Shown here: one piece after another, positions 1 through 64,000 of the stretch | How the letters are laid out: every line of letters starts with the position of its first letter | How positions within the stretch are numbered: position 1 is the stretch's first letter | Virus record (IMG/VR): IMGVR_UViG_3300032308_002246 | Span: 62,001-126,000 of that record | DNA from: a virus | Direction: 5' to 3' (one strand) | DNA: 64,000 bases | Program-made: the position numbers and the translations under genes | Notes under the pieces: model-generated | The model's database searches: none | Seen by the model: only the letters and a program-made list of their open reading frames with translations | Told to the model about the DNA's origin: nothing

Positions 1-3000
1 GCCAATTTTTTCCAGTAATCCGGAATCGTTTAGTTCTTTAACTTTTTGGAAGCTCGAAGATATTCCAAAGCTAGACGGAAGCCCTACATAGCCCTTTCCT
101 AATTTCCTTTTGTTTGCTGTTTGCAAATATTTAAGTCTTGAATTTTCATCTTTCCAATAGAATGCGAGATTGTTCCCGTCAAACATTGTGAGACTTGGAT
201 TTTTTGAGTTTAATATTTCATTTGCAGTTATATTGCTTTCGTCAATATCGGCCCATCGTTTCTTAAATTCTTCTGTTAGATGAGAGTCTTTATTGTTTTC
301 GGCAAGTTGAAGTCTTTGTGGCGAGTAACCAGCACCCATTCTGCCGACAGGAGACGAATCTGATACTTCTTGTGCGCTTCTGGCGGCTATCCTACGACGC
401 TTTCTCTGGATTGCATCCAGATTTATCATCCCAAAAGCTTCTGCGTAATCTTTGTCGTACTTTGCTCTCATTGCGTTGGCAAATCCGTCAAATATTGGAC
501 GCATGCGATTTCTGGTTCTTTCAGAAATGCCCTCTTCAAAAGCGTCATCCATATGACCTGAAATGGTTTCAAAAAGGCCAGCTAGAACCCTATTGTTCAT
601 CCATCCCTCTGAAACGATTTCATCAAGTTCGGATTCAAGCTCTCTCAGTTTTGATGCTGGATTTCTATCTGCAATAGAGTCAAAAACAATTGTTTGTGAT
701 TTATTTTCAAAATCACGCAGTCTGCCTTTTAAGGTTTTGTGTTTTTTATTCTCTATTGCCGCATATGCCTGCTCAATGCCAATTTTCCCAATTGGCCCAT
801 TTTCAAGCATGTCGGATAGTGCCTTATCGTTTCTTGGCCTTATTTTTGAATACTCAGGTAGATAGAGTTCGGCCCAATCAAGCAACTCATTGAGAATTTC
901 CCTTGCCTGCGAGCGCTCTCTGTTGTTTCTTGCATTTGCTGCGGCAACAGCAAGAAGCATCGTTATCGACTTTATTAGTCCAGGGCTATCACCAAGCGCT
1001 GAAGTTGGTTTTCGCGGATTGTAGAAGTCAAGCGAAAGAACGCCTGTTTTTTGGTCGTATGATTTTGCATAATCAGAAAGTTTTAGAGTGTTATTGCTAA
1101 CTCTTTCTCTTAGCGTAAGCATCAACTCTGAGATTTCCTCAAATACTTCGTTCTGATTTGCATCAACAGAATTTGCTATATCAAGATTCCTTCTATTTTT
1201 TCTATTTTTATAATCAAGATACATGCTTGATTGTGCGTAATTTGCAAGCGGGCTCCATGAGCCAGATTGTCTTCTTTCTCTTGGATATTCAAAACCAGAA
1301 CGGTTTGCCATTGCTCCACTAGGGCCCCAAGCAAATGGGGCTGCGTCCATATAGTTGTCAACAAGCTCAGAAAATGATTCACCATTTTCTTCCAAAATTT
1401 CAGATGCAACCGAGTTTTTAATCTGCTTTACATTGGTTGCTATTGTGTTGATTTCATCACCATATGCACCAAGAGTTCTAATGGCTGTTCCTATTATTCC
1501 AAGAGAGTTTATGAGGTGTTCGTGTCTTTCAAGAACTGTTTGCTTGCCAGAGTTGTCTTGTGCGTCCGCTACTATGGCGAGGTCAATGAACGAACGACCC
1601 TTTTGGTCGTATCTGTTAAGTTTGAGTCTGCGCGAAGCTATTACACCTGCGTCGTTAATTCCAAATGCATCTTCTCTTTCGCCAATTTGTGAAACTCTTG
1701 TTTCCGGCAATAAAAGAGAAGCGATTTTGAACGCAGTATTCTTTGCCCCTTCCGTGCTGTCACCGAGAAGACCATCAATAGCAAGCTTTGTTGAATTTGT
1801 ATGCGTGTTTTCCCATATTTCTTCAAGTTGCATGTCTCTGAGGTTTAAGGCAGAAATGAATTGCTCAATTGGGTGGGAAACTGCTTTTGTGATTGAGTTT
1901 CCAAATTGCATTGCATGATTCTGGTGTGGAGTCGAATTTTTGCTATCAGATTCAAACTCTGTGTCCTTCAAAAGCATATTCATGTCTTTGAGAGTTTGCA
2001 ATAAGTCAGCGGAAATTACTTCCTCATCATCTGTCCATCTCAATAAATTTTCTTGAGCTGAATCCATCAACATTTCGGTGGTTGCTTCATCCAATCCAAG
2101 GAACTTTGCTCTTTTTTCTGGCGTCATTTTTTTTAGAGCGTTGTAAGTTCTTGAGTTTTTGCTAAATTTTAAATACGACTCCCAGGTCTGCGATACACCG
2201 TCCCTGTTCATCCAGCCATCAAAGAAATTTTGGGTATAAAGTGCTCCGGCTAAATCCGTAAAATTTATCTTCCCATTTGATAAACCGGTTATTCGTTGCG
2301 CTGTTTCAAACGCCCCATCAAGCGAGAGTGGTTGCATTTCATCCAGAAAGCTAATCGCTTGGTTCTTGCGTCTGGCTATTCCACGTCTTCCAAGTTCTTC
2401 GGCAAAACCAATCAGTTCATCATCTGAAAGCTTTGACAAAACAGCCAGTCTGCTTGTAATTTTTACATTATCTCTAGAGTCAATATTTTTAACGAACTCA
2501 GAGTTTTCAATTGGGAGATTTAGGTCTGTTTCTTGACTCAATCTTTCTTGCGTCTTATCTAGAGCCAATTCCGGGTTTGATGCAATTACTTCTGAACGGG
2601 CTCTTCTGAGCGCCTCCTTGTGGTCAACTAACGCCGTATCTAGTGCGTCAGCAATTTCCGCAAATCTAAGCATTGCTACTGATGAATCTTCGTTCGCTGC
2701 AAGATTTGGCAAATATGTTTCGTATGCTTCGTTGAAAGTAGGCATACCTCCACGCATGAACATTGACATTGCAAATGCATTAAATACTGAGCCAAGTAGG
2801 GATTTGTCTAACTGCGTTCCTGCTTGTTCGTCTGAAAGTTCTCTTGTTTTTTCTGCAAAACCAACAAGACTTCGGAACATTTGATGTCTTGTTAAATCGG
2901 TTAATCTTCCTTCTTCGTCTTTTTCACCAAACACTCTGTAAGAAGGAAAATCGTATTCTATTGTTGCATCTTGCATTGACTCGACTATTGCTTTGGCGCC

Positions 3001-4254
3001 AAAAGAAGCAAGAGAATCGCCGGATTTCAAAAAATCAACCATCTGTGTTGCGTAGTCAAAACCTATGTTGCTTGGAACATTGTGATTTCCATAATTTGGA
3101 TACAGCCCAGTAAGTGCTGACATCCTTGCGTTTAGTCCATCTTCTATTGATATAGAAGCTATTTTCTGATACTCATTTAGAGCCGCATCAAAATCAATTT
3201 CTTCTAAATCAGATGACCTGAGCTTTTGTAGAAATAGTGATGAAAGTTGTTCAAATTCAGTGTCCCACCATTCTGTGGCTAATTTTGCGGTTTCTTCATC
3301 AAAAAGTTGCCTTGCAAGCCCCTCTCGTCCAATGATTGTTTTGAGTTTTGCAAAATTGGCTTCGTCTACTTCTGCTTTTGTTTTTTCAATATATCTTTCG
3401 TAGAAACCAGACCCTTCTGCGTCTGGTCCGAATATTACTTCTAGTATTTTTTTTCTTAATTCTGAATCTTCTGGGAGGTCAATCTCTCTTGGGACTTCGC
3501 TCATGTAGGAGCCGTATTTTCTTTCACCTACTGACTTGTGTTTCAAAGAAACTGCACCTATAGGGCCACTTGGTTTTTCTTCAGTCGCTTTCGGTGCTGG
3601 GCGAAGCCTATTTGACTCTTTTGGAGCTCTTGGTCTTTCTGTGGCCGATGCTTTGGGTCTTGGGGTTTTATCAATGCTTACTTCTGGCAGTGGCGGGGTT
3701 ATTCTTGGCTGTGGTTTAACAACATCCTGAAGGTTGGTAGTTGCTGCATCGGTAGTAGCTTCAATCTGATTGCCCCCTGGGGTAGGGTCTGGAATTCCGC
3801 GGCCAAAATTTACTTCAGCTACACCCTCAAGAACCAACTTGTCTTTATCTGCGTCGACAGCCGTATTCGGGTCCATATTTCTTGGAGCAACACCAATTGG
3901 CTGACCAACATTTGGTCCAAGGGCTTTTTCTTCTAGTTCTTTTTTGTTGATTACACGTCTTACTCTCTGAGCAAAATCTCTGTCTTGGTTTCTTCTACCA
4001 AGAGGGCTCGCCCCAGTGACTCTTCTATAGTCAGACTCGTTGGTGCATGGCATCCACAGGTATCCGCCAGTGGTTGAGTTGTACTGTCTGACCCCAATGC
4101 ATCCAAGCTGTCTTGCCCTTTGCCTAGCTGATTCTTTATCTGTAAATGAGTCAATAGAGCCTGGTCTTATTGCTCTTGAGCCAAAGCTAAGAGACTTTTC
4201 TTGGTTCCCATTTTCTATTGGGCAACAGTCGCCCTGCTCAAAATCGTTGGTCAT
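1..4254 (-). CDS. Giant phage protein, partial (C-terminus beyond window edge)
   Basis: The minus-strand frame is open without a stop from an ATG at 4254 to base 1, giving at least 1418 residues; the C-terminus is missing. A good ribosome site (GAGGG) lies just upstream of the ATG. I recognise no catalytic domain. Visible modules are a Cys pair C52/C70 ending in WMPC, shared with the protein encoded just upstream; an acidic EF-hand-like loop (DADKDKLVLEG, about residue 130) followed by a DPTPGG linker; a Pro/Arg/Lys-rich linker (about 165-225); and four GPxGxM-type motifs at about residues 230, 977, 1153 and 1301. The rest is mostly predicted helical and charged. It is the last visible gene of the leftward cluster, 65 bases after its neighbour. 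It resembles the other large proteins of the cluster and is probably a virion-associated cargo protein, but no function can be assigned. Confidence 0.85.
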   Translation of the reverse strand, partial: MTNDFEQGDCCPIENGNQEKSLSFGSRAIRPGSIDSFTDKESARQRARQLGCIGVRQYNSTTGGYLWMPCTNESDYRRVTGASPLGRRNQDRDFAQRVRRVINKKELEEKALGPNVGQPIGVAPRNMDPNTAVDADKDKLVLEGVAEVNFGRGIPDPTPGGNQIEATTDAATTNLQDVVKPQPRITPPLPEVSIDKTPRPKASATERPRAPKESNRLRPAPKATEEKPSGPIGAVSLKHKSVGERKYGSYMSEVPREIDLPEDSELRKKILEVIFGPDAEGSGFYERYIEKTKAEVDEANFAKLKTIIGREGLARQLFDEETAKLATEWWDTEFEQLSSLFLQKLRSSDLEEIDFDAALNEYQKIASISIEDGLNARMSALTGLYPNYGNHNVPSNIGFDYATQMVDFLKSGDSLASFGAKAIVESMQDATIEYDFPSYRVFGEKDEEGRLTDLTRHQMFRSLVGFAEKTRELSDEQAGTQLDKSLLGSVFNAFAMSMFMRGGMPTFNEAYETYLPNLAANEDSSVAMLRFAEIADALDTALVDHKEALRRARSEVIASNPELALDKTQERLSQETDLNLPIENSEFVKNIDSRDNVKITSRLAVLSKLSDDELIGFAEELGRRGIARRKNQAISFLDEMQPLSLDGAFETAQRITGLSNGKINFTDLAGALYTQNFFDGWMNRDGVSQTWESYLKFSKNSRTYNALKKMTPEKRAKFLGLDEATTEMLMDSAQENLLRWTDDEEVISADLLQTLKDMNMLLKDTEFESDSKNSTPHQNHAMQFGNSITKAVSHPIEQFISALNLRDMQLEEIWENTHTNSTKLAIDGLLGDSTEGAKNTAFKIASLLLPETRVSQIGEREDAFGINDAGVIASRRLKLNRYDQKGRSFIDLAIVADAQDNSGKQTVLERHEHLINSLGIIGTAIRTLGAYGDEINTIATNVKQIKNSVASEILEENGESFSELVDNYMDAAPFAWGPSGAMANRSGFEYPRERRQSGSWSPLANYAQSSMYLDYKNRKNRRNLDIANSVDANQNEVFEEISELMLTLRERVSNNTLKLSDYAKSYDQKTGVLSLDFYNPRKPTSALGDSPGLIKSITMLLAVAAANARNNRERSQAREILNELLDWAELYLPEYSKIRPRNDKALSDMLENGPIGKIGIEQAYAAIENKKHKTLKGRLRDFENKSQTIVFDSIADRNPASKLRELESELDEIVSEGWMNNRVLAGLFETISGHMDDAFEEGISERTRNRMRPIFDGFANAMRAKYDKDYAEAFGMINLDAIQRKRRRIAARSAQEVSDSSPVGRMGAGYSPQRLQLAENNKDSHLTEEFKKRWADIDESNITANEILNSKNPSLTMFDGNNLAFYWKDENSRLKYLQTANKRKLGKGYVGLPSSFGISSSFQKVKELNDSGLLEKIG

Positions 4255-4319
4255 TTTCCCTCATGGTCTCACTAATGTGGAGCGCGTTTATCGTACCAAC
4301 AAATATAGCCGACTATTTC

Positions 4320-5153
4320 CTATTCAGGCATAAGCCCCTTATGGGATTTGATTTTTCTGGTTGACGGAACCCTGTGCTCGGTGTCAATTAATTTTGACAA
4401 AATCGGTGCAGAAACAATCCCACCGCCGTCAAGCGAAGATATTCCAACCGGGCCGCGCTCGTTGAGTTTTTCCCAGTTCGCACCACGGACTTTTCTTTTT
4501 GCTTTCCGTGGCGAGCCATTGTCTATTGATTCAAGACGTTCAACTATCTTTGATTTGACCAAGATGATTGGTTGATGAGACTTTGTTGAATTTTTTCTAG
4601 CCCTAGCCGCAGCTTCTGTATTTCTGACAAACTGTTGACCAGAAGCGCTACCTTTTCTTTTCTTATTGTTCGTAGCTCTTTTTTGTCCCGGGGTAAGTTT
4701 TGCCCAAGCTTTTGCTGGCAGGTATCTTCTTGTTCCACCGGTTCTTATTGCTGGTTTCCCGTCAGATGTAGTCCATTTTTCTTTAGTCCATTTAGAAAGA
4801 GACCTTTGTTTTTTGTTTTTGCCGCCTTTATAACCGCCACCTCGTTTTTTGTACTCTTGAGCTACAAGTTGGGCTTTTCTGGCAGACCACTGACCAGGTT
4901 TCCCACCTCTTGAGCCGGCCATGATGCGATTCTTTATTTCTTCTCTTAATCCAGGCTTTGTATAGTTTGAAGATTTTTCCTCTAACTCTGATTTCTTCAA
5001 AAATGATTCATTCTCTGCTTCGTTGCTCAGCCTTTGGAGTGTCTGCATATCGGCGCACGGCATCCATTCGCCTTTTTCATTTTTGTGCGCTCCACGGCAC
5101 CCCATGTATCTAGCAATCTTTAAAACTTGTTTTTTTCTGTCGTCGTCGTTCAT
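4320..5153 (-). CDS. DUF5872-like basic protein with GPVG motif
   Basis: The 277-residue protein is strongly basic. Residues about 66-190 contain KPGLRE, GGKPGQWSARKAQL and KWTKEKW followed by a YLP-A-LTP segment. I recognise this arrangement from the uncharacterised DUF5872 family of phages and large viruses. The N-terminus has a Cys pair (C19/C33, GCRGAH...WMPC) that is also present in the next protein downstream. The C-terminus carries one GPVGIS motif (about residue 233), the same type that punctuates the giant proteins, followed by an APILSKLID-like tail. The ATG overlaps the stop of the preceding gene in an ATGA, so translation is probably coupled. Basic charge and location suggest a DNA-associated or capsid-internal protein; this is inference. 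Confidence 0.85.
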   Translation of the reverse strand: MNDDDRKKQVLKIARYMGCRGAHKNEKGEWMPCADMQTLQRLSNEAENESFLKKSELEEKSSNYTKPGLREEIKNRIMAGSRGGKPGQWSARKAQLVAQEYKKRGGGYKGGKNKKQRSLSKWTKEKWTTSDGKPAIRTGGTRRYLPAKAWAKLTPGQKRATNNKKRKGSASGQQFVRNTEAAARARKNSTKSHQPIILVKSKIVERLESIDNGSPRKAKRKVRGANWEKLNERGPVGISSLDGGGIVSAPILSKLIDTEHRVPSTRKIKSHKGLMPE

Positions 5154-5572
5154 GTTGGAATCTCCGCATCTCCGTCCCAGTATGAAAAAGACTGAAGTAC
5201 AGACCTGTCGTCTCCCATGCCGTAGTCTTTTGAAAACTGTAAAGCAGCTTTTTCTGGGGTAATTGACATTGCCCTATACATGTCTGCTTGTGAGATTTCT
5301 GTATCAAATTTTTCTTCAACATCTGCAAATTTGTTGTAAGCCTTGTCTCCATATGTATAAAGAGACCATTCTTTCTGAAGAGCCCATTTAAAATCTTTTC
5401 CAGCTTTTGAATGCATGTACGATAAAGGCGGAAATTTTGCAAGCTCCATCATTGCTACATAATCTTCTGCAATTTTTTCGACTGCGTTGTCGAGGATTGA
5501 AATCTCTTCTTTGGATAAAGATTTTTTATCTTTTACCGCTTTTTTGAAAAGCTCTTGGGTATCTGTTTCCAT
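5150..5572 (-). CDS. Uncharacterised 140-aa phage protein
   Basis: The protein is acidic, probably mainly helical, and has no domain I recognise, no membrane segment and no cysteines. The N-terminal 50 residues look like a charged helical pair; aromatic residues cluster in the second half. It starts 15 bases after the 1444-aa gene, with ATAGGC as a plausible ribosome site, and its TGA overlaps the ATG of the DUF5872-like gene. It is clearly part of the leftward operon. A role as a partner or chaperone of the large neighbours is possible but unsupported. Confidence 0.8.
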   Translation of the reverse strand: METDTQELFKKAVKDKKSLSKEEISILDNAVEKIAEDYVAMMELAKFPPLSYMHSKAGKDFKWALQKEWSLYTYGDKAYNKFADVEEKFDTEISQADMYRAMSITPEKAALQFSKDYGMGDDRSVLQSFSYWDGDAEIPT

Positions 5573-5587
5573 TATTTATGCCTATCG

Positions 5588-8500
5588 TTAATACGGTTTG
5601 TCTGTTGTTCCATCTTTTTTGGTTACTTCAATGGTGTTCAGCCACTCACGTGCATCGTCAAGAGATGTAGCTTCGTTGAGCAGGATTAGACCAGTTCTGT
5701 TCGTAACCATTATATGGTTCTCGTCATTGTATTTACCAGGCGGAATACGCAAATATTGTTTAACTGGGTCTAGGTTGTATACCGCCGAATTGCTACTCAA
5801 ATAGACATCTACGCCTAGAATTGGGGCAAAAAGAACCTCATCGTCAAGATGGCGAAGATACTGCTGGCCTCTGTAAAGGCGTTTTACCTGCTCGTCTTCA
5901 TCGGTTAAACCCATTGCGTATAGTGCATTTTTTGCAATTTCCAGCTGTACATACCATCCAAATATTTCATTTCTTGTTGCGGCAAACCAATCTGGCCCAC
6001 CAATCTCTCCATCAAGGTAACCAGTTCCGGAGAGGTTTCTAATCATGTAATCAGGAACTTCATATCCAAAGTCATTACCAGAAGGTCTATTTGAGGTCAG
6101 ACCTGCAAGAATTGATGCATAAAGAGACTCAACCGAACCCTGGTCGGACCAGTTTGCATCTTGCGGCATTGGAAGGGCATTGAGCGCTATTTCTCTCCAT
6201 GTATTGTCTATGTCCCTATCGGAGTATCTATCTGCGGTAAAAGCAGATTGTCCATCTCCACGGGTTATCTTTTTGTTAAAAAATGTAGTCAACTGTCTAA
6301 TTTGTGATGCCAGTATGCTCATCTCGGCGCGGCCAATTATTCTTCCAGTGCGTGGGACCAGAGCGAGTATTGCTGATTTTTCTTCGCTGTTTCCATAGTA
6401 ACCAGTTATAGGGGTTTTAGCGGCAGAGAAGTTATCTCCTTCGCCTCCAGCAGAGCCGCCTTCTCCAGAAGGGATGTATCTTTCCCTAAATATGTAGTCC
6501 AACACCATTTCTTTTTGGCTCTTGCCAGTTTTTGCTCTTGAGATTCCCCTAACTATAGGAATAAACATTGGCTGGTCATCATCGTCAAGCATTTTCAAAA
6601 GAGACTCAGCTTCTTCTGGAGAAACGACAACCGTAGGCTCGTTGTAGCCGTTCAAGCCATGTGCTGCGGTGTGCATGGCTTTCTTTTCGTCGCCAATGTT
6701 TTCAAGAGTTGCATAGTTGATACTTTGCTCACGAGACATTTGTACTGTGTTGAAGTAGTCTATTTTGCCATCTGACAAAATAGATGACTGATACTCTTCT
6801 CCTGGTTGCAAGACAAGTGGCTGTTGTTCAAATATGCCCAATGTTCTATTTTTTTCAAGTAGTCCAATAATTTCATCTGGCGTTCTGAGTATTAGGTTTC
6901 CATCTTCGTCTTTTAGAGGAGCCAGCAATGTTGGGTCAACTCCGCCAATAACCCTTGTTCCGTCTTCTTGGGCTTTGACTCTTGCTGCAGCCAATCTGTT
7001 TCTAATCTTTGCTGAATTTTGCATAGTCTCTTTGATGGACTCGGTTATTCTTGGGAAAATAGAAGGGAAAACCCTGTCTGCTATTTCCTCAAGTGATTCT
7101 GCTAATTGAGCATTAAGAACAAATTCTCTTCTCTGTCTTTGATTATTTTTTGGAGTTCTTCTCCAGTCGGACAAAGCTGAATCCCTTGAACTAACAGCGT
7201 CTGAATGTGCTCTCTTGAGTTCTTGCCACGCCTTGTACCAAGCATTGCCGTCATTTGATTCAAGTGCTTGGTTGACTGCCTCCATCACCTTTGCGGCATC
7301 TGTAACCGCATAGCTCCAGCCAACATCTTTGTCTTTTGCAATAAACAGTGGCTGGGATGGGGCTTTATCCCCTTCCATCCCTGAGACAAGAGAGCCAGAA
7401 CGGTAGTAGCTTCTTCTTGGGTTGAAGTACTGGTCTCCATCGGCATTTCTTACAGTGTCTGGTGTACCTGGTGTTCCATCGTCATTTGCTGGGATGTCAA
7501 CAATCACCAAACCTGGATATTCTTTTTTAACTCTGTCTGGCAAGCTTTCCCATATTGCGTCTCTTGCTTGCTTGTATGATGCAACGCTGTTTTCGTGTGT
7601 ACCCGGAGCCAGCGATACGAAGCGGTCTTGACCTCCAGGCCCACCAACATTTGATTTGATTTTTGGATAAGAAACAATCTCTGCACCGGTTTTGCCAGAC
7701 CTCTGCATTGGAGGATAAGGCTGCATAGGGGTGAACTCGGTATCTATCGATATTGGGAAGTCTGAATAATCTTCTCTATATTGACCAGAGATTGGGTCTC
7801 GCAATAGTCCGGTGTATTCCTCGATTACATATTTGGCATTTTCTGAAGCTTCTTGTGTTCCATGCTCTACAGCTGGAATTACAACATTCGTGGCTTCATC
7901 ATTGGTTGGCTCAACAACTGAATCAACATTGAGAGATTCTGGGGTGTCAATTTCTGTAGAAACAGGGTCAATGTCTGCAGGAATTGTTGCCTGTGGAGAA
8001 ACATCTTGAGTTGCTGGCTGGCTTGTGTCAACCGGCAAACTAGGTTGATTTGTTTTTCTTGGTCTCTTTGGCGCAACTGGTGCAGCTGGTTTTTGTCTAG
8101 GAGTTTTGGCTGTGTTCTTTGACAGTAGGCCGGCATCTTCCAGAATCCACTCTCTTAAACCAGGCTTGAGAGACGCCCAGTCTGACTTTTTGTTTTTTGG
8201 ATAAAGCGGTTCTGTTGAATCAAGGAAGTCGTCAATCACAACTATGTTGTGTGCTTGGTTTTTGATTATTGCAGCTTTTCTTGGCTGTGTTTTTGCCAAA
8301 TTTGACATCCACTGCTCAATTGACTCTTCTGTTAGGTCGTCAGATGGATTAAGACCAATTCTCTTTCTCCAACCGTTCTCAAGCCGTGTTCTAGCCTTCT
8401 TCATTGAGTCTTCTATTGAAGCTTGTTCAGTAGGTGTGTAGGCATCCCAGTCTTTTATTGTTTTTGCAACTCTTTGCGATGGAACTATGTTGCCGTACAT

Positions 8501-9922
8501 CAAGCTTCGAGGATTTGTTTTGCTTAAAGAAACAGACCGAGCTCTTTGTCTAACACCAACTGGCTTATTTGCTTTTGGAGATTCATTTGGTAGCACTGAG
8601 TAGTCAGTTTTTGGCTTACTAAGTCTATTGGCGAGTCTGTCTAGTCGTTGAGCGGCTCTTGAGCGCATTGACTCTCCAGAACCATCAGGAGTCTTACCAA
8701 TTTTTTTACGCTTCTTACCTCTTCGTCTATTTGCCTCAAAATCGTCATCTGGAGTTAGTGAACGACTTCTAATCTTCTTGTCAATTGGGGAAATCTTTGG
8801 AGTCTTGCCTTTTTTTACCCTTCTATTTGAGCTTGGCAAAATATTTTGGCTGTCTTCGCTTGTAGCTGCATCTTCTGGTGCTGGAGGTAGCGCAAATTGG
8901 TCACCGGCATTGGAGCGCTCTTCTGCGCGTCTTGCTGTTCTTGAAGTAACAACATCTGCATCAACAAAATCTGGTTCATTTAACTTTGGTGTTACTCTTT
9001 GCCCACTAACGCGGTCAGCAAACTGGGCAAGTCTTTCTGCTCGAGAATTTCTTCTCTTTGAACGTGCTTGGGGCTTTGGCATGTATGTGTCAATGACATC
9101 AGTATCTATTGGCTCTTCTAGTTTTGCAATTCTTCGTTCTATTCTTCTCTGTTCTGAACGAATTTTGTTAGCTTGTCTTCTTGAGGCTCTTGCCAACGAC
9201 TGAGCAGAACGAAGGTCGCCCGTTGCTTCTAGGAGCGCCCCACGTTCTCCAAGAGGCGTGTTTAAATCGCCTCCAGCAAGGTCTATAAGCCTTGAGCCAA
9301 GCCGTCTAGCCATTCCTGGCAGGCATCCACGGCCGAATCTGTTTGTGAACTGTCCTGCGGTATCTCCGCTCGTTGGAGGGCATCTCCAAGCTCCGCCGCC
9401 TGGACTGTCTGGGTCCCAAACTGCTCTTACACCCTTTGCTCCAAGCAATAGTGAAGATGAAGCTTTATCGGATATGAATGCTTTTGCTTTGAAGTTTACG
9501 GCGCTGCGCTTGAATTGAACCTCAATAAGACTCAATGCCACATCTGTTATAGGCCATTCAGATACAAGCTCAAACTCATCTTCTGAATAAAAATCGTCCA
9601 TTTCCTCAGGAAGAGATTTCTTCTCAATCTTTAAAACAGGTGCTTCAATTAAGTCCTTAAGCTTGTTTAGAGTTTTCGGAGAGAGGATGTCTGATACTGC
9701 AGAAATAGAATCGTCATCAAGTATTTTTTCTTTGTCAAAATCTAGTCCAAAATCAAGAGAATCTAGAATTTCCTGAGGAGTAACGCTTGTTCCGTTAGCC
9801 CACGAAGCCCAGTCGTTTGCTTGACTTGTGTTGCCTACGCATGTTTTCCCGTTTTTTGAGATGACAATTGCACCGTATGGCACTTTTGTGTCTGAGTCTC
9901 TAATTAAGATAAATTTACTCAT
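5588..9922 (-). CDS. Giant protein with Cys-pair module and possible ADP-ribosyltransferase domain
   Basis: I choose the ATG at 9922 (1444 aa, 8-base overlap with the preceding gene) over an upstream ATG at 9988, because 8-base overlaps recur in this operon; ribosome sites are weak for both. Residues about 181-200 form a Cys pair with an FTN core (RCPP...QFTNRFGRGC), homologous to modules in the 1748- and 686-aa proteins. Residues 230-480 are basic, Arg/Lys-rich and low complexity. A KPGLREW motif near 605 echoes the DUF5872-like protein. About residues 1125-1200, an Arg in PIVRGIS, a GEGDNFS segment and a downstream Glu (GRAEM) are arranged as in ART-type ADP-ribosyltransferases. A second YRG with a later SS segment lies near 1351. 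The ART call is tentative: strand order fits but the motifs are divergent. Unlike its large neighbours it has no clear GPxGxM motif. It is probably a virion-carried effector of the polyvalent-protein type (inference). Confidence 0.8.
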   Translation of the reverse strand: MSKFILIRDSDTKVPYGAIVISKNGKTCVGNTSQANDWASWANGTSVTPQEILDSLDFGLDFDKEKILDDDSISAVSDILSPKTLNKLKDLIEAPVLKIEKKSLPEEMDDFYSEDEFELVSEWPITDVALSLIEVQFKRSAVNFKAKAFISDKASSSLLLGAKGVRAVWDPDSPGGGAWRCPPTSGDTAGQFTNRFGRGCLPGMARRLGSRLIDLAGGDLNTPLGERGALLEATGDLRSAQSLARASRRQANKIRSEQRRIERRIAKLEEPIDTDVIDTYMPKPQARSKRRNSRAERLAQFADRVSGQRVTPKLNEPDFVDADVVTSRTARRAEERSNAGDQFALPPAPEDAATSEDSQNILPSSNRRVKKGKTPKISPIDKKIRSRSLTPDDDFEANRRRGKKRKKIGKTPDGSGESMRSRAAQRLDRLANRLSKPKTDYSVLPNESPKANKPVGVRQRARSVSLSKTNPRSLMYGNIVPSQRVAKTIKDWDAYTPTEQASIEDSMKKARTRLENGWRKRIGLNPSDDLTEESIEQWMSNLAKTQPRKAAIIKNQAHNIVVIDDFLDSTEPLYPKNKKSDWASLKPGLREWILEDAGLLSKNTAKTPRQKPAAPVAPKRPRKTNQPSLPVDTSQPATQDVSPQATIPADIDPVSTEIDTPESLNVDSVVEPTNDEATNVVIPAVEHGTQEASENAKYVIEEYTGLLRDPISGQYREDYSDFPISIDTEFTPMQPYPPMQRSGKTGAEIVSYPKIKSNVGGPGGQDRFVSLAPGTHENSVASYKQARDAIWESLPDRVKKEYPGLVIVDIPANDDGTPGTPDTVRNADGDQYFNPRRSYYRSGSLVSGMEGDKAPSQPLFIAKDKDVGWSYAVTDAAKVMEAVNQALESNDGNAWYKAWQELKRAHSDAVSSRDSALSDWRRTPKNNQRQRREFVLNAQLAESLEEIADRVFPSIFPRITESIKETMQNSAKIRNRLAAARVKAQEDGTRVIGGVDPTLLAPLKDEDGNLILRTPDEIIGLLEKNRTLGIFEQQPLVLQPGEEYQSSILSDGKIDYFNTVQMSREQSINYATLENIGDEKKAMHTAAHGLNGYNEPTVVVSPEEAESLLKMLDDDDQPMFIPIVRGISRAKTGKSQKEMVLDYIFRERYIPSGEGGSAGGEGDNFSAAKTPITGYYGNSEEKSAILALVPRTGRIIGRAEMSILASQIRQLTTFFNKKITRGDGQSAFTADRYSDRDIDNTWREIALNALPMPQDANWSDQGSVESLYASILAGLTSNRPSGNDFGYEVPDYMIRNLSGTGYLDGEIGGPDWFAATRNEIFGWYVQLEIAKNALYAMGLTDEDEQVKRLYRGQQYLRHLDDEVLFAPILGVDVYLSSNSAVYNLDPVKQYLRIPPGKYNDENHIMVTNRTGLILLNEATSLDDAREWLNTIEVTKKDGTTDKPY

Positions 9923-11975
9923 TTGATTGTCCAACGTATTTTTTAAGTAGAGATACCGAAGTTGAAAGTTTTCTAATTCTGTTGTCATATAGAGACTTCA
10001 TAATCTCTATATGCTTTCTTTCAGATTCGCTTATCTGTCCATCAATTGATGCCCTATTAGCAAAATCGTCAAAATTAAAAGACCTTGCTCTTTCCAGCAA
10101 TTCTTTTAACATTGATAAAACTTTGGCTTTTTGATTTTTTCTTAGTTTTTCAAAATAATCCTTATAAGTCAATTTATCACTTTCCTGAAGTATTTCAGCA
10201 ATTGACATGTTTATCCTGTCGGATTGATTTCTTTTACTTAAACCAGAAAGTCCGGAGTATATTGATGGGCTTGCAAATGTTCTTTTTTTGTTGCCTGTTG
10301 AGATTGTGTAGATTGAAGAGGGATTTCTCATCTTGGAGTCGGTTAGCAAATCGGATATAAACAGTCTTGCCATATCAGAAGCGTTTGCCATATCCATTGA
10401 CGCTGTTCTCGTCGAGCGAGATGTTGCTACAGAGTCGTTCGGATATGAGACTAGGTATCTTCTTCTTGAGCCTTCTCCAGAAAACCAAATGTCTGGGGAC
10501 ATCATCCCAAGGTGCGATTGAATTTCCGATGAAAGCATTGCACCTAGATGCTCGTACTCACGGCTTGGAGATACTTCATATATCTTCTGCCTGCCGATTT
10601 CGTGTTCAATCAATCTGTCGTTGATTTTTTTGGTATCTACAGATTTGCTTTTCCCAAGAGCCGTTCCACGTAAACGTGGTTCTATGTTCCCAATTTGTCC
10701 ACCTGAATCAATCAGCTTTATGGCATCTGCAAGTGATTCAACAAAACCCGCTTCATCTTCTATTTGTGTTTTTCTTTCGCTTATAACAGGTTTTGGTGTC
10801 TTTATGAATGCTTCGTAATGCCATCTTCGCATTTGTTTCTTTGTCTTATTGTTTGGTAAAAGAACCTCTATGACATCATTAGGGTTTTTGATGTTTTCAA
10901 ATTTTTGCTCGTAAGCGATTGCACCATTCATTTCGGCTGCTATCATTTCAAGTCTTGAAGCTGGGTTTTGTCCAACTTTCATTTTTTCCGCTTCGGCTAC
11001 TGTTCGACCAAGTTTTCTTCTTTCTCCTGCTGAAAGATTTCTTTTTTTACGAAGCGATATTGTTGAGCCATCCGGCAGTACATAAATAACACTATTTATA
11101 CCAGTATTTGAAAGCATTCCAAGCTCTGTTTTGCCTAGTTCGCTTGCAGAAACTATTTTCTGAATATACGCAGCGCCTTCCATGTCTCTGTTATCTGGAA
11201 CTGTTCTTAGAACACGTGAAGAGACTACTGGCGTTAGTACAACTCCGTCTCTTCTAACAAGCCTTGCTATACCGCCTGAAACCGGCCTCATTTCTTCAAC
11301 AACATTTTCTATTGCTTTTTTGTAAGCAGCAAAGTTCATTCGTGAAACTTTTGGAATTATTATATTTGGCTGTCTCATCAAACTAACTTGGTTGTTTCCA
11401 ATTAGTGGCTTTATAACTCGTCCGGAGGTGCCAATTTGCCGAGGTGTATTTCTTGAGGCAAGCTCTGACACATTTTGCAAACCTGCGGCTATTGACATTG
11501 CAAGTTCAAAAAGTCTTTTCCCGCATGTTGTGTAATACTTGTTTGTAAATCTTCCACCAAACTGAAATCCCTCTGGGCATCTGTATCCACGTTCAGGTTT
11601 TGGAAACCCGCCAGCACTTGCTCTAGCTAGTGGGTTTGGTATTCCACTACCCCCAGGCATCAACATTGACCAAGCAGCTGAACGAAGTGGATTCTTGAGG
11701 TCACCAGGCAAAACAGAGCTAATCAACGATTGAACGCCTTGCCCTATCGGGTTGTCACTGCTTGCTATCCCTGCTTTTACTGAAATCAAACTGTCTTTTG
11801 ATGAGGATATTTGAGCTCTGCATTTAAACTCAATTGCGCTCTGCTTGTCTGTTACAACAATCAATGGTGATTTAACAACATTGGGGCGTGTAACGGCAAT
11901 TGCAGGCATGAGAGTTCTATTTCTAGTCACACCTGTTTTATCGCATGCAGCGCATTCGGCATTTTTTTTACGCAT
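9915..11975 (-). CDS. 686-aa cluster protein; possible divergent kinase-like fold
   Basis: The start is the ATG at 11975, preceded by AGAAGA and overlapping the upstream gene by 8 bases; a TTG three bases earlier is less likely. Near the N-terminus are a CxxC (residues about 9-12) and, at C133-C151, the RCPEG...GGRFTN...TC module shared with two other giant proteins. The C-terminal half has an EHLGAMLSSEI...LGM helix, an 'LLTDSKMRNP' segment and a following strand-rich stretch, which resembles the C-lobe layout of HipA / phosphatidylinositol-kinase-like folds (D...N in the catalytic loop). Key residues do not line up cleanly, so this is a weak suggestion and any kinase could be inactive. The last 100 residues are helical and charged. 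No GPxGxM motif is present. Confidence 0.8.
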   Translation of the reverse strand: MRKKNAECAACDKTGVTRNRTLMPAIAVTRPNVVKSPLIVVTDKQSAIEFKCRAQISSSKDSLISVKAGIASSDNPIGQGVQSLISSVLPGDLKNPLRSAAWSMLMPGGSGIPNPLARASAGGFPKPERGYRCPEGFQFGGRFTNKYYTTCGKRLFELAMSIAAGLQNVSELASRNTPRQIGTSGRVIKPLIGNNQVSLMRQPNIIIPKVSRMNFAAYKKAIENVVEEMRPVSGGIARLVRRDGVVLTPVVSSRVLRTVPDNRDMEGAAYIQKIVSASELGKTELGMLSNTGINSVIYVLPDGSTISLRKKRNLSAGERRKLGRTVAEAEKMKVGQNPASRLEMIAAEMNGAIAYEQKFENIKNPNDVIEVLLPNNKTKKQMRRWHYEAFIKTPKPVISERKTQIEDEAGFVESLADAIKLIDSGGQIGNIEPRLRGTALGKSKSVDTKKINDRLIEHEIGRQKIYEVSPSREYEHLGAMLSSEIQSHLGMMSPDIWFSGEGSRRRYLVSYPNDSVATSRSTRTASMDMANASDMARLFISDLLTDSKMRNPSSIYTISTGNKKRTFASPSIYSGLSGLSKRNQSDRINMSIAEILQESDKLTYKDYFEKLRKNQKAKVLSMLKELLERARSFNFDDFANRASIDGQISESERKHIEIMKSLYDNRIRKLSTSVSLLKKYVGQSNE

Positions 11976-12573
11976 CAAATTCTTCTAATTCCCAGTTCTC
12001 GTCGTTTGCTACCCAGCTTGAAAAATCTTGCTCCATGGAGATGAACTGCTCAAGCACCTTGAATGCGTGGTCCCAGTCTTCGTTTGTTACAACAGGGGTG
12101 AATGGTTCGTCGTAAACCGTGCTGCTTCCTGAAGCAATTGCGGTTTTGCGACCAGCGCGAGATGTGATTTTTTTGATTCTGTCATCAAATTCTTGGTCGT
12201 TCCATATTGAGCCCTGAACAACGCCACGAATTTTTTTTCTGCAATTTTTCATTCCTGGATGGTGACATCCTTCATTTGGCCATAGGCCGGTAGTTTCGTG
12301 GTGGAGCCATGCACAAATATTATTCAGCGGATAAAGCTCTGGATGGTCAGCAAGAATTACACGGCATCTTCTAAAACCGCCTGGCTTCCTCATGATTGGG
12401 CGCCAATATCTTAAAAGTCTTTCAAGGTTGCCACGTCTAGGACCACGACCTTTTAACAGGTCGCCAGTGATTCTCTCTTGTGGTATTGCATCTGGTGGGA
12501 CAGCAAGCTTTTCAGATGTGTTACCAAGATTTTTTATGATAAGCCTGTCCGGTATGTAGTTGTTATCACTCAT
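11968..12573 (-). CDS. YWRP/HH-Cys phage protein (probable zinc-binding, unknown function)
   Basis: The protein has 201 residues. A conserved-looking core (about 46-115) contains NLERLLRYWRPIM, GGFRRC, an AWLHHE motif and then CHH...C. C70, C87, H91, H92, C103, H104, H105 and C111 are enough ligands for one or two metal sites. I recall this YWRPIM...LHHE arrangement from other phages, mostly of actinobacteria, where it is uncharacterised and near head genes. The C-terminal third is acidic. Its ATG overlaps the upstream stop by 8 bases and its TAA overlaps the downstream ATG by 8 bases. Head morphogenesis or a capsid-internal role is possible from position only. Confidence 0.85.
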   Translation of the reverse strand: MSDNNYIPDRLIIKNLGNTSEKLAVPPDAIPQERITGDLLKGRGPRRGNLERLLRYWRPIMRKPGGFRRCRVILADHPELYPLNNICAWLHHETTGLWPNEGCHHPGMKNCRKKIRGVVQGSIWNDQEFDDRIKKITSRAGRKTAIASGSSTVYDEPFTPVVTNEDWDHAFKVLEQFISMEQDFSSWVANDENWELEEFDA

Positions 12574-12991
12574 TGTCTTGACTCTCCAAATTCTTGATTT
12601 CTTCTAAAGCTTTATTTATTTTTTCAAGTGCAGAATCACCAAGCAAAAGCGATTCACCAACATTTATTTTTTTATCTTTAGCCTCAAAGTAGTCGTTCTT
12701 TTCTTTCATTAATCTGTTTGCTTCAATTGAGTTGATTATCTTTTTTGCTGTATCAGATGAATTTTTGTAAACCTCGCTACTTAAGAGATTTTTTATTCTC
12801 TCCCTTGTCGAGTCTGCCGGCTGCCAGTTGTTTGAAAATCTGTCAACAATTCCTATTTTTTCATCAAACTGCCCATGCTGGACCGAACCATCAAATCCAC
12901 TTTGCTCAATCAACTCCTTAATTGGAGTCTTTTTAATTCTGTCAAGCAATTCGACGAAGTCTTTGTCTGCATTTTTACCAGTGTCTTCCAT
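12566..12991 (-). CDS. Uncharacterised 141-aa acidic helical protein
   Basis: The ATG at 12991 is chosen because GAAGGG lies 8 bases upstream and the ATG falls just past the stop of the 1748-aa gene. An in-frame upstream ATG (13027) would overlap that gene by 35 bases and has no good ribosome site. The product is charged and probably helical, with an NRLMKEKNDYFEAKDKK segment compatible with a coiled coil; no domain is recognised. It lies between the double-zincin protein and the HH-Cys protein in the same operon. Confidence 0.8.
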   Translation of the reverse strand: MEDTGKNADKDFVELLDRIKKTPIKELIEQSGFDGSVQHGQFDEKIGIVDRFSNNWQPADSTRERIKNLLSSEVYKNSSDTAKKIINSIEANRLMKEKNDYFEAKDKKINVGESLLLGDSALEKINKALEEIKNLESQDNE

Positions 12992-12992
12992 G

Positions 12993-15900
12993 TTACATCC
13001 CTTCGCCGTTTCCGGTAGCCCATTCAATCATTCTTGAGTGAAGTCTATCAAGAAGGTCTTTCTCCTGTTCTGAGAACTGCGAAAGACCACCAGCATCCTC
13101 GAGCGTCTTTGCAACATGCAACTCTGCGTACCCTTCTGCGTTTGATGCAACATAGTTTTTTGCTGGCTTTGTGCCTGGATAGTATGCCGGCCCTGCATAA
13201 ATGGATATGTAAGGCAAAAGTGCAGAGATTGCACTAATTTCATCATCTGAAAAGTTTTTCCATCCATTGTTGTTTTGTTTATTCATCAGCTCGTTCACAT
13301 ACATCAACAATCTCTGATAAAGAGCATCATCATTTACTTTTTCAATTACGGACGCAACATATTTGGCTTTGTCAAACTTTCCATTTTGGTCAAACCAGCT
13401 GTTTTTTCCGTATACATTTCCTGCAAAATTCTGCATAAACTCGTCAACTGCATTTTTATTCCCGTTTAGGATATCAGTCAAGAGATAATGCATTCTGTCA
13501 AAAGCAAATGTTTGGTTGTTTAGCCACTTTAAAATTGGAACTAGGTTCTGCAGTTTGTTTTGGAATGCTTCCATCATCAGTTGTGCTTGGACAAGCTGAT
13601 TATCCATTATTTCTAAAGTTTCTTTCATTGACTGAAGCTTTTCAAGTGCATCGTCTTGACTTGGTGCCATTATCGAATTCAAAATTGAATTTATTACAGA
13701 TTCAAGACCTGCTCCAGAGTTCAGAGCCTCGTCAATGCCGCTTCTTATATCCAGCTCGCCAACACCAGACATTGATGAAGAAACGGTTTCCTCAAAGGCT
13801 TTTATACTTGCCGCAAGCTCGTTTCTTTGTTCAATCATTTGCGGGATGTCTTGCAACATTCTCTCGTGGGATATCTTTGACTGAATGGCGTCCATAACTT
13901 GTTCAACAACAAATTTTGTAGCGTACATATCTGCAATATCATTCACGAATGGTGAGCTCATCCCAGATTCAATCGCCGAAAGTTCAGCTACTGCAAGCCT
14001 AAATTCTCTTGCTGAATTGAGTCCATTTCCAGAGTTTTTGTTTGCCGCATTTGGAGAATTGCGCCAATCTCCAACACCATCAAGCAAATGTCCAAATTCA
14101 TGAACTCCAACCAAGAATGTAGAAACTTTCAACATTTCGTCAAAACCCTCAATTGCTTTGTTCGTTGCATTTGAGACTATTTGGTTTCTTAGTGCTGGTT
14201 TTTGTTTTGCAAGATTCATTGCTTCTTCGTAGTTATTTGCTATTTCTTGCGAAAGCTGAGATACGGCAGTTGTAATTGTCGTATCCATAATCCCACCGGA
14301 CGAAGCTCTCTTGTTGGTCGCCATTTCAAGCATTTCGTTTATTACGGCATCAACAACTCCGTTTGGAATTTCTTCAAGCTGTAATGAAATAGGTCCAATT
14401 CCAGGAACGAAGAATTCTGGATTCTTCCCCTGATTGTAAGGTATTGATGGGAGCGAAAGCTGTATTGACTTACTGGCTCGACGAAGCTTTGGGTTTATTG
14501 ATACGCCGACTTGGGTCATGTCGTCTAACCCAACTTGAGATACAAGAACACGACCCTCTAGGCCGGGCAGTGATGGATTCTGTCTAATACCCTGAGCCCC
14601 AAGGCCAGCCCTGTTTAGTGTGAACTCCATGAATGTTGGGAGTATTCCAGTTGTCCCTCCTGGAGCGTTTGCAGCTGGTTGGTCGGGCATGTTCAGTGAG
14701 TTAAAGTCCAAAAATACGTCTTTAAATGCTGCCGGATATTCAATTAGGTGATGCATCAATGCGTAGTATGCGCCAAGTTCAGCTGGAGATATAGGAGTGT
14801 CTGGTCCGGAGTATCTTCCGCCAAGAACCTCTTGCAGGGCACCCATTGACGAAAGCACAAAATAGGACGGGGAAACCTCAGTGTTTATCCCAGCATTATT
14901 CATCGTCTCAACAATTGTTTCAATATTTTGAATTGCGTGCCTAATTTTTTTAGGTTTTCCTGGGAAAAATGAATCGACTTTTGCTTCTATCTCATTAATT
15001 TTTTGCCTTAGACCGTTAATATCGTAGAGCCAATCGTTTTCGGTTGGTCTTGGAAGTGGATAGTTCTCAATTTTCCCAAGTGGCCCAGCTGCGTTTTCTC
15101 TCTCAGATGCAATTGTGGATATTGATTGAACAGCCGAGATTCTTTTTTCTGGTTTTTGTTTTTTTAACTTATTTCTTCTTGTGCGTCTATTTTCTATGTT
15201 TGGAGAAAATGAATCCCGCGCTGCTGTATTGGTAGCTGCACGTATTGCCCCAACTGGCGAGCTAGGTCGTTCGTGTATTGTTGCATCCTGAACGCTTCCG
15301 TCGTTATCGCCATCATATGCATTTGCTCTAAATGGCTCAATTCTTCTGCCACGTGATGAACCGATTGGACTTCCAAGTGCTTTTATAGATGACTTGCCTA
15401 CAAAACTTGATATTGATTTTGCTTTAACATTGTTATAGTTATGGAACTTGCTAGGTGCAAGAATCAGGGCCGTATTTCTGACATTTACATTAAGGTGCTT
15501 GAAGTCGTAGGCGTTACTATTCCCTGGGTTCATAAAAGCTTGCTGCACGCGTTCTTCTCCAAGAAAAAGACCCAGTATGTCAATTATTTCACTTTCTGTG
15601 TAATTGGAAAAGTTTGTATTTTCTGATGAATTTAGCCATCTCTTTATTTGTTGAACTCCGTCTCCAGAGAAAACAAAAGCTCCTAATTCGGCCATCGCTT
15701 CATTTGTGCTGCTCTGTCCATATGAGGTTCCAAGTATGTTGTTTATAAGCGCCCATAGTTCTGGTGATGCAACAGCATCTCTAGGTATGGCTCTAAAAGA
15801 CGGGTCTTGTTGTCCAAATGCATTAATAAAAGCTTCGTACCACCAATCAAAATCACCATTTATTCCACGAGCACCCAATGCATCTTTTACGCTATCAAGA

Positions 15901-18239
15901 ACATCCTGTATTGCTCTTTTTGTAAAGCCTTTATTTTTGGCCCATCTCTCGTAAGCTTCTCTTAGTTGCTCTGAATTTGTGTAGTTTTCCATGTACCACT
16001 GCATGATTGTCGAAGCTTTTTCTATATCGTCCCTAGCCGCTCCAACCCTTAGGTCAAGATTTCTTAATTGTGCAGCAAGAATGCTGTCTGGATTGTACGA
16101 TGCAAGTGTGCGGAAATTTAGTGGCTGTCCACTTGAGAGTATTTCCTGCCATTGTTCCTTATCTATCCCAGCTATTGTTCTTATTCTGTTGTAGTAATCA
16201 TTTATATGGTTGAGCTCATGGTCCATCAAGTCCTGTATGAACTGTGATGTTGTTTTTGGTTTGCCATTTACAAAAAAATGGTCTCCTACCGAATTCATAA
16301 AATCCCATAAATTCTCTTCTTTAAAGAGGTCTGGATTTAAAACAAAAACACCATAAGCAGGTGGGTTTAGTTCAGACATTATTGCGCGCAGTGCTTTTGG
16401 ACTTTTTGTTTTCAATCTTTCTAGCTCAGTGTCAATATCGGAGGCAGAAATACCTGGATTCATACGTGAAATATAGTTAATCAATTGAGCATCAAGTATT
16501 TCTGATTCTGCAGATGTCAGAGTTCTGTTCCCAACAATTGATGCTCCTCCGGATGATATTCCAAAAGAATCTGCAAAGTTGTCTGGGTCAATAGCATCTG
16601 GATTTCTAAAAGGGTTTTTTGTCCCAGGTATCATTGCGTACATTAGGGTATTTGGCTTGTACTGGTCATCAGGGTCCAAAATTCCCTCTTGGTTTTTAAA
16701 TTCTTCACTTGAGCCCCAGTACATCCTTAGAGGTATTACTGAAACATCCTCCATTTCTGCAGATGTATCTTGGATATGTATTGAATACGCATCAAGAATA
16801 TCCATTATTGATTCTTCTAGAAGTTTTAGCCTTCTGTCGCTTATTGGGGTTTCTAGTTGTCTTTCAAGTGCTCTTCTTCTTGCTTCTCTTACTGCAGATT
16901 CAGAAACTCCACGGTTCATTAATTGCGAAACTTCTTGGTCGTATCCAAGTAATGTAACTTCAATATTTGTTAAAGGCCTAAAGCCACCAGCTCCATCCGG
17001 AACCACCAGCTGTTGCAGTGTTCCACCAATCATCACCGGAGATGCTTGTTCAAAAAATGTAGTGTCCAGCCTTATGTCGGGTAGGCCTTTTGCCCGACGT
17101 CTTGAATTTATTCTTTCTTCAAGGTCGGAAAGAGCTCGACGCGCAGTTTCAAGAGACTTGTCAAGTCCGCTTCCAGGCATACTTTTTTGAGCAATTTTTA
17201 AATTAGATTTTGCTTTTTCGTATCTAGCTCTTTTGCGGGCTTGTCTTTCTTTTATGTTTGTGCGAGGTATCAACCTTGTAAGACTGCTTACAATTGGTGG
17301 AAACATCCTTCCAATTGCAGAAGACTCAGGCGCATCGGCTCCAGATGCGATAACCGAGCCGTCATCTGTAAATAGGCTTAATGTGTTCTTATCGTATCTA
17401 AGAGGCCTAATACTGCTTGGCATTGAATCAAAAACTGCTGACAATTTTCTAAACTTTGGAACTTCCGGAATTTTATCGTTGTTTAGTTTTGCAACAGCAG
17501 AGCCAACCGAGCCATCTGGTCCATCTGGTGAACCAGGTATATCGCAACCAATTCCAAAAATATTCGTAAATCTATTTGCCCCTGGATTTCCGGGGCCGCA
17601 TCTAAGTTTGTTCTTGCCGTCAAGATAAAGGCCTCTTGCGTTAGCCGCAAGGCCCAAAAGCGACTCGCTGAATTCTCTCAAGGAACGTCCGAGCAGTCCT
17701 TTTTCGGATTCGTTTTTTACCTTGCGCGGGTATTGCATTTTAAACTTGTCTGTTGGCAGTGGGAGATATTTGATTATGTCGTCTAGCTCTTCAAACCTCA
17801 TGTCGTCAATCGGAGTTCCACCTCCATAGTTGTGACACATTCTCATGGATAGACCAGGAGGCATGGCTGGAAGGTCGTCGCCAGGTTTCCATTGTTTGGC
17901 CCACTTAAAGAACTCTGACTCAGGATATGCAGGAACTTCTTTTTTGGGCTTTGATGCCTTAAAATTTATTTGCTTATCAGGTTGTCTCCACCAACTGTCA
18001 AGACTCTTGCCTCTGTATGCAATGATTGCATTTGTTGCCCACTCGGAGTTGTGCCCACCAAATTCTGTAATTGAAACAGATTTCAGTTGAATTTCGTCAG
18101 ATGCTTCAGCTTTCCTTAAATTTCCAGTAGTCGAGTTATAGACAAAACGCCCGCCACTAGGTGTTTGATACATGAATGAGTTGCCATTTTTTGCAACAAT
18201 TCTTGCATTTAGTGGAATGTTTTGGCTTTTGTCGCCCAT
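12993..18239 (-). CDS. Giant protein with two zincin metallopeptidase-like domains
   Basis: The 1748-residue protein contains two HEXXH zinc sites. The first is HELNH (674-678) with NEAMAEL about 170 residues later (E851). The second is HEFGHLLD (1380-1384) with GYAEL near the C-terminus (E1706). Each pair fits a gluzincin-type layout (His, His, Glu), but in the second a predominantly helical, coiled-coil-like insert of about 250 residues separates the parts. Other modules are the RCGPG...RFTN...GC Cys pair (C214-C232), a basic region (about 320-375), an EF-hand-like loop DGDNDGSVQD (about 970-980), and two motifs, SPVGAI (about 994) and GPLGKI (about 1052), that separate the two zincin halves. 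No signal peptide or transmembrane segment is seen. Such metallopeptidase modules are known in phage polyvalent proteins delivered to hosts; target and activity here are unknown. The ATG is preceded by AGAAAG; 68 bases separate it from the upstream gene. Confidence 0.85.
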   Translation of the reverse strand: MGDKSQNIPLNARIVAKNGNSFMYQTPSGGRFVYNSTTGNLRKAEASDEIQLKSVSITEFGGHNSEWATNAIIAYRGKSLDSWWRQPDKQINFKASKPKKEVPAYPESEFFKWAKQWKPGDDLPAMPPGLSMRMCHNYGGGTPIDDMRFEELDDIIKYLPLPTDKFKMQYPRKVKNESEKGLLGRSLREFSESLLGLAANARGLYLDGKNKLRCGPGNPGANRFTNIFGIGCDIPGSPDGPDGSVGSAVAKLNNDKIPEVPKFRKLSAVFDSMPSSIRPLRYDKNTLSLFTDDGSVIASGADAPESSAIGRMFPPIVSSLTRLIPRTNIKERQARKRARYEKAKSNLKIAQKSMPGSGLDKSLETARRALSDLEERINSRRRAKGLPDIRLDTTFFEQASPVMIGGTLQQLVVPDGAGGFRPLTNIEVTLLGYDQEVSQLMNRGVSESAVREARRRALERQLETPISDRRLKLLEESIMDILDAYSIHIQDTSAEMEDVSVIPLRMYWGSSEEFKNQEGILDPDDQYKPNTLMYAMIPGTKNPFRNPDAIDPDNFADSFGISSGGASIVGNRTLTSAESEILDAQLINYISRMNPGISASDIDTELERLKTKSPKALRAIMSELNPPAYGVFVLNPDLFKEENLWDFMNSVGDHFFVNGKPKTTSQFIQDLMDHELNHINDYYNRIRTIAGIDKEQWQEILSSGQPLNFRTLASYNPDSILAAQLRNLDLRVGAARDDIEKASTIMQWYMENYTNSEQLREAYERWAKNKGFTKRAIQDVLDSVKDALGARGINGDFDWWYEAFINAFGQQDPSFRAIPRDAVASPELWALINNILGTSYGQSSTNEAMAELGAFVFSGDGVQQIKRWLNSSENTNFSNYTESEIIDILGLFLGEERVQQAFMNPGNSNAYDFKHLNVNVRNTALILAPSKFHNYNNVKAKSISSFVGKSSIKALGSPIGSSRGRRIEPFRANAYDGDNDGSVQDATIHERPSSPVGAIRAATNTAARDSFSPNIENRRTRRNKLKKQKPEKRISAVQSISTIASERENAAGPLGKIENYPLPRPTENDWLYDINGLRQKINEIEAKVDSFFPGKPKKIRHAIQNIETIVETMNNAGINTEVSPSYFVLSSMGALQEVLGGRYSGPDTPISPAELGAYYALMHHLIEYPAAFKDVFLDFNSLNMPDQPAANAPGGTTGILPTFMEFTLNRAGLGAQGIRQNPSLPGLEGRVLVSQVGLDDMTQVGVSINPKLRRASKSIQLSLPSIPYNQGKNPEFFVPGIGPISLQLEEIPNGVVDAVINEMLEMATNKRASSGGIMDTTITTAVSQLSQEIANNYEEAMNLAKQKPALRNQIVSNATNKAIEGFDEMLKVSTFLVGVHEFGHLLDGVGDWRNSPNAANKNSGNGLNSAREFRLAVAELSAIESGMSSPFVNDIADMYATKFVVEQVMDAIQSKISHERMLQDIPQMIEQRNELAASIKAFEETVSSSMSGVGELDIRSGIDEALNSGAGLESVINSILNSIMAPSQDDALEKLQSMKETLEIMDNQLVQAQLMMEAFQNKLQNLVPILKWLNNQTFAFDRMHYLLTDILNGNKNAVDEFMQNFAGNVYGKNSWFDQNGKFDKAKYVASVIEKVNDDALYQRLLMYVNELMNKQNNNGWKNFSDDEISAISALLPYISIYAGPAYYPGTKPAKNYVASNAEGYAELHVAKTLEDAGGLSQFSEQEKDLLDRLHSRMIEWATGNGEGM

Positions 18240-18307
18240 GGTGGGTCTTTCTTTAATCTTTGTGATTGCGAGTTATTTGTATGTAAATTATAGACTTATT
18301 ATGATAA

Positions 18308-20866
18308 TTACTGCGAAGGAGACTCTTCGTAGCCGTCAATAATTGAACCAATTCTTGATGTAAGTTTTTCCCCTGTTGTCGACCAACTGTATGTCTTATT
18401 ATTTTTAAAATCTGTATATGTGTAACCAAATGGATTTGAGCGAATACTTGGGTCGTCAATGTTTTTGTCAACTTCAAGCGTTTTCATTACAAGGTCGTAT
18501 CCGGCGGCCCGTATTTTCTTCCTTGTTTTTTCTGAACTTTCGGCAATGTTTTCAGATAGTAGTCTGAGCATTTTTACAGCATTTTCTCTGTTTAGTGAGA
18601 TTCTGTTTGACAAGTAACCATTGTTTATCAACCCAAAATCATTTGCCATAAAAGCAAATCCAAACCAGTCTCGCATCTCTGTGTCAGTCATTGGGCCTTC
18701 TGGGACTCCGTCTGAGCCGTTACTCAAAACACCTGACCCAAGAAGCGAGTTGACCTTGTGAACTGGGTTTGAAAGAGACCCTTTTCCTCCGGAAATTTGC
18801 TCCCACAAAGGCACTCCTGTAGTTTCTGATAGATATCCAGGAAAATTGTTTTCCAATGTTTTGTTGGACATTGAACCAATCGGACCAGGCTCAATAAAAG
18901 GTGCAACGCCGGTTTTTGATTTTGAACCACTAAAGCTGACTTGTCTTTCCTCTAGAAGCTTGAAGAAGTTTTTTAAGTCTTCATAAGCAGGGAACGCTTG
19001 TGCATAGTCTGAATCCTTGCCCAATCTTTCAATCATTTGCTCAGCAACAGATTCTCTTTCGTCTTGCGAGATAGACCAAAGTAGCGGTGGATTTTGTCCT
19101 ATTTCAATTTTCCACCCATCAAGAGTTGATGTTATCTTTACACCGTTGTTTTTGCTGATTTTTTTGTTTGAACCGCTAAAGTAATTTTCAAAATTGTTAT
19201 AATTTATTAGTTCTTCATCTACGCCATTTATCCCCATGAAGTAGATGCCGGCTCTGCGCATATCAAAGGCCTTATATTGTTCTTTTGCTGGATTTTTGCT
19301 ATCGCCCTTTAAGACCAACATCATGTAGTCAGCCGGTGTTCTGCCCAATAGTCCATACCCAGTTTTTTCTAGCAGTTCATTTTTTTTGAAGTTTTCATCA
19401 AGATGATTTTCAATTAATGGCTGTATGTCATTAGCCATTAACCAAAAATCAAACCAGTCAACTGGCTCTCCGTCAGTAAAACTGCTAAATCCAAACACAT
19501 CGCCGTATTGATTGTTTTTCAAAGACTGTCCGTCAGCGTCTGCTCCCTTTGGGCTAGATGAAATCCAGGAATGAAGTGGGTTTGCCGAAATTGATGTTCC
19601 AAATTTTTTTCTTTGGTTCACAACTCCATTTGCAAGGTCGGTATTAAGAAGTTGGTTCAAAGATGAAATTTTGCCAACAGGACTATTTTGTTCTTGTATT
19701 TCGTACTTGAGTTGCTTTATGTTATTTACGTCTCCAGGGTTATCCCAGTAGTCATTGTGGTTAAACTTAATCCCACCATCCGCCAGTGATTGCTGCATAA
19801 GCAATAGGGATTCAAACTCTTTTTTCAGTCCTAGAATTTGGGCGGACCTCGTCATCTTCCATATTCTCGTGGGGTAGGCCAACCAAGGGTCTTGTCCAGC
19901 ATCCCAATTTATGTCTTCAATATACGTGGATGTTTCCACATCCCATCCAAGGGCAAGAGCATTTATTTTTATTGCCTCTGCGACATTTTTCAAAAACCTT
20001 CTATTTTTTTTGAGTCTTTTCAGCGGCTTTCCAGCGATATTGTATTTTTCTCCATAAGCACCACTGCCTCTATCGATTGGGAACATCCACCAGTCGTAGT
20101 GGTCGTTATGTATTTTGCTCCATTGAGAAGAATCTGCTAGCTGTCTGTGTTTGGCTAGTTCAAGGGCTTGGTGGGTTATTACAAACCTGTCACCACCGTA
20201 TGGGGTTGTGTTTATAAATCTTGCTCTTGGAATTGTGCTTTTAGGCAGTATCGAAGACGGTCTTTGGTAATTTGAAAGTATGTCTGACTGTGGTTCAAAG
20301 TCTTCCTGGCTATCCATGGTTTCGTAAAAGTTTGGGGGAGGAAACTCGTACGACTCTTCAAAGTTTGGGTCTAGACCAGCATCCTCAAGATATGCACGCC
20401 AGGCATCGTTGTAGTCAATCTCAAGTTCTTCTTCTTCAAAATCAGTCAAGTTATTTCCAACTTCAAGAGAACTCATATCGTCAAATTCAAAATCGTCAAA
20501 TAGTTCATCTTGCCCAAAAAGCGATGGTTGAGATTGGTCGTCTATATCAAACTCGGCATCAGCTACTGGTTCATCTTTTGAAACTGCACGGTTTACAAAA
20601 TCTCTAGCTTTTCTTCTTTTTGACCTATTGTTCTCCATCTGCCCGACTGGACCGCCTGGGGTTGGGTCAATCACTCCACGTCCACGATTTATGAACGGAA
20701 CACCCTCAAGAACATAGGGGTCGTTGTCTGCGTTTCGTGCAGTACTTGGGTCAAGATTTCTTCCAGCAGAACCTATGGGCATGCCAATAGCTTTAACGCC
20801 TAAGTTGGCATTAATTTTTCTATTTGCTCTGTTTCCAGATTCTCTGATTTCAGTTGGTTCGGCCAT
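18308..20866 (-). CDS. 852-aa cluster protein with EF-hand-like loop and duplicated DWF-MAND segment
   Basis: Residues about 27-77 hold an IGMPIG...NADNDPYVLEG...NRGRGVIDPTPG module that runs directly into the first GPVGQM motif (72-77). Further motifs are SPVGKI (about 395) and GPIGSM (about 661). An acidic region (100-190) follows the first. About residues 225-330 include HYDWWMFPIDRGSG and GWDVETSTY, a conserved-looking but unnamed domain. Two segments, PVDWFDFWLMANDI and MRDWFGFAFMANDF, about 255 residues apart, begin corresponding parts of an internal duplication, each preceded by a Ser/Gly-rich stretch. No enzymatic motif is recognised. The gene starts 14 bases after the upstream stop with GGTGG as ribosome site. 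It is probably a cargo or structural virion protein like its neighbours. Confidence 0.85.
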   Translation of the reverse strand: MAEPTEIRESGNRANRKINANLGVKAIGMPIGSAGRNLDPSTARNADNDPYVLEGVPFINRGRGVIDPTPGGPVGQMENNRSKRRKARDFVNRAVSKDEPVADAEFDIDDQSQPSLFGQDELFDDFEFDDMSSLEVGNNLTDFEEEELEIDYNDAWRAYLEDAGLDPNFEESYEFPPPNFYETMDSQEDFEPQSDILSNYQRPSSILPKSTIPRARFINTTPYGGDRFVITHQALELAKHRQLADSSQWSKIHNDHYDWWMFPIDRGSGAYGEKYNIAGKPLKRLKKNRRFLKNVAEAIKINALALGWDVETSTYIEDINWDAGQDPWLAYPTRIWKMTRSAQILGLKKEFESLLLMQQSLADGGIKFNHNDYWDNPGDVNNIKQLKYEIQEQNSPVGKISSLNQLLNTDLANGVVNQRKKFGTSISANPLHSWISSSPKGADADGQSLKNNQYGDVFGFSSFTDGEPVDWFDFWLMANDIQPLIENHLDENFKKNELLEKTGYGLLGRTPADYMMLVLKGDSKNPAKEQYKAFDMRRAGIYFMGINGVDEELINYNNFENYFSGSNKKISKNNGVKITSTLDGWKIEIGQNPPLLWSISQDERESVAEQMIERLGKDSDYAQAFPAYEDLKNFFKLLEERQVSFSGSKSKTGVAPFIEPGPIGSMSNKTLENNFPGYLSETTGVPLWEQISGGKGSLSNPVHKVNSLLGSGVLSNGSDGVPEGPMTDTEMRDWFGFAFMANDFGLINNGYLSNRISLNRENAVKMLRLLSENIAESSEKTRKKIRAAGYDLVMKTLEVDKNIDDPSIRSNPFGYTYTDFKNNKTYSWSTTGEKLTSRIGSIIDGYEESPSQ

Positions 20867-20880
20867 GCCGCACCACCGAA

Positions 20881-22380
20881 CTAGTTGAGCTCTGTTTGAG
20901 GCTTTGATTCGTCTTGGCTGTTAGAAAAACCCTCTTCAGCCGCAATCATTTCAAACTCAAGAAGCGTTGAAAGGAAATTATCTGCTGCAGACTTTTCTCC
21001 AGTTTCAAATCTCTTTTTAGTTTCTTCATCAACCCAGCCATCTGGAATGATATTTTCAAGACCCAGTGCCATTGCTCTTTTCATGATATGCATCTTTGCA
21101 ACATCACTCTTTGAGCGTTCCCATGCCATGATTGCATTTCTTAGGTCCATCTCGTTAGCAATTGGGAACTTACCGTCTTCCATTGCTTCGCCAGACTCTG
21201 ACATTTCTTTCTTTTGAATGTCGCTATAAGAACGCTTCAGAGCAATTTCAGCAGCTTCGGCTTCGATTGCGAGAGCTTCGTCTTGAGTGTACTCGTCGTA
21301 CCCAAGAACATCGCCATCAAGCGAAACGAACACATCGTAGGACTTTCCGTCAATGCCTTCAATTTCTACTGCGTATGCGTCAAAGCCCTCAAAAATGTCT
21401 GCTTCAACAGCTACAACATCGCCCTGAATGCTCTTTGTTGCGATACCGGCAGCTTCGCTAAATGAAATTAGATTTGTTGGCTGAAAACCAGATTTAACCT
21501 GCAGAACTTCTTCGTTCAACATGTGCCAGCCCATAACTTCGCCGGTTGAACCGTCAAAGAAGATTTCAATTGGCTTTCCGTCTTTTCTTTCAACATCAAC
21601 AACAAACATATCAGCGACATCTGAATAGCCAGAATCAAGAACCTTGCCGCTAAACATGTCTTCAGCTCTACCTTCAATTTCAAGTAAAGCTGGCATGTCG
21701 CCTTCTTTAACACAGCCGCCTGGGCAGTTGTCGCAAATTCCAGATGCACCTGGATAAACCTTACGCTCAATTGCGCATACGAATACATCAGAGCCAAAGT
21801 CTTCAGACTTATAACCCATGCTTCTTAGTCTTCTGTTCTCCATCATCTGACGATTTGGTATTTCGTCTTCTTGCTCTGGCATTTCTTCATCAAGCTCTTC
21901 TTCTTCAACGAGCTCTTCTTCTGCCATCGGAGCCATCTGTCTTTTTCTTTTTGGAGCCGAACGCATGGCGAGCATTTCATCCATGTCGTCGTCCATCTCC
22001 GTTTCGTCGTCTTCAATGTCCATGTCCTCTTCGTCCATGTCCATTTCTTCGTCGTCCATTTCTTCTTCGTCATCTTCTTGGACGTCGTGTTCTTCATCTT
22101 GGTAGACATCGCCATAAGCTCTCATGGCTGCCTTTTCTTCTGCCATTTCCATTTCCATCATTGGCTTCTTTTTCTTTTTTGGCATTGGGGCAGGCATGTC
22201 TTCATCCATTTCCATGACTGCATCGTCCATCATCTTCATGGAAACAGCCATAGCTCCGCATTTGCCACAGACCTTGTCTCCAGCTTTATAACCACACTCG
22301 GAAGAATCAAGACCTTTTGCACACTGAACAAGTTCTCCGTCAGCATCAATTTTTACCATAGGACCGTCACCCATTGCCAT
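20881..22380 (-). CDS. 499-aa acidic Cys-cluster protein with PepSY-like and DUF6582-like parts
   Basis: A strong AAGGAG ribosome site precedes the ATG. Residues 20-41 contain four cysteines (C20, C29, C38, C41) in a zinc-ribbon-like pattern. A very acidic Met/Asp/Glu-rich stretch follows (about 85-180). A second Cys group (ICDNCPGGC) lies near 215. About residues 225-360 are two strand-helix units rich in DGK and DG-V turns, which resemble PepSY domains. The C-terminus (about 425-470) has FPIANEMDLRNAIMAW...MGLGL-like sequence ending in IPDGW, matching the C-terminus of the 166-aa protein two genes upstream and the DUF6582 family as I recall it. The long acidic stretch is reminiscent of scaffold or decoration proteins, but this cannot be decided; it does not look like an HK97-fold capsid protein. 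Confidence 0.85.
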   Translation of the reverse strand: MAMGDGPMVKIDADGELVQCAKGLDSSECGYKAGDKVCGKCGAMAVSMKMMDDAVMEMDEDMPAPMPKKKKKPMMEMEMAEEKAAMRAYGDVYQDEEHDVQEDDEEEMDDEEMDMDEEDMDIEDDETEMDDDMDEMLAMRSAPKRKRQMAPMAEEELVEEEELDEEMPEQEDEIPNRQMMENRRLRSMGYKSEDFGSDVFVCAIERKVYPGASGICDNCPGGCVKEGDMPALLEIEGRAEDMFSGKVLDSGYSDVADMFVVDVERKDGKPIEIFFDGSTGEVMGWHMLNEEVLQVKSGFQPTNLISFSEAAGIATKSIQGDVVAVEADIFEGFDAYAVEIEGIDGKSYDVFVSLDGDVLGYDEYTQDEALAIEAEAAEIALKRSYSDIQKKEMSESGEAMEDGKFPIANEMDLRNAIMAWERSKSDVAKMHIMKRAMALGLENIIPDGWVDEETKKRFETGEKSAADNFLSTLLEFEMIAAEEGFSNSQDESKPQTELN

Positions 22381-22573
22381 TTTTTTGCTCCTTGTATTGC
22401 ATGGTTGTCGAAAGACAACCCTTTGGGCTCATGCATCCACCACACGGAAACTGGCGCTTTTCGCCAGCAACAATGCACTGATACTTTGCCTTAGAACTGT
22501 TTTCTTTAGTAGGTTTAGCATAACCCATAACAGGGTTCTTGCGGTTGTACCCACTTTTTCTTTCTGTATTCAT
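22367..22573 (-). CDS. Small Cys-rich protein (68 aa)
   Basis: It lies 4 bases after the 166-aa gene, and its last codons overlap the start of the 499-aa gene by 14 bases, typical of this operon. The product is basic, and its C33, C44, C47 and C53 (QFPCGGC...GC) could bind one zinc ion. The ribosome site is weak, so it may be translated by coupling. The downstream protein also starts with a four-Cys cluster, hinting at a shared metal-binding theme. Function unknown. Confidence 0.65.
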   Translation of the reverse strand: MNTERKSGYNRKNPVMGYAKPTKENSSKAKYQCIVAGEKRQFPCGGCMSPKGCLSTTMQYKEQKNGNG

Positions 22574-22577
22574 AAAA

Positions 22578-23078
22578 CTATTTACTTCTGTTTTTCCATT
22601 TTTCCGGAATCATGTCTTGCCGCCCCAAAGATATGGCTCTTTTTATTATGTGCTTTTTTGCTCTGGCCTTGTTTTTTGCTCGACCATAAGCATAAATTGC
22701 GTTCTCTAAATCTGATTCATTTTCAATTGGGTATGAGCCATCAGGTAATGCCATCCCGGTTTTTGCAAGCTTTTCACGTGATTCTTCGCTGAACAATCTT
22801 TTTTCATTTAAGTAAGAAAGCTCGTTCAATTTATTCACAAGTTCGTCAACCAAAAGTGGACCCATTGATTTAGCGTCAACAAGCACTACGCCTTTTTCGT
22901 TTGCAGATGACTCAAATCCGTATTTTTCTAGAATTTGGTCAACTTCTGTTTTGAGATTGAATATCTCCGACAATTCACTTTGGATAACAATTTCTTCTTG
23001 AAGCGTATTGTCAAGAGATTCAAGACTTTTTATTGACATTTCATATTTGTTTGTTTGAGTTGAAGTATATATTTTCAT
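22578..23078 (-). CDS. DUF6582-like C-terminal domain protein (166 aa)
   Basis: The N-terminal 100 residues are helical and charged. The C-terminal part (about 110-162) reads GSYPIENESDLENAIYAYGR followed by a KKHIIKRAISLGR helix and IPEKW. This is the motif I associate with the DUF6582 family and it recurs at the end of the 499-aa protein. The gene starts 6 bases after the giant protease gene, with GAGGG as ribosome site. In other phages this domain occurs on several head-region proteins, so a recruitment or packaging role is conceivable but unproven. Confidence 0.85.
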   Translation of the reverse strand: MKIYTSTQTNKYEMSIKSLESLDNTLQEEIVIQSELSEIFNLKTEVDQILEKYGFESSANEKGVVLVDAKSMGPLLVDELVNKLNELSYLNEKRLFSEESREKLAKTGMALPDGSYPIENESDLENAIYAYGRAKNKARAKKHIIKRAISLGRQDMIPEKWKNRSK

Positions 23079-23084
23079 ATGAAA

Positions 23085-26000
23085 TTACCCTCTATCTCGT
23101 GGAACCGTGATTCCAGGTATGTTGTATCTTGGGAAGTTGGATGAGTAAAGCCTTGTTGGGTCCTCAAGTGACACTCCGCTTCTCGTCTTTTCCATTGCAT
23201 CAATCTGTGAAACACCATCAACATCTCTGTTCTCAAGCATTTGCCTTCTGAGTTGCAGATAGAACCAGTTCCTTCGTTTTTGAAGCTTTGGAAGGTAAGA
23301 CACAAGCTTTCTTACTTCGGCTTTTTTCTTATCACGAGCATCTCCAGCATGTGTCCTCATTCTTGACAAATACTCAAGTCTTCCGATGATTGTGTCAAGG
23401 GCTGCGTCTGAAGCTGTCCATCCAGAGAAAAGCATGTATTCAGAAGCTTCTTCGGCACCACCATATGGAAGAACGGCATCACCTTCTTCGTACTCTCTTA
23501 TGGCGGCTTCCGCGTTGCCCTTTGTCACTCTTGCACCATTTCTTCTAACTGGGTCATTTGATACATATCTGCTCCCAGGTATTCTTCTCATTTCCCCAGC
23601 TGGCCCATCGTCAAATGGGAGTTCTGGCTGTTCGTTTTCAAAAACCCCAGATTCAATGATTGGGTTCTGGGGTTGCTCTTGTCTTTGTGGTGGGTTTTGT
23701 GAAGAAACCCGTGATGGGGCGAATGGATTAAATGTTCTGTCGTTTCTGTCCATTCTCTTAGCACCACTAAGAGCCTCAAGCCTGCTGTCAAAAGGACGGC
23801 TAGCCGTAACATTCCTGTTAGCCGTGTCAATTATCACCCACTTGCCATCTTGGGTTGGTTTTATGTCGTATCTTTGCGGAACAAAACGTCTGCCCATTGC
23901 GCCAACAGGACCACCATCGCCGCCGTCAGAACCATATGGAGGACTGTTGAACAACTTGTTAAGTTCTTCAATTTCACGCGCAGTGTCTACGTCAATGTCC
24001 GGTTCAGTCGTTTCTTGACCATATGAGAAATAACCAGCATAAGGTCCGCCAAGGTCATCTATTTCTTCTACTGAGCGTTCATTGCCATTTGCATCGTAAA
24101 GTATGTTCTTGTTTCTTTCGGTTGCTGATTGGAACCAATCAGAAAATCCATCTCCAAGCTCTGCTCTTCTTCTTGCAATAAGTCTCTCAAATGTCTTGCG
24201 TCTATCGTTCTGAATCATCCGCTCAGCTCTCTCAAACGGGGTCATCAAAGCTGCCATACGTGCCTCAAGTATTTCTTTACCCTTTTTGGAGTAATCAACA
24301 ACTTGATTTGCAGATATATCTAAATCTCCGGCGACAGAAAGAATATCGTAAGGCATTCCATCCATCTCGCCCATTTCATCTCCACTCATTTGTGAGTCAA
24401 ATATTCTTTGCGTGAGGTAGTGATGAATATCAATTAAGTCATCGTCTGTCGGATTTTCCCAATCCCTGTCTTCAATCGTAGAAAATCTTTTTCCAATTTG
24501 TTCTGCAACAATTTTCCAGTTGTCGTCGCCGTAAACCTCGTAGAGCCTTCTGTCAACATGCCTACTACCGCTAATTGGGTTTTCAGGCATTGAACCAGAA
24601 GACATAAGCCCAACTGGACCTTGAGGGGGATTCTGTTGTATTTCTCTAATCGCGGCTTGTGCGTCTTCTGAGTCAAAGTATCTTCTTTGAATTTCTCTAC
24701 CAACAGATTTTAGCTCTTTCATAATTGCAGATTTAGCGGCTCTGTCTTTTCGATGCGGTCTTCCATATGAACCGAATAGCTTTTCCATTGCATCGTTCCA
24801 TGCGCTCACAAGTTCATCATCAGACATATCTGAAACATTTTTGCCAGACATTGCCCCAATAGGTCCAAAATCATCATAAGAAAGATTCATCTCCCTGTAG
24901 GCATAGTCTATATTTTTAATCAACTGCCTTGGGCTCATGTCTGAGTCAATGCGCATTTCAAGTTCATCAAATGTAATGTCTCCAGATTCAAGCTGACTTA
25001 TAATTTCATCAACGGCATCAAGTGAGCGTATTTCATTTGCTCTTTCTCTATCTACAACATTTAGTCTTCGTCTTATATTTTGCTGACTGGTTGAATGTCT
25101 CTGAGCAAGCTGCGCTATTGCTTGTCCCTCTGGCACCGATGAAAGCAAATCTGTCAATTCGTTGTAAATCTGAATGTTGTATGAATCGTCAATTTTTCTT
25201 TCTTCTGTATCTCTAGGTCTTACATACCTTCCCATTTTCCCAAAAGGAGAAGAATTCATTTCTGGGTCAAATGGCATTGTCCCAGAAATCTCGTATTCAC
25301 CATTTTCAAGCCTCGTAATAGAAACACCAAACTCATCCACATATGGACCATTTGCAGTTTTCATTATTCTCTCAAGTGCGGCGTATCTGTCTAAGACATC
25401 GTTAAGCTGCGAGTCATTCCTGTTAGCAGAATTAAGTATTCTAGAAAGCAATCTTTGCGATTCAGCTTTTCTTTGTGCATTCGGCATTGACGCATATGTT
25501 GAATCGTGCTTATTTGGTTTCCAAAATTCAGTTGGAGAATAGTTTGGAACACGTGCGGCGTTCAATCCCAGTGAACCAACCGGGCCGGTATCAAAGCTAT
25601 TAATTTGATTTTGTCTACTTGCTCTAGCAAGTTTTTCTTTGGCTCTGTTGTAGGCTGCAATATCTGAAGCACTTGACACCGCAAAACTTCTTCTGTCTCC
25701 GCCAATTCGACGGCTCAATTCATCTAGTGAATACGGCAGAGATGTTGGTATTGGTTCTGCAGTTGACCTAACGGCAATCATGTATGGGTCAAATATCTTT
25801 CGTTGGCCATCTGCTTTGTCTGTTGCATGTAGAGATACATTGCCGTCTGCATTTTTGACAAACTTGACAAGTTCAACTGCGTAAACTTTATTTCCGTATG
25901 GGAACTCTGCGTCAATCACATCCCTGTCTGCTGTTGCCAGCGTATTTGCAACGGTTCCTTGATTATCGTCAAGAGATATGAACAAAGTTCTGTCTCGTGC

Positions 26001-29000
26001 ACCCCTTCTGAGCGCAGTTGTCTGAGCAACGATATCAGCAGTTCTTTTCTGCCTCTCTGTTTGTCTTTCCTTTGGTCTGGCTTGCTCCTCACGTGGTGGA
26101 GTTCTTTCTTGCTGACCGGGCTGTTCCTCTCTTGGTCTTCTGTTGCCTGAATCCTCTTCAGTGGGTCTGCTAGTTGATTCATTGCGAGGTCTGCGTTCAC
26201 CACGTGGTTCTCTGCGTGGTCTTCTTTGACCCGTCTCGTCTTGCGCCTCCGCCTCTGGTTTTGGTTTCTCAGACTTTCTTCCGTACATTCTGTCAGTTCT
26301 AAAATTCTTTTCCTTACCGTCTTTTTCATCAATGCCGACGATGTATGCGCCAAGAAGTTCGCCGTCTCTGCCAAAACGCTCTTCGTATCTTGGTTCGGTA
26401 ACTGTTCTTTTTTCTGGTCTGTCTGCATCTGGTTTTAGATATTCAAAAGAAATTCCAAGACCGGAATCGCTTGCATCATTTACTGCTTTTTTGATGTCTG
26501 ATTCGGTGAAGTTTTTGCCAAGTATTATTTCGGTATCTGTTTCAATAACAGGAGCAGATGAGTCAGAGCCAAGACCATAAAGGCCAAGCTTTTCATATTC
26601 CGCTTTTATCTCTTGTGCAGTTACTGTTTCCCCAGCCTTTGTCCTTATGTCTGCTTCAATTTCCCATGGCTTTGCCGAAATGAATACGCCATCTGTTGCT
26701 GGATGTCTTCCTCTTTGGGTTCTAATCTTTTCTGTAGTTTCATCAAAGATTTCACCAAGTTCTTCTTGTGGCCAGTCTTCATATGAGAACAGGTCCCCAG
26801 CTACTGGGTGATTCCATTTGACCAGATTGCCATTGTCGTCTTCTGCAACCAAAAATACTGGACCAGTAGAGTTTGAACCAACATTCTTGTGTTGATACTT
26901 AGTTATCTCTCCGGTCAACTTGTTTACATATGTAGAAACAAATTTTCCATCGTCTTCAACTTCTGATTTGTCTATGGCCGGTTCGCTAACTCCAACTGTT
27001 GGAGAGCTTGGTCTTGTAGAAGTTTGTCCAGTTTGTCTGGCAGCACGATTTTCTGCCATTCTTTGTTTTGTTAGGTTTCGTAGTCTGTCCCACTGCTCAG
27101 GCATCAAGCCACCATCAATGTCGTACCTATACAGAATTTTTTCAATCTCTGCATCATCCTGTTCAAGCATTCGTGCAGCATTTACTAAACGTTTTGCATC
27201 TTCTGGGTCTGCGCCAAGCAGTTCTCCAGTTTCCTTATTTACTTTAAGTACAGCTTCTTCTCCTGGCGCAAGAGTGTATCCACCATCTCCGCTTTCGAAC
27301 TTGTCAATCAATGACGATGCGTAAGACCACTGTCTATCTGAAAGACCGCCATTTTTTGCGTACTGGTAGTACATGTCGCTTAGAACTGAATAGTTCTTTT
27401 CTGGGCCAGTAAGGTCTTTTTTATCTTTTGAGTTTACTGTTGCTCTAAGAGCATCAAAATCTGGACTATTTCTAAGCGTGTGAATTTTTTCTATCACCGA
27501 AGGACCGAAGTCTGGAGTGTTTGGACTTTTAGTAACAGACAAGTCATCGCTACCTTGGAATCGCCACTTCCATGAGTCCATGGTCCAGAATTTTTCATCA
27601 GGTCCACTTTCAAGTCTTCTTAACTTTTTATTTCTGGCTACTCGTTTTGCATTTCTTTCATCCTCATCCCAGCTCTCAGACATATCAGAAGTTGCAAAAA
27701 CTGTACCGCCGAGCCTGAAGTAGGAAGGCTCGCCATCGTATCCAGCGCGGTCATTCCAAGAAACAACTCTCAAACCTTCTCTTGGAGAAGTTTGAATTGG
27801 TATAGGACGCAATTCTTCAGTTCCATCTGAGTTAAGGAATAAACCTTGTGGAAACATTTCATCGTCAAGGAACATTCCACGCTCAGCAGCTCTAGCCATT
27901 GCCTGAGCCTCAGTTTGAGTAACAAATGAATACTCTGGAGTATCAACAACCATGTAGTTGTATCCACCATCTTCTGCCAAAAGTTTTCTGCCCAACATTT
28001 CGTGCAGTTCTGGTTGGTTGAATCCACGCACTCTGCGGAGGTATGGCTTCTCCTGCATTGGAACACCGTCGGCAAGGTCTTCTGTAAAGTCGTATTCTTC
28101 TACTATTCCATCGTCTGCATTGGCATAAATTCGTACTTTTTTGTTCTGTCGAATCGCCATTGCACCAATCGGACCATCTGAAAGGTATTCGTTTATTTCA
28201 TTGTCTAGTTCTGTCTTGCCTATGTATTTTCTATACAGGCTGCCGTCGCTTGCATCTGCTTCAACAAAAAATCCTTCGTCGTCAACTCCGTATCTGGTGT
28301 TTGAAACGGATGGCGGCTTTGACGTTGAGCCATCTGCTTTTCTTAGAGTGCGCAAAGACTTTGTCAACCTTGAATCAACATCGTCAATTCTTAAATTGAA
28401 ATCTTTTGCAATATCTGCATTTGTTGCGCCGTAGAGTTTTTGAGACATTATGTCTCTATCTGTTCCATCAAGCAGGTAACCGTGTTCTCTCATCAGGTAG
28501 CGCATCTCAGAGCGCTCTGGGGTCTCTGTAGCAGAGAGAATGGTTGCTTGTGCTTTTACAATCTTTACAACATCATTTCTTGAAATATCGTTGTCTTTTG
28601 CTATTTGCTCAATTGATGAATTTCCAAAACTTGAGTAAACATTTCTCATCAGCTTTTCTGGGTATGAACTCTCTTCATTGTTGTCATTGCTGATGATTCT
28701 GTTTATTGCTTTTACTGCACCAGAAGGACCGTCTGGAGCGTTGATGCCGGAATAGGGTTCTCCGGTTACCGAGAAGTTACTCAAAAAGCTGTTTATTATG
28801 TTTGGAAGATACTCGTCAAGCTCTGCGTCATCAGAGTCGTTTTGTTTTAAGTAGCTCTTCTTACGACCGGTTGAGTCAAAAACTTCAGATGCAAAACCAT
28901 CCGGAAGAGCTCTTTCATACGAAGACATTCTGCCAACAGGGCCTGAGCCCAAACCTCTTTTGGCAATTTCTTTTCTTACTTCTTCTAATGTGTCTTCTCC

Positions 29001-32000
29001 AAGATTTGTTAGTGCAACTGCATAGTTGATTTCTTCTTGCAATTCAGAAACTTTTTCTAAATCTCTTTCAATTCTTGCAATTTTCTTACGCTCAAGTGCG
29101 TCCATGATGTCGTCTTTTATTTCTACAACATACTTATCAAACTTTTGCAGATTTTTTAAAAGTGATTCATCGCTGAGCTTTGGAATTTCTTCTTTAATTT
29201 TTCTGCCAGCTATAGAAGAAATTTTTCTCATTTCTTCTGCTGTATCTATGGAGTCAAGTAAATCAATATCTTCTTTTGTTAGTTCGTCAATCATTGCTCT
29301 CTGTAGAGAGTCGGCAAGCGCATTGTTGGCTTCATCCGAGCCCCTTGGGTACCCAGCAATAGTGTCTGTTTCAGGAGTTAGTTCAAGCCCACTTAGTCTT
29401 GGTCGCTCTGGTGATGGTGCTGCGTCTAGTCCTGTCCCACGAAGTCTTGGGCGCTCAGTCGGTGCTCCTGGTGTTATTGCAGTTCCACGCAATCTAGGTC
29501 TCTCTGCAGGGGTTTCTGTCGTTAAACCAGTCCCACGAAGTCGTGGTCTTTCTGGTGATGATTCTGGTGGAGAAACTCTTATTCTTGGTCTTTCTGTAGG
29601 TGTTTCTGCAGATGTTGTCGGTGGAGAAACTCTTATTCTTGGTCTTTCAATTCTTGATGCAGGGCTTCCGTCGCCACGGTCAAAAACTACACCATCTTCT
29701 CCATCATCAATTGAATCAAAAGATTCATCAAAACCATCAAAATCAACAAAGGAGTCTCCTGTCGACATTCTTCCAACAGGTGCGCTGTAGAAAATCCTGC
29801 TAAAAGGTTTATCTTTTAGAGTCCTATCTTGACCTTTTAAATCGTCGACAGACTCGGCTGCCCTTATTGACTCCGTCCATTTTGCATTGGCCATTGAGCC
29901 AACAGGCCCATTGTCAATCACCATGGAGTCTTGCAACTTTCTCATTGCAATCTGTTCTTGTCTTCTTACAGTTTGTCTATCTGTGCCAAGTCTTGCTGCG
30001 GCTTCTTGGAGAGTCTCCCCATCAAGTCTTCTCTTCATCAAATCTGTTTGTTCGTCGGTAAGAGTTGAAGCAGGGTCATCAAGCATTCTTCTTGTTACTC
30101 TGTTTGGACTGTTCTCATCCATGCCACGAAGTTTTGACATGTGTCTAAGCTCAAGCTGTCTTGCTTTTTGTCTTGAAACTTTGAATCTCGAAGCCGCTTC
30201 TTCAAGTGAAATTCCATCATTTTCTCTTGCAAGGAATATTTGTCGTCCAAGTTTTTCTTCTCTAAGAAGTCTTTTTTCTCTTGCTGTAAGAATCGAGTCG
30301 TTTGGCAAGGAAGACATTGCTCCACGTGGGGAATCAACATCAATTACTCCTGCTTCTTCAGGTCTCATTACATATGGGAGGTCTCTGTTATTTCTTCTTC
30401 CCATTTCATTTATGTATCTCTCAACGGTTCTAGGAGAAATTTTAAACTTACGGGCTACTTGTTCATAAGCTCTTTTTGTATTTTTATCTTTTGATACAGT
30501 ATTGAATTCATTGAATACTTTTTCCGCAGTATCCATGTCAACTGGTCGTTGGTCTTGTGGGAATCTTCTTCCATCAGCCATGCGACCTACAGGACCACTA
30601 GATGCTCTCTGTGGGACTCTTTGTGGAACTGGTGTTCTAGTTGGAACAGGAACTCTCTCAGGTTCTCTCTGTGGCACTCGTTCAGGAACTCGTTGCGGTT
30701 CTCTCTGTGGAACACGCTCAGGAACTCTTTCTGGTTTTCTTTCAGGAACAGTTGCTGGTCTTGCTGGTTTAATTGCTGGCTTGGCTGGTTGTACTTCTGG
30801 AATTTCTTCCGGAACTTCAACTGGTCTTGGGACAGCAGGCATGTCTGCTTCGCCAGGTCTCTTGGCGCGTCTTGGTTTAGATACGCCTCTCTTGCCTCGA
30901 GACCTTGGTGCTTTTGGGATATCAAAATCACTCCCAGGAGTTGGGTCAACTACGCCACGCCCTCTGTTGATAGTTGGAATTCCTTCAAGAACATATAGGT
31001 CGTTATCAGCGTTACGGGCAGTAAACGCATTCATATTTCTTGGTGTTCTCCCAATTGCATTACCAATAGCTTTTTGTTCAAAAGAATCCAATACATTTGA
31101 TAAAGCTTTATAAGCAGCAACACTGACTTTGTCAATGTCTGGAATAACAATTCCGTTTTCTAAAACTTTTACATCAAATGAATGGTATTCAGCAATTGTG
31201 TTGATTATTTCAAAAGCTTCAATTTTCTCTGCATTATCTTCTGGCTCCAAGAAAAGATGTTCGCCTCTATTTGCAGACTTAAACTCTTCAAGTGTGCTTA
31301 GATGATTTGGAACCGAGCATAATGTTTCACCTTTTGCGCAATCGTCACAACATGCTTCATGTGGAACAGCAGCCGAAGACATTGCGTCGTAAAGACTTCC
31401 ATTTGTTTGTGGCATGGATATGACCATTGCACTAGGTGTTCCACTGTCACCGATACGACTTCCGTTTGAATTATTTGTAGGTATATAGACGGTTTCTGGT
31501 TTTACTTGTTGCGCCGTTCCGAACATAAACTCATCACCATCAAAGTGGTAAGCGACTCTTAGTGTCTCAACAGCCTGACCGGCACCCATCTCAAAAATTG
31601 CAATGTCGTTATCGGCGTTAACTAGTCTTACCGCTCCGCCAAAGTGTGAAGCAAGTGCTCTTGTCAGGTCAGCCGCTCTTCCAACTACTGAGTTTTCTGA
31701 ACTGTTCATTGCCTCGTAAATTGCGCTTACATGGTTTTTTGTTTCCGAGCTTTCGCTGTCGTCTTTTTTCTTTGTATTGCTATAACGCTCAAGGAGTCTT
31801 CTTCCTTTTGCAGCAAGTTTTGCAGCGTCTTCCATATTCTTTGGAACTGGCTCACCCCATGCAGCCGCCGAAAGAGCAAGTCTTGTTGGTTCTCCATTTG
31901 GCTTTTTCATTGGGCCAGATGGGTTTGTAAAAAATCTTGTGAGAAATGAACCCTTGCGGCGCATCTTTTCTGGTGTGTCAGCTGGACCCTTAACGCCAGG

Positions 32001-32651
32001 CTTTAGATTTGCTCCTTCTGTTCTCTTGAAATGAGCACGACCGGCTGCGGTTAAACCGCCCTTTGGGTCTCTTAGCGGCTGACGTTTTACATCTATCCCA
32101 TCTTTGTTTTCGTTAACAGCTTCATCCGATTTTATTGAAATAGTGCCGGTCAGCTGGTTTGCTCCATGGAGAACAGGAGAAACTTCGTAAAGCTCAACTT
32201 CTTTTAAGAGATTGGCTTGCTGGGTTGGGTCAAAAACTGCATCAAGAGTTTTGTAGCCTATTGACCACTCCTGCTCAAGACCAAAGAATGACACATTTGC
32301 AAATGCCTCACGGCCTCTTTCGGCTTTGAGGTTAAATTGCACTCTTGCGTAAAGGCCACCTATTCCAGCCTTTCTCATCTTCGCAGGAAGACGAGGGTCA
32401 TTTGGACCAACTTCATAGATTTCTAAAACTTTGCCAATTGGCTCATTCCAATTGTGACCCCATACGACCCGAGGTTTTCTTCTTTTCAGGGAGTTCGTGA
32501 AACATCCTGGAAGGCAAATATCGCCGACGGAGTCCTTGTTGCCAACACCAGCAGCGAAGCACTCGACTATGCCAAGAGCCTCGTCAATATTGAATTGCCC
32601 TGTCAGGGACTTGTATTCGTAGTCAGCTGCTGTTTCGTGTGTGTTAGTCAT
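23085..32651 (-). CDS. HK97-type prohead protease fused to a giant HTH-rich polyprotein
   Basis: The start chosen is the ATG at 32651 behind AGGTGA; a GTG six bases upstream is possible. About 3188 residues. Residues 1-180 are a prohead protease of the HK97/U35 type: GHNW-PIG holds the likely catalytic His (H66) and WSIGY the Ser (S130). About residues 190-300 (GGLTAAGRAHFKR, MRRKGSF, LSAAAWGEP) resemble DUF6321. An EF-hand-like NADNDLYVLEG module lies near 545, then a Pro/Arg repeat linker (about 611-684). From there to the C-terminus, 13 motifs of the form [GSA]PxGx[MLV] occur at about 686, 774, 915, 957, 1237, 1308, 1493, 2356, 2468, 2596, 2678, 2914 and 3016. Between them are sigma-region-4/HTH-like helices (about 726-751, 814-842, 880-906, 1346-1373, 1409-1440, 2509-2538), six ERPR-x-R repeats (about 1005-1088), a WYL-like domain (about 2041-2121) and an Arg/Glu/Pro-rich linker (2128-2198). 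A normal prohead protease is about 200 aa, so the extension is extraordinary. Self-processing into separate DNA-binding proteins is inferred, not shown. Confidence 0.9.
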   Translation of the reverse strand: MTNTHETAADYEYKSLTGQFNIDEALGIVECFAAGVGNKDSVGDICLPGCFTNSLKRRKPRVVWGHNWNEPIGKVLEIYEVGPNDPRLPAKMRKAGIGGLYARVQFNLKAERGREAFANVSFFGLEQEWSIGYKTLDAVFDPTQQANLLKEVELYEVSPVLHGANQLTGTISIKSDEAVNENKDGIDVKRQPLRDPKGGLTAAGRAHFKRTEGANLKPGVKGPADTPEKMRRKGSFLTRFFTNPSGPMKKPNGEPTRLALSAAAWGEPVPKNMEDAAKLAAKGRRLLERYSNTKKKDDSESSETKNHVSAIYEAMNSSENSVVGRAADLTRALASHFGGAVRLVNADNDIAIFEMGAGQAVETLRVAYHFDGDEFMFGTAQQVKPETVYIPTNNSNGSRIGDSGTPSAMVISMPQTNGSLYDAMSSAAVPHEACCDDCAKGETLCSVPNHLSTLEEFKSANRGEHLFLEPEDNAEKIEAFEIINTIAEYHSFDVKVLENGIVIPDIDKVSVAAYKALSNVLDSFEQKAIGNAIGRTPRNMNAFTARNADNDLYVLEGIPTINRGRGVVDPTPGSDFDIPKAPRSRGKRGVSKPRRAKRPGEADMPAVPRPVEVPEEIPEVQPAKPAIKPARPATVPERKPERVPERVPQREPQRVPERVPQREPERVPVPTRTPVPQRVPQRASSGPVGRMADGRRFPQDQRPVDMDTAEKVFNEFNTVSKDKNTKRAYEQVARKFKISPRTVERYINEMGRRNNRDLPYVMRPEEAGVIDVDSPRGAMSSLPNDSILTAREKRLLREEKLGRQIFLARENDGISLEEAASRFKVSRQKARQLELRHMSKLRGMDENSPNRVTRRMLDDPASTLTDEQTDLMKRRLDGETLQEAAARLGTDRQTVRRQEQIAMRKLQDSMVIDNGPVGSMANAKWTESIRAAESVDDLKGQDRTLKDKPFSRIFYSAPVGRMSTGDSFVDFDGFDESFDSIDDGEDGVVFDRGDGSPASRIERPRIRVSPPTTSAETPTERPRIRVSPPESSPERPRLRGTGLTTETPAERPRLRGTAITPGAPTERPRLRGTGLDAAPSPERPRLSGLELTPETDTIAGYPRGSDEANNALADSLQRAMIDELTKEDIDLLDSIDTAEEMRKISSIAGRKIKEEIPKLSDESLLKNLQKFDKYVVEIKDDIMDALERKKIARIERDLEKVSELQEEINYAVALTNLGEDTLEEVRKEIAKRGLGSGPVGRMSSYERALPDGFASEVFDSTGRKKSYLKQNDSDDAELDEYLPNIINSFLSNFSVTGEPYSGINAPDGPSGAVKAINRIISNDNNEESSYPEKLMRNVYSSFGNSSIEQIAKDNDISRNDVVKIVKAQATILSATETPERSEMRYLMREHGYLLDGTDRDIMSQKLYGATNADIAKDFNLRIDDVDSRLTKSLRTLRKADGSTSKPPSVSNTRYGVDDEGFFVEADASDGSLYRKYIGKTELDNEINEYLSDGPIGAMAIRQNKKVRIYANADDGIVEEYDFTEDLADGVPMQEKPYLRRVRGFNQPELHEMLGRKLLAEDGGYNYMVVDTPEYSFVTQTEAQAMARAAERGMFLDDEMFPQGLFLNSDGTEELRPIPIQTSPREGLRVVSWNDRAGYDGEPSYFRLGGTVFATSDMSESWDEDERNAKRVARNKKLRRLESGPDEKFWTMDSWKWRFQGSDDLSVTKSPNTPDFGPSVIEKIHTLRNSPDFDALRATVNSKDKKDLTGPEKNYSVLSDMYYQYAKNGGLSDRQWSYASSLIDKFESGDGGYTLAPGEEAVLKVNKETGELLGADPEDAKRLVNAARMLEQDDAEIEKILYRYDIDGGLMPEQWDRLRNLTKQRMAENRAARQTGQTSTRPSSPTVGVSEPAIDKSEVEDDGKFVSTYVNKLTGEITKYQHKNVGSNSTGPVFLVAEDDNGNLVKWNHPVAGDLFSYEDWPQEELGEIFDETTEKIRTQRGRHPATDGVFISAKPWEIEADIRTKAGETVTAQEIKAEYEKLGLYGLGSDSSAPVIETDTEIILGKNFTESDIKKAVNDASDSGLGISFEYLKPDADRPEKRTVTEPRYEERFGRDGELLGAYIVGIDEKDGKEKNFRTDRMYGRKSEKPKPEAEAQDETGQRRPRREPRGERRPRNESTSRPTEEDSGNRRPREEQPGQQERTPPREEQARPKERQTERQKRTADIVAQTTALRRGARDRTLFISLDDNQGTVANTLATADRDVIDAEFPYGNKVYAVELVKFVKNADGNVSLHATDKADGQRKIFDPYMIAVRSTAEPIPTSLPYSLDELSRRIGGDRRSFAVSSASDIAAYNRAKEKLARASRQNQINSFDTGPVGSLGLNAARVPNYSPTEFWKPNKHDSTYASMPNAQRKAESQRLLSRILNSANRNDSQLNDVLDRYAALERIMKTANGPYVDEFGVSITRLENGEYEISGTMPFDPEMNSSPFGKMGRYVRPRDTEERKIDDSYNIQIYNELTDLLSSVPEGQAIAQLAQRHSTSQQNIRRRLNVVDRERANEIRSLDAVDEIISQLESGDITFDELEMRIDSDMSPRQLIKNIDYAYREMNLSYDDFGPIGAMSGKNVSDMSDDELVSAWNDAMEKLFGSYGRPHRKDRAAKSAIMKELKSVGREIQRRYFDSEDAQAAIREIQQNPPQGPVGLMSSGSMPENPISGSRHVDRRLYEVYGDDNWKIVAEQIGKRFSTIEDRDWENPTDDDLIDIHHYLTQRIFDSQMSGDEMGEMDGMPYDILSVAGDLDISANQVVDYSKKGKEILEARMAALMTPFERAERMIQNDRRKTFERLIARRRAELGDGFSDWFQSATERNKNILYDANGNERSVEEIDDLGGPYAGYFSYGQETTEPDIDVDTAREIEELNKLFNSPPYGSDGGDGGPVGAMGRRFVPQRYDIKPTQDGKWVIIDTANRNVTASRPFDSRLEALSGAKRMDRNDRTFNPFAPSRVSSQNPPQRQEQPQNPIIESGVFENEQPELPFDDGPAGEMRRIPGSRYVSNDPVRRNGARVTKGNAEAAIREYEEGDAVLPYGGAEEASEYMLFSGWTASDAALDTIIGRLEYLSRMRTHAGDARDKKKAEVRKLVSYLPKLQKRRNWFYLQLRRQMLENRDVDGVSQIDAMEKTRSGVSLEDPTRLYSSNFPRYNIPGITVPRDRG

Positions 32652-32709
32652 GGTCACCTAGTTATCAATGATAAACGAGTCGTATCTGTTTTTGTGAAGC
32701 TATTTGGTT

Positions 32710-32740
32710 TGTTTATATAAACTTAGTTGAATTTATATAA
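32710..32740. promoter_or_regulatory. Tandem TATATA palindromes before the protease gene
   Basis: GTTTATATAAAC (32710-32721) and TTTATATAAA (32731-32740) are palindromes spaced 20 bases apart, centre to centre. They lie in the 90-base gap between the portal stop and the protease start. The spacing of about two helical turns suits a dimeric repressor; either copy could also supply a minus-strand -10 (TATAAA). A convincing -35 was not found. Confidence 0.35.
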
Positions 32741-32741
32741 A

Positions 32742-34985
32742 CTAGTCTTTATCAAACCTCAACCTACACCTGCAATTGATTGTTAGGTGCGGTGGGGCAA
32801 ATGGGTCTCCAGGGAATCTGAGCAAGTTGCCACCCATATCAAACGCTTCTAAAACACCAACTGACTTGCCATGTAAACCGGCATGTTCTGGTCTAACTTT
32901 CGGGTCTTTTTCTGTAATCCATGTCTTTGTCATTGCGCCAATTGAACGCCCAGACAAATAGGTTCCTGCGTTGTATGCGGTTTGACCTTCATGCTCGGCG
33001 ATAAGTCTTTTGCGCTTCATCAAAAGATTTATAAAAATTGCTACAAGAGCAGCCTTGAGCATTCCAACTTTGTCTTCCCCGTCGGACATTGATGATGCAA
33101 CAAGAACGGCTGCGGCAACTTCTGCAGCCGTGGTGGAGTTCACATTCTCCATTCGCTCCATCTGTGAATCAAGATGCTCTTTTACCGCATCCTCATCCAT
33201 CTCCGCCTGCATTGATGCTTCCTGAGAAACGACACTTGATGCGTCGTTCATTATTCCGCTGAGAATTGGTCTTATGTCCTCATTGAGTTGCTTGTTCCAT
33301 ACAGCGATGTCAAATATCGCCTCTGGGTCAAGTGACTTTGATTCAATATTCTTTCTTGCTTTGCTTCCAGCAGCTTTTTCCATGATTACTCTCTGCTGTC
33401 TTTCAAAGAATCTTTCAAGTGATGCATCAAGTATTTCAATCCATCTATCAGATGACTCCTCCGCCTTTGAATCCCACTCGTCGGATATATAGGAGCTAGC
33501 CCCTTCGGCTTTTGTTTGTGGCCCACCCATTGCTGTTGCTTGTTGAGCGGCGATTGCTTCTGCAGTCAAAGCCGCAGTCATACCTTCGCCTGGGCCACCT
33601 TGAGGAGCTACTTGAGGACCAAATCCGGGAACTGGCATTTCTTGTGGAGTTGCAGTTGCTCCAGGTGTTGGAGGCATTCCGGGAACTGGTGGCATTCCAG
33701 GAACTGGAGCACCGCCACCCATCATGTCAAGTTGTCCTTGTTGTGCAGGTTCAAACTTTTTGTTTGTGTATCCGATTGGTGTCAAGTTTGGATTAGCAAG
33801 CATTGCGTCCATTAGTTCGGAGTCAATCTTTCCGCGCCCAGCACCTTCTCTATATTCGTTTCCACTTATTAAACCACTCTGGTATTCGTTTAACAAATAT
33901 CTATCTCGTTCTTGCTTGTAGAGAACTAGAACAGGAACATCGGTAACGTCAAAGTCAACATAGTATTTTGAATGAAGTTCGTCTAATCCACGGGCCAGAG
34001 TTTCTAGATGCGGGAGCATCGTCTCATTCCAGAAAACCTTATGCTCTTCTGCTGCGTTGCTAAAAGTTCTTCCTGAAGCATTACCAATAACGGATTCCGG
34101 AACGCCAAAAGCAGCAAGTATTTCTTCTTTTTGTATTTGACGCATTTGCACATAGTTTGCATCTCGTGGTGATTGACCTGTATCAACAAAGTCAACACCT
34201 TCGTCAGAAGAAACAACAGTCACAGCACCAGCCCTGTTTATGTTCCCTCTAAAACGACTTCTCAATTCATCTTTATCATCATCGTCAATTTCTCCTCTAA
34301 CAACAAGGAGGCCGCCTGGTCTTCCGTCATTGAGCAAGAAGTTTCTGTTGTAAATCTTTGACAAGTTTTCAATTTCTATAGCAATACCAGCAGCTTCCAT
34401 TGGGGTTAATGAAAGGTATGGGTCTAGAGGGTGTGGCTTTCTAATCCAAACAACATCTTCTGGTTTTAGAATTACTTTTGTTCCGTTGCGCATATCAACC
34501 TCAAAACCGGAAACAAATTTTCTTGGGTCTGGTATTGGCGCAGTGTGTTGTGGTGGCAAAAGCTGAAGAGCAATCAGCTGACCATCTCTGCCTCTTACTT
34601 TTTCAATGAATGCACCACGAGAAGACATGAGCAGTTGCGAAGAGAGTCTGTACCTAAAAACAAAAGAGTTTTCACCCATGTTTGATTTAGTGTTTAGTAG
34701 GTTGAGAATGCTCTCATCTGACTCTCGAATAATTTTTCCAGTCGGGCTATTGTTTTCACGCAAGATGGCTGGGAGTCTTGATTGGTTTCCTGCAATTGCG
34801 TCAATGCACCTATTGACCCAAGTAACCTTTTGAAAACCCTCGCGGTAAGCTCTTTCTATATCCCAAGAGTCTCTGTATGGCTTTCCAGCCATTGAAGGGT
34901 TGAACGCAACCGGTGCTCCTGGTCCAAGCGCAGACTTCTGCTGTGACTGGTTAATAGACTTATTTTGCGACGAATTCCAAGCCAT
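32742..34985 (-). CDS. Portal protein with C-terminal MuF-like domain
   Basis: The 747-residue protein begins with a phage portal domain (about 35-420), including the ...GQSPRDANYVQMRQIQKEEILAAFGVPESVIG-type stem region and the conserved QKEEI helix. A Met/Pro/Gly-rich linker (about 420-475) follows. The last 90 residues carry a Mu gpF-like signature: WIT-KD-KVRPEHAGLHG, then FPGDP and a terminal INCRCRLRF. MuF proteins are minor head proteins that bind near the portal and often travel with the DNA; here the two are one chain. The ATG follows the small membrane protein by 9 bases; a GGAG lies about 15 bases upstream. It is the first large gene of the leftward operon, directly before the protease. 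Confidence 0.93.
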   Translation of the reverse strand: MAWNSSQNKSINQSQQKSALGPGAPVAFNPSMAGKPYRDSWDIERAYREGFQKVTWVNRCIDAIAGNQSRLPAILRENNSPTGKIIRESDESILNLLNTKSNMGENSFVFRYRLSSQLLMSSRGAFIEKVRGRDGQLIALQLLPPQHTAPIPDPRKFVSGFEVDMRNGTKVILKPEDVVWIRKPHPLDPYLSLTPMEAAGIAIEIENLSKIYNRNFLLNDGRPGGLLVVRGEIDDDDKDELRSRFRGNINRAGAVTVVSSDEGVDFVDTGQSPRDANYVQMRQIQKEEILAAFGVPESVIGNASGRTFSNAAEEHKVFWNETMLPHLETLARGLDELHSKYYVDFDVTDVPVLVLYKQERDRYLLNEYQSGLISGNEYREGAGRGKIDSELMDAMLANPNLTPIGYTNKKFEPAQQGQLDMMGGGAPVPGMPPVPGMPPTPGATATPQEMPVPGFGPQVAPQGGPGEGMTAALTAEAIAAQQATAMGGPQTKAEGASSYISDEWDSKAEESSDRWIEILDASLERFFERQQRVIMEKAAGSKARKNIESKSLDPEAIFDIAVWNKQLNEDIRPILSGIMNDASSVVSQEASMQAEMDEDAVKEHLDSQMERMENVNSTTAAEVAAAVLVASSMSDGEDKVGMLKAALVAIFINLLMKRKRLIAEHEGQTAYNAGTYLSGRSIGAMTKTWITEKDPKVRPEHAGLHGKSVGVLEAFDMGGNLLRFPGDPFAPPHLTINCRCRLRFDKD

Positions 34986-34994
34986 TATGTACTT

Positions 34995-35216
34995 TTACTC
35001 CATCCCAAGTAATATTCCGACTGCACCGCACGCAACACCAAAAGCAATAAAACCAGCTGGTGGAGATATCAAAAATGTTCCGATGCTCACAAATAGTATA
35101 AATGAAGCAATCAATATGTTGGCGATGGTATTCCTCCGGGTCATTTTTGAAAGAAATCTGCCTATTGCTTTTATCATTTTTTTGAACTTTGTTTCGCTAG
35201 GATTATCTTGTGCCAC
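34995..35216 (-). CDS. Small two-helix membrane protein
   Basis: The product has 73 residues starting at GTG (35216). A basic amphipathic N-terminus (about 10-28) is followed by two hydrophobic segments, about 32-50 (IANILIASFILFVSIGTFL) and 54-70. It is the first gene of the leftward operon, only 34 bases from the divergent terminase gene. The shape would fit a holin or another small membrane protein, but no lysis genes adjoin it, so no function is claimed. An internal ATG (35177) is an alternative start. Confidence 0.65.
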   Translation of the reverse strand: MAQDNPSETKFKKMIKAIGRFLSKMTRRNTIANILIASFILFVSIGTFLISPPAGFIAFGVACGAVGILLGME

Positions 35217-35250
35217 AGTAATCTAAACTTAGCACGACTAATCGATTTGG

Positions 35251-36561
35251 ATGACAATGACTAACTGGCAAAAAGTTTTAGAATACCTAGAACCAAGAAA
35301 ACCTCATTTTTGCCCTGAAACTCCATCTATTACGCAAAAAGTGTTCCTAAGAACTTATGCACTAGAAGCGTTTTTTGGGGGTGCCGCTGGTGGAGGAAAG
35401 AGTAGTGCTCTGCTAATGGCGGCGATGCAATATGTCGATGTGCCTGGATATTCAGCAATTCTTTTTAGAAGAACCTACGCCGACTTATCACTCCCTGGAG
35501 CTTTGATGGACCGTTTCAAGTCCTGGGTTGGCGGGGTGGAGGAGATAAGTTGGAACAACAACACATATGTCGCCACATTCCCATCCGGCGCAAGAATCTC
35601 ATTCGGCTATCTAAACAACACCAATGACTATCTGAGATACAAAGGTTCTGAGTTCCAGTTCATCGGGATGGACGAGGTTACGGAAATACGTGAGTCTGAT
35701 TACAGGTATTTGTTCTCCCGACTCAGAAGACCAAAAAGTGGTGAGCTTTCAAAGGTTCCATTGAGAATGCGTTCTGCTTCAAACCCTGCCCCCAACTGGG
35801 TTAGGCAGAGATTCATTGTTGAAGGCGTAGAAACTGGAAGAATTTTTGTTCCATCCCTCCTTACCGACAACCCAGGAATTGACCCAGAGTCATATCGGCA
35901 GGCACTTGCAGCCCTGGACCCAATTGAGAGAAGAAGACTAGAAGAGGGTGACTGGTGGGCAACGACTCTGGGAAGCCTTTTTGACAGAACCTCATTTGTG
36001 ATAATTGACCAGTCGGAAGTTCCCCCAGTTGGCGGAAACGCTAGGGCGGTGAGGTTTTGGGACCTTGCAGCAACAGAGCCTTCTGGAAATAATCCAAATC
36101 CTGACTGGACGGTAGGAACATTAGTCCTATACGACTCTGGGGTTGCCTATGTCCTAGATGTCAAAAAAGCAAGAGTCAAGGGCGACAAGGTCGAGCAACT
36201 AATAGCCCAGACTGCTTCAGAAGATGGGCCAAATGTCTCGGTCAGAATGGAGCAAGAACCTGGCTCTTCCGGCAAGGCGCTGGTAGACCAATACGCACGA
36301 TACATACTTCCTGGCTATGACTTCATGGGAATTCGCTCAACTGGTGACAAACTCACAAGAGCTAGACCGTTTGCGGCAGCCGTAGCTAACGGCAATGTTC
36401 GGGTTGTTCGTGGTCCATGGCTGAGTGATTGGCTTGATGAAATGTCATCTTTCCCTGAAGCCTGCGACCATGATGACCAAGTTGACTCTGCCGTTGGAGC
36501 TTTTACATTTTTAGCTGGTTTGGGCTTGCCTTATCGTCGCCCAACCAGTATCATCATCTGA
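35251..36561 (+). CDS. terL: Terminase large subunit
   Basis: This is the ATP-driven DNA packaging motor and headful/cos nuclease. Walker A is GGAAGGGKS (K50). Walker B is FIGMDE (D141/E142), followed by a coupling segment LFSRLRR and SNPAP. The C-terminal RNase H-like nuclease has D271 (RFWDLAATEP) and the terminal DHDDQVDS acidic cluster (about 407-413), as in the Terminase_6C family. At 436 aa it is short but complete. It begins the rightward gene set and is transcribed away from the portal. A second ATG (35257) is an alternative start; the ribosome site is poor and the divergent gap is only 34 bases. No small subunit was recognised. Confidence 0.96.
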   Translation: MTMTNWQKVLEYLEPRKPHFCPETPSITQKVFLRTYALEAFFGGAAGGGKSSALLMAAMQYVDVPGYSAILFRRTYADLSLPGALMDRFKSWVGGVEEISWNNNTYVATFPSGARISFGYLNNTNDYLRYKGSEFQFIGMDEVTEIRESDYRYLFSRLRRPKSGELSKVPLRMRSASNPAPNWVRQRFIVEGVETGRIFVPSLLTDNPGIDPESYRQALAALDPIERRRLEEGDWWATTLGSLFDRTSFVIIDQSEVPPVGGNARAVRFWDLAATEPSGNNPNPDWTVGTLVLYDSGVAYVLDVKKARVKGDKVEQLIAQTASEDGPNVSVRMEQEPGSSGKALVDQYARYILPGYDFMGIRSTGDKLTRARPFAAAVANGNVRVVRGPWLSDWLDEMSSFPEACDHDDQVDSAVGAFTFLAGLGLPYRRPTSIII

Positions 36562-36592
36562 CACCAACCAAACCCCTATTAAAAGAGGAAAA

Positions 36593-37117
36593 ATGAATAC
36601 TGAAGTTATTTTTGATGCAGAAAAGTTTGCTGTGCAGATTGCAGAAATATCCAAACAGCTCATGGATGCAGATAAGACTTTTTCTGCAGCTAGGGAGCAA
36701 GATGTTGACATTGAGGAACTCTGCGAATCGCTTTCTACACTTAACTTCTTGAAGCAAGAACTTGCCTCTGTTTACGACACAGCGGCAAAGATAGTTGCTG
36801 ACAAGATGGGCTCACTCCCAATTGTTTCGCTATCAAATGGCACGACTATTGAGAAGAAGTCAGGAAGCGATAGGAAGTCATGGGACCATGACGCACTGGC
36901 TTCAATCGTCACACGGCGGTTGGTTGAAATGTCGACCGACTTGGACACCGGAGAAATGAAATCAAGCATTGACGACATTGCCTCGCAACTGCTACGTTTT
37001 GTCCAGCCGTCGTACTGGCGCATAAAAGAGCTTTCAAAAATTGGTGTTAACGCAGACAATTACTGCCAGGTTTCAGACGAAGTAAAAACAAGCATAATAA
37101 TCCGAAAGGCAAAATGA
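36593..37117 (+). CDS. Uncharacterised protein preceding the annealing protein
   Basis: The 174-aa protein has a good AGAGG ribosome site. The first 75 residues are a helical, acidic segment; the middle has GTTIEKKSGSDRKSWDHDAL and then helices with a QPSYWR motif. I recall similar 'KSWDHD' proteins next to Rad52- or RecT-like genes in phages, but no function is known to me. The TGA overlaps the ATG of the annealing gene (ATGA), so the two are probably made together; a recombination accessory role is inferred from this. Confidence 0.85.
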   Translation: MNTEVIFDAEKFAVQIAEISKQLMDADKTFSAAREQDVDIEELCESLSTLNFLKQELASVYDTAAKIVADKMGSLPIVSLSNGTTIEKKSGSDRKSWDHDALASIVTRRLVEMSTDLDTGEMKSSIDDIASQLLRFVQPSYWRIKELSKIGVNADNYCQVSDEVKTSIIIRKAK

Positions 37118-37782
37118 TGAGCAACGAAATTTATCAACTTCTCTCAGAGCAGTTCCCGCAGGAAATGGAGCGCACCCTAAACAAGGGTGGGGCTTCTTTG
37201 ACATACATCCCAGTTAGCGAAGTTGTTAACAGGATGAACAAGGTCATTGGTGTTGGGAAGTGGTCGCTAAAAGTTCAAAGCTTTGTTGAAATTGGAGACT
37301 CAATCGTTGCGCATGTAACGGTTATTGCTTCAATTGATGGCAACGAGGTCACCCGTGATGGAGTTGGTGGCCAGAAAATCAAACGCGTAAAGGCGACTGG
37401 GGTTGCTGTTGATTATGGCGACGAGGTAAAAGGCGCAGTCTCTGATGCCTTCAAGAAAGCAGTTCAGACATTTGGAATCGGTTTGTACCTTGCTCGAAGC
37501 GAAGACGCAATAGAAATTGAACAGGTAATGGACGCTGAAGTTTCACGCCCTGTTGAACCCGTTGATGCCGAGAAGCTTGAGATGTGGAACACATTCATGT
37601 CTGCAACAAAGAAGATGACCCCAGAACAAAAAGCAACGCTTCGCAAGGAGTGGGAGACATACAGCAATAACGCTCCTGTGCCAAGCAATGCAACCAGTCT
37701 CTCAAACGAGCAGATGGTTTTTCTTCTTGAGACGGTTGTGAAGATTGAGTTCAATGCAGAGTCGCAATCAGGCGCGCAGTGA
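37114..37782 (+). CDS. Rad52-like single-strand annealing protein
   Basis: The 222-aa protein has the Rad52/22 family layout: LTYIPVSEVVNRMNKVIGVGKW near residues 29-50, a beta-strand core with HVTV-ASIDG, and the helix DAFKKAVQTFGIGLYLA (about 111-127) that typifies the family. It would bind and anneal single-stranded DNA in phage replication or recombination. The C-terminal 70 residues are a helical tail. It is flanked by a RecB-like nuclease, forming a nuclease/annealing pair analogous in logic to Red alpha/beta. The stop overlaps the next start as GTGA. Confidence 0.88.
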   Translation: MMSNEIYQLLSEQFPQEMERTLNKGGASLTYIPVSEVVNRMNKVIGVGKWSLKVQSFVEIGDSIVAHVTVIASIDGNEVTRDGVGGQKIKRVKATGVAVDYGDEVKGAVSDAFKKAVQTFGIGLYLARSEDAIEIEQVMDAEVSRPVEPVDAEKLEMWNTFMSATKKMTPEQKATLRKEWETYSNNAPVPSNATSLSNEQMVFLLETVVKIEFNAESQSGAQ

Positions 37783-38564
37783 TAGTCGCCTCTGAACTGC
37801 CATACGAGCTTCCCCCGTATCTTTCACCGTCTTCAATATCAACATATGTTCAATGCCCCTTAAAGTACAAATACTCTAGGGTCAATAAGCTTTCAGAGCC
37901 TCCTACTGAGGCAACGCTGATGGGCAACTTTGTTCACGATGTTCTTGAGTATTTCTATCTAAACATTGAACCAGCAGATAGGACTATTGCTTCGTTAAAA
38001 AACGTTAGCTCATCTATCTGGGCTAGTGGAGAGTGGGCGGAAAAAGTAATTCCGTTCATCAAAGACGGACTCAATACTTTTAGGTGGAATTCTTGGTGGT
38101 GCCTTGAGAATATTTTTAAAGTTGAATCTCCAGTGGATGTTGTTCCGGCTGGAGTAGAAACTGAACTGAATGGCAGTATTGGTGGTTTCCAAATCAAGGG
38201 ATACATTGACAGGTGGTCCACACTGGATGGCAAAACAACAATCTCTGATTACAAAACTGGAAAGACCCCAAAAGCCAGGTATGTTGGTGACAAATTTACT
38301 CAGCTGCTTATTTATGCAATCGTTTTGGCCGATACAAAAGATGTTGAGATAGACCTAATTGAGCTTTTGTATCTAAAAGACGGAACTAAGTTTTCTAAAA
38401 AGTACACATCGGAAGACGCTAGCGATGTTTCAAAAATGGTTGAAAATGTGGGTAGTCAGATAGCTGTTTCATTTGAAACGAATCACTGGGAGGCTATTCC
38501 GGCTGTTTTGTGTAATTGGTGTTATTTCAAAAAAGATATGTGTGAGTACTGGAACAATAAATAA
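37779..38564 (+). CDS. PD-(D/E)XK (RecB/Cas4-like) Fe-S exonuclease
   Basis: The 261-aa protein starts at GTG overlapping the previous TGA. SPSSISTYVQCPLKYKY at the N-terminus, GNFVHDVLEYF (H53), and SDYKTGK (D157, K159) form the nuclease core. C26 with C245, C248 and C255 (LCNWC...C) are placed as in Cas4/AddB-type nucleases that hold a 4Fe-4S cluster. It is likely the resecting exonuclease partner of the Rad52-like protein. The downstream AAGGAG serves the next gene. Confidence 0.9.
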   Translation: MIVASELPYELPPYLSPSSISTYVQCPLKYKYSRVNKLSEPPTEATLMGNFVHDVLEYFYLNIEPADRTIASLKNVSSSIWASGEWAEKVIPFIKDGLNTFRWNSWWCLENIFKVESPVDVVPAGVETELNGSIGGFQIKGYIDRWSTLDGKTTISDYKTGKTPKARYVGDKFTQLLIYAIVLADTKDVEIDLIELLYLKDGTKFSKKYTSEDASDVSKMVENVGSQIAVSFETNHWEAIPAVLCNWCYFKKDMCEYWNNK

Positions 38565-38573
38565 GGAGATTAA

Positions 38574-39113
38574 ATGAGTACCGTCCATTACACGATGAGT
38601 GATGATGCTTTTGCACACTTGGTTGCTCAGGACATTAAGAATAAAGTTAACGATAAGCAGCGTGAGTTTCTGCGTGAATCGCAAAATGTAAACCGTTGGG
38701 CTAGGTGCCTAGATGCACTTCTGCTGAATCTCAATGAGCAAATAGAGGACATTGAAAGCGATATAGAGTCAGATACTGAGCAGTATTCTGCTCTTGGCGA
38801 AGACGGAACCGCTCTTCTTGCAGAGGCAATGCACCATTACCTTGGACAAAAACGCAAGATTGAAAAGTTCAAGGGCTATGTGTCACGGAAGATAAAAGAA
38901 GTAGCAGAGCTTGTTGCAATGCTTGAAAACGGAGTTTCGTCAGAAGACGACATCTTGGTTATGTGCAGGCAAGCAATCATCAGGCACCGGAAAGAGCTAA
39001 ACGACAACGACATTGAACCGACTCCATACGACGAAGCTCTGTGGGAAGTTTTGAATGGACGATGGAACTTTGAAGAAATTGAGTATGACGGAGCGAACCT
39101 AATTGAGATATAG
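38574..39113 (+). CDS. Uncharacterised coiled-coil protein (179 aa)
   Basis: A strong AAGGAG site precedes the ATG. The product is charged and helical; residues about 50-120 (NLNEQIEDIESDIESD, KRKIEKFKGYVSRKIKEV) look like a coiled coil. The C-terminal 40 residues are acidic. No family is recognised. It lies between the RecB-like nuclease and the HNH gene and its end overlaps the HNH start by 11 bases, suggesting a role in the recombination block. Confidence 0.8.
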   Translation: MSTVHYTMSDDAFAHLVAQDIKNKVNDKQREFLRESQNVNRWARCLDALLLNLNEQIEDIESDIESDTEQYSALGEDGTALLAEAMHHYLGQKRKIEKFKGYVSRKIKEVAELVAMLENGVSSEDDILVMCRQAIIRHRKELNDNDIEPTPYDEALWEVLNGRWNFEEIEYDGANLIEI

Positions 39114-39405
39114 GTCTGCCAAAAAAGAAAAAGAATATGTCGAGAGGAGAAAACTCGTTGCTCGACTTCTTGAAGAAAAACCATGGTGTGAGGCTTGTCC
39201 AGTTTTTGCTGAACACGATGGAAAAAAAATGTACAAACGCAATCAATCATCTGATTTGCATGAACTGAAGAGGCGCTCTCAAGGCGGCTCAATTCTGGAT
39301 GAAGAAAACATAATTTGTGTTTGCAGACCGTGCCATACCAGAATTGGAAATTATCCACAATTAGCTTTTGACCTTGGTCTAGCAAAGCACGGCTGGGAAG
39401 AATAA
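39103..39405 (+). CDS. HNH endonuclease-like protein
   Basis: The 100-aa protein starts at TTG inside the preceding gene. WCEAC (C29, C32) and CRPCH (C74, C77, H78) form the structural zinc pairs; DLHEL (H53), N69 and H78 give the HNH active-site pattern. Small HNH proteins near terminase genes can be needed for DNA packaging, or may be free nucleases. Here it sits in the recombination block about 2.5 kb from the terminase gene, so the role is undecided. Confidence 0.85.
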   Translation: MRYRSAKKEKEYVERRKLVARLLEEKPWCEACPVFAEHDGKKMYKRNQSSDLHELKRRSQGGSILDEENIICVCRPCHTRIGNYPQLAFDLGLAKHGWEE

Positions 39406-39499
39406 ATTCTTTTATAAGTTTTATTTCTGTTCTAATAATAATTAACACACAAGATATTTATTACTGGTGTATTGTTGTAATCCTTAGGACCGTTATAGG

Positions 39500-39546
39500 C
39501 GCGAGGGCCGGGTGCACAGGGCAACGTGCGGCACCCGGTTCTTGCG
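39500..39546 (+). ncRNA. Candidate structured RNA: 16-bp hairpin
   Basis: Bases 39500-39515 pair with 39531-39546 over 16 positions (13 Watson-Crick, three G-U) around a 15-base loop. The core CCGGGTGC/GCACCCGG is GC-rich in an AT-rich context. No T-run follows on either strand, so it is not a standard intrinsic terminator. The three G-U pairs indicate an RNA structure read as plus-strand transcript rather than a DNA palindrome. Confidence 0.5.
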
Positions 39547-39616
39547 TGTAATCAATTAAAAAAATCCACATATTTATTACCAGTTTCTATAAATATAGTT
39601 GGGTATAAAATCTCCT

Positions 39617-39725
39617 CATACGACTTAGGGAGGGGGTGGTCCATTTCTAAACGGGAAACCGTTGCAAGAAATATCCTTTACCTGGATTTGCCACTGTGAG
39701 AAAAAATCACAGTGGCTTCTTGCTT
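39617..39725 (+). ncRNA. Candidate folded leader or small RNA with GNRA loop and possible pseudoknot
   Basis: Elements in order: GTCCA (39638-39642); a hairpin AACGG-GAAA-CCGTT (39650-39663) with a GNRA tetraloop; GCAAGAA (39664-39670); TGGAT (39683-39687), which can pair with GTCCA; the 10-bp hairpin 39690-39716; and TTCTTGC (39717-39723), complementary to GCAAGAA. The two long-range pairings cross, so the element could form a pseudoknot or two alternative folds. It lies directly upstream of the resolvase gene, so it may be a cis-regulatory leader or an independent small RNA. Confidence 0.4.
39690..39725 (+). terminator. Probable intrinsic terminator
   Basis: A perfect 10-bp stem (GCCACTGTGA / TCACAGTGGC, 39690-39699 and 39707-39716) with a GAAAAAA loop is followed by a T-rich run (TTCTTGCTTT). 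It would end transcripts from the recombination genes or serve as the terminator arm of an attenuator for the resolvase gene. Confidence 0.6.
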
Positions 39726-39745
39726 TCTGGTGTAGTTTTAATTAA

Positions 39746-40264
39746 GTGAATAGAAAGATAATGGGCTTAGACCTATCGCTGACTTCAACCGGATGGTCGT
39801 GCGATGGTGAGTACGGAGTCATATCTTCAAAGAATAAAAAGACACAAAGACTTGTTGATATATCTGGTGAGATTTTAGAAAAATGCTCAAAGCACAAAGT
39901 TGAAACCGTTGTAATCGAAGGTTATTCTTTTGCTTCTAGAAGTGGCCAGGCGTTCTCCATTGGGGAGCTTGGCGGAGTTGTTAGATTCTGTTTGCTTCAA
40001 TCTGGTTTTGAGTTTGTAGAGGTTCCACCTACGGTTAGGGCAAAATTTGCAACCGGTAGAGGCAATGCAGCTAAGTCAGAAGTTGTTTCAGCAATATCCG
40101 CAAAGACTGGAATTGTCTGGACTGGTTCTGGGGCTGATGACATGTGCGACGCTTGGATATTAGAAGAAATAGGTTTGGTCCACTATGGACAACAACGGTT
40201 TGATTGGCCTAAACTGAACATGTCAGCGCTTGAAAGCCTTGACTGGACACCAACTACTAGATAA
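39746..40264 (+). CDS. RuvC-like Holliday junction resolvase
   Basis: The 172-aa RNase H-fold protein has MGLDLSLTSTGW (D9), VVIEGYSF (E58) and GADDMCDAW (D131/D132/D135), the acidic residues expected of phage RuvC-like resolvases. It would cut branched DNA before packaging. The GTG at 39746 gives the full first strand; an ATG at 39761, behind AGAAAG, is an alternative start. It follows the terminator-like hairpin by about 30 bases. Confidence 0.87.
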   Translation: MNRKIMGLDLSLTSTGWSCDGEYGVISSKNKKTQRLVDISGEILEKCSKHKVETVVIEGYSFASRSGQAFSIGELGGVVRFCLLQSGFEFVEVPPTVRAKFATGRGNAAKSEVVSAISAKTGIVWTGSGADDMCDAWILEEIGLVHYGQQRFDWPKLNMSALESLDWTPTTR

Positions 40265-40274
40265 AGGAAGAACT

Positions 40275-40613
40275 TTGAGCAGAAGTAGCCCGATTAGCCA
40301 GGTCGAAGTTGAAGAAGAACTTTTGCGTCTTGTATCTGTTCTTGAAACAGAAACAGAAGCATTTGAGACGCTCGCAGTAGATGCGGCAAAAAAGGAAGCC
40401 GCCTATAAGTCAAACTGGGCAAAATCATACCTTGGAGCGAAAGGCTCAATCAGGGAACGAGAAGCATGGGCCGACTACCAAATGAATGACGAGAATTACG
40501 ATTATAAAATATCGGAAGGTCTTGTAAAAGCAAAACGAGAACAACTTCTATCTCTTCGCACATCAATTGATGCTCTTAGAACGCTCAATGCAAACGTTAG
40601 GTCGCAGGTATGA
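40275..40613 (+). CDS. Uncharacterised helical protein (112 aa)
   Basis: I choose TTG at 40275, which follows AAGGAAG at a proper distance and lies just after the resolvase stop; an upstream in-frame ATG (40230) would lie within the resolvase gene. The product is a helical, charged protein with alternating Ala/Glu/Lys and ends in LRSLRTLNANVRSQV-type sequence. I recall similar small helical proteins next to recombination genes in other phages. Function unknown. Its stop overlaps the next tiny gene as ATGA. Confidence 0.75.
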   Translation: MSRSSPISQVEVEEELLRLVSVLETETEAFETLAVDAAKKEAAYKSNWAKSYLGAKGSIREREAWADYQMNDENYDYKISEGLVKAKREQLLSLRTSIDALRTLNANVRSQV

Positions 40614-40711
40614 GGCTGAGCAAGAAGAATAAAAAGCTGTTCCCAGAAAAACTTACGAACGACAAAAGCTATTCATTTTCAATACTCAAAAAGAAAAAGA
40701 AAAAGAAATGA
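40610..40711 (+). CDS. Lysine-rich micropeptide (33 aa)
   Basis: The ATG at 40610 overlaps the upstream stop (ATGA), and its own TGA overlaps the ATG of the ParB-like gene (ATGA). The peptide has about 15 lysines, begins MRLSKKNKKLFPEKL and ends in a run of seven lysines. Exact four-base overlaps at both ends support real, coupled translation. It may bind nucleic acid, or simply carry ribosomes to the next start. Confidence 0.55.
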   Translation: MRLSKKNKKLFPEKLTNDKSYSFSILKKKKKKK

Positions 40712-41487
40712 CAGAGAACATACATCCATCGCTATCTGGGATGACCATACCAATAAGTCAGCTGCGTCCACTTGAAAATAATCCACGGCGTGGAGATATT
40801 GGTGCGATTATTTCTTCTTTTAGGGAATTTGGACAAGTAACGCCAATAGTTGTTAAAGACAATGGCGATTCAACATTTACCGTCATATCGGGAAACCATA
40901 GGCTTGCGGCTGCAAAACAAATGGGATGGACAGAGCTTGCTTGCATTGATTTTGATGGCAACGATAAATCTGCAATTGCATTTGCCTTAGCCGACAACAA
41001 GACATCAGAGCTTGGAGAAACAGACCAATCAGTATTAATAGAAATGATTAACAGCATTTCATCGGATTATGTCGAGCTTTTTGACAAGCTTGGTTGGGAT
41101 GATTTTGAAATAGCTTCACTTTCGGTTGACGAAATTAGAAGTTCAAAAAACGATAATCGTTCCGGCTATGTTGCTCCACCAGAAGTAAATCCGTTTAAAC
41201 CACAGAATGATGTAGCTCCGTCTGTAGAAAAAAACTCAAACGACGAGAACATCTATGTTGCTTCAGATGAAGTAAACGAGACCGAAGCAGTAACTCGTGG
41301 AAGCTCTGCAGTGAACATCAAGGGTGGAGAAAAAGCTGTAGTCCAATACACGCTTGTTTTTGATGACTCATCACAACAGCGTGACTGGTATGACTTTATT
41401 CGTTACATACGAAATGACCCTGCGTACATGGGTGATACAACAGCTGCCAAGCTGATTGACTTCATTCGTTCTCATGCGGACTTCTAA
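40708..41487 (+). CDS. ParB-like nuclease-domain protein (IbrB-like)
   Basis: Residues about 13-110 are a ParB/sulfiredoxin-fold domain: PISQLRPLENNPRRG, FGQVTPIVV, VISGNHRLAAA (GNHR 62-65) and ADNKTSELGE. A linker rich in Asn/Asp/Glu (130-200) separates a C-terminal alpha/beta part (YTLVFDDSSQQRDWYDFIRYIR). Phage ParB-like proteins of this kind can be CTP-dependent DNA binders or nucleases. It directly precedes a PP-loop gene (stop and start share one base, TAATG), the same pairing as IbrB/IbrA. Confidence 0.88.
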   Translation: MTENIHPSLSGMTIPISQLRPLENNPRRGDIGAIISSFREFGQVTPIVVKDNGDSTFTVISGNHRLAAAKQMGWTELACIDFDGNDKSAIAFALADNKTSELGETDQSVLIEMINSISSDYVELFDKLGWDDFEIASLSVDEIRSSKNDNRSGYVAPPEVNPFKPQNDVAPSVEKNSNDENIYVASDEVNETEAVTRGSSAVNIKGGEKAVVQYTLVFDDSSQQRDWYDFIRYIRNDPAYMGDTTAAKLIDFIRSHADF

Positions 41488-42650
41488 TGCCTAGACAGCG
41501 GATGTTTTTGTCAATGTCTTGCGTGGACGCTGCCCGTGAGAGGATGCGCCACATATACGACACTTTTGACACTGTGTGCATACAGTTTTCCGGAGGAAAA
41601 GATTCAACAGCAATTCTGTATTTGGCAAAAGAAATACACGAAGAGCGCAATCTTGGTCCTGTAAAAGTTATTTTTAGAGACGAAGAAATGCTGAGCCCAA
41701 CAATTGTCAAGTTTGTTGAAGAAGTACGCAATTATGACTGGGTTGACATGGAGTGGTACTGCTTGCCGATGGGCACGGATGTTTGGGTGCTTGGCAGACG
41801 TCAGTACTGCCTGCTGTGGTCAGCACAGCGCGCCAGAGAAGGCCGTCTAACGAGACAGATGCCAGAATGGGCAATAACAGCCGAGGACTTTGGGCTTGAC
41901 CCAAATAAACCAATACCGCAGACGATTGACTACTACACGATGCAGGGCAAAAAAGGCAAGGTTGCATTTGTAATGGGAGTTAGAGCAAATGAATCAATGA
42001 TTCGTTATCGCTCATTGGTTCAAAAACTGCATGAGAATTATATTGTTGTTCCGTACCGTTCAAAACGAAACATACCCCTTCGTTTTGCAAAGCCGATTTA
42101 CGACTGGACAACCGATGATGTTTTTAAGTTCATCGTCGAGGAACACGGTGGGACATACTGCGAGTACTACGACCTAGCTTCTTCAACAGGAAGCAACACA
42201 CGCGTAGGTATACCTTTGCACGCAGTTGCTGTTAGGCGGATAGGCGATGTTGTTGCAACGGAGCCAGAGTTCTATGACCGGCTGTGGGATATATTTCCCC
42301 ACCTTGATGCGCAGAGGAGAATTTGGCCAGACTACGACATAGAAATGGTCATTATGCGTTATGCCAAAGATGGGTGGGATGGAGTCAGGCGTTGCATTGA
42401 CGAAAACATACTCACAAAAGGCTTAGCTCAACGAGCTCTTGCTTACTCAGCAGAATTTCGTCGAAAGAGCATGAAGGAGCCGCTTTCCTATCCTGTTCAC
42501 TGGTTAATCAGAAATCTTCTAATGCATGAATTCATCGGAACATCTCCGCACCCAATTGGCCCAGGGACAAAAGCGTATTCACTTGCAATGAAAGAAGCTT
42601 CCGAACTTGCAGACATGGATTCACTTGACATAAAAGACGAGAAAATGTAG
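41487..42650 (+). CDS. PAPS-reductase-family PP-loop protein (IbrA-like)
   Basis: The 387-aa protein has the nucleotide PP-loop QFSGGKDST (residues 33-41), then a conserved 'FRDEEMLSP' segment, GVRANES and a long helical C-terminus. It belongs to the adenylyl-transferring PAPS reductase/IbrA/DndC superfamily. Partners in other systems include ParB-like proteins and DNA sulfur modification enzymes, but substrates of the phage members are unknown. It lies between two ParB-like genes. Scattered cysteines do not form an obvious Fe-S motif. Confidence 0.88.
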   Translation: MPRQRMFLSMSCVDAARERMRHIYDTFDTVCIQFSGGKDSTAILYLAKEIHEERNLGPVKVIFRDEEMLSPTIVKFVEEVRNYDWVDMEWYCLPMGTDVWVLGRRQYCLLWSAQRAREGRLTRQMPEWAITAEDFGLDPNKPIPQTIDYYTMQGKKGKVAFVMGVRANESMIRYRSLVQKLHENYIVVPYRSKRNIPLRFAKPIYDWTTDDVFKFIVEEHGGTYCEYYDLASSTGSNTRVGIPLHAVAVRRIGDVVATEPEFYDRLWDIFPHLDAQRRIWPDYDIEMVIMRYAKDGWDGVRRCIDENILTKGLAQRALAYSAEFRRKSMKEPLSYPVHWLIRNLLMHEFIGTSPHPIGPGTKAYSLAMKEASELADMDSLDIKDEKM

Positions 42651-42659
42651 GATTTGAAA

Positions 42660-43217
42660 ATGTCTAATTCTCCAATCAACAACATCTCTTGGGTAGAAAT
42701 TGAAAAGCTAAAGCCGGCCGACTGGAGAACCACGCACACTCTCAAGCCAGACCTCAAGGTTCTGGCCGGTTCAATACTAGATTTTGGCTGGACTAGCCCA
42801 ATTGTTGTCCAGAAGGGTTCGTTCAAAATTATTGACGGATTCCACAGGTGGGTTTGTGCTCAATCTGAACCAGTAAAGAAAATGGGGAACGGAAAAGTCC
42901 CAATCGTGATTGTTGATGTTGACGAGATAGACGCAATGCTCATGCACGTGAGGCTGAACCGTGGCAGGGGCGATGTCGTGACGAAGCATCTTTCCAATCT
43001 TGTTCGCTCGGTTGTGCACTCAAAGAAATACTCAATTGAGCAGATAAAAGATTTGCTGACTATGAGCAACTCGGAAATTGCAGCAATGGTTGACGGCACC
43101 GTAATCAAGCAACGCAAAATAAAGGAGCACACGTACTCTAGGGCATGGGTTCCAATTGAGGCTCCGAGCGAGCCAGAAATGCCTTCTCTAGAGCGTCCGC
43201 CAAACGCAGATAGATAA
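42660..43217 (+). CDS. Second ParB-like domain protein
   Basis: The ATG at 42660 is used, behind TAGGAT; a TTG six bases upstream is less likely. The 185-aa product has VEIEKLKPADWRTTH, LDFGWTSPIVV and IIDGFHRW (HR at 62-63), the ParB-fold core, and a C-terminal helical part with an SIEQIKDLLTMSNSEIAAMV segment that may be a helix-turn-helix. It is shorter than and clearly different from the first ParB-like protein. It closes a ParB/PP-loop/ParB cassette. Confidence 0.87.
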   Translation: MSNSPINNISWVEIEKLKPADWRTTHTLKPDLKVLAGSILDFGWTSPIVVQKGSFKIIDGFHRWVCAQSEPVKKMGNGKVPIVIVDVDEIDAMLMHVRLNRGRGDVVTKHLSNLVRSVVHSKKYSIEQIKDLLTMSNSEIAAMVDGTVIKQRKIKEHTYSRAWVPIEAPSEPEMPSLERPPNADR

Positions 43218-43246
43218 GTTTCGGCGTTATCGGGATAGCTGGTGTA

Positions 43247-43264
43247 AAATACTCGGTAGTATTT
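43247..43264. promoter_or_regulatory. Inverted repeat upstream of the head-tail genes
   Basis: AAATACT-CGGT-AGTATTT is a perfect 7-bp inverted repeat in the 62-base gap between the ParB cassette and the structural genes. A TAAAAT that could act as -10 overlaps its left arm, though no good -35 was found. It may be an operator or a leader hairpin marking the switch to late genes. Confidence 0.35.
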
Positions 43265-43279
43265 GACCCGGAGGTCTTG

Positions 43280-43552
43280 ATGAATTTTCCGTCGGATGTA
43301 GAGGATGAAGAGCTTACAGAAGAAGCTGTAGACATCATCCCAGAGCTTGAGCCAACAGGAACCGAATTGGTCCCTGTGCCCACCCCTACCCCTCAAAGAA
43401 AACCAGCATGGTGGAGAAGAGCTGTTGCGTATTCGGTAAGAAGGCTGGCAGATAGTATCCAGTTTGGCCGTGGCGCAAGACAACGGACTCAGCCTGGCGA
43501 AGGTCGCAATTTGGCTCGGGAGGCAAGAGGCCGAATAACTGGAAGGGGCTAG
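43280..43552 (+). CDS. Uncharacterised small protein with acidic head and basic tail
   Basis: The ATG at 43280 follows GGAGG by five bases. The 90-aa product has an acidic N-terminus (1-30), a Pro/Thr linker (VPTPTPQRKP) and an Arg-rich C-terminus with WWRRAVAYSVRRLADS. No family is recognised. It is the first gene of the structural block, seven bases before the connector gene. Confidence 0.7.
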   Translation: MNFPSDVEDEELTEEAVDIIPELEPTGTELVPVPTPTPQRKPAWWRRAVAYSVRRLADSIQFGRGARQRTQPGEGRNLAREARGRITGRG

Positions 43553-43559
43553 GTTAAAA

Positions 43560-44417
43560 ATGCTAGTCAGCTTGTCAGAATTAAAGACGTACATGGACAT
43601 ATCTCTTACGCAACGGCAACAAGACGCCGTTGAAATGATACTCCTTGGCCTAGAGAGCGAACTTGAAGCGTTCCTTGGTAGACCTGTATCCCAGGAAGAG
43701 GTAACGGAAGAACATGTTATTCCTTCATATTTTCAGGGCGTCCCTGCAACATCTTTTTTTTACGACCACAGTCTTGATTCAACTGAAACCGGGCTCAACT
43801 ATATTCAGCCTTCACAAATAATTTATGCACGAAATTCACCAATAACAAATGTCAGGCAAGTAACAATTAAAAACTTGGCTTCTGTGCCGGTGAACCTTGC
43901 TGAGGCCATGCAGAGAAAAGCCACAATTACATCTGCTTCAGTCAATGGTCCCTCTGTTGTTTTTACTGCGGACAACGACTTCACAATTGGGCAGCGAGTT
44001 ACTGTTTCAAATATAACCCCGTCAACTCTTCAAATTAGCGCAAGAGAAATAACTGCAGTAACTCCAACCACATTTACAGTTGGCGACGCCGCTGGAGCAA
44101 ACGGTTCGTATGTTTCTGGTGGATTGGCTACAGCTACGGGAAATGATTACACCGTGCATAGATACGGAGTTGAACTCTATAGGGGCTTTCCTAACGACGT
44201 TGTGAGTATTACTTATACCGGTGGTCTTGATGGCTCAGCAATAAAAATGTTCAAGTTGATGATTCTTAGAGCTGCTTCTCGTGAAGTTCAAAACATGCAC
44301 GATGATGTCGTTGGCCTAAAAGATTTGAATACAAGAAATGTTGCACCACTTGAAACAGGATTCTTAGAAAAAGAACTTATGGCAATGAAGTCATACAAGA
44401 GAAGACGAATTGCGTAA
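43560..44417 (+). CDS. Head-tail connector (gp6-like adaptor) with inserted Ig-like part
   Basis: The 285-aa protein begins LVSLSELKTYMDISLTQRQQDAVEMILLGLESELEAFLGR, the helical signature of gp6-type head-tail connectors that sit under the portal. The middle (about 115-205) is rich in Thr/Val and looks like a beta-sandwich insert; the end returns to helical adaptor sequence (MFKLMILRAASREVQNM). It overlaps the next gene by one base (TAATG). Confidence 0.82.
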   Translation: MLVSLSELKTYMDISLTQRQQDAVEMILLGLESELEAFLGRPVSQEEVTEEHVIPSYFQGVPATSFFYDHSLDSTETGLNYIQPSQIIYARNSPITNVRQVTIKNLASVPVNLAEAMQRKATITSASVNGPSVVFTADNDFTIGQRVTVSNITPSTLQISAREITAVTPTTFTVGDAAGANGSYVSGGLATATGNDYTVHRYGVELYRGFPNDVVSITYTGGLDGSAIKMFKLMILRAASREVQNMHDDVVGLKDLNTRNVAPLETGFLEKELMAMKSYKRRRIA

Positions 44418-45013
44418 TGGATGCTCCAAGAGAAATTTATCGTTCTTTAAAAGTTGATACTGATTTTGATAAAAAATCATTGTTAAAAGTAATTGGAGAA
44501 ATAAAAGCTTTAGAAAAATCTATTGATTCTATTGGCTCAAGTTCTCCCGGTGGTTCACGGATTGAATTTGAACCTGATTTTTCTGAAGCATATGAATTGC
44601 TGGCAGAAATAGGTGCTCGAGGTTCGTTTACCGCTCCGGTTTTTCCAGTACTAAAGAAACAAGTACAGGCTATGAATGCTGCAAACTTTGCATCAAACGG
44701 ACTGCCTTCTGGTGGATGGAAACCACTTGATGCAAAATATGCTGCATGGAAGTCAATTCGCTTTCCAGGCGCTCCGCCGATGGTTAGAACTGGAGCATTG
44801 ATGGAGTCGCTGACTACCACTCCTTTGGTGCAAAACGAAACTACAACATCTTTTGAAATTGGAACAGCAATACCGTATGCAAGATTCCATCAAACAGGCA
44901 CTTTCAAAATGCCAAAAAGACAAGTTGTTTACGAGCCAGTTGGTTTTGCTGAATTCGCAAGCGAGATAATTGCTGATTATGTTGCAGGCATAAGTAAGGT
45001 CCCAGGTGTCTAA
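44417..45013 (+). CDS. Mu gpG-like tail completion / virion morphogenesis protein
   Basis: In the 198-aa protein, GGWKPLDAKYAAWK, FPGAPPMVRTGALMESL, and PYARFHQTGTFKMPKRQ (about 92-178) match the phage virion morphogenesis family that completes the tail or neck. The first 80 residues are helical and acidic. Neighbours are a connector and a terminator-like protein, consistent with a neck role. Confidence 0.85.
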   Translation: MDAPREIYRSLKVDTDFDKKSLLKVIGEIKALEKSIDSIGSSSPGGSRIEFEPDFSEAYELLAEIGARGSFTAPVFPVLKKQVQAMNAANFASNGLPSGGWKPLDAKYAAWKSIRFPGAPPMVRTGALMESLTTTPLVQNETTTSFEIGTAIPYARFHQTGTFKMPKRQVVYEPVGFAEFASEIIADYVAGISKVPGV

Positions 45014-45609
45014 TGGCTTCAGAGGTAATGTATGGACCGCAGTTTGCGAAGCAATTTGTTAACGAGTATCTAATATCAGAGATGCCACTTAGGCTGACTC
45101 GCTATAGAAACGCATGGAACCTTAGCACTAGCGAGCTTCCTGACATAGAAGACATATTTGCTTTTGAACCATTAGCAATGGATAAATGGCCAACAATAAT
45201 AACTGTTGCAATATCGACTAAGTCTTTGGTTCGCACAGGATTTAATCTCACTAATAATCCTGAATACAATGTCACCTATGCAATGCGTACATATGTGTGG
45301 GCGCGTAGTGATGGCGCTCAAGACACAACACTAATGAGAGACAGGCTGACAACTGTTGTTCGGTCTGCACTCATGGACCATCCATGTCTTCAAAGGTCAA
45401 ATCCCGAGAGAGAAGCGCTTATCGAAGAGTCATCAATCAATGAGGAGTACTCTGAATTGACTTTGCTAAAAGGCGATAGGTATCTTGCTGGTGCATATAT
45501 TGCCTATGACCTCAGAATCGAAGAAGCTATAGAAAGAGACAATTTGGGAACCGTTTCTGAAATTGGCCTTGAGTGGCAAAGTCCTTCAAGTTGGTATCTA
45601 AATGAATAA
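45013..45609 (+). CDS. Probable tail terminator / neck protein
   Basis: The 198-aa alpha/beta protein is placed where myoviruses encode the tail terminator, between the completion protein and the sheath gene. The central strands (TIITVAISTK, YNVTYAMRTYVWARS) and the paired helix (MRDRLTTVVRSALMDH) fit the terminator fold. The assignment rests mainly on position. It overlaps the next gene by eight bases. Confidence 0.65.
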   Translation: MASEVMYGPQFAKQFVNEYLISEMPLRLTRYRNAWNLSTSELPDIEDIFAFEPLAMDKWPTIITVAISTKSLVRTGFNLTNNPEYNVTYAMRTYVWARSDGAQDTTLMRDRLTTVVRSALMDHPCLQRSNPEREALIEESSINEEYSELTLLKGDRYLAGAYIAYDLRIEEAIERDNLGTVSEIGLEWQSPSSWYLNE

Positions 45610-45940
45610 TTTTGAAAAACTGGACGAAGAAACCCCAGTCCTTCCGCAAAGATTCGCTGGGATGATTCAGGTAAAGAACATCTCTGGTCGTACTGTTGCT
45701 GCTGATTCGCAAGGCAATTATATGACCCCAGACTCCTATGCCGCAGTAAACCCGTTTGATGTGACGGTGATGAAACAACTAGGCAAAGGTATTTTTCAAG
45801 TAATCGAATTTTTAATAGATGAAAGTAATTTATCTTCTAAGACGATTGTCAATAAAATACCTAAAAAGAAAAAGAATAAACCACAAAGCATTCCGGCTGG
45901 AGGGGCACTTCCACCCGGGAAATGCTGCCCAACACGCTAA
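45602..45940 (+). CDS. Uncharacterised 112-aa protein before the sheath gene
   Basis: A short beta-rich part (about 20-70: IQVKNISGRTVAADSQGNYM, VNPFDVTVMKQLGKG) is followed by a Lys/Pro-rich tail ending in CC. No family is recognised. It could be a small neck or tail accessory protein; the tail sequence looks disordered. Confidence 0.7.
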   Translation: MNNFEKLDEETPVLPQRFAGMIQVKNISGRTVAADSQGNYMTPDSYAAVNPFDVTVMKQLGKGIFQVIEFLIDESNLSSKTIVNKIPKKKKNKPQSIPAGGALPPGKCCPTR

Positions 45941-45946
45941 TATGTA

Positions 45947-45974
45947 TTGGTGACTTTGAAATAAAGTTTATAAA
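45947..45974 (+). promoter_or_regulatory. Putative promoter for the tail sheath operon
   Basis: TTGGTG (45947-45952) and TATAAA (45969-45974) are separated by 16 bases in the 125-base gap before the sheath gene. This is the largest gap in the tail block, fitting a promoter for highly expressed sheath and tube genes. No terminator was seen in front of it. Confidence 0.45.
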
Positions 45975-46065
45975 AATAAGTTGCCAAAGAAAGTTCTACT
46001 ATGGTGGTATCATCGCTGTGGTTAAAGAACGTAAAAATTCTAGGCAGGAACCGAAGGAGTGACAA

Positions 46066-47523
46066 ATGGCGGGCATCGTACTCACCACGGCAGTAAGAAC
46101 AGGTCCAGTAACTACTACAACTGCACCTACATCGACGTTGTTTATAGCTGGCGTCACCGAAAAGGGGCCGGAAGGTGATGCAAAGCTAATCACCAGTGTT
46201 GCTGACTACAACGCAATCTACGGTGGATACACATCTGCTGGATATGTGCACGAATCAGTCCAAATGTTTTTTGAAGAAGGTGGCTCACGCGCCTATGTTT
46301 CAAGAGTTATTCCTTCAGATGCAGTTAGTGCATCTTGCACAGTAGCTGATGCATCAGCTGGAACTGTTGTTACACTAATTGCATCTGGTGAGGGTACATG
46401 GCCGCACTCTGGTGCGCTCACAGTTGGTGTAATTCAGCCAACTGGTTCAACATTTAGACTTCGTATTTTCTCGGATGGCGACCTTGTCTACACGACTCCA
46501 ATTTGTACAACCAAGTCAGAACTTGTTGACGAAATTAATAACAGCACAGTTGCTGGTCTTTATGTAACCGCAGTTGCTGGAGCAAGCAGCTTGATTCCAC
46601 AGGTAACAGTTTCAAACTTGAACTTCACCGGTGGCAGCAATGGAACAACAGTAACCGATGCAGATGTTGAAACAGCTTTTGAAGCTTTTGTTCCAACACT
46701 TGGACCAGGAGCTATTGCCGCTCCTGGTTTCTACACACAGACTGTTTATGAAGCATTGATTGACCATGCAAAAGGCAACAACAGAATTGCTTTGCTTGGT
46801 TTTGACAAGGACGATACGGTCAACGATGTTTTGAGCGTAACTTCAAACTATGAGGACAGAGATGGCGCTGAAAGTGCCGCATGGTTTTATCCATGGGTAA
46901 AAATCCCAAGAGGAAACCTGACAATCTCAGTACCTTGCGAAGGTTATGTTGCCGCCAAGAGAGCAGCTGTACACAACAAGCTTGGTTCTTGGCACGCATA
47001 TGCAGGCCTTAAGAGCGAAGCACGTTTTGTTACTGGTGTGCAGACAACAATCTCTTCTACGCAGGCTGATGCATTGGACCTCGTTTACATCAACCCAATT
47101 AGAATCATCAGCGGAACTGTAAGAATTTACGGAGCACGTTCAGCTTCAACCGACACAGTCAACTTCAGATACATCAACTCAAGAGAAGTGCTCAATGACA
47201 TCATTGACAAAGCTCAGAGTGGTCTTGAAGCTCTTGTGTTCTCGGTAATTGATGGTAGAAGAAGCCTCTTCGGAGAAGTTGCTGCTGTGCTCATCAATGT
47301 GCTTGACCCAATTTCAAAAGCTGGTGGACTGTTTGAGTTGTATGACGCAAACGGAAAGCGCCTTGACCCTGGCTACACAATCCAGGTAAACGACGCAATC
47401 AACCCAATTTCACAGCTTGCCACAGGCGTGGTTAAAGCTAAGGTCGGCGCAAGAGTGTCAAGCATAGGTGACACTATTGAAGTCGAAATAACAAAATCAA
47501 ATCTTACGTCTTCGCTAGGCTAA
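46066..47523 (+). CDS. Tail sheath protein
   Basis: The 485-aa protein has the typical sheath N-terminus (GPVTTTTAPTSTLFIAGVTEKGPEG), the YGGYTSAGYVHESVQMFFEEGGSRAYVSRV segment and the C-terminal domain with YINPIRIISGTVRIYGARS and FRYINSREVLNDI. It forms the contractile outer tube, which establishes myovirus morphology. AAGGAG precedes the ATG. Confidence 0.95.
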   Translation: MAGIVLTTAVRTGPVTTTTAPTSTLFIAGVTEKGPEGDAKLITSVADYNAIYGGYTSAGYVHESVQMFFEEGGSRAYVSRVIPSDAVSASCTVADASAGTVVTLIASGEGTWPHSGALTVGVIQPTGSTFRLRIFSDGDLVYTTPICTTKSELVDEINNSTVAGLYVTAVAGASSLIPQVTVSNLNFTGGSNGTTVTDADVETAFEAFVPTLGPGAIAAPGFYTQTVYEALIDHAKGNNRIALLGFDKDDTVNDVLSVTSNYEDRDGAESAAWFYPWVKIPRGNLTISVPCEGYVAAKRAAVHNKLGSWHAYAGLKSEARFVTGVQTTISSTQADALDLVYINPIRIISGTVRIYGARSASTDTVNFRYINSREVLNDIIDKAQSGLEALVFSVIDGRRSLFGEVAAVLINVLDPISKAGGLFELYDANGKRLDPGYTIQVNDAINPISQLATGVVKAKVGARVSSIGDTIEVEITKSNLTSSLG

Positions 47524-47539
47524 ACGGAGGAAAATCACA

Positions 47540-47998
47540 ATGGCTAAGCTTTCTCAGCGTCAAATATTGGCAAAAATCGCACCGGTTAACACGCAGGTGC
47601 ACCCAGACCTTTCTGGATATTTTGCCCAAGTGTCGGGTGGGGAGATAACTGCCGCCGTAGAAAAAATCTACGTTGGTGGAGAGAAGTTCCCTGAACTGCT
47701 CTGTGCTCCTTCCGAAGTCGGCGACATCACACTTACTCGTCACTACTCCGAAGAAGATAGAGGCAAATTGAACTCGCTTCGTCAGTATGTCGGCGCAGCG
47801 TTTTATAATGTGACTATTTATTATCTAAACTGTGACATTTCTTCAGGCAAGCCTGACAGAGCTTACGCCAACTGCTTGTTGGTAGGTCTGACAGAACCAG
47901 ATGGAGACTCTTCATCCGGTGCTCCAGCAACATTTGCACTCACGTTCTCGGTGAACAAGGGTCCTGCAGATGTGGCTGATGGAACATTCCAGTTCTAA
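47540..47998 (+). CDS. Tail tube protein
   Basis: The 152-aa, beta-rich protein directly after the sheath has the usual size and place of the inner tube subunit. It has GGEKFPELLCAPSEVGDITLTRHY and a hairpin-rich C-terminal half ending TFALTFSVNKGPADVADGTFQF. GGAGG lies 10 bases upstream. Confidence 0.88.
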   Translation: MAKLSQRQILAKIAPVNTQVHPDLSGYFAQVSGGEITAAVEKIYVGGEKFPELLCAPSEVGDITLTRHYSEEDRGKLNSLRQYVGAAFYNVTIYYLNCDISSGKPDRAYANCLLVGLTEPDGDSSSGAPATFALTFSVNKGPADVADGTFQF

Positions 47999-48047
47999 AT
48001 AAAAAATCATCTGCCATCACACATTAAGCGTGTGCTAGGTTTTGGGC

Positions 48048-48533
48048 ATGACAGAAAAATCAGCTCCTAAAGAAATTCAAGAAGAAACAATCCTCAATCA
48101 GTTGAAGTCCGTTATTGCCAAGAAAGTAGAACGGGCAGAAGTTTTTATTGAGGTCCCAGAACGCATCGGCGTAAAATTGCTGGTTAGCCCAAATGTTACT
48201 CAACAACAAATGAGAGCATGGCAGAAGCAGTGTGGCGGAGATTCTCCTAAGGGGATGGACGCAACAAAGTTTGCATGCACAGTTGTTGGACAAACAACAA
48301 AGGGTGTTTTTCTAAACGGCGAAGAAGTTCTTGATGATGGTTGGCCATGCACATTTGGTTCACCAATCATCTTGGAAATGACAGGTACGACAAAAGCAGT
48401 TCCAGACGCAGTTCAAAAGTTTTTTGGTCTGGATGCACATGTTGAAGCAGCAGCTCTTGCAATCATTGAAGCCTGTGGTTTTGGTGACACAATCTCGGCG
48501 GAGGCTACCGAAAACCCTACGAAACGGTCATAG
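48048..48533 (+). CDS. Tail assembly chaperone, short form (G-like)
   Basis: The ATG at 48048 is preferred over TTG at 48042. The 161-aa protein lies between the tube and tape measure genes, the standard place for chaperones. It is helical at the ends with FIEVPERIGVKLLVSPNVTQQQMRAWQ in the middle. Near its end a slippery heptamer allows a longer product. Confidence 0.82.
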   Translation: MTEKSAPKEIQEETILNQLKSVIAKKVERAEVFIEVPERIGVKLLVSPNVTQQQMRAWQKQCGGDSPKGMDATKFACTVVGQTTKGVFLNGEEVLDDGWPCTFGSPIILEMTGTTKAVPDAVQKFFGLDAHVEAAALAIIEACGFGDTISAEATENPTKRS

Positions 48534-48703
48534 AGGAACTTTCCGAAGACCCTCGAGTGGCCGCAGCAGCCAGACTTGGCGAACTGTGGGGAACAGACCC
48601 AATCGTAATACTTAACTCGGAGCCAGATGAATGGCTGATTAGGTATGCATGCGCAAAGGTAATTGAAGCAGACCGTAAACGTGCAGAGAGCGAATCACGC
48701 TAA
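48048..48703 (+). CDS. Tail assembly chaperone, long form by -1 frameshift (GT-like)
   Basis: The -1 frame is open from 48488 to a TAA at 48703 and encodes YETVIEELSEDPRVAAA, LGELWG, EPDEWLIRYACAKVIEADRK, which has no start of its own and reads like a chaperone T-domain. An A-AAC-CCT heptamer (48512-48518) in the zero frame permits simultaneous -1 slippage. The fusion product would have about 218 residues. Such G/GT pairs are conserved before tape measure genes. Confidence 0.72.
48512..48518 (+). promoter_or_regulatory. Candidate -1 ribosomal slippery sequence
   Basis: AAACCCT read as A-AAC-CCT follows the X-XXY-YYZ rule and is the only such heptamer I found between the -1 frame stop at 48485 and the zero-frame stop at 48533. 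Confidence 0.6.
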
Positions 48704-48741
48704 ACTAGTTGTGTCCTCCTATTGCTATTCTGAGGTAATCC

Positions 48742-51700
48742 GTGGCTGACGCACGCGCAACGATAAAAATAAATGTAATCACAGACAAGAAAGATTTTGC
48801 GTCTGCGATTGCACAAATGAACGGGCTAAATAGCGCACTCGGAAACGGCTCAACAAACTCAAATAAATTCACCCAGTCTCTAAATAAGACAACTACTTCT
48901 TTTAAAAGCTACTCTGGTGGCGCAATGGGTGCGGTAAAAGCAACCCGTGGTTTCAATAACCAAACATTGACTTCACAAAAACTTATTGGTGCATTGAATA
49001 AATCCATGAGAGCAATATTCTGGATTGTTATTGCATTGGGTATCGAGTTTGCAATAACAGCAGCCACGCTTGCATCAGTTAATGCAGCATTTACAGTTGG
49101 GAGAATGGCCGTCAAGGCCTACCATGTCTCACTAGGACTGCTCGCCGGCGCTCTAGCTTCAGTTACAGCAGCCATAGGCGTTGGTCTTGCTGCTTTTCAG
49201 GAATACACAGCAGCGATGACTGCGTTTAGCTACAAGGGCGTAAACGAACTTGGTGACGGCATGGAACAGTCATCGAGCGCAATGAGAAATTTTGCAAAAG
49301 ATACATCACTTGCAACCATGGGTGTTGTTGCACTAACTCAAGCTTATTCAACTATGGCAAAACAGGCACCTGTTAGTGCCGCTCAAAGAAAAGCACTTGC
49401 CGGAGCACTTGACTTTACAACTACTGCAGAAGACCCAAAGAAAGCATTCCAGAGTCTTTCTCAGTTTATTGGATTAGTAACAAAAGCAAAAAAAGTTGAC
49501 TCAAAAGCAACAAGAGCAGCTCAATCGGTTAGCCCTGAGTTTGCAAAAGCAGTAGCTGGACAAAAAGATAAATCAGCTGGAGCAATACTTGCGTCTTTGT
49601 CAAGTGGACAGTTGGCCACTTCTGCTGGCGTAAGTGGAAACTACAAGATGCAACAAACACTTGTTGGTCAATTCCAGTCTTTTTTAACAGACCTAGTTGT
49701 TCAGCTAACAGACTTTGGTAGAAAACTTTTAGAGCCAGCAAAAGATGTCCTTGATTCTTTTTACAAAAACTTTAGAAATGCATTCAGAAGAACAGAAGGA
49801 ATAATAAGCGGTTTTGCAACAGGCACAATGATGCCTGGATTGATAACAATCGGAAACACAATTGAAGAATTTTCAGTAAAACTCCTAAGAGATTATTTAC
49901 CAAAAATTAGCGGTGGTGCTGATTGGCTAAGAAAAACATTTAGCGACCTAAAAGCATCATTTGCTCAATTTGTTAATTCCTTAGACAAATTTAGAGCAGG
50001 TTCAAAAATAATTACAGACACCTTTGGAGAACCGTTACTTGCGCTATTTAAAGGATTTGGTAGAAATGCTGAACAACTTGGTTATCTTGCTGAAGACAAC
50101 GAAGAAGCATTTTTGAAGTGGGGTAAAGCTCTTGAAGGATTAGTATTCTCAATCTTTGATTTTTTTGCTGCAATGAAAGTTGCTTTCACAGAGGCACTTC
50201 CAGTGCTAACACAAATCGTAAATGGACTAGCGTCGTTGATTCGTGGTTTGTCTGCAGTTATAAGCCTTACTGGAACTCTTGGTGGCGGTGGAGGAAACAG
50301 CGGCACGGTAAATGCAGGAATGGGACCAGTCCTATCAGCGGCGCTTACGATGGGTCTCATGTATGGAGGATTTAAAGGTAGACGTCGTTTTGGAAGAGGT
50401 GGTGGGATAGGAACAAAAACTGGACCCTCAACTGCAAGCAAATATGGTTATCAGCAAGCCGCAATGAATCAGCCATTGTCCCAGGCTCTATTTGGGCAGT
50501 TGGGTTTTGGTGGAGTTATTGGCAGAACCGGTTCTGCTATCTCAGGGGGAAGGAGTTTTGGTTCAAAAATTTCCGGAGGGTTTACTGCCATGCTGGGTGG
50601 GAATTCACGTTCTGTTGCAAATCAAGGAGCTATAGCAGCTAACACAATGTACAGACAGCAAACCGGAAGAAATGCTACAAGCGGTCTTACTATCCCGAAG
50701 ATTGGGGATTTTGACCCATACACAGGTAAAACCATAACTAGCGCAAAAGATTTGGCAGATGCAAGAAGGGCACGGCGTTCATTAAACCGGCTGACATATA
50801 GAGACCTTTTAAAGACCGCAAGAACTGGCGACGCAAGAAATTTGAGCACAAGTGCCGCTGGTAGCGGTTTTGCAAAAACAACAGTAGGACGAACAAATCC
50901 TCTTACTGGCGCAACAATGAATGCCAGACAAGCTGCAATGTTTGGAATTAGAAGCAAGGTTGGTGGAGCAATGACTGGCCGAGTTGAGGCTATGCAGGCC
51001 GGTCTAAGAGGTTCGTTTACGCCTGGCCTTGGAATGGCTGGTTCACTGATTACGGCTTCTGGTGTTACCTCAAGGATAGGAAATGAAACAGCTCGTTCTG
51101 CTGTTGACATGGGCCTTGCCGGTTCATACTTTGGCAAGCGAGGCGCAATAGTTGGTGCCGGACTTGGTGTTATGTCTAAAACAACAAACTATTTAGCTGG
51201 TTCCATAGCTGGTGGTGCTACAGGCGCACAAATAGCTGGAGTTATAACAGCGGGCCTACCTCCACAAGCTCAAGCAATTGGTAAGGCTTTAGGTTTTGCT
51301 ATTGGTACAGCAGTTGGAATATTTACCGTGCGGGCCAGAAGAACAAAAATAGCAAAAGGTGTAGCTGACGCAATGGTCCAGCAAACTGGAGCGCGCTCTA
51401 TTGAAGCTCTGTTAAAAAGTCCAATATTGAGCACTGTTAGCGCCACTGCGCAAATTACCAAAGACACCAAAATATATGATAAAGCAATAGCTATGTCTAG
51501 AGGAGGCACTAGTGATTCTGCGGTAAGAGACTACCTGCTTTCGACCGGAACAATAACCCAACAGCAAGCACAAGCAATTGACATGAATGACGGTGGTTTT
51601 ATTGACCAACTTGAGTCAAATAATCTTGCTTTAAAAATGCAGGGCGAGTCTTACAAAAAATTTGAAAATAATATCAACGCATTAACCTTATCAACTGGCA

Positions 51701-53121
51701 AATCAAGAGCTGAAATATTCAAACTAGCCAAGGAAACAGGCGTTAATCTTTTTGATGCTACGAAGAGTTTAACTCAGAATTTTTCTGACCTTGGACTATC
51801 AATGAGAAAAACTGCAGAAGATATAAAAAATGCCATGCAGGATATAAGAACTTCAGCTTTAAACGAGCTAGACAAAGTTCGAGCCAGACGTGAGTCTTTT
51901 GAAGCGCTGCAATCAAGCCAAAGAGATTTAGCAGAGCTTGGAGCTGGGGCAACACAAGATGATTTTGCAAACTACCAAAGAACAATGTCTGATTTTGTTG
52001 CTGCTGCATTTCCAGACGACCCAGCAAAACAAATGGCGGTGTTTAGGGGTTTTGCAAGTGGCTCCATGTTTACTGACCCGAGCTCTCCATTTTTTGGTAA
52101 TAAAGGTTTAGAAACAGCATTCAACAGAACTCAAGACATTGGTGGTGGTTTGATGATTAGCGGCAGAAGCGCTGCTCAAGCTGCCGCAAATACGGCATAC
52201 CAGGGATACGCTTCGAAAATTGCTACTCCGGGTATAAGCGGAATGTTAAATCTTAGTGGAGCTCAGTTTGCCAGAGGAGATGTTGCTGGCAATGTTATAA
52301 ATGAAAGAATTGCAGCTGCAATATCTGGTGGAACATTTAACCAAACAGGTTTTGAAGAATTCTTAAAAACTGGGGATATGACAAATATTACCAACTCCGC
52401 AGAAATAATGAAATTGTTAGAAGGTTTTGGTGTTCAGTTTCAGGCAGGAGACGCAACTGCTCTTCAAACTCAAAACAACCTAGAAGCAGCAATACTTGCT
52501 GGAAGCCTCGATAAAGTAGCAACAGAGCTACATCAACAGTTTCTTGATGCTATAGAAACAGGTTTTGACTCAACTCCAGAGTGGTGGGAAACACAACCAA
52601 AGTGGTGGACTGAAATGCTTGCTGCTGGATTTGTTGGTGGTGACACAACTAGTTCAAGACGTGGCATGATTGGGGATACATCTACATCTAGAACCCTTGG
52701 AAGGACTCTTTCAGCGCATTCACGTTTTGATTCAGCTTTAACTGGTTCAAGAAAAATAACAAGTGCTTTTAGAACATTCGGTCTTGGTTCACCAAGCTCG
52801 GACCATGCTGCCGGAAGAGCGTATGACCTAACTGGACAGAATCTTGGACAATATGCGAAGATGATTTCTGACTCTGGAGGATTTGCAGAGTTTCACGGTT
52901 CTGCCAGTTCTAGACACCTCCATGTTGTTCCACCACTTGGCGATACTAGCGTTACAAGGGTTTCTTCAGGTAAGGGTTCCTCTTCAAGTGGTGGGGGAGT
53001 GGCATTAGCTCCTGTGACAGTAAATGTTTATGGAGCTGAAAATCAGTCTCCACAAGACATCGCTAGACAGGTAATTCAGGAAATTGAAAGAGCACAAAGA
53101 AATTGGAGAGAAAGGTACTAG
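48742..53121 (+). CDS. Tape measure protein with C-terminal M15-like peptidase
   Basis: The 1459-aa protein starts at GTG after GAGGTAA. Two long hydrophobic segments near residues 90-160, helical repeats and Gly/Ala-rich membrane-like stretches (about 765-860) are typical of tape measures. At about 1335-1400, SAFRTFGLG-PSSDHAAGRAYDL and SSRHLHVV form an H...D...HxH zinc site like M15/VanY-type peptidases, which would cut peptidoglycan during injection. At about 1.5 angstrom per residue, a known rule for tape measures, the tail would be about 0.2 micrometre long. Confidence 0.93.
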   Translation: MADARATIKINVITDKKDFASAIAQMNGLNSALGNGSTNSNKFTQSLNKTTTSFKSYSGGAMGAVKATRGFNNQTLTSQKLIGALNKSMRAIFWIVIALGIEFAITAATLASVNAAFTVGRMAVKAYHVSLGLLAGALASVTAAIGVGLAAFQEYTAAMTAFSYKGVNELGDGMEQSSSAMRNFAKDTSLATMGVVALTQAYSTMAKQAPVSAAQRKALAGALDFTTTAEDPKKAFQSLSQFIGLVTKAKKVDSKATRAAQSVSPEFAKAVAGQKDKSAGAILASLSSGQLATSAGVSGNYKMQQTLVGQFQSFLTDLVVQLTDFGRKLLEPAKDVLDSFYKNFRNAFRRTEGIISGFATGTMMPGLITIGNTIEEFSVKLLRDYLPKISGGADWLRKTFSDLKASFAQFVNSLDKFRAGSKIITDTFGEPLLALFKGFGRNAEQLGYLAEDNEEAFLKWGKALEGLVFSIFDFFAAMKVAFTEALPVLTQIVNGLASLIRGLSAVISLTGTLGGGGGNSGTVNAGMGPVLSAALTMGLMYGGFKGRRRFGRGGGIGTKTGPSTASKYGYQQAAMNQPLSQALFGQLGFGGVIGRTGSAISGGRSFGSKISGGFTAMLGGNSRSVANQGAIAANTMYRQQTGRNATSGLTIPKIGDFDPYTGKTITSAKDLADARRARRSLNRLTYRDLLKTARTGDARNLSTSAAGSGFAKTTVGRTNPLTGATMNARQAAMFGIRSKVGGAMTGRVEAMQAGLRGSFTPGLGMAGSLITASGVTSRIGNETARSAVDMGLAGSYFGKRGAIVGAGLGVMSKTTNYLAGSIAGGATGAQIAGVITAGLPPQAQAIGKALGFAIGTAVGIFTVRARRTKIAKGVADAMVQQTGARSIEALLKSPILSTVSATAQITKDTKIYDKAIAMSRGGTSDSAVRDYLLSTGTITQQQAQAIDMNDGGFIDQLESNNLALKMQGESYKKFENNINALTLSTGKSRAEIFKLAKETGVNLFDATKSLTQNFSDLGLSMRKTAEDIKNAMQDIRTSALNELDKVRARRESFEALQSSQRDLAELGAGATQDDFANYQRTMSDFVAAAFPDDPAKQMAVFRGFASGSMFTDPSSPFFGNKGLETAFNRTQDIGGGLMISGRSAAQAAANTAYQGYASKIATPGISGMLNLSGAQFARGDVAGNVINERIAAAISGGTFNQTGFEEFLKTGDMTNITNSAEIMKLLEGFGVQFQAGDATALQTQNNLEAAILAGSLDKVATELHQQFLDAIETGFDSTPEWWETQPKWWTEMLAAGFVGGDTTSSRRGMIGDTSTSRTLGRTLSAHSRFDSALTGSRKITSAFRTFGLGSPSSDHAAGRAYDLTGQNLGQYAKMISDSGGFAEFHGSASSRHLHVVPPLGDTSVTRVSSGKGSSSSGGGVALAPVTVNVYGAENQSPQDIARQVIQEIERAQRNWRERY

Positions 53122-53123
53122 TT

Positions 53124-54380
53124 ATGGCCATCTCTAGAATAAGGCGCTCAACTACCACATCAATAAAAGTTGGAGAGAGAACACCAGTTACAACTGTTTC
53201 CACTGGGACCCTAATACGCTCGATGCAACAAATAAATTTGGGCACCGACACACCACTTCAATACGAGTTTCATTTTGGAATATCAACATTTACTCACGAT
53301 TCAAGTGGCGTTCTTTATACAGAAATTCCAAGGCCATTAAATCTTCCATTAGTTGATGCAACTTCGCAAAAACTTGAAAGATGCAGTTTTGAGTTTTTAA
53401 TAGCAGTTCCATACGATTCACTTGGCAGTTCAATTGATTCGCATATAACACTTTTGCAAGATTTTGCAAATGAAGCACGTCCGGTTCAGTTTTATAATGT
53501 GCATTCTGCTTTGGCCACAAAAACATGGAATATAGATTCGATTACATTTCAAGTAACTAGGGTAAACGAGTCTGGAAAAGCAACCGCAGTTACTTGCAAT
53601 ATGTCATTGGTTGAGTCAATTGCAAGGACCGAAAGATTTATACAACTGCCTAAATTTACATACACAATACCCAAGGGTGTTGGTTTAAGTGGCACTACAG
53701 GAACTGGACCAACTGGAGACAAAACACCACCAGACGGAACAACTAATAGCATAATTAGAATACAAGGAACAAGCGCTGGTATTACAGTTGCAACCACAGC
53801 AACCAACCATGGTTTAAAAAGCGGCACATATGTGAAGATAACAATGATGCAATCGCTTTCGCCATCAATACTTGCGCTAAATGCTGGTGGAGCACCGGTG
53901 CAGATAACCGTAAGTTCAGTGACTCCAACAAAATTTACCTATCGCAGTCCTGGTGGTGGATTTTTAGATGATACAGAAATTGCTGCTGGAGATGCAACAT
54001 ACACTGTTACTTCAGCAGTAGCTTCGTCTAGTGCATGGGTTTTTAGTGCACCTGCAAGCTCATATCAAAATACTGGGAATACCGCTGCATCAACAACAAA
54101 AACTACAAATACAGCAAGTACGACAAAAAAAACAGACGTAGTTGTTACTCTTGACGCAGAAATACTAGCTTACGACGGCGTTGGACCATTAACCAAAGAC
54201 CAAGTTGCCAAATACCTGTATGGTCTAAAATCTAGCAATCAAGATTTGTACAATAGGGAGATAGGCAAAACTGATTCAGCTGCTTATCAAAAAGCAGTAT
54301 CATACTTAACAAAATTGTGGACAGAATACGGTCAAGACATAAGAAAAGTAACACTTCAAGAAATAGTTCAGAATATCTGA
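53124..54380 (+). CDS. Tail/baseplate protein with Ig-like or Thr-rich region
   Basis: The ATG at 53124 follows GAGAAAGG; an upstream ATG at 53103 lies inside the tape measure gene. The 418-aa product's N-terminal half (FEFLIAVPYDSLGSSIDSHITLLQDFANEARPVQFYNV) resembles tail proteins encoded after the tape measure in myophages (LysM/hub-associated position). Residues 215-310 are Thr/Val-rich beta sequence, and a Ser/Thr/Lys linker precedes a helical C-terminus. Exact role is uncertain. Confidence 0.75.
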   Translation: MAISRIRRSTTTSIKVGERTPVTTVSTGTLIRSMQQINLGTDTPLQYEFHFGISTFTHDSSGVLYTEIPRPLNLPLVDATSQKLERCSFEFLIAVPYDSLGSSIDSHITLLQDFANEARPVQFYNVHSALATKTWNIDSITFQVTRVNESGKATAVTCNMSLVESIARTERFIQLPKFTYTIPKGVGLSGTTGTGPTGDKTPPDGTTNSIIRIQGTSAGITVATTATNHGLKSGTYVKITMMQSLSPSILALNAGGAPVQITVSSVTPTKFTYRSPGGGFLDDTEIAAGDATYTVTSAVASSSAWVFSAPASSYQNTGNTAASTTKTTNTASTTKKTDVVVTLDAEILAYDGVGPLTKDQVAKYLYGLKSSNQDLYNREIGKTDSAAYQKAVSYLTKLWTEYGQDIRKVTLQEIVQNI

Positions 54381-54386
54381 TAGCAA

Positions 54387-55886
54387 ATGGCACAATCAAT
54401 TTATGAAGGATATCCTTCCGAACCAGAACCAATCATCGCTGGAAATATAAATGTACTTGCTAGGCCCCAGATTAGAACACGAAAAAAAACTGATGGCTCA
54501 ATCGTAATTGACCCAGCTGGTCCAGATGTTTCAACTCTAATTACAGCTACTTTAACAAAAAGAATAAACGGCGAACTTCGTGATATAAATTTACCATTAT
54601 TGAGTTCAGACGGCAGGACTGTTTACACAGAAGCTCAAGCTTGGGCTCAGTATCAAAAAGATGGCCTTCATTTGGGCATATTTGAAAAAGTAAAAAAACA
54701 GTATAAATCATCAAACGGAGTATTTGAATCAAAACTCATCGCTGTCATAGCTGCCGAAAAGCTTTCAGAATTAGAACAGGCAAGAGTAAATGCCTTAATC
54801 AAATTAAATTCATCTGCATATAATGGAAATGATTATGCAATATCAGATAGAACAGATATACAAGAAATACTATCAATATTCAACATAACTGGACTTAGGC
54901 AAAGTGAATCAGAAACTCTTGCTAGAAGAATGACATCACTGACAGTAAGTTATTCATCCAATGCATCAACCGAGGTTTCAGTTCAATATTTAGACACAAA
55001 CTACAGTATTTTAGAAAATAGATATTTTGACTTAAGAAGAGATGTCCTCTATCGAGGCAGGTCATACGAGGTTGGCGAGGTTTCAACTTCTCCTGGCTCT
55101 GGCGGGTCACCTGTTGTAAGCATTAGGTGTTGGCCAAAAAATGTTCAGCTGATGAAAAGAGATAAAAAACCTGAACTTATTGCTGGAACAAATGGTTTTG
55201 AATACGCTCAATCTGTTGCAAGACGTTACAGCATGCCTTTTATTGGCCAAAAAACGGGAAAACAACAAGCACTTTTTAAGGCAAGGACATCAAGCGGTGC
55301 AGACAGTTCGGTGTGGAATGTTCTGGGCGAGGCAGCTGGACAAAACCAGTATCAATTATTTGAAGTAGATGGGCAGCTAATTTACGGTTCTCTCCAATGG
55401 ATGCTTTGGAAGTTTGGATTATCTTCAAAACTATCGCCAAAGGGAACAACACAAAAATATATTGATTTGGTCTACAACCCGAATCTACCAAATAACGGTG
55501 CCGTTGATACTGAAGTGGAAACAACAATATATTCATATTCGCCAACCGGCGGCGGCCCGTCATCAATGGTTTATGACGATACTGGAATAGTGGCAGAAAA
55601 GTTAATTACAAAAGTAGAGTCAAAAGCTTTTGAGCTGACAACATGGCCAGAAATAAGAAGGTCAGAAAATGATGGCCTAGAGGGGGATGGTACGGCTACG
55701 TTAAAATCTCCAAATGGAAGATTGATACGACCAGGGCACACTGTTTTCTTTTCGGGAATGCCAGAGTTTTTTAGAGGTGGATATATAGTAAGCGGTGTTT
55801 CATTTTCTGAATTTGATTCTCAACCAGTGCAGATAAATTTTAACACTCCACAAAAACCAAAAGACCAGAAAAAACCAACAGAGTAG
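54387..55886 (+). CDS. Baseplate hub protein (gpD/XkdQ-like)
   Basis: The 499-aa protein sits between the post-tape-measure protein and the OB-fold spike gene, where hub proteins occur. VSIRCWPKNVQLMKRDKK, GTNGFEYAQSVARRYSMPFIGQKTGKQ and the FEVDGQLIYGSLQWMLWKFG segment fit a phage late-control/hub fold; the C-terminus (RPGHTVFFSGMPEFFRGGYIVSGVSF) matches hub proteins ending with a beta barrel. Confidence 0.8.
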   Translation: MAQSIYEGYPSEPEPIIAGNINVLARPQIRTRKKTDGSIVIDPAGPDVSTLITATLTKRINGELRDINLPLLSSDGRTVYTEAQAWAQYQKDGLHLGIFEKVKKQYKSSNGVFESKLIAVIAAEKLSELEQARVNALIKLNSSAYNGNDYAISDRTDIQEILSIFNITGLRQSESETLARRMTSLTVSYSSNASTEVSVQYLDTNYSILENRYFDLRRDVLYRGRSYEVGEVSTSPGSGGSPVVSIRCWPKNVQLMKRDKKPELIAGTNGFEYAQSVARRYSMPFIGQKTGKQQALFKARTSSGADSSVWNVLGEAAGQNQYQLFEVDGQLIYGSLQWMLWKFGLSSKLSPKGTTQKYIDLVYNPNLPNNGAVDTEVETTIYSYSPTGGGPSSMVYDDTGIVAEKLITKVESKAFELTTWPEIRRSENDGLEGDGTATLKSPNGRLIRPGHTVFFSGMPEFFRGGYIVSGVSFSEFDSQPVQINFNTPQKPKDQKKPTE

Positions 55887-55891
55887 GAAAA

Positions 55892-56272
55892 ATGTTAGTA
55901 CCTTCAACTCCAAGATACTCAGTATCAAACTCTTCTAAAGCAAGCAGTTCTCCATTAATTCCAAATAGCGTTTTTGTTGGTCGGGTTGTTAGAATAAGTG
56001 GAGGAGTTTTTGTAAACGTTCCAAAGCTTGCACAGAACCAGATATTCGGTCCATGTAAAGTTTTTTCAAAATACCCGTCAATTGGCGACAGTGTTTTGGT
56101 GGGTTTTCTTGATGGGGCCAAAACAGAACTTGCAGTTTTTGGTGCTCAGTCAACAAATAAAAGGATTTCCGGCATTGACGACCCAGTATTAGCATCAGAT
56201 GCTGCAACAAAAAAATATGTTGATGACGAAATACTTGAGCTAAAAGCCTGGGTTCAAGCAAACTTTGATTAA
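55892..56272 (+). CDS. OB-fold baseplate spike/hub-associated protein
   Basis: In this 126-aa protein, residues about 26-85 (FVGRVVRISGGVFVNVPKL, GDSVLVGFLDGAKTELAVFG) are an OB-fold of the gp5/gpV type. The end has DPVLASDAATKKYVDDEI, a short repeat often seen in phage tail and fibre proteins. It may be the small spike or an adaptor. Confidence 0.78.
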   Translation: MLVPSTPRYSVSNSSKASSSPLIPNSVFVGRVVRISGGVFVNVPKLAQNQIFGPCKVFSKYPSIGDSVLVGFLDGAKTELAVFGAQSTNKRISGIDDPVLASDAATKKYVDDEILELKAWVQANFD

Positions 56273-56290
56273 GAATGAGAGAATGTATAT

Positions 56291-56587
56291 ATGCCTTTGC
56301 TAAAATTTCCACTTACATTTGACCAGTCCGGTACAGCTGAGTTAATTGAAGACGGCGACACCGCACAATACGACCAGGTTATAGCGCTTACAATGCGTAC
56401 TATCCCAGGTGAACACCCGCTTGAGCCTGCATATGGGACAATTGACCCAACATTTGAAGCCGGTGAACCGCAGGGTTTTAGACAGTCAATTAATTCTTTT
56501 TGGCCCGAAATAATAGTTACGTCAATTGATAGAGGAAGACCAGATTCAAATGGTACAGATAGAATAAATGTCTCTTATGAATTGTAG
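56291..56587 (+). CDS. T4 gp25-like baseplate wedge protein
   Basis: The 98-aa protein has QVIALTMRTIPGEHPLEPAYGTIDP, the expected gp25/W lysozyme-like wedge signature (lacking a catalytic role), and lies before the J-like gene as in P2- and T4-type baseplates. Confidence 0.88.
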   Translation: MPLLKFPLTFDQSGTAELIEDGDTAQYDQVIALTMRTIPGEHPLEPAYGTIDPTFEAGEPQGFRQSINSFWPEIIVTSIDRGRPDSNGTDRINVSYEL

Positions 56588-56592
56588 GGAAA

Positions 56593-58095
56593 ATGCCGTC
56601 GCCTGACTTTAGTACATACATTGATTTTTCTGGTTTTGACGAACAACCAGCTGCTGTTTATCAAGATGCTGTTGCGTATGCTCAAACAGCTTTGCCAGAA
56701 TTCAACCCACGGCCCGGCACGATAGAAGATGCAATTTTGCAGGCCGGAGCGTATGTTGGGGCATTGTCAATAGGCGCAATCAACAGACTCCCAAACGGTT
56801 TGGTTGAAGGCATTTTAAAAATTATGGGTGTTACCAGAATAGAGTCAACTGCTGGAACGGTTGATGTAGAAATTGAATTTTTTGATGCAGGGCAAACTGT
56901 AGATGCTGGAACACTTTTTGTTTACGATTATTTTGATGGCTCACAAGTAATACAATTGCCTTTTGTTTTGACTGATGCGGTAACGGCTGCTGAGGCTGAA
57001 ACAACAGTAACAACAACATTGACATCATTGATAAATGGTGTAATACCATCAATTGCTATAGGCACACAGTTCTTGCCCGCATCTCCTAGCTCTGTAATAT
57101 TTTCTTGCACTACGACATCTGTAGTTTCTCAAGGCGATTCAAGCGAAACAGAAACTCAGTTCCTAAATAGGGCAGCAACATATCTTCAGTCTTTGAGTTC
57201 AACACTCAATACAGCAACACAGATTGAAAACTATGTACTTTTAAATTATTCAAATGTAAAAAGATGCAAAGTTTACGACCTTGTTCGCCCAACCGCTTTT
57301 ACCGCAACATCTGGAAATGGTTACCACTTAGGCACTTCAGCAAGCGCATATGTAAACCCAGCTTTTGCTTCATCTGCTTCTGCTCATCCTGGTACTACAT
57401 ATAGGTTTATAACACCAGAGTTCTATGGAGATACAACATACTCCGACACATTCCCAAGCGGTGTTTACACGACTGTTTCTGACGGCTTAAGTCTAAATGC
57501 GGCACAGTCGCTATTAACATACACTGACAATGTTTCATCAACGGCTTCAGTTGGAGAATATGTTGATGTTGTGATGATGGACACGCTCTTGTCAAGCTAT
57601 ACGGAAAACAACGAAGAGCCTGGATATTTTGCAATTTTTGTAATTGGAGAAGATGGGCTTCCAGTCGGTAGAGAAACAAAAAATATAATCAAATCAGATA
57701 TTAAATCACGGGTTTCAGCTGGATTGATTTTTGATGTGATTGACGCATCCGTTTATTATTTAAATGTTAATGCGACTATTGCAGTAAGGGCTGGTTTTAA
57801 CTCAACGACAGTTTCTACGGATGTCAAAACAGAGATTGAATCTTTTATTTCTCCCAATCAATGGCCTCAATTTGATTCATCCTTAAGAATATTTGACTTA
57901 GTTGGTCGAATACTTTCTGTTGAGGGTGTTCAGTATGTTTCGGCAATTAGTACATCAATTCCAGACTATCCAGATGTGCCGTATGGAAATAATTTATTGG
58001 TTCAAGAAATAACAACCGGGGCAACAGTTACATCCTATGAATCCTTATACGTCGGAACCCTGCCTCAAGCAGTTGTGGAAATTATTGTTTTGTAA
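56593..58095 (+). CDS. Baseplate wedge J-like protein
   Basis: The 500-aa protein has the baseplate J family pattern: an N-terminal helical part (FNPRPGTIEDAILQAGAYVGAL), a GTLFVYDY beta section, ETETQFLNRAATYLQSL and a C-terminal IKSRVSAGLIFDVIDAS, ATIAVRAGFN, VLSVEGVQYVS-like end. It forms the wedge between hub and fibres. Stop and next start overlap (TAATG). Confidence 0.9.
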   Translation: MPSPDFSTYIDFSGFDEQPAAVYQDAVAYAQTALPEFNPRPGTIEDAILQAGAYVGALSIGAINRLPNGLVEGILKIMGVTRIESTAGTVDVEIEFFDAGQTVDAGTLFVYDYFDGSQVIQLPFVLTDAVTAAEAETTVTTTLTSLINGVIPSIAIGTQFLPASPSSVIFSCTTTSVVSQGDSSETETQFLNRAATYLQSLSSTLNTATQIENYVLLNYSNVKRCKVYDLVRPTAFTATSGNGYHLGTSASAYVNPAFASSASAHPGTTYRFITPEFYGDTTYSDTFPSGVYTTVSDGLSLNAAQSLLTYTDNVSSTASVGEYVDVVMMDTLLSSYTENNEEPGYFAIFVIGEDGLPVGRETKNIIKSDIKSRVSAGLIFDVIDASVYYLNVNATIAVRAGFNSTTVSTDVKTEIESFISPNQWPQFDSSLRIFDLVGRILSVEGVQYVSAISTSIPDYPDVPYGNNLLVQEITTGATVTSYESLYVGTLPQAVVEIIVL

Positions 58096-59336
58096 TGGCT
58101 TCAGTTTTTAATCGCCTAACTGGTTCTGCTTCAACCCTTTCCTCACTTGGTGGTTCTGAAGAGTGGTATGTTTCCGGTGCGTCATACACAAACTTGTTGA
58201 ATTCAGATATACGAGTTGGAAGTGAATTTAAACAAGTTGAACTAACCCCAACCGCAAGCGCATGCTATTTACGAATTGACTCGGTAAACATGGATGCTTC
58301 CGACTATCAGTACGCTGCCCAAATGACTTTTGGCGTCAACATGCCAGCTGGTGGAGAAATCAATGTAAAAATATTTGATGATGGAAGTCAAATAGAATCT
58401 TATGGTTTAACGAATTTTACAATCCCGCCAACAACAAGCTCCCTTTATTCAAGTTCTCTCCAAAATCCAGCTTGGCGGGTATACAGAACAAACGAAATGT
58501 ATGTTCCAAGCTACAACGGAGCACATCCAGTAGTTTCAATTGAGATTGAATTCATTCCAGATAATCAATCAGACAAGATATATTTTACAAGTCCGATTCT
58601 TTGCAGCTCTACTGATGCTGCAAGATTTGGAGAAGCATTGCTTCAGATGGTCAGGCATATTCCTGTTGAATACCTTGACACAGGAGACATTCAGCAAAAT
58701 CCCGATTATGCTCTGCAACGTTTTGTTGATGTTGCTTTTGAGGGTCTTGATAGAGCCCTTAAGCAGTCTTTTTCTTTTCAACACTACGACATCTCTGAGG
58801 GCTACGACGAAAACGACATCCGGACAAAAAGTTATCTTGTCAATCCAGATGTAGCAGATACAGACGAATTAAAGTGGCTTGCTCAATTCGCCGGCACTGA
58901 ACCAATTTCAAAACTTGAATCAAGCGCTGACCCATCTGACCCATTTATTCTTGGAGAGACTGAGGGAGATGGATTTAGTACTCTTAACGGTGGAGACGCT
59001 TTGAGATTCACCACATCAGCTCTTCTTGAGCCACCCTCAAATACCGCTGAACTACAAAAAGAGTTTTTGCAATGGCAAGCAACAAATGGGTATTACGGAA
59101 TTAACGCAGGTTCGATTACAGCTGTTGAAGAAGCGGTAAAAAGATTGATGATTGGAGAGCAACAGGTATCAATAACCCTCCAGCATGACGGCCCTTTTAC
59201 CGTTTTGATAGAGACCCCATGGGAGCAAACATACGGAGCTTCCGAGGAAAAAGTTGGAGAATCGCTGAGCGTTGTTGAGGAAGCAATTTCTTATGCAAAG
59301 CCAATCGGGGTAAAAGTAACACATGTATTAACATAG
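58095..59336 (+). CDS. Tail protein I-like baseplate protein
   Basis: The 413-aa protein follows J as gpI does in P2-like phages. LLQMVRHIPVEYLDTGDI...ALQRFVDVAFEGLDRALKQS and LKWLAQFAGTEPISKL, then NGYYGINAGSITAVEEAVKRLM near the end, resemble tail protein I. The first 150 residues add a beta-rich domain absent from short gpI proteins. Confidence 0.82.
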   Translation: MASVFNRLTGSASTLSSLGGSEEWYVSGASYTNLLNSDIRVGSEFKQVELTPTASACYLRIDSVNMDASDYQYAAQMTFGVNMPAGGEINVKIFDDGSQIESYGLTNFTIPPTTSSLYSSSLQNPAWRVYRTNEMYVPSYNGAHPVVSIEIEFIPDNQSDKIYFTSPILCSSTDAARFGEALLQMVRHIPVEYLDTGDIQQNPDYALQRFVDVAFEGLDRALKQSFSFQHYDISEGYDENDIRTKSYLVNPDVADTDELKWLAQFAGTEPISKLESSADPSDPFILGETEGDGFSTLNGGDALRFTTSALLEPPSNTAELQKEFLQWQATNGYYGINAGSITAVEEAVKRLMIGEQQVSITLQHDGPFTVLIETPWEQTYGASEEKVGESLSVVEEAISYAKPIGVKVTHVLT

Positions 59337-59343
59337 GGGGCAC

Positions 59344-59598
59344 ATGGAAGAAGATGACAAGAAAAACATGAAGTACGACTTTGATTCTTTTGTTCGTGAC
59401 TCTCTTCCCAACAAGCTCGTATCCAATTTTATAATTGTTGCCGAAATAGTAAATGAAGCCGGAACGGAACTTTCAATATCTTGCTCGACTTCAATGACCC
59501 CATGGCTTGCTTCTGGCATGCTCAGGTCAGCCGAGGACATGATATTAAGCGGTGAAAACAGCTTTATGGATGAAGGCTTTAGTGAAGAAGAAGAGTAG
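59344..59598 (+). CDS. Uncharacterised 84-aa protein in the fibre region
   Basis: A GGGGG site precedes the ATG. The product is acidic, with a helix-strand-helix layout (NFIIVAEIVNEAGTELSISCS) and an acidic tail. The central strand pair resembles small tail accessory proteins, but nothing specific can be said. Confidence 0.72.
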   Translation: MEEDDKKNMKYDFDSFVRDSLPNKLVSNFIIVAEIVNEAGTELSISCSTSMTPWLASGMLRSAEDMILSGENSFMDEGFSEEEE

Positions 59599-59663
59599 GT
59601 CTAGTCGCCTAAAAAGTGCGATTGTTAATCTAAACTCTTAATAGTAAATAATTGGAGTACAAA

Positions 59664-60080
59664 ATGTCAATGGTTGCAGGAAGATACAATATAACTTGTC
59701 AGCAGGGTTCTACTTTTGACATGCAGCTGACCCTTCAGTACACAAATCCCGACTATCCAGCTGAGTGCGCTGATGTCAATGTTTGCCCAGAGTTTCTTGT
59801 TTGGGACCTAACCGGATATACAGCAAGAATGCAGGTAAGAAAGTACATTGATTCTGCAACTGCAATAGCCACACTGAATACGGAAAACCTCTCTAGTTTT
59901 AGAATTACTCTTGGTAATCCAGACCCAGAAGATGGGACTATTTCTCTTTTTATGCGCGCCGAAGACACCAGAGCGATAACCACATCTGGGGTTTATGACA
60001 TTGAAATAATTGCGCCAAATAACGAAGTTGACAGAATACTCCAAGGCGAATTTATTCTTTCACCAGAGGTAACGCGATGA
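59664..60080 (+). CDS. Beta-rich tail/baseplate protein (BppU-like)
   Basis: The ATG at 59664 is preceded by TTGGAG; an upstream in-frame TTG (59652) is less likely. The 138-aa product has CQQGSTFDMQLTLQY, TGYTARMQVRKYID and SGVYDIEIIAPNNEVDRILQGEFILSPEVTR, a pattern common at the N-terminus of phage baseplate or fibre proteins. It overlaps the next gene as ATGA. Confidence 0.75.
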   Translation: MSMVAGRYNITCQQGSTFDMQLTLQYTNPDYPAECADVNVCPEFLVWDLTGYTARMQVRKYIDSATAIATLNTENLSSFRITLGNPDPEDGTISLFMRAEDTRAITTSGVYDIEIIAPNNEVDRILQGEFILSPEVTR

Positions 60081-60511
60081 CCGAAAATGTAGTCCAAGTA
60101 ATAACTACGGAGACCCCCAACAGGGTTCTTATCACCACAACTCGTGCACCAGCTGTACAACAGTTCACCTACCAAGTCCAGGTTTTTACCGTTCCAGGAA
60201 CCCTAAGCGTAGGAACCGGAAGGGCAAAGTTCTATATTCCAGGCCCAATAACACTCGGAAATGTCAGAGCTTCTGTGGGCACAGCCCCAACAGGTGCAGA
60301 CATAACTATAGATGTAAACAAAAACGGAACTACCGTTTTTACAACGCAAACAAACAGGCCAAAAATTTTTGCTGGCCAAACTCTCGTGTCAACATCTACG
60401 CCAAATATTACAGAATTCACTACCGGTGATTTTATAACAGTTGACATTGACTCAATAGGTTCTCTTAACCCTGGGAGCGACCTAACAGTTCAAATAGAAT
60501 TTACTCCTTAG
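60077..60511 (+). CDS. Fibre-associated beta-sandwich protein
   Basis: The 144-aa Thr/Val-rich protein has GRAKFYIPGPITLGNVRASVGTAPTGADITIDVNKNGTTVF, a domain I recall from tail fibre or virion proteins of several phages. It has no catalytic residues and is likely an exposed structural protein. Confidence 0.72.
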   Translation: MTENVVQVITTETPNRVLITTTRAPAVQQFTYQVQVFTVPGTLSVGTGRAKFYIPGPITLGNVRASVGTAPTGADITIDVNKNGTTVFTTQTNRPKIFAGQTLVSTSTPNITEFTTGDFITVDIDSIGSLNPGSDLTVQIEFTP

Positions 60512-60564
60512 GTGTATTCTAGTATCAAGCGGTATTAACCGGTCCCTAGCACAAAGGTGTCATC

Positions 60565-60933
60565 ATGACAATTTCAAATTACTTAGAAGACAAACTACTC
60601 GACACCTTGCGTGGTTCGGGTTTAGCTTACTCGTCTGATTCTACTTGGCTCAAGCTTCATATCGGAGACCCGGGCGAAGATGGTACTGGCAACCCAGCAA
60701 CAGAGGCAACTCGTAAGGCTGTTTATTTTTCTGCTGCTTCAACAGGTTCAATGAGTTCTTCAGCAATAGTTGAATGGACTCTTGTTGCTGCAACAGAAAC
60801 CTACTCACATTGGTCAATGTGGGATGACGAAACAGCAGGAGACTGCCTCTGGTACGGTTCTCTTTCTGCAAGCGCTTCTGTTACCGCAGGCGACACTTTC
60901 GAGATTACTTCTCTTACACTGACACTCGACTAA
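60565..60933 (+). CDS. Small fibre / receptor-region protein
   Basis: The 122-aa protein has WLKLHIGDPGEDGTGNPATEATR and WSMWDDETAGDCLWYGSLSASASVTAGDTFEI, a domain found in small phage proteins next to fibres. AAAGGTG lies upstream. It may be a fibre tip or adaptor. Confidence 0.75.
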   Translation: MTISNYLEDKLLDTLRGSGLAYSSDSTWLKLHIGDPGEDGTGNPATEATRKAVYFSAASTGSMSSSAIVEWTLVAATETYSHWSMWDDETAGDCLWYGSLSASASVTAGDTFEITSLTLTLD

Positions 60934-60955
60934 TCCACAAGGGGAGTGACCCCTC

Positions 60956-63900
60956 ATGGATGAACAAGAGATAATTAGTTTCTCGGAGCCGTTCCGAGGG
61001 ACGTCGTCGTTCTATGTAGGATTTAAAACAGTATCGGAGGCTGCCTCCGCTGCAGCAAGTGGTTCTTCGTCTGTATCACAACTTCATACGGCGATAAGAA
61101 CAGCTTCAGCATCTGCTACATCTGGCCACGCCATTGTCTCTGTTCATATTTCACCACGAGGGGCCACTGGCTCTGGTTCTGCAACAGCTGGCGACGAAGC
61201 AATTGGCTTACATACTGCGCCAAGACAAGCTTCGGCTTCTGCTAATGGAAGCAGCACCTCTACTGGTCTACATACAGCACCACGAAGCGCAACAGGAAGT
61301 GGAACAGGCTCTTCAAGCAATATAAGTGAAGTAATAACATTCCTTAGAGCTGCAAGCGCATCAGGTGGTGCAACCGCAAGCGACGAAGCAATTGGCCTTC
61401 ACACGGCCCCAAGAGGGGCAACTGGTTCTGGTCAGTCTAGTGAATCATCAACAAGAGTTAGAACAGCTGTTGTTTCGGCTACCGGTTCTGCAACAAGTGG
61501 TTCAACTGCAATTGGTCTGCACACTGCTCCAAGAACAGCAACTGCAGATGGACAGTCAAGTGAATCTGCAACAAGACTCATCATTTCACCAAGAAGCGTT
61601 ACTGGTTCAGGAAATGGCGATTCATTTGTTTCCGCCCTTCATACACACCTCAGAACTGCTTCGGCTAGCGGTTTAGGTACATCCAATAACTCAATCCTTT
61701 ACTCAAACCTCAGAACTGCTCAAGGTTCAGGTTCCGCAACTGCAGGTGACACTGCATTAATTCTTCATTCGAGTCTCAGAACTGCCAGTGCTTCTGGAAG
61801 CGGTTCTGAAAGTTCATCATCATTCAAGACTTCAGTCAGAACAGGTTCTGCAGCAGGACAATCTTCTGAGTCTTCAAATGGTCTGCATACAGCACCACGA
61901 ACAGCAAGCGGAAATGGTGATGGAGATTCATCGGTTTCTCAACTGTTCACACATCTCAGAACTGCATCTGCTTCTGGAGTCGGTTCGTCGAACAACTCAG
62001 TTCTTTATTCAAATATCAGAACTGCTCAAGGTTCTGGTTCTGCAACCGCCGGAGATGAAGCAACAATTCTTCACTCTTCACTTAGAACAGCATCTGCTAG
62101 TGGGGCAGGTTCAGAAACATCTGAAGAAAAGAGCACATTCTTTAGAACGGCTTCAGCTTCTAGTGATGGTTCTTCAACATCAGAAGAATTGCGAACCATC
62201 TTTAGAACTGGTTCGGCGGCAGGACAGTCTGGCTCGCTTGTATCTTTCAGATACGGAAAAATCAGAACTGCTTCTGCATCTGGTGGGGCGACCGCTAACG
62301 ATGAAGCACTCATCCTTCATACCTCAATCCGAACAGCGAGCGGAGATGGTGATGGCTCTTCAACCTCGTCTTCGTTTAAGACTCCTCTAAGAACAGCAAG
62401 CGCTTCAGGCCAAGGCTCTGATACGGCGCTTGGTCTGCACGTGGCGCCAAGAACTGCTGATGGCTCAGGTTCTGGAGATTCATCAGCTTCTATCGTCACT
62501 ACGTTCATCAGAACTGCAACTGGTTCTGGACTTGGTTCATCCAATAACTCGATTCTGTATTCGAATATCAGGACAGCTCAGGGTTCTGGTTCTGCGACTG
62601 CTGGAGACGAAGCACTCACACTCCATTCCAACCTCAGAACAGCGAGCGCATCTGGCGTTGGCTCATCAAGCGAGTCTTCATTTAAGACTCCTCTTAGAGC
62701 AGCGAGTGCTTCTGGTCAGGGTTCTGAAAGTTCAGACGGACTTCATATTGCACCAAGAACTGCAGATGGTTCTGGCTCTGGAGATTCGTCGACTTCAATT
62801 GTTACTACTTTCATCCGTACGGCATCAGCTGCTGGAATTGGTGGTTCAAACAATACCGTTCTCTACTCGAATATCAGGACTGCAAATGGTTCTGGTTCAG
62901 CAACGGCTGGAGACGAAGCAATTGGATTGCATACTGCTCCACGTTCAGCTGATGGTTCAGGAAGTGGTTCAGAAAATTCCTCATCATTCAAGACCCCTAC
63001 AAGAACAGCAAGTGCTAGTGGAAATGGTTCAAGTTCGTCTGACGGATTGCATATTGCTCCGCGAACAGCAAGTGGTTCTGGAGAGGGTGATTCAACTTCG
63101 CAGATTGTTACCACGTTCATCAGAACTGCTTTGGGTTCTGGAGTTGGAACTTCTAATAACTCAATCCTTTATTCAAACCTTAGAACAGCACAAGGCTCGG
63201 GTTCGGCAACGGCTGGCGATGAAGCAATTGGCCTGCACATCGCACCTCGAACGGCAACCGGTGAAGGAACTGGCAGTTCAAGCGCCTCAATCCTTTATAG
63301 CAATCTTCGTGCCGCAAGTGCATCCGGTGGCGCAACAGCTGGAGACGAAGCAGTTGGCCTGCATACAGCTCCAAGAAGCGCAACTGGTTCTGGAGCTGGC
63401 ACAGAGAGTACTGATGAGTTCAAGATTCTTTACAGAACATCTGTATCTGCTGGAATATCAAGTCAAACAGCAACTGGTCTGCACGTTGCACCAAGAGCTG
63501 CTACTGGTTCTGGTTCTGCCACAGCTGGAGACACCGCACTTGGACTTCATATTGCACCAAGAACGGCAACCGGAAATGGAACAAGCGGTTCAAGCAATAC
63601 AACTCTCCAAAGCAATCTTCGTTCAGCAACTGCTTCTGGCGGTGCAACTGCAGGTGATGCAGCAACTGGTCTTCATATTGCACCAAGAACTGCAGATGGA
63701 AATGGAGCTGGAGATTCGGCGACATCAATCTTCACAACATTTATCAGAACCGCATCTGGTTCTGGTTTTGGGAATTCAAACAACACCATCTTGTACTCAA
63801 ACCTCAGGACAGCTTTGGGTACTGGTTCTGCGACTGCCGGCGATGAAGCAGTTGGATTGCATTCACATCTTCGAAATGCAACCGGCGAAGGAACCAGCGG

Positions 63901-64000
63901 TCAAAGTGCCTCAAGTCTTCAAAGCAATCTCCGTCAGGCAACAGCATCTGGTGGTGCCACGGCTGGCGATGAAGCAATTGGTCTACACATTGCGCCGAGA
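60956..64000 (+). CDS. Repeat-built tail fibre protein, partial (C-terminus beyond window)
   Basis: The frame is open from ATG 60956 (GGGGAG upstream) to the right edge, at least 1015 residues. After about 45 unique residues it consists of roughly 45-50 repeats of about 20-22 residues of the type LH-APRTATGSGSATAGDEAIG, with variants such as SNNSILYSNLRTAQGSG. Ser, Thr, Ala and Gly dominate, and Arg and Leu/His recur at fixed places, as in beta-solenoid or triple-beta fibres. No receptor-binding domain is visible; it presumably lies downstream. The repetition at DNA level favours recombination and length variation. Confidence 0.9.
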   Translation, partial: MDEQEIISFSEPFRGTSSFYVGFKTVSEAASAAASGSSSVSQLHTAIRTASASATSGHAIVSVHISPRGATGSGSATAGDEAIGLHTAPRQASASANGSSTSTGLHTAPRSATGSGTGSSSNISEVITFLRAASASGGATASDEAIGLHTAPRGATGSGQSSESSTRVRTAVVSATGSATSGSTAIGLHTAPRTATADGQSSESATRLIISPRSVTGSGNGDSFVSALHTHLRTASASGLGTSNNSILYSNLRTAQGSGSATAGDTALILHSSLRTASASGSGSESSSSFKTSVRTGSAAGQSSESSNGLHTAPRTASGNGDGDSSVSQLFTHLRTASASGVGSSNNSVLYSNIRTAQGSGSATAGDEATILHSSLRTASASGAGSETSEEKSTFFRTASASSDGSSTSEELRTIFRTGSAAGQSGSLVSFRYGKIRTASASGGATANDEALILHTSIRTASGDGDGSSTSSSFKTPLRTASASGQGSDTALGLHVAPRTADGSGSGDSSASIVTTFIRTATGSGLGSSNNSILYSNIRTAQGSGSATAGDEALTLHSNLRTASASGVGSSSESSFKTPLRAASASGQGSESSDGLHIAPRTADGSGSGDSSTSIVTTFIRTASAAGIGGSNNTVLYSNIRTANGSGSATAGDEAIGLHTAPRSADGSGSGSENSSSFKTPTRTASASGNGSSSSDGLHIAPRTASGSGEGDSTSQIVTTFIRTALGSGVGTSNNSILYSNLRTAQGSGSATAGDEAIGLHIAPRTATGEGTGSSSASILYSNLRAASASGGATAGDEAVGLHTAPRSATGSGAGTESTDEFKILYRTSVSAGISSQTATGLHVAPRAATGSGSATAGDTALGLHIAPRTATGNGTSGSSNTTLQSNLRSATASGGATAGDAATGLHIAPRTADGNGAGDSATSIFTTFIRTASGSGFGNSNNTILYSNLRTALGTGSATAGDEAVGLHSHLRNATGEGTSGQSASSLQSNLRQATASGGATAGDEAIGLHIAPR
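61160..64000 (+). repeat. Degenerate tandem repeats, 60-66 base unit, in the fibre gene
   Basis: A GGTTCTGG-TCTGC-AC-GCTGGAGACGAAGCA-type block recurs at about 61173, 61374, 62043, 62583, 62889, 63197, 63338, 63507, 63640, 63824 and 63958. A second block encoding NNS-LYSN-RTA recurs at about 61682, 61993, 62533, 62848, 63150 and 63773. This gives a higher-order period of roughly 300 or 540 bases over the basic 60-66 base unit. Confidence 0.8.

What the first reader, a model, noticed from the sequence alone, without database searches (positions are those of the whole stretch)
23085..32651. Prohead protease fused to a 3,000-residue extension divided by 13 copies of one short motif
Seen: a complete HK97-type protease domain (about 180 residues, H66/S130) is the N-terminus of a 3,188-residue chain. 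The rest is punctuated by [GSA]-P-[VIFSARL]-G-x-[MLV] at nucleotides ~30579-30596, 30315-30332, 29892-29909, 29766-29783, 28926-28943, 28713-28730, 28158-28175, 25569-25586, 25233-25250, 24849-24866, 24603-24620, 23895-23912 and 23589-23606. Known: prohead proteases cut themselves and other head proteins at short specific sites during capsid maturation. Inferred: the motif is the cleavage site and the chain is a self-processing polyprotein whose pieces stay in the capsid. I know of no described phage with this architecture.
Basis: partly seen in the sequence, partly recalled or inferred. Interest (0 to 1): 0.88.

Follow-up and report, generated by a model that had tools for sequence, protein, structure and literature searches.

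The report
Phage polyproteins with private protease-site code
An uncultivated phage seems to make about thirty head-cargo segments as a few giant chains, one of them fused to its own capsid protease, punctuated by a short motif that most likely is the protease's cutting site; whole sets of these sites change together from one phage lineage to the next.

Summary
Observation confirmed: all 13 motif copies lie at the stated coordinates in a 3,188-aa chain with an intact S78 prohead-protease domain (chance about 0.2-0.6 copies). At least one copy (GPSGAV) is probably chance.

The reading as a protease-cut polyprotein is well supported indirectly and reaches beyond the finding. The motif also punctuates a 5,345-aa ORF running off the window and two neighbours: 33 hits in four ORFs, few elsewhere in the 174-kb genome. 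Its register, [VI]-G-x-M|[S/A/G], matches a known prohead-protease site (SPN3US: V-A-x-E|S). Segments between sites are unrelated to one another; the Pfam domains found in this genome's chains lie between sites; whole segments come and go in relatives. Related phages carry homologous modules in another order with their own site code (GPTASM, GPxAGM, [IV][ST]GxM, GLxSR). All sites of a lineage change together, as expected if one enzyme reads them.

Best explanation: giant polyvalent proteins, loaded into the prohead and cut by the prohead protease into cargo. Against: the capsid protein does not show the motif, nothing is experimental, and a docking motif or another protease is not excluded. 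I found no described phage with this architecture.

The parts
23085..32657 (-). Polyprotein 1 (P0001): prohead protease fused to a chain with 13 motif hits; 3,188 aa from the ATG at 32651
32139..32570 (-). Peptidase_S78 domain (residues 28-171), catalytic H66 and S130
31857..32072 (-). DUF6321 domain (residues 194-265)
30927..31082 (-). About 50-aa module shared by the four motif-bearing ORFs (residues 524-575); proposed targeting element (inference)
30579..30596 (-). First site, GPVGRM|A; cutting here would free a 691-aa protease piece
30315..30332 (-). Site SPRGAM|S
29931..30065 (-). Sigma-70 region 4-like HTH cargo (residues 863-907)
29892..29909 (-). Site GPVGSM|A; aligned relatives read GPVGAM|A (L021) and EPTSSM|G (L023)
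29766..29783 (-). Site APVGRM|S, left edge of a segment absent from L014 and L015
28926..28943 (-). Site GPVGRM|S, right edge of the same segment
28713..28730 (-). GPSGAV|K: probably a chance hit
   Evidence: judgement
28158..28175 (-). Site GPIGAM|A
25569..25586 (-). Site GPVGSL|G; aligned with GPTGSM|S in L023 and GPMAGM|S in L027
25233..25250 (-). Site SPFGKM|G
24849..24866 (-). Site GPIGAM|S; aligned with GPTAAM|S in L023
24603..24620 (-). Site GPVGLM|S; aligned with GPTASM|S (L023) and GPSAGM|S (L027)
23895..23912 (-). Site GPVGAM|G; aligned with EPTAAM|G (L023) and DPSAGM|A (L027)
23589..23606 (-). Site GPAGEM|R; aligned with DPTAGM|S in L023
18308..20866 (-). Polyprotein 2 (852 aa): shared module, then sites GPVGQM (20636-20653), SPVGKI (19667-19684) and GPIGSM (18869-18886)
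12993..18239 (-). 1,748-aa ORF with two HExxH zincin-like motifs, the shared module, and weaker sites SPVGAI (15243-15260) and GPLGKI (15069-15086)
1..4254 (-). N-terminal part of polyprotein 3 (5,345 aa, continues outside the window to genome 50217): shared module and hits GPIGAV (3550-3567), GPSGAM (1309-1326), GPIGKI (781-798), SPVGRM (337-354); its C-terminal segments carry Clp_N, Nudix and zeta-kinase domains

Best explanation
The phage makes its internal head cargo as giant polyproteins. A module of about 50 residues, found once in each of the four motif-bearing ORFs, directs them into the prohead (inferred). There the S78 prohead protease, itself the N-terminus of one of these chains, cuts after the motif [GSA]-P-[VI]-G-x-M and before Ser, Ala or Gly, in cis and in trans. 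This frees the protease and roughly 25-30 separate cargo proteins (HTH and sigma-r4-like proteins, a Clp_N protein, a Nudix hydrolase, a zeta-type kinase, many unknowns) for packaging and probably injection (inferred). Shown by sequence: the protease, the sites, their concentration in four head-cluster ORFs, the unrelated segments, segment gain and loss, and concerted site change between lineages. Inferred: cleavage itself, its timing, the role of the module, packaging and injection.
For: Enrichment: 13, 14 and 3 hits in three ORFs against shuffle means of 0.6, 0.7 and 0.1; only scattered hits in other ORFs. Register: of 22 hits ending in M, the next residue is A, S or G in 19, against a 22-24% background; P4 is mostly V or I and P2 is free. 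SPN3US gp245 cuts V-A-x-E|S in the same register (PMC10052503). No homology among 39 segments beyond the module and two very weak matches. Pfam domains of these chains lie between hits. Segment gain and loss next to sites: L014 and L015 lack residues 945-1245 (sites at 957 and 1237), L021 lacks the HTH segment and one site. Concerted change: homologous sites read GPVGxM here, GPTASM in L110 and L023, GPxAGM in L027, and Nudix and zeta modules sit among [IV][ST]GxM sites in L111, L123 and L137, while unrelated ORFs of one phage share one code. L188 has the same protease fusion with G[LF]xS[RH]. Stand-alone proteases of many relatives lose similarity to the chain just before its first site, and L074 has one site and one small cargo.
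Against: No experiment. The major capsid protein, the expected main substrate of an HK97-type protease, has no GPxGxM; its cut point is unresolved. The hits in the 1,748-aa ORF are weak. The I-G lineages follow the small-residue rule only loosely (53 of 83, with R or K in 20). The structure model of one polyprotein stretch failed (pLDDT 33), so linker placement is not shown structurally.
Confidence: 0.72

Rival explanations
1. The motif is not cut. It is a repeated docking peptide in linkers that ties long internal proteins to the inner face of the capsid or to the scaffold, as cargo-loading peptides do in encapsulins (analogy from memory).
For: A single capsid or scaffold partner would also make all motifs change together. 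The motif is short, hydrophobic and glycine-containing, and sits between domains.
Against: Does not predict the free position before M or the strong preference for S, A or G after it, nor the match to the SPN3US register. The ~50-aa module already offers a one-per-protein targeting element.
Confidence: 0.12
2. The motif is a cleavage site, but for another protease: a zincin-like domain of the 1,748-aa ORF or a host protease, in the head or after injection.
For: Zincin peptidases are the commonest peptidases of polyvalent proteins (PMC5512222); two HExxH motifs lie in a neighbouring ORF; the capsid protein lacks the motif.
Against: The register matches a prohead protease, and the S78 protease is physically fused to the chain here and in L023, L027 and L188. 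A host protease would not explain lineage-specific codes well.
Confidence: 0.1
3. The motif is an inert linker sequence spread by recombination, in chains that work uncut, like the unprocessed N4 virion RNA polymerase.
For: Large phage proteins can be packaged uncut (N4, discussed in PMC5512222).
Against: Inert linkers should drift independently; here homologous sites are replaced in register by another lineage-specific motif while flanks diverge.
Confidence: 0.04
4. The motif is a conserved strand of one repeated folded domain.
For: None found.
Against: Segments range from 87 to 805 residues in polyprotein 3 and are not homologous to one another.
Confidence: 0.02

Closest known systems
Polyvalent proteins of phages and conjugative elements (Iyer et al. 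2017, PMC5512222)
   Same: Very long multidomain proteins encoded among head genes, made of effector-like domains, thought to be packaged and injected; some carry an assemblin-like peptidase thought to process them; zincin motifs also occur here.
   Different: [quoted passage not shown] here it is N-terminal. I found no mention there of a shared site code, of many sites per chain, or of concerted change of sites.
T4 internal proteins (IPI-III, Alt) with capsid-targeting propeptides cut by gp21 (PMC9026906)
   Same: Internal proteins carry a targeting element and are cut by the prohead protease before injection; the modelled protease domain matches T4 gp21 best together with herpesvirus proteases.
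   Different: T4 makes each as a separate gene with a short propeptide; here cargo is chained and the module is about 50 residues.
SPN3US gp245 prohead protease and its ejection proteins (PMC10052503)
   Same: Site register P4 V, P3 small, P2 free, P1 fixed, P1' Ser; cuts ejection proteins, several sites in one propeptide.
   Different: P1 is E, not M; substrates are separate proteins with N-terminal propeptides, and the protease is not fused to a cargo chain.
Annotated capsid maturation proteases of Gordonia phage DalanDe (gp27) and Microbacterium phage Cece (gp70)
   Same: Long head proteins annotated as capsid maturation protease; DalanDe's protease domain is about 40% identical and its capsid protein 49%.
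   Different: The DalanDe protease domain is near residues 1111-1296, not N-terminal, and neither protein shows a clear repeated site.

Membership tests
S78 / HK97-type prohead protease | Sequence match to the family above its curated cut-off | tested here: met
   Peptidase_S78 43 bits against a cut-off of 21; PHROG 80
S78 / HK97-type prohead protease | Catalytic His and Ser conserved | tested here: met
   H66 and S130 invariant in 49 of 49
S78 / HK97-type prohead protease | Assemblin-like fold | tested here: met
   Model matches T4 gp21 and herpesvirus proteases best, though E is only 0.02
S78 / HK97-type prohead protease | Encoded between portal and major capsid protein | tested here: met
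   Portal directly upstream; capsid protein downstream on the same strand but about 35 kb away
S78 / HK97-type prohead protease | Cuts the major capsid protein | tested here: inconclusive
   No GPxGxM in the capsid protein; candidate junctions do not match the code
Polyvalent proteins | Several unrelated effector-like domains in one polypeptide | tested here: met
   HTH, sigma-r4, Clp_N, Nudix, zeta-toxin kinase domains
Polyvalent proteins | Encoded among virion genes | tested here: met
   Between portal and capsid protein
Polyvalent proteins | Packaged and injected | not testable with these tools
   Needs virion proteomics
Polyprotein cut at defined sites | A shared site consensus between separable domains, read by one encoded protease | tested here: inconclusive
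   Consensus, placement and concerted change met; cleavage by this protease not shown

The most novel reading that the evidence does not exclude
A polyprotein strategy, familiar from RNA viruses, in tailed-phage heads: one prohead protease reads a private short code at some thirty sites in several giant cargo chains, including its own. The code is rewritten at all sites together as phage lineages diverge (GPVGxM, GPTASM, GPxAGM, [IV][ST]GxM, GLxSR), so cargo modules could be exchanged like cassettes within a lineage but would have to be recoded between lineages.
Probability: 0.6. Interest if true: 0.9.

Novelty: new variant of a known kind. Interest (0 to 1): 0.8.

Why it matters
It would show a cassette-like polyprotein system for loading many host-directed proteins into a phage head, and it gives a sequence handle (the site code) for dividing otherwise unreadable giant phage proteins into their mature products. 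The concerted drift of the code between lineages is a natural experiment on how a protease and dozens of its sites co-evolve. It also yields a testable list of candidate injected proteins in uncultivated phages.

Tried and rejected
Repeated-domain reading: rejected, segments are not homologous. Capsid-protein junction as proof of the site: M|S or M|T occurs at one candidate junction in this phage and its relatives L107 and L110, but L106 has V, most others have K, and the invariant NGANM is usually followed by Pro, so I do not use it. AlphaFold2 of the C-terminal 924 aa of polyprotein 3 from three sequences failed (pLDDT 33). A TAS-like repeat in Cece gp70 did not clearly exceed shuffles. Some regular-expression hits in polyprotein 3 (GPDGDL, SPVGAV) look like chance, judged by alignment. 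An IAGNM hit inside an HTH domain of L111 is probably chance. The paper library holds open-licence papers only; its searches found no description of this architecture. The one genome-contig scan gave three relatives, in contigs binned as Gammaproteobacteria and Phycisphaerae, which do not settle the host.

Full report
WHAT IS THERE. The window is 62001-126000 of a 173,962-base virus record. Its head genes run on the minus strand: a portal with a MuF domain (32742-34985), the finding's ORF (23085-32657), a 166-aa and an acidic 499-aa ORF, an 852-aa ORF, a 1,748-aa ORF, several others, a 5,345-aa ORF that leaves the window, and then the major capsid protein at genome 48550-49944, found through Gordonia phage DalanDe (49% identity). 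Terminase and tail genes run on the plus strand. A search for gapped triplets without any motif supplied finds P-x-G-x-M as by far the strongest pattern in the chain.

THE MOTIF IS NOT LIMITED TO THIS CHAIN. In the rest of the genome it is concentrated in three more ORFs: 14 hits in the 5,345-aa ORF, 3 in the 852-aa ORF and 3 weaker ones in the 1,748-aa ORF, against 0.1-0.7 expected in each. Other ORFs have only scattered hits. Not all hits need be real: in the finding's chain GPSGAV|K is doubtful, and in the 5,345-aa ORF GPDGDL and SPVGAV look like chance.

REGISTER. The 22 hits that end in M read [GSA]-P-[mostly V/I]-G-x-M, and the next residue is A (8), S (7) or G (4) in 19 of 22, against 22-24% A+S+G in these proteins. 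In two other lineages the count is 19 of 19 (P-x-A-x-M type) and, more loosely, 53 of 83 (I-S/T-G-x-M type, with R or K in 20). The SPN3US prohead protease cuts after A-x-E, with V preferred at P4 and S at P1', by mass spectrometry (PMC10052503). The two patterns can be laid on each other position by position: V-A-x-E|S and V-G-x-M|A/S/G.

SEGMENTS. All-against-all comparison of 39 segments finds no repeated domain, apart from a ~50-aa module and two very weak matches. Recognisable domains lie between sites: HTH and sigma-r4 domains in the finding's chain; Clp_N, Nudix and a zeta-toxin-type kinase in the 5,345-aa ORF, each in its own segment. In related phages a J-domain begins about 11 residues after a site. 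The ~50-aa module occurs once in each of the four motif-bearing ORFs and in no other ORF of this genome, upstream of the first convincing site. By analogy with the T4 capsid-targeting propeptides (PMC9026906) I propose that it is a targeting element; this is inference.

RELATIVES. One scan of viral contigs brought 80 relatives of the protease region, a second one 80 relatives of the capsid protein. Close relatives keep the array. L014 and L015 lack residues 945-1245 of the chain, close to one site-to-site segment with one site; L021 lacks the HTH segment and one site. More distant relatives keep homologous chains but with another code: L023 uses PT[AS][SA]M, L027 PxAGM, L110 PTASM, and L111, L112, L116, L120, L123, L130 and L137 use [IV][ST]GxM. 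At several homologous positions the motif is replaced in register while the flanks diverge. Homologous Nudix and zeta modules that are neighbours in this phage lie hundreds of residues apart in L111, L123 and L137, among that lineage's own sites. In the contig of L033 and L111 two ORFs share the ISGxM code. L188, a contig in a public metagenome-assembled genome, has the protease fused to a 2,698-aa chain punctuated by G[LF]xS[RH]. L074 has a single site followed by a single small HTH cargo. In many relatives the protease is a stand-alone gene whose similarity to the chain ends near residues 610-680, just before the first site at 686. By a conservative test, 28 of 608 distinct ORFs of 300 aa or more in the fetched loci carry a significant array.

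INTERPRETATION. Unrelated sites within one phage share a code, and homologous sites of different phages do not. That points to one reader per phage that acts on all sites. The register and the fusion make the prohead protease the likeliest reader and cleavage the likeliest act. A docking motif would also change in concert, but would not predict the free position before M or the small residue after it. The zincin-like motifs of the 1,748-aa ORF keep another protease possible. The capsid protein does not carry the motif, and I could not settle where it is cut. I put the cleavage reading at 0.72.

COMPARISON WITH WHAT IS KNOWN. Polyvalent proteins (PMC5512222) are the nearest described class, and these chains belong there by domain content and gene context. 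The reported examples with an assemblin-like peptidase have it at the C terminus. T4 and SPN3US show that prohead proteases process injected internal proteins from separate genes. I found no description of a prohead protease fused to a multi-site cargo polyprotein, nor of lineage-specific site codes, in the open-licence library. Annotated phages held here have no detectable relative of the chain beyond its first site. I therefore rate it a new variant of a known kind.

LIMITS. All evidence is sequence comparison. The host is unknown. Most relatives are fragments, so one contig seldom shows both the protease and all chains. Some site assignments are judgement calls.

Noticed in passing
window 20881-22380 and 22578-23078 (-): A very acidic, Met-rich 499-aa protein and a 166-aa protein share a C-terminal domain that also ends the long protease proteins of DalanDe and Cece; possibly scaffold-like.
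   Followed up: partly
window 12993-18239, 9915-11978, 5588-9988 (-): Three long ORFs share a short Cys-containing stretch of the type C-P-x(n)-FTN-x-(F/Y)-x(n)-C near their N-terminal thirds, perhaps another common packaging module.
   Followed up: no
window 4320-5153 (-) and N-terminus of the 5,345-aa ORF: Both carry a DUF3721-like stretch (GC.GA...WMPC); Pfam reports it for the 5,345-aa ORF, the other was seen by eye.
   Followed up: no
window 32742-34985 (-): Portal protein with a C-terminal MuF domain in one chain.
   Followed up: no
window 40708-42650 (+): ParB-like gene directly followed by a PAPS-reductase-like gene, a pairing that might concern DNA modification or defence.
   Followed up: no
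L188 9956-18049: Protease-fused 2,698-aa chain on a contig binned as Phycisphaerae, with a different repeated motif G[LF]xS[RH] and a duplicated module preceded by that motif.
   Followed up: partly
L074 9977-12187: Protease with one site (GPTGAM|S) and one small HTH cargo: a possible minimal form of the architecture.
   Followed up: partly
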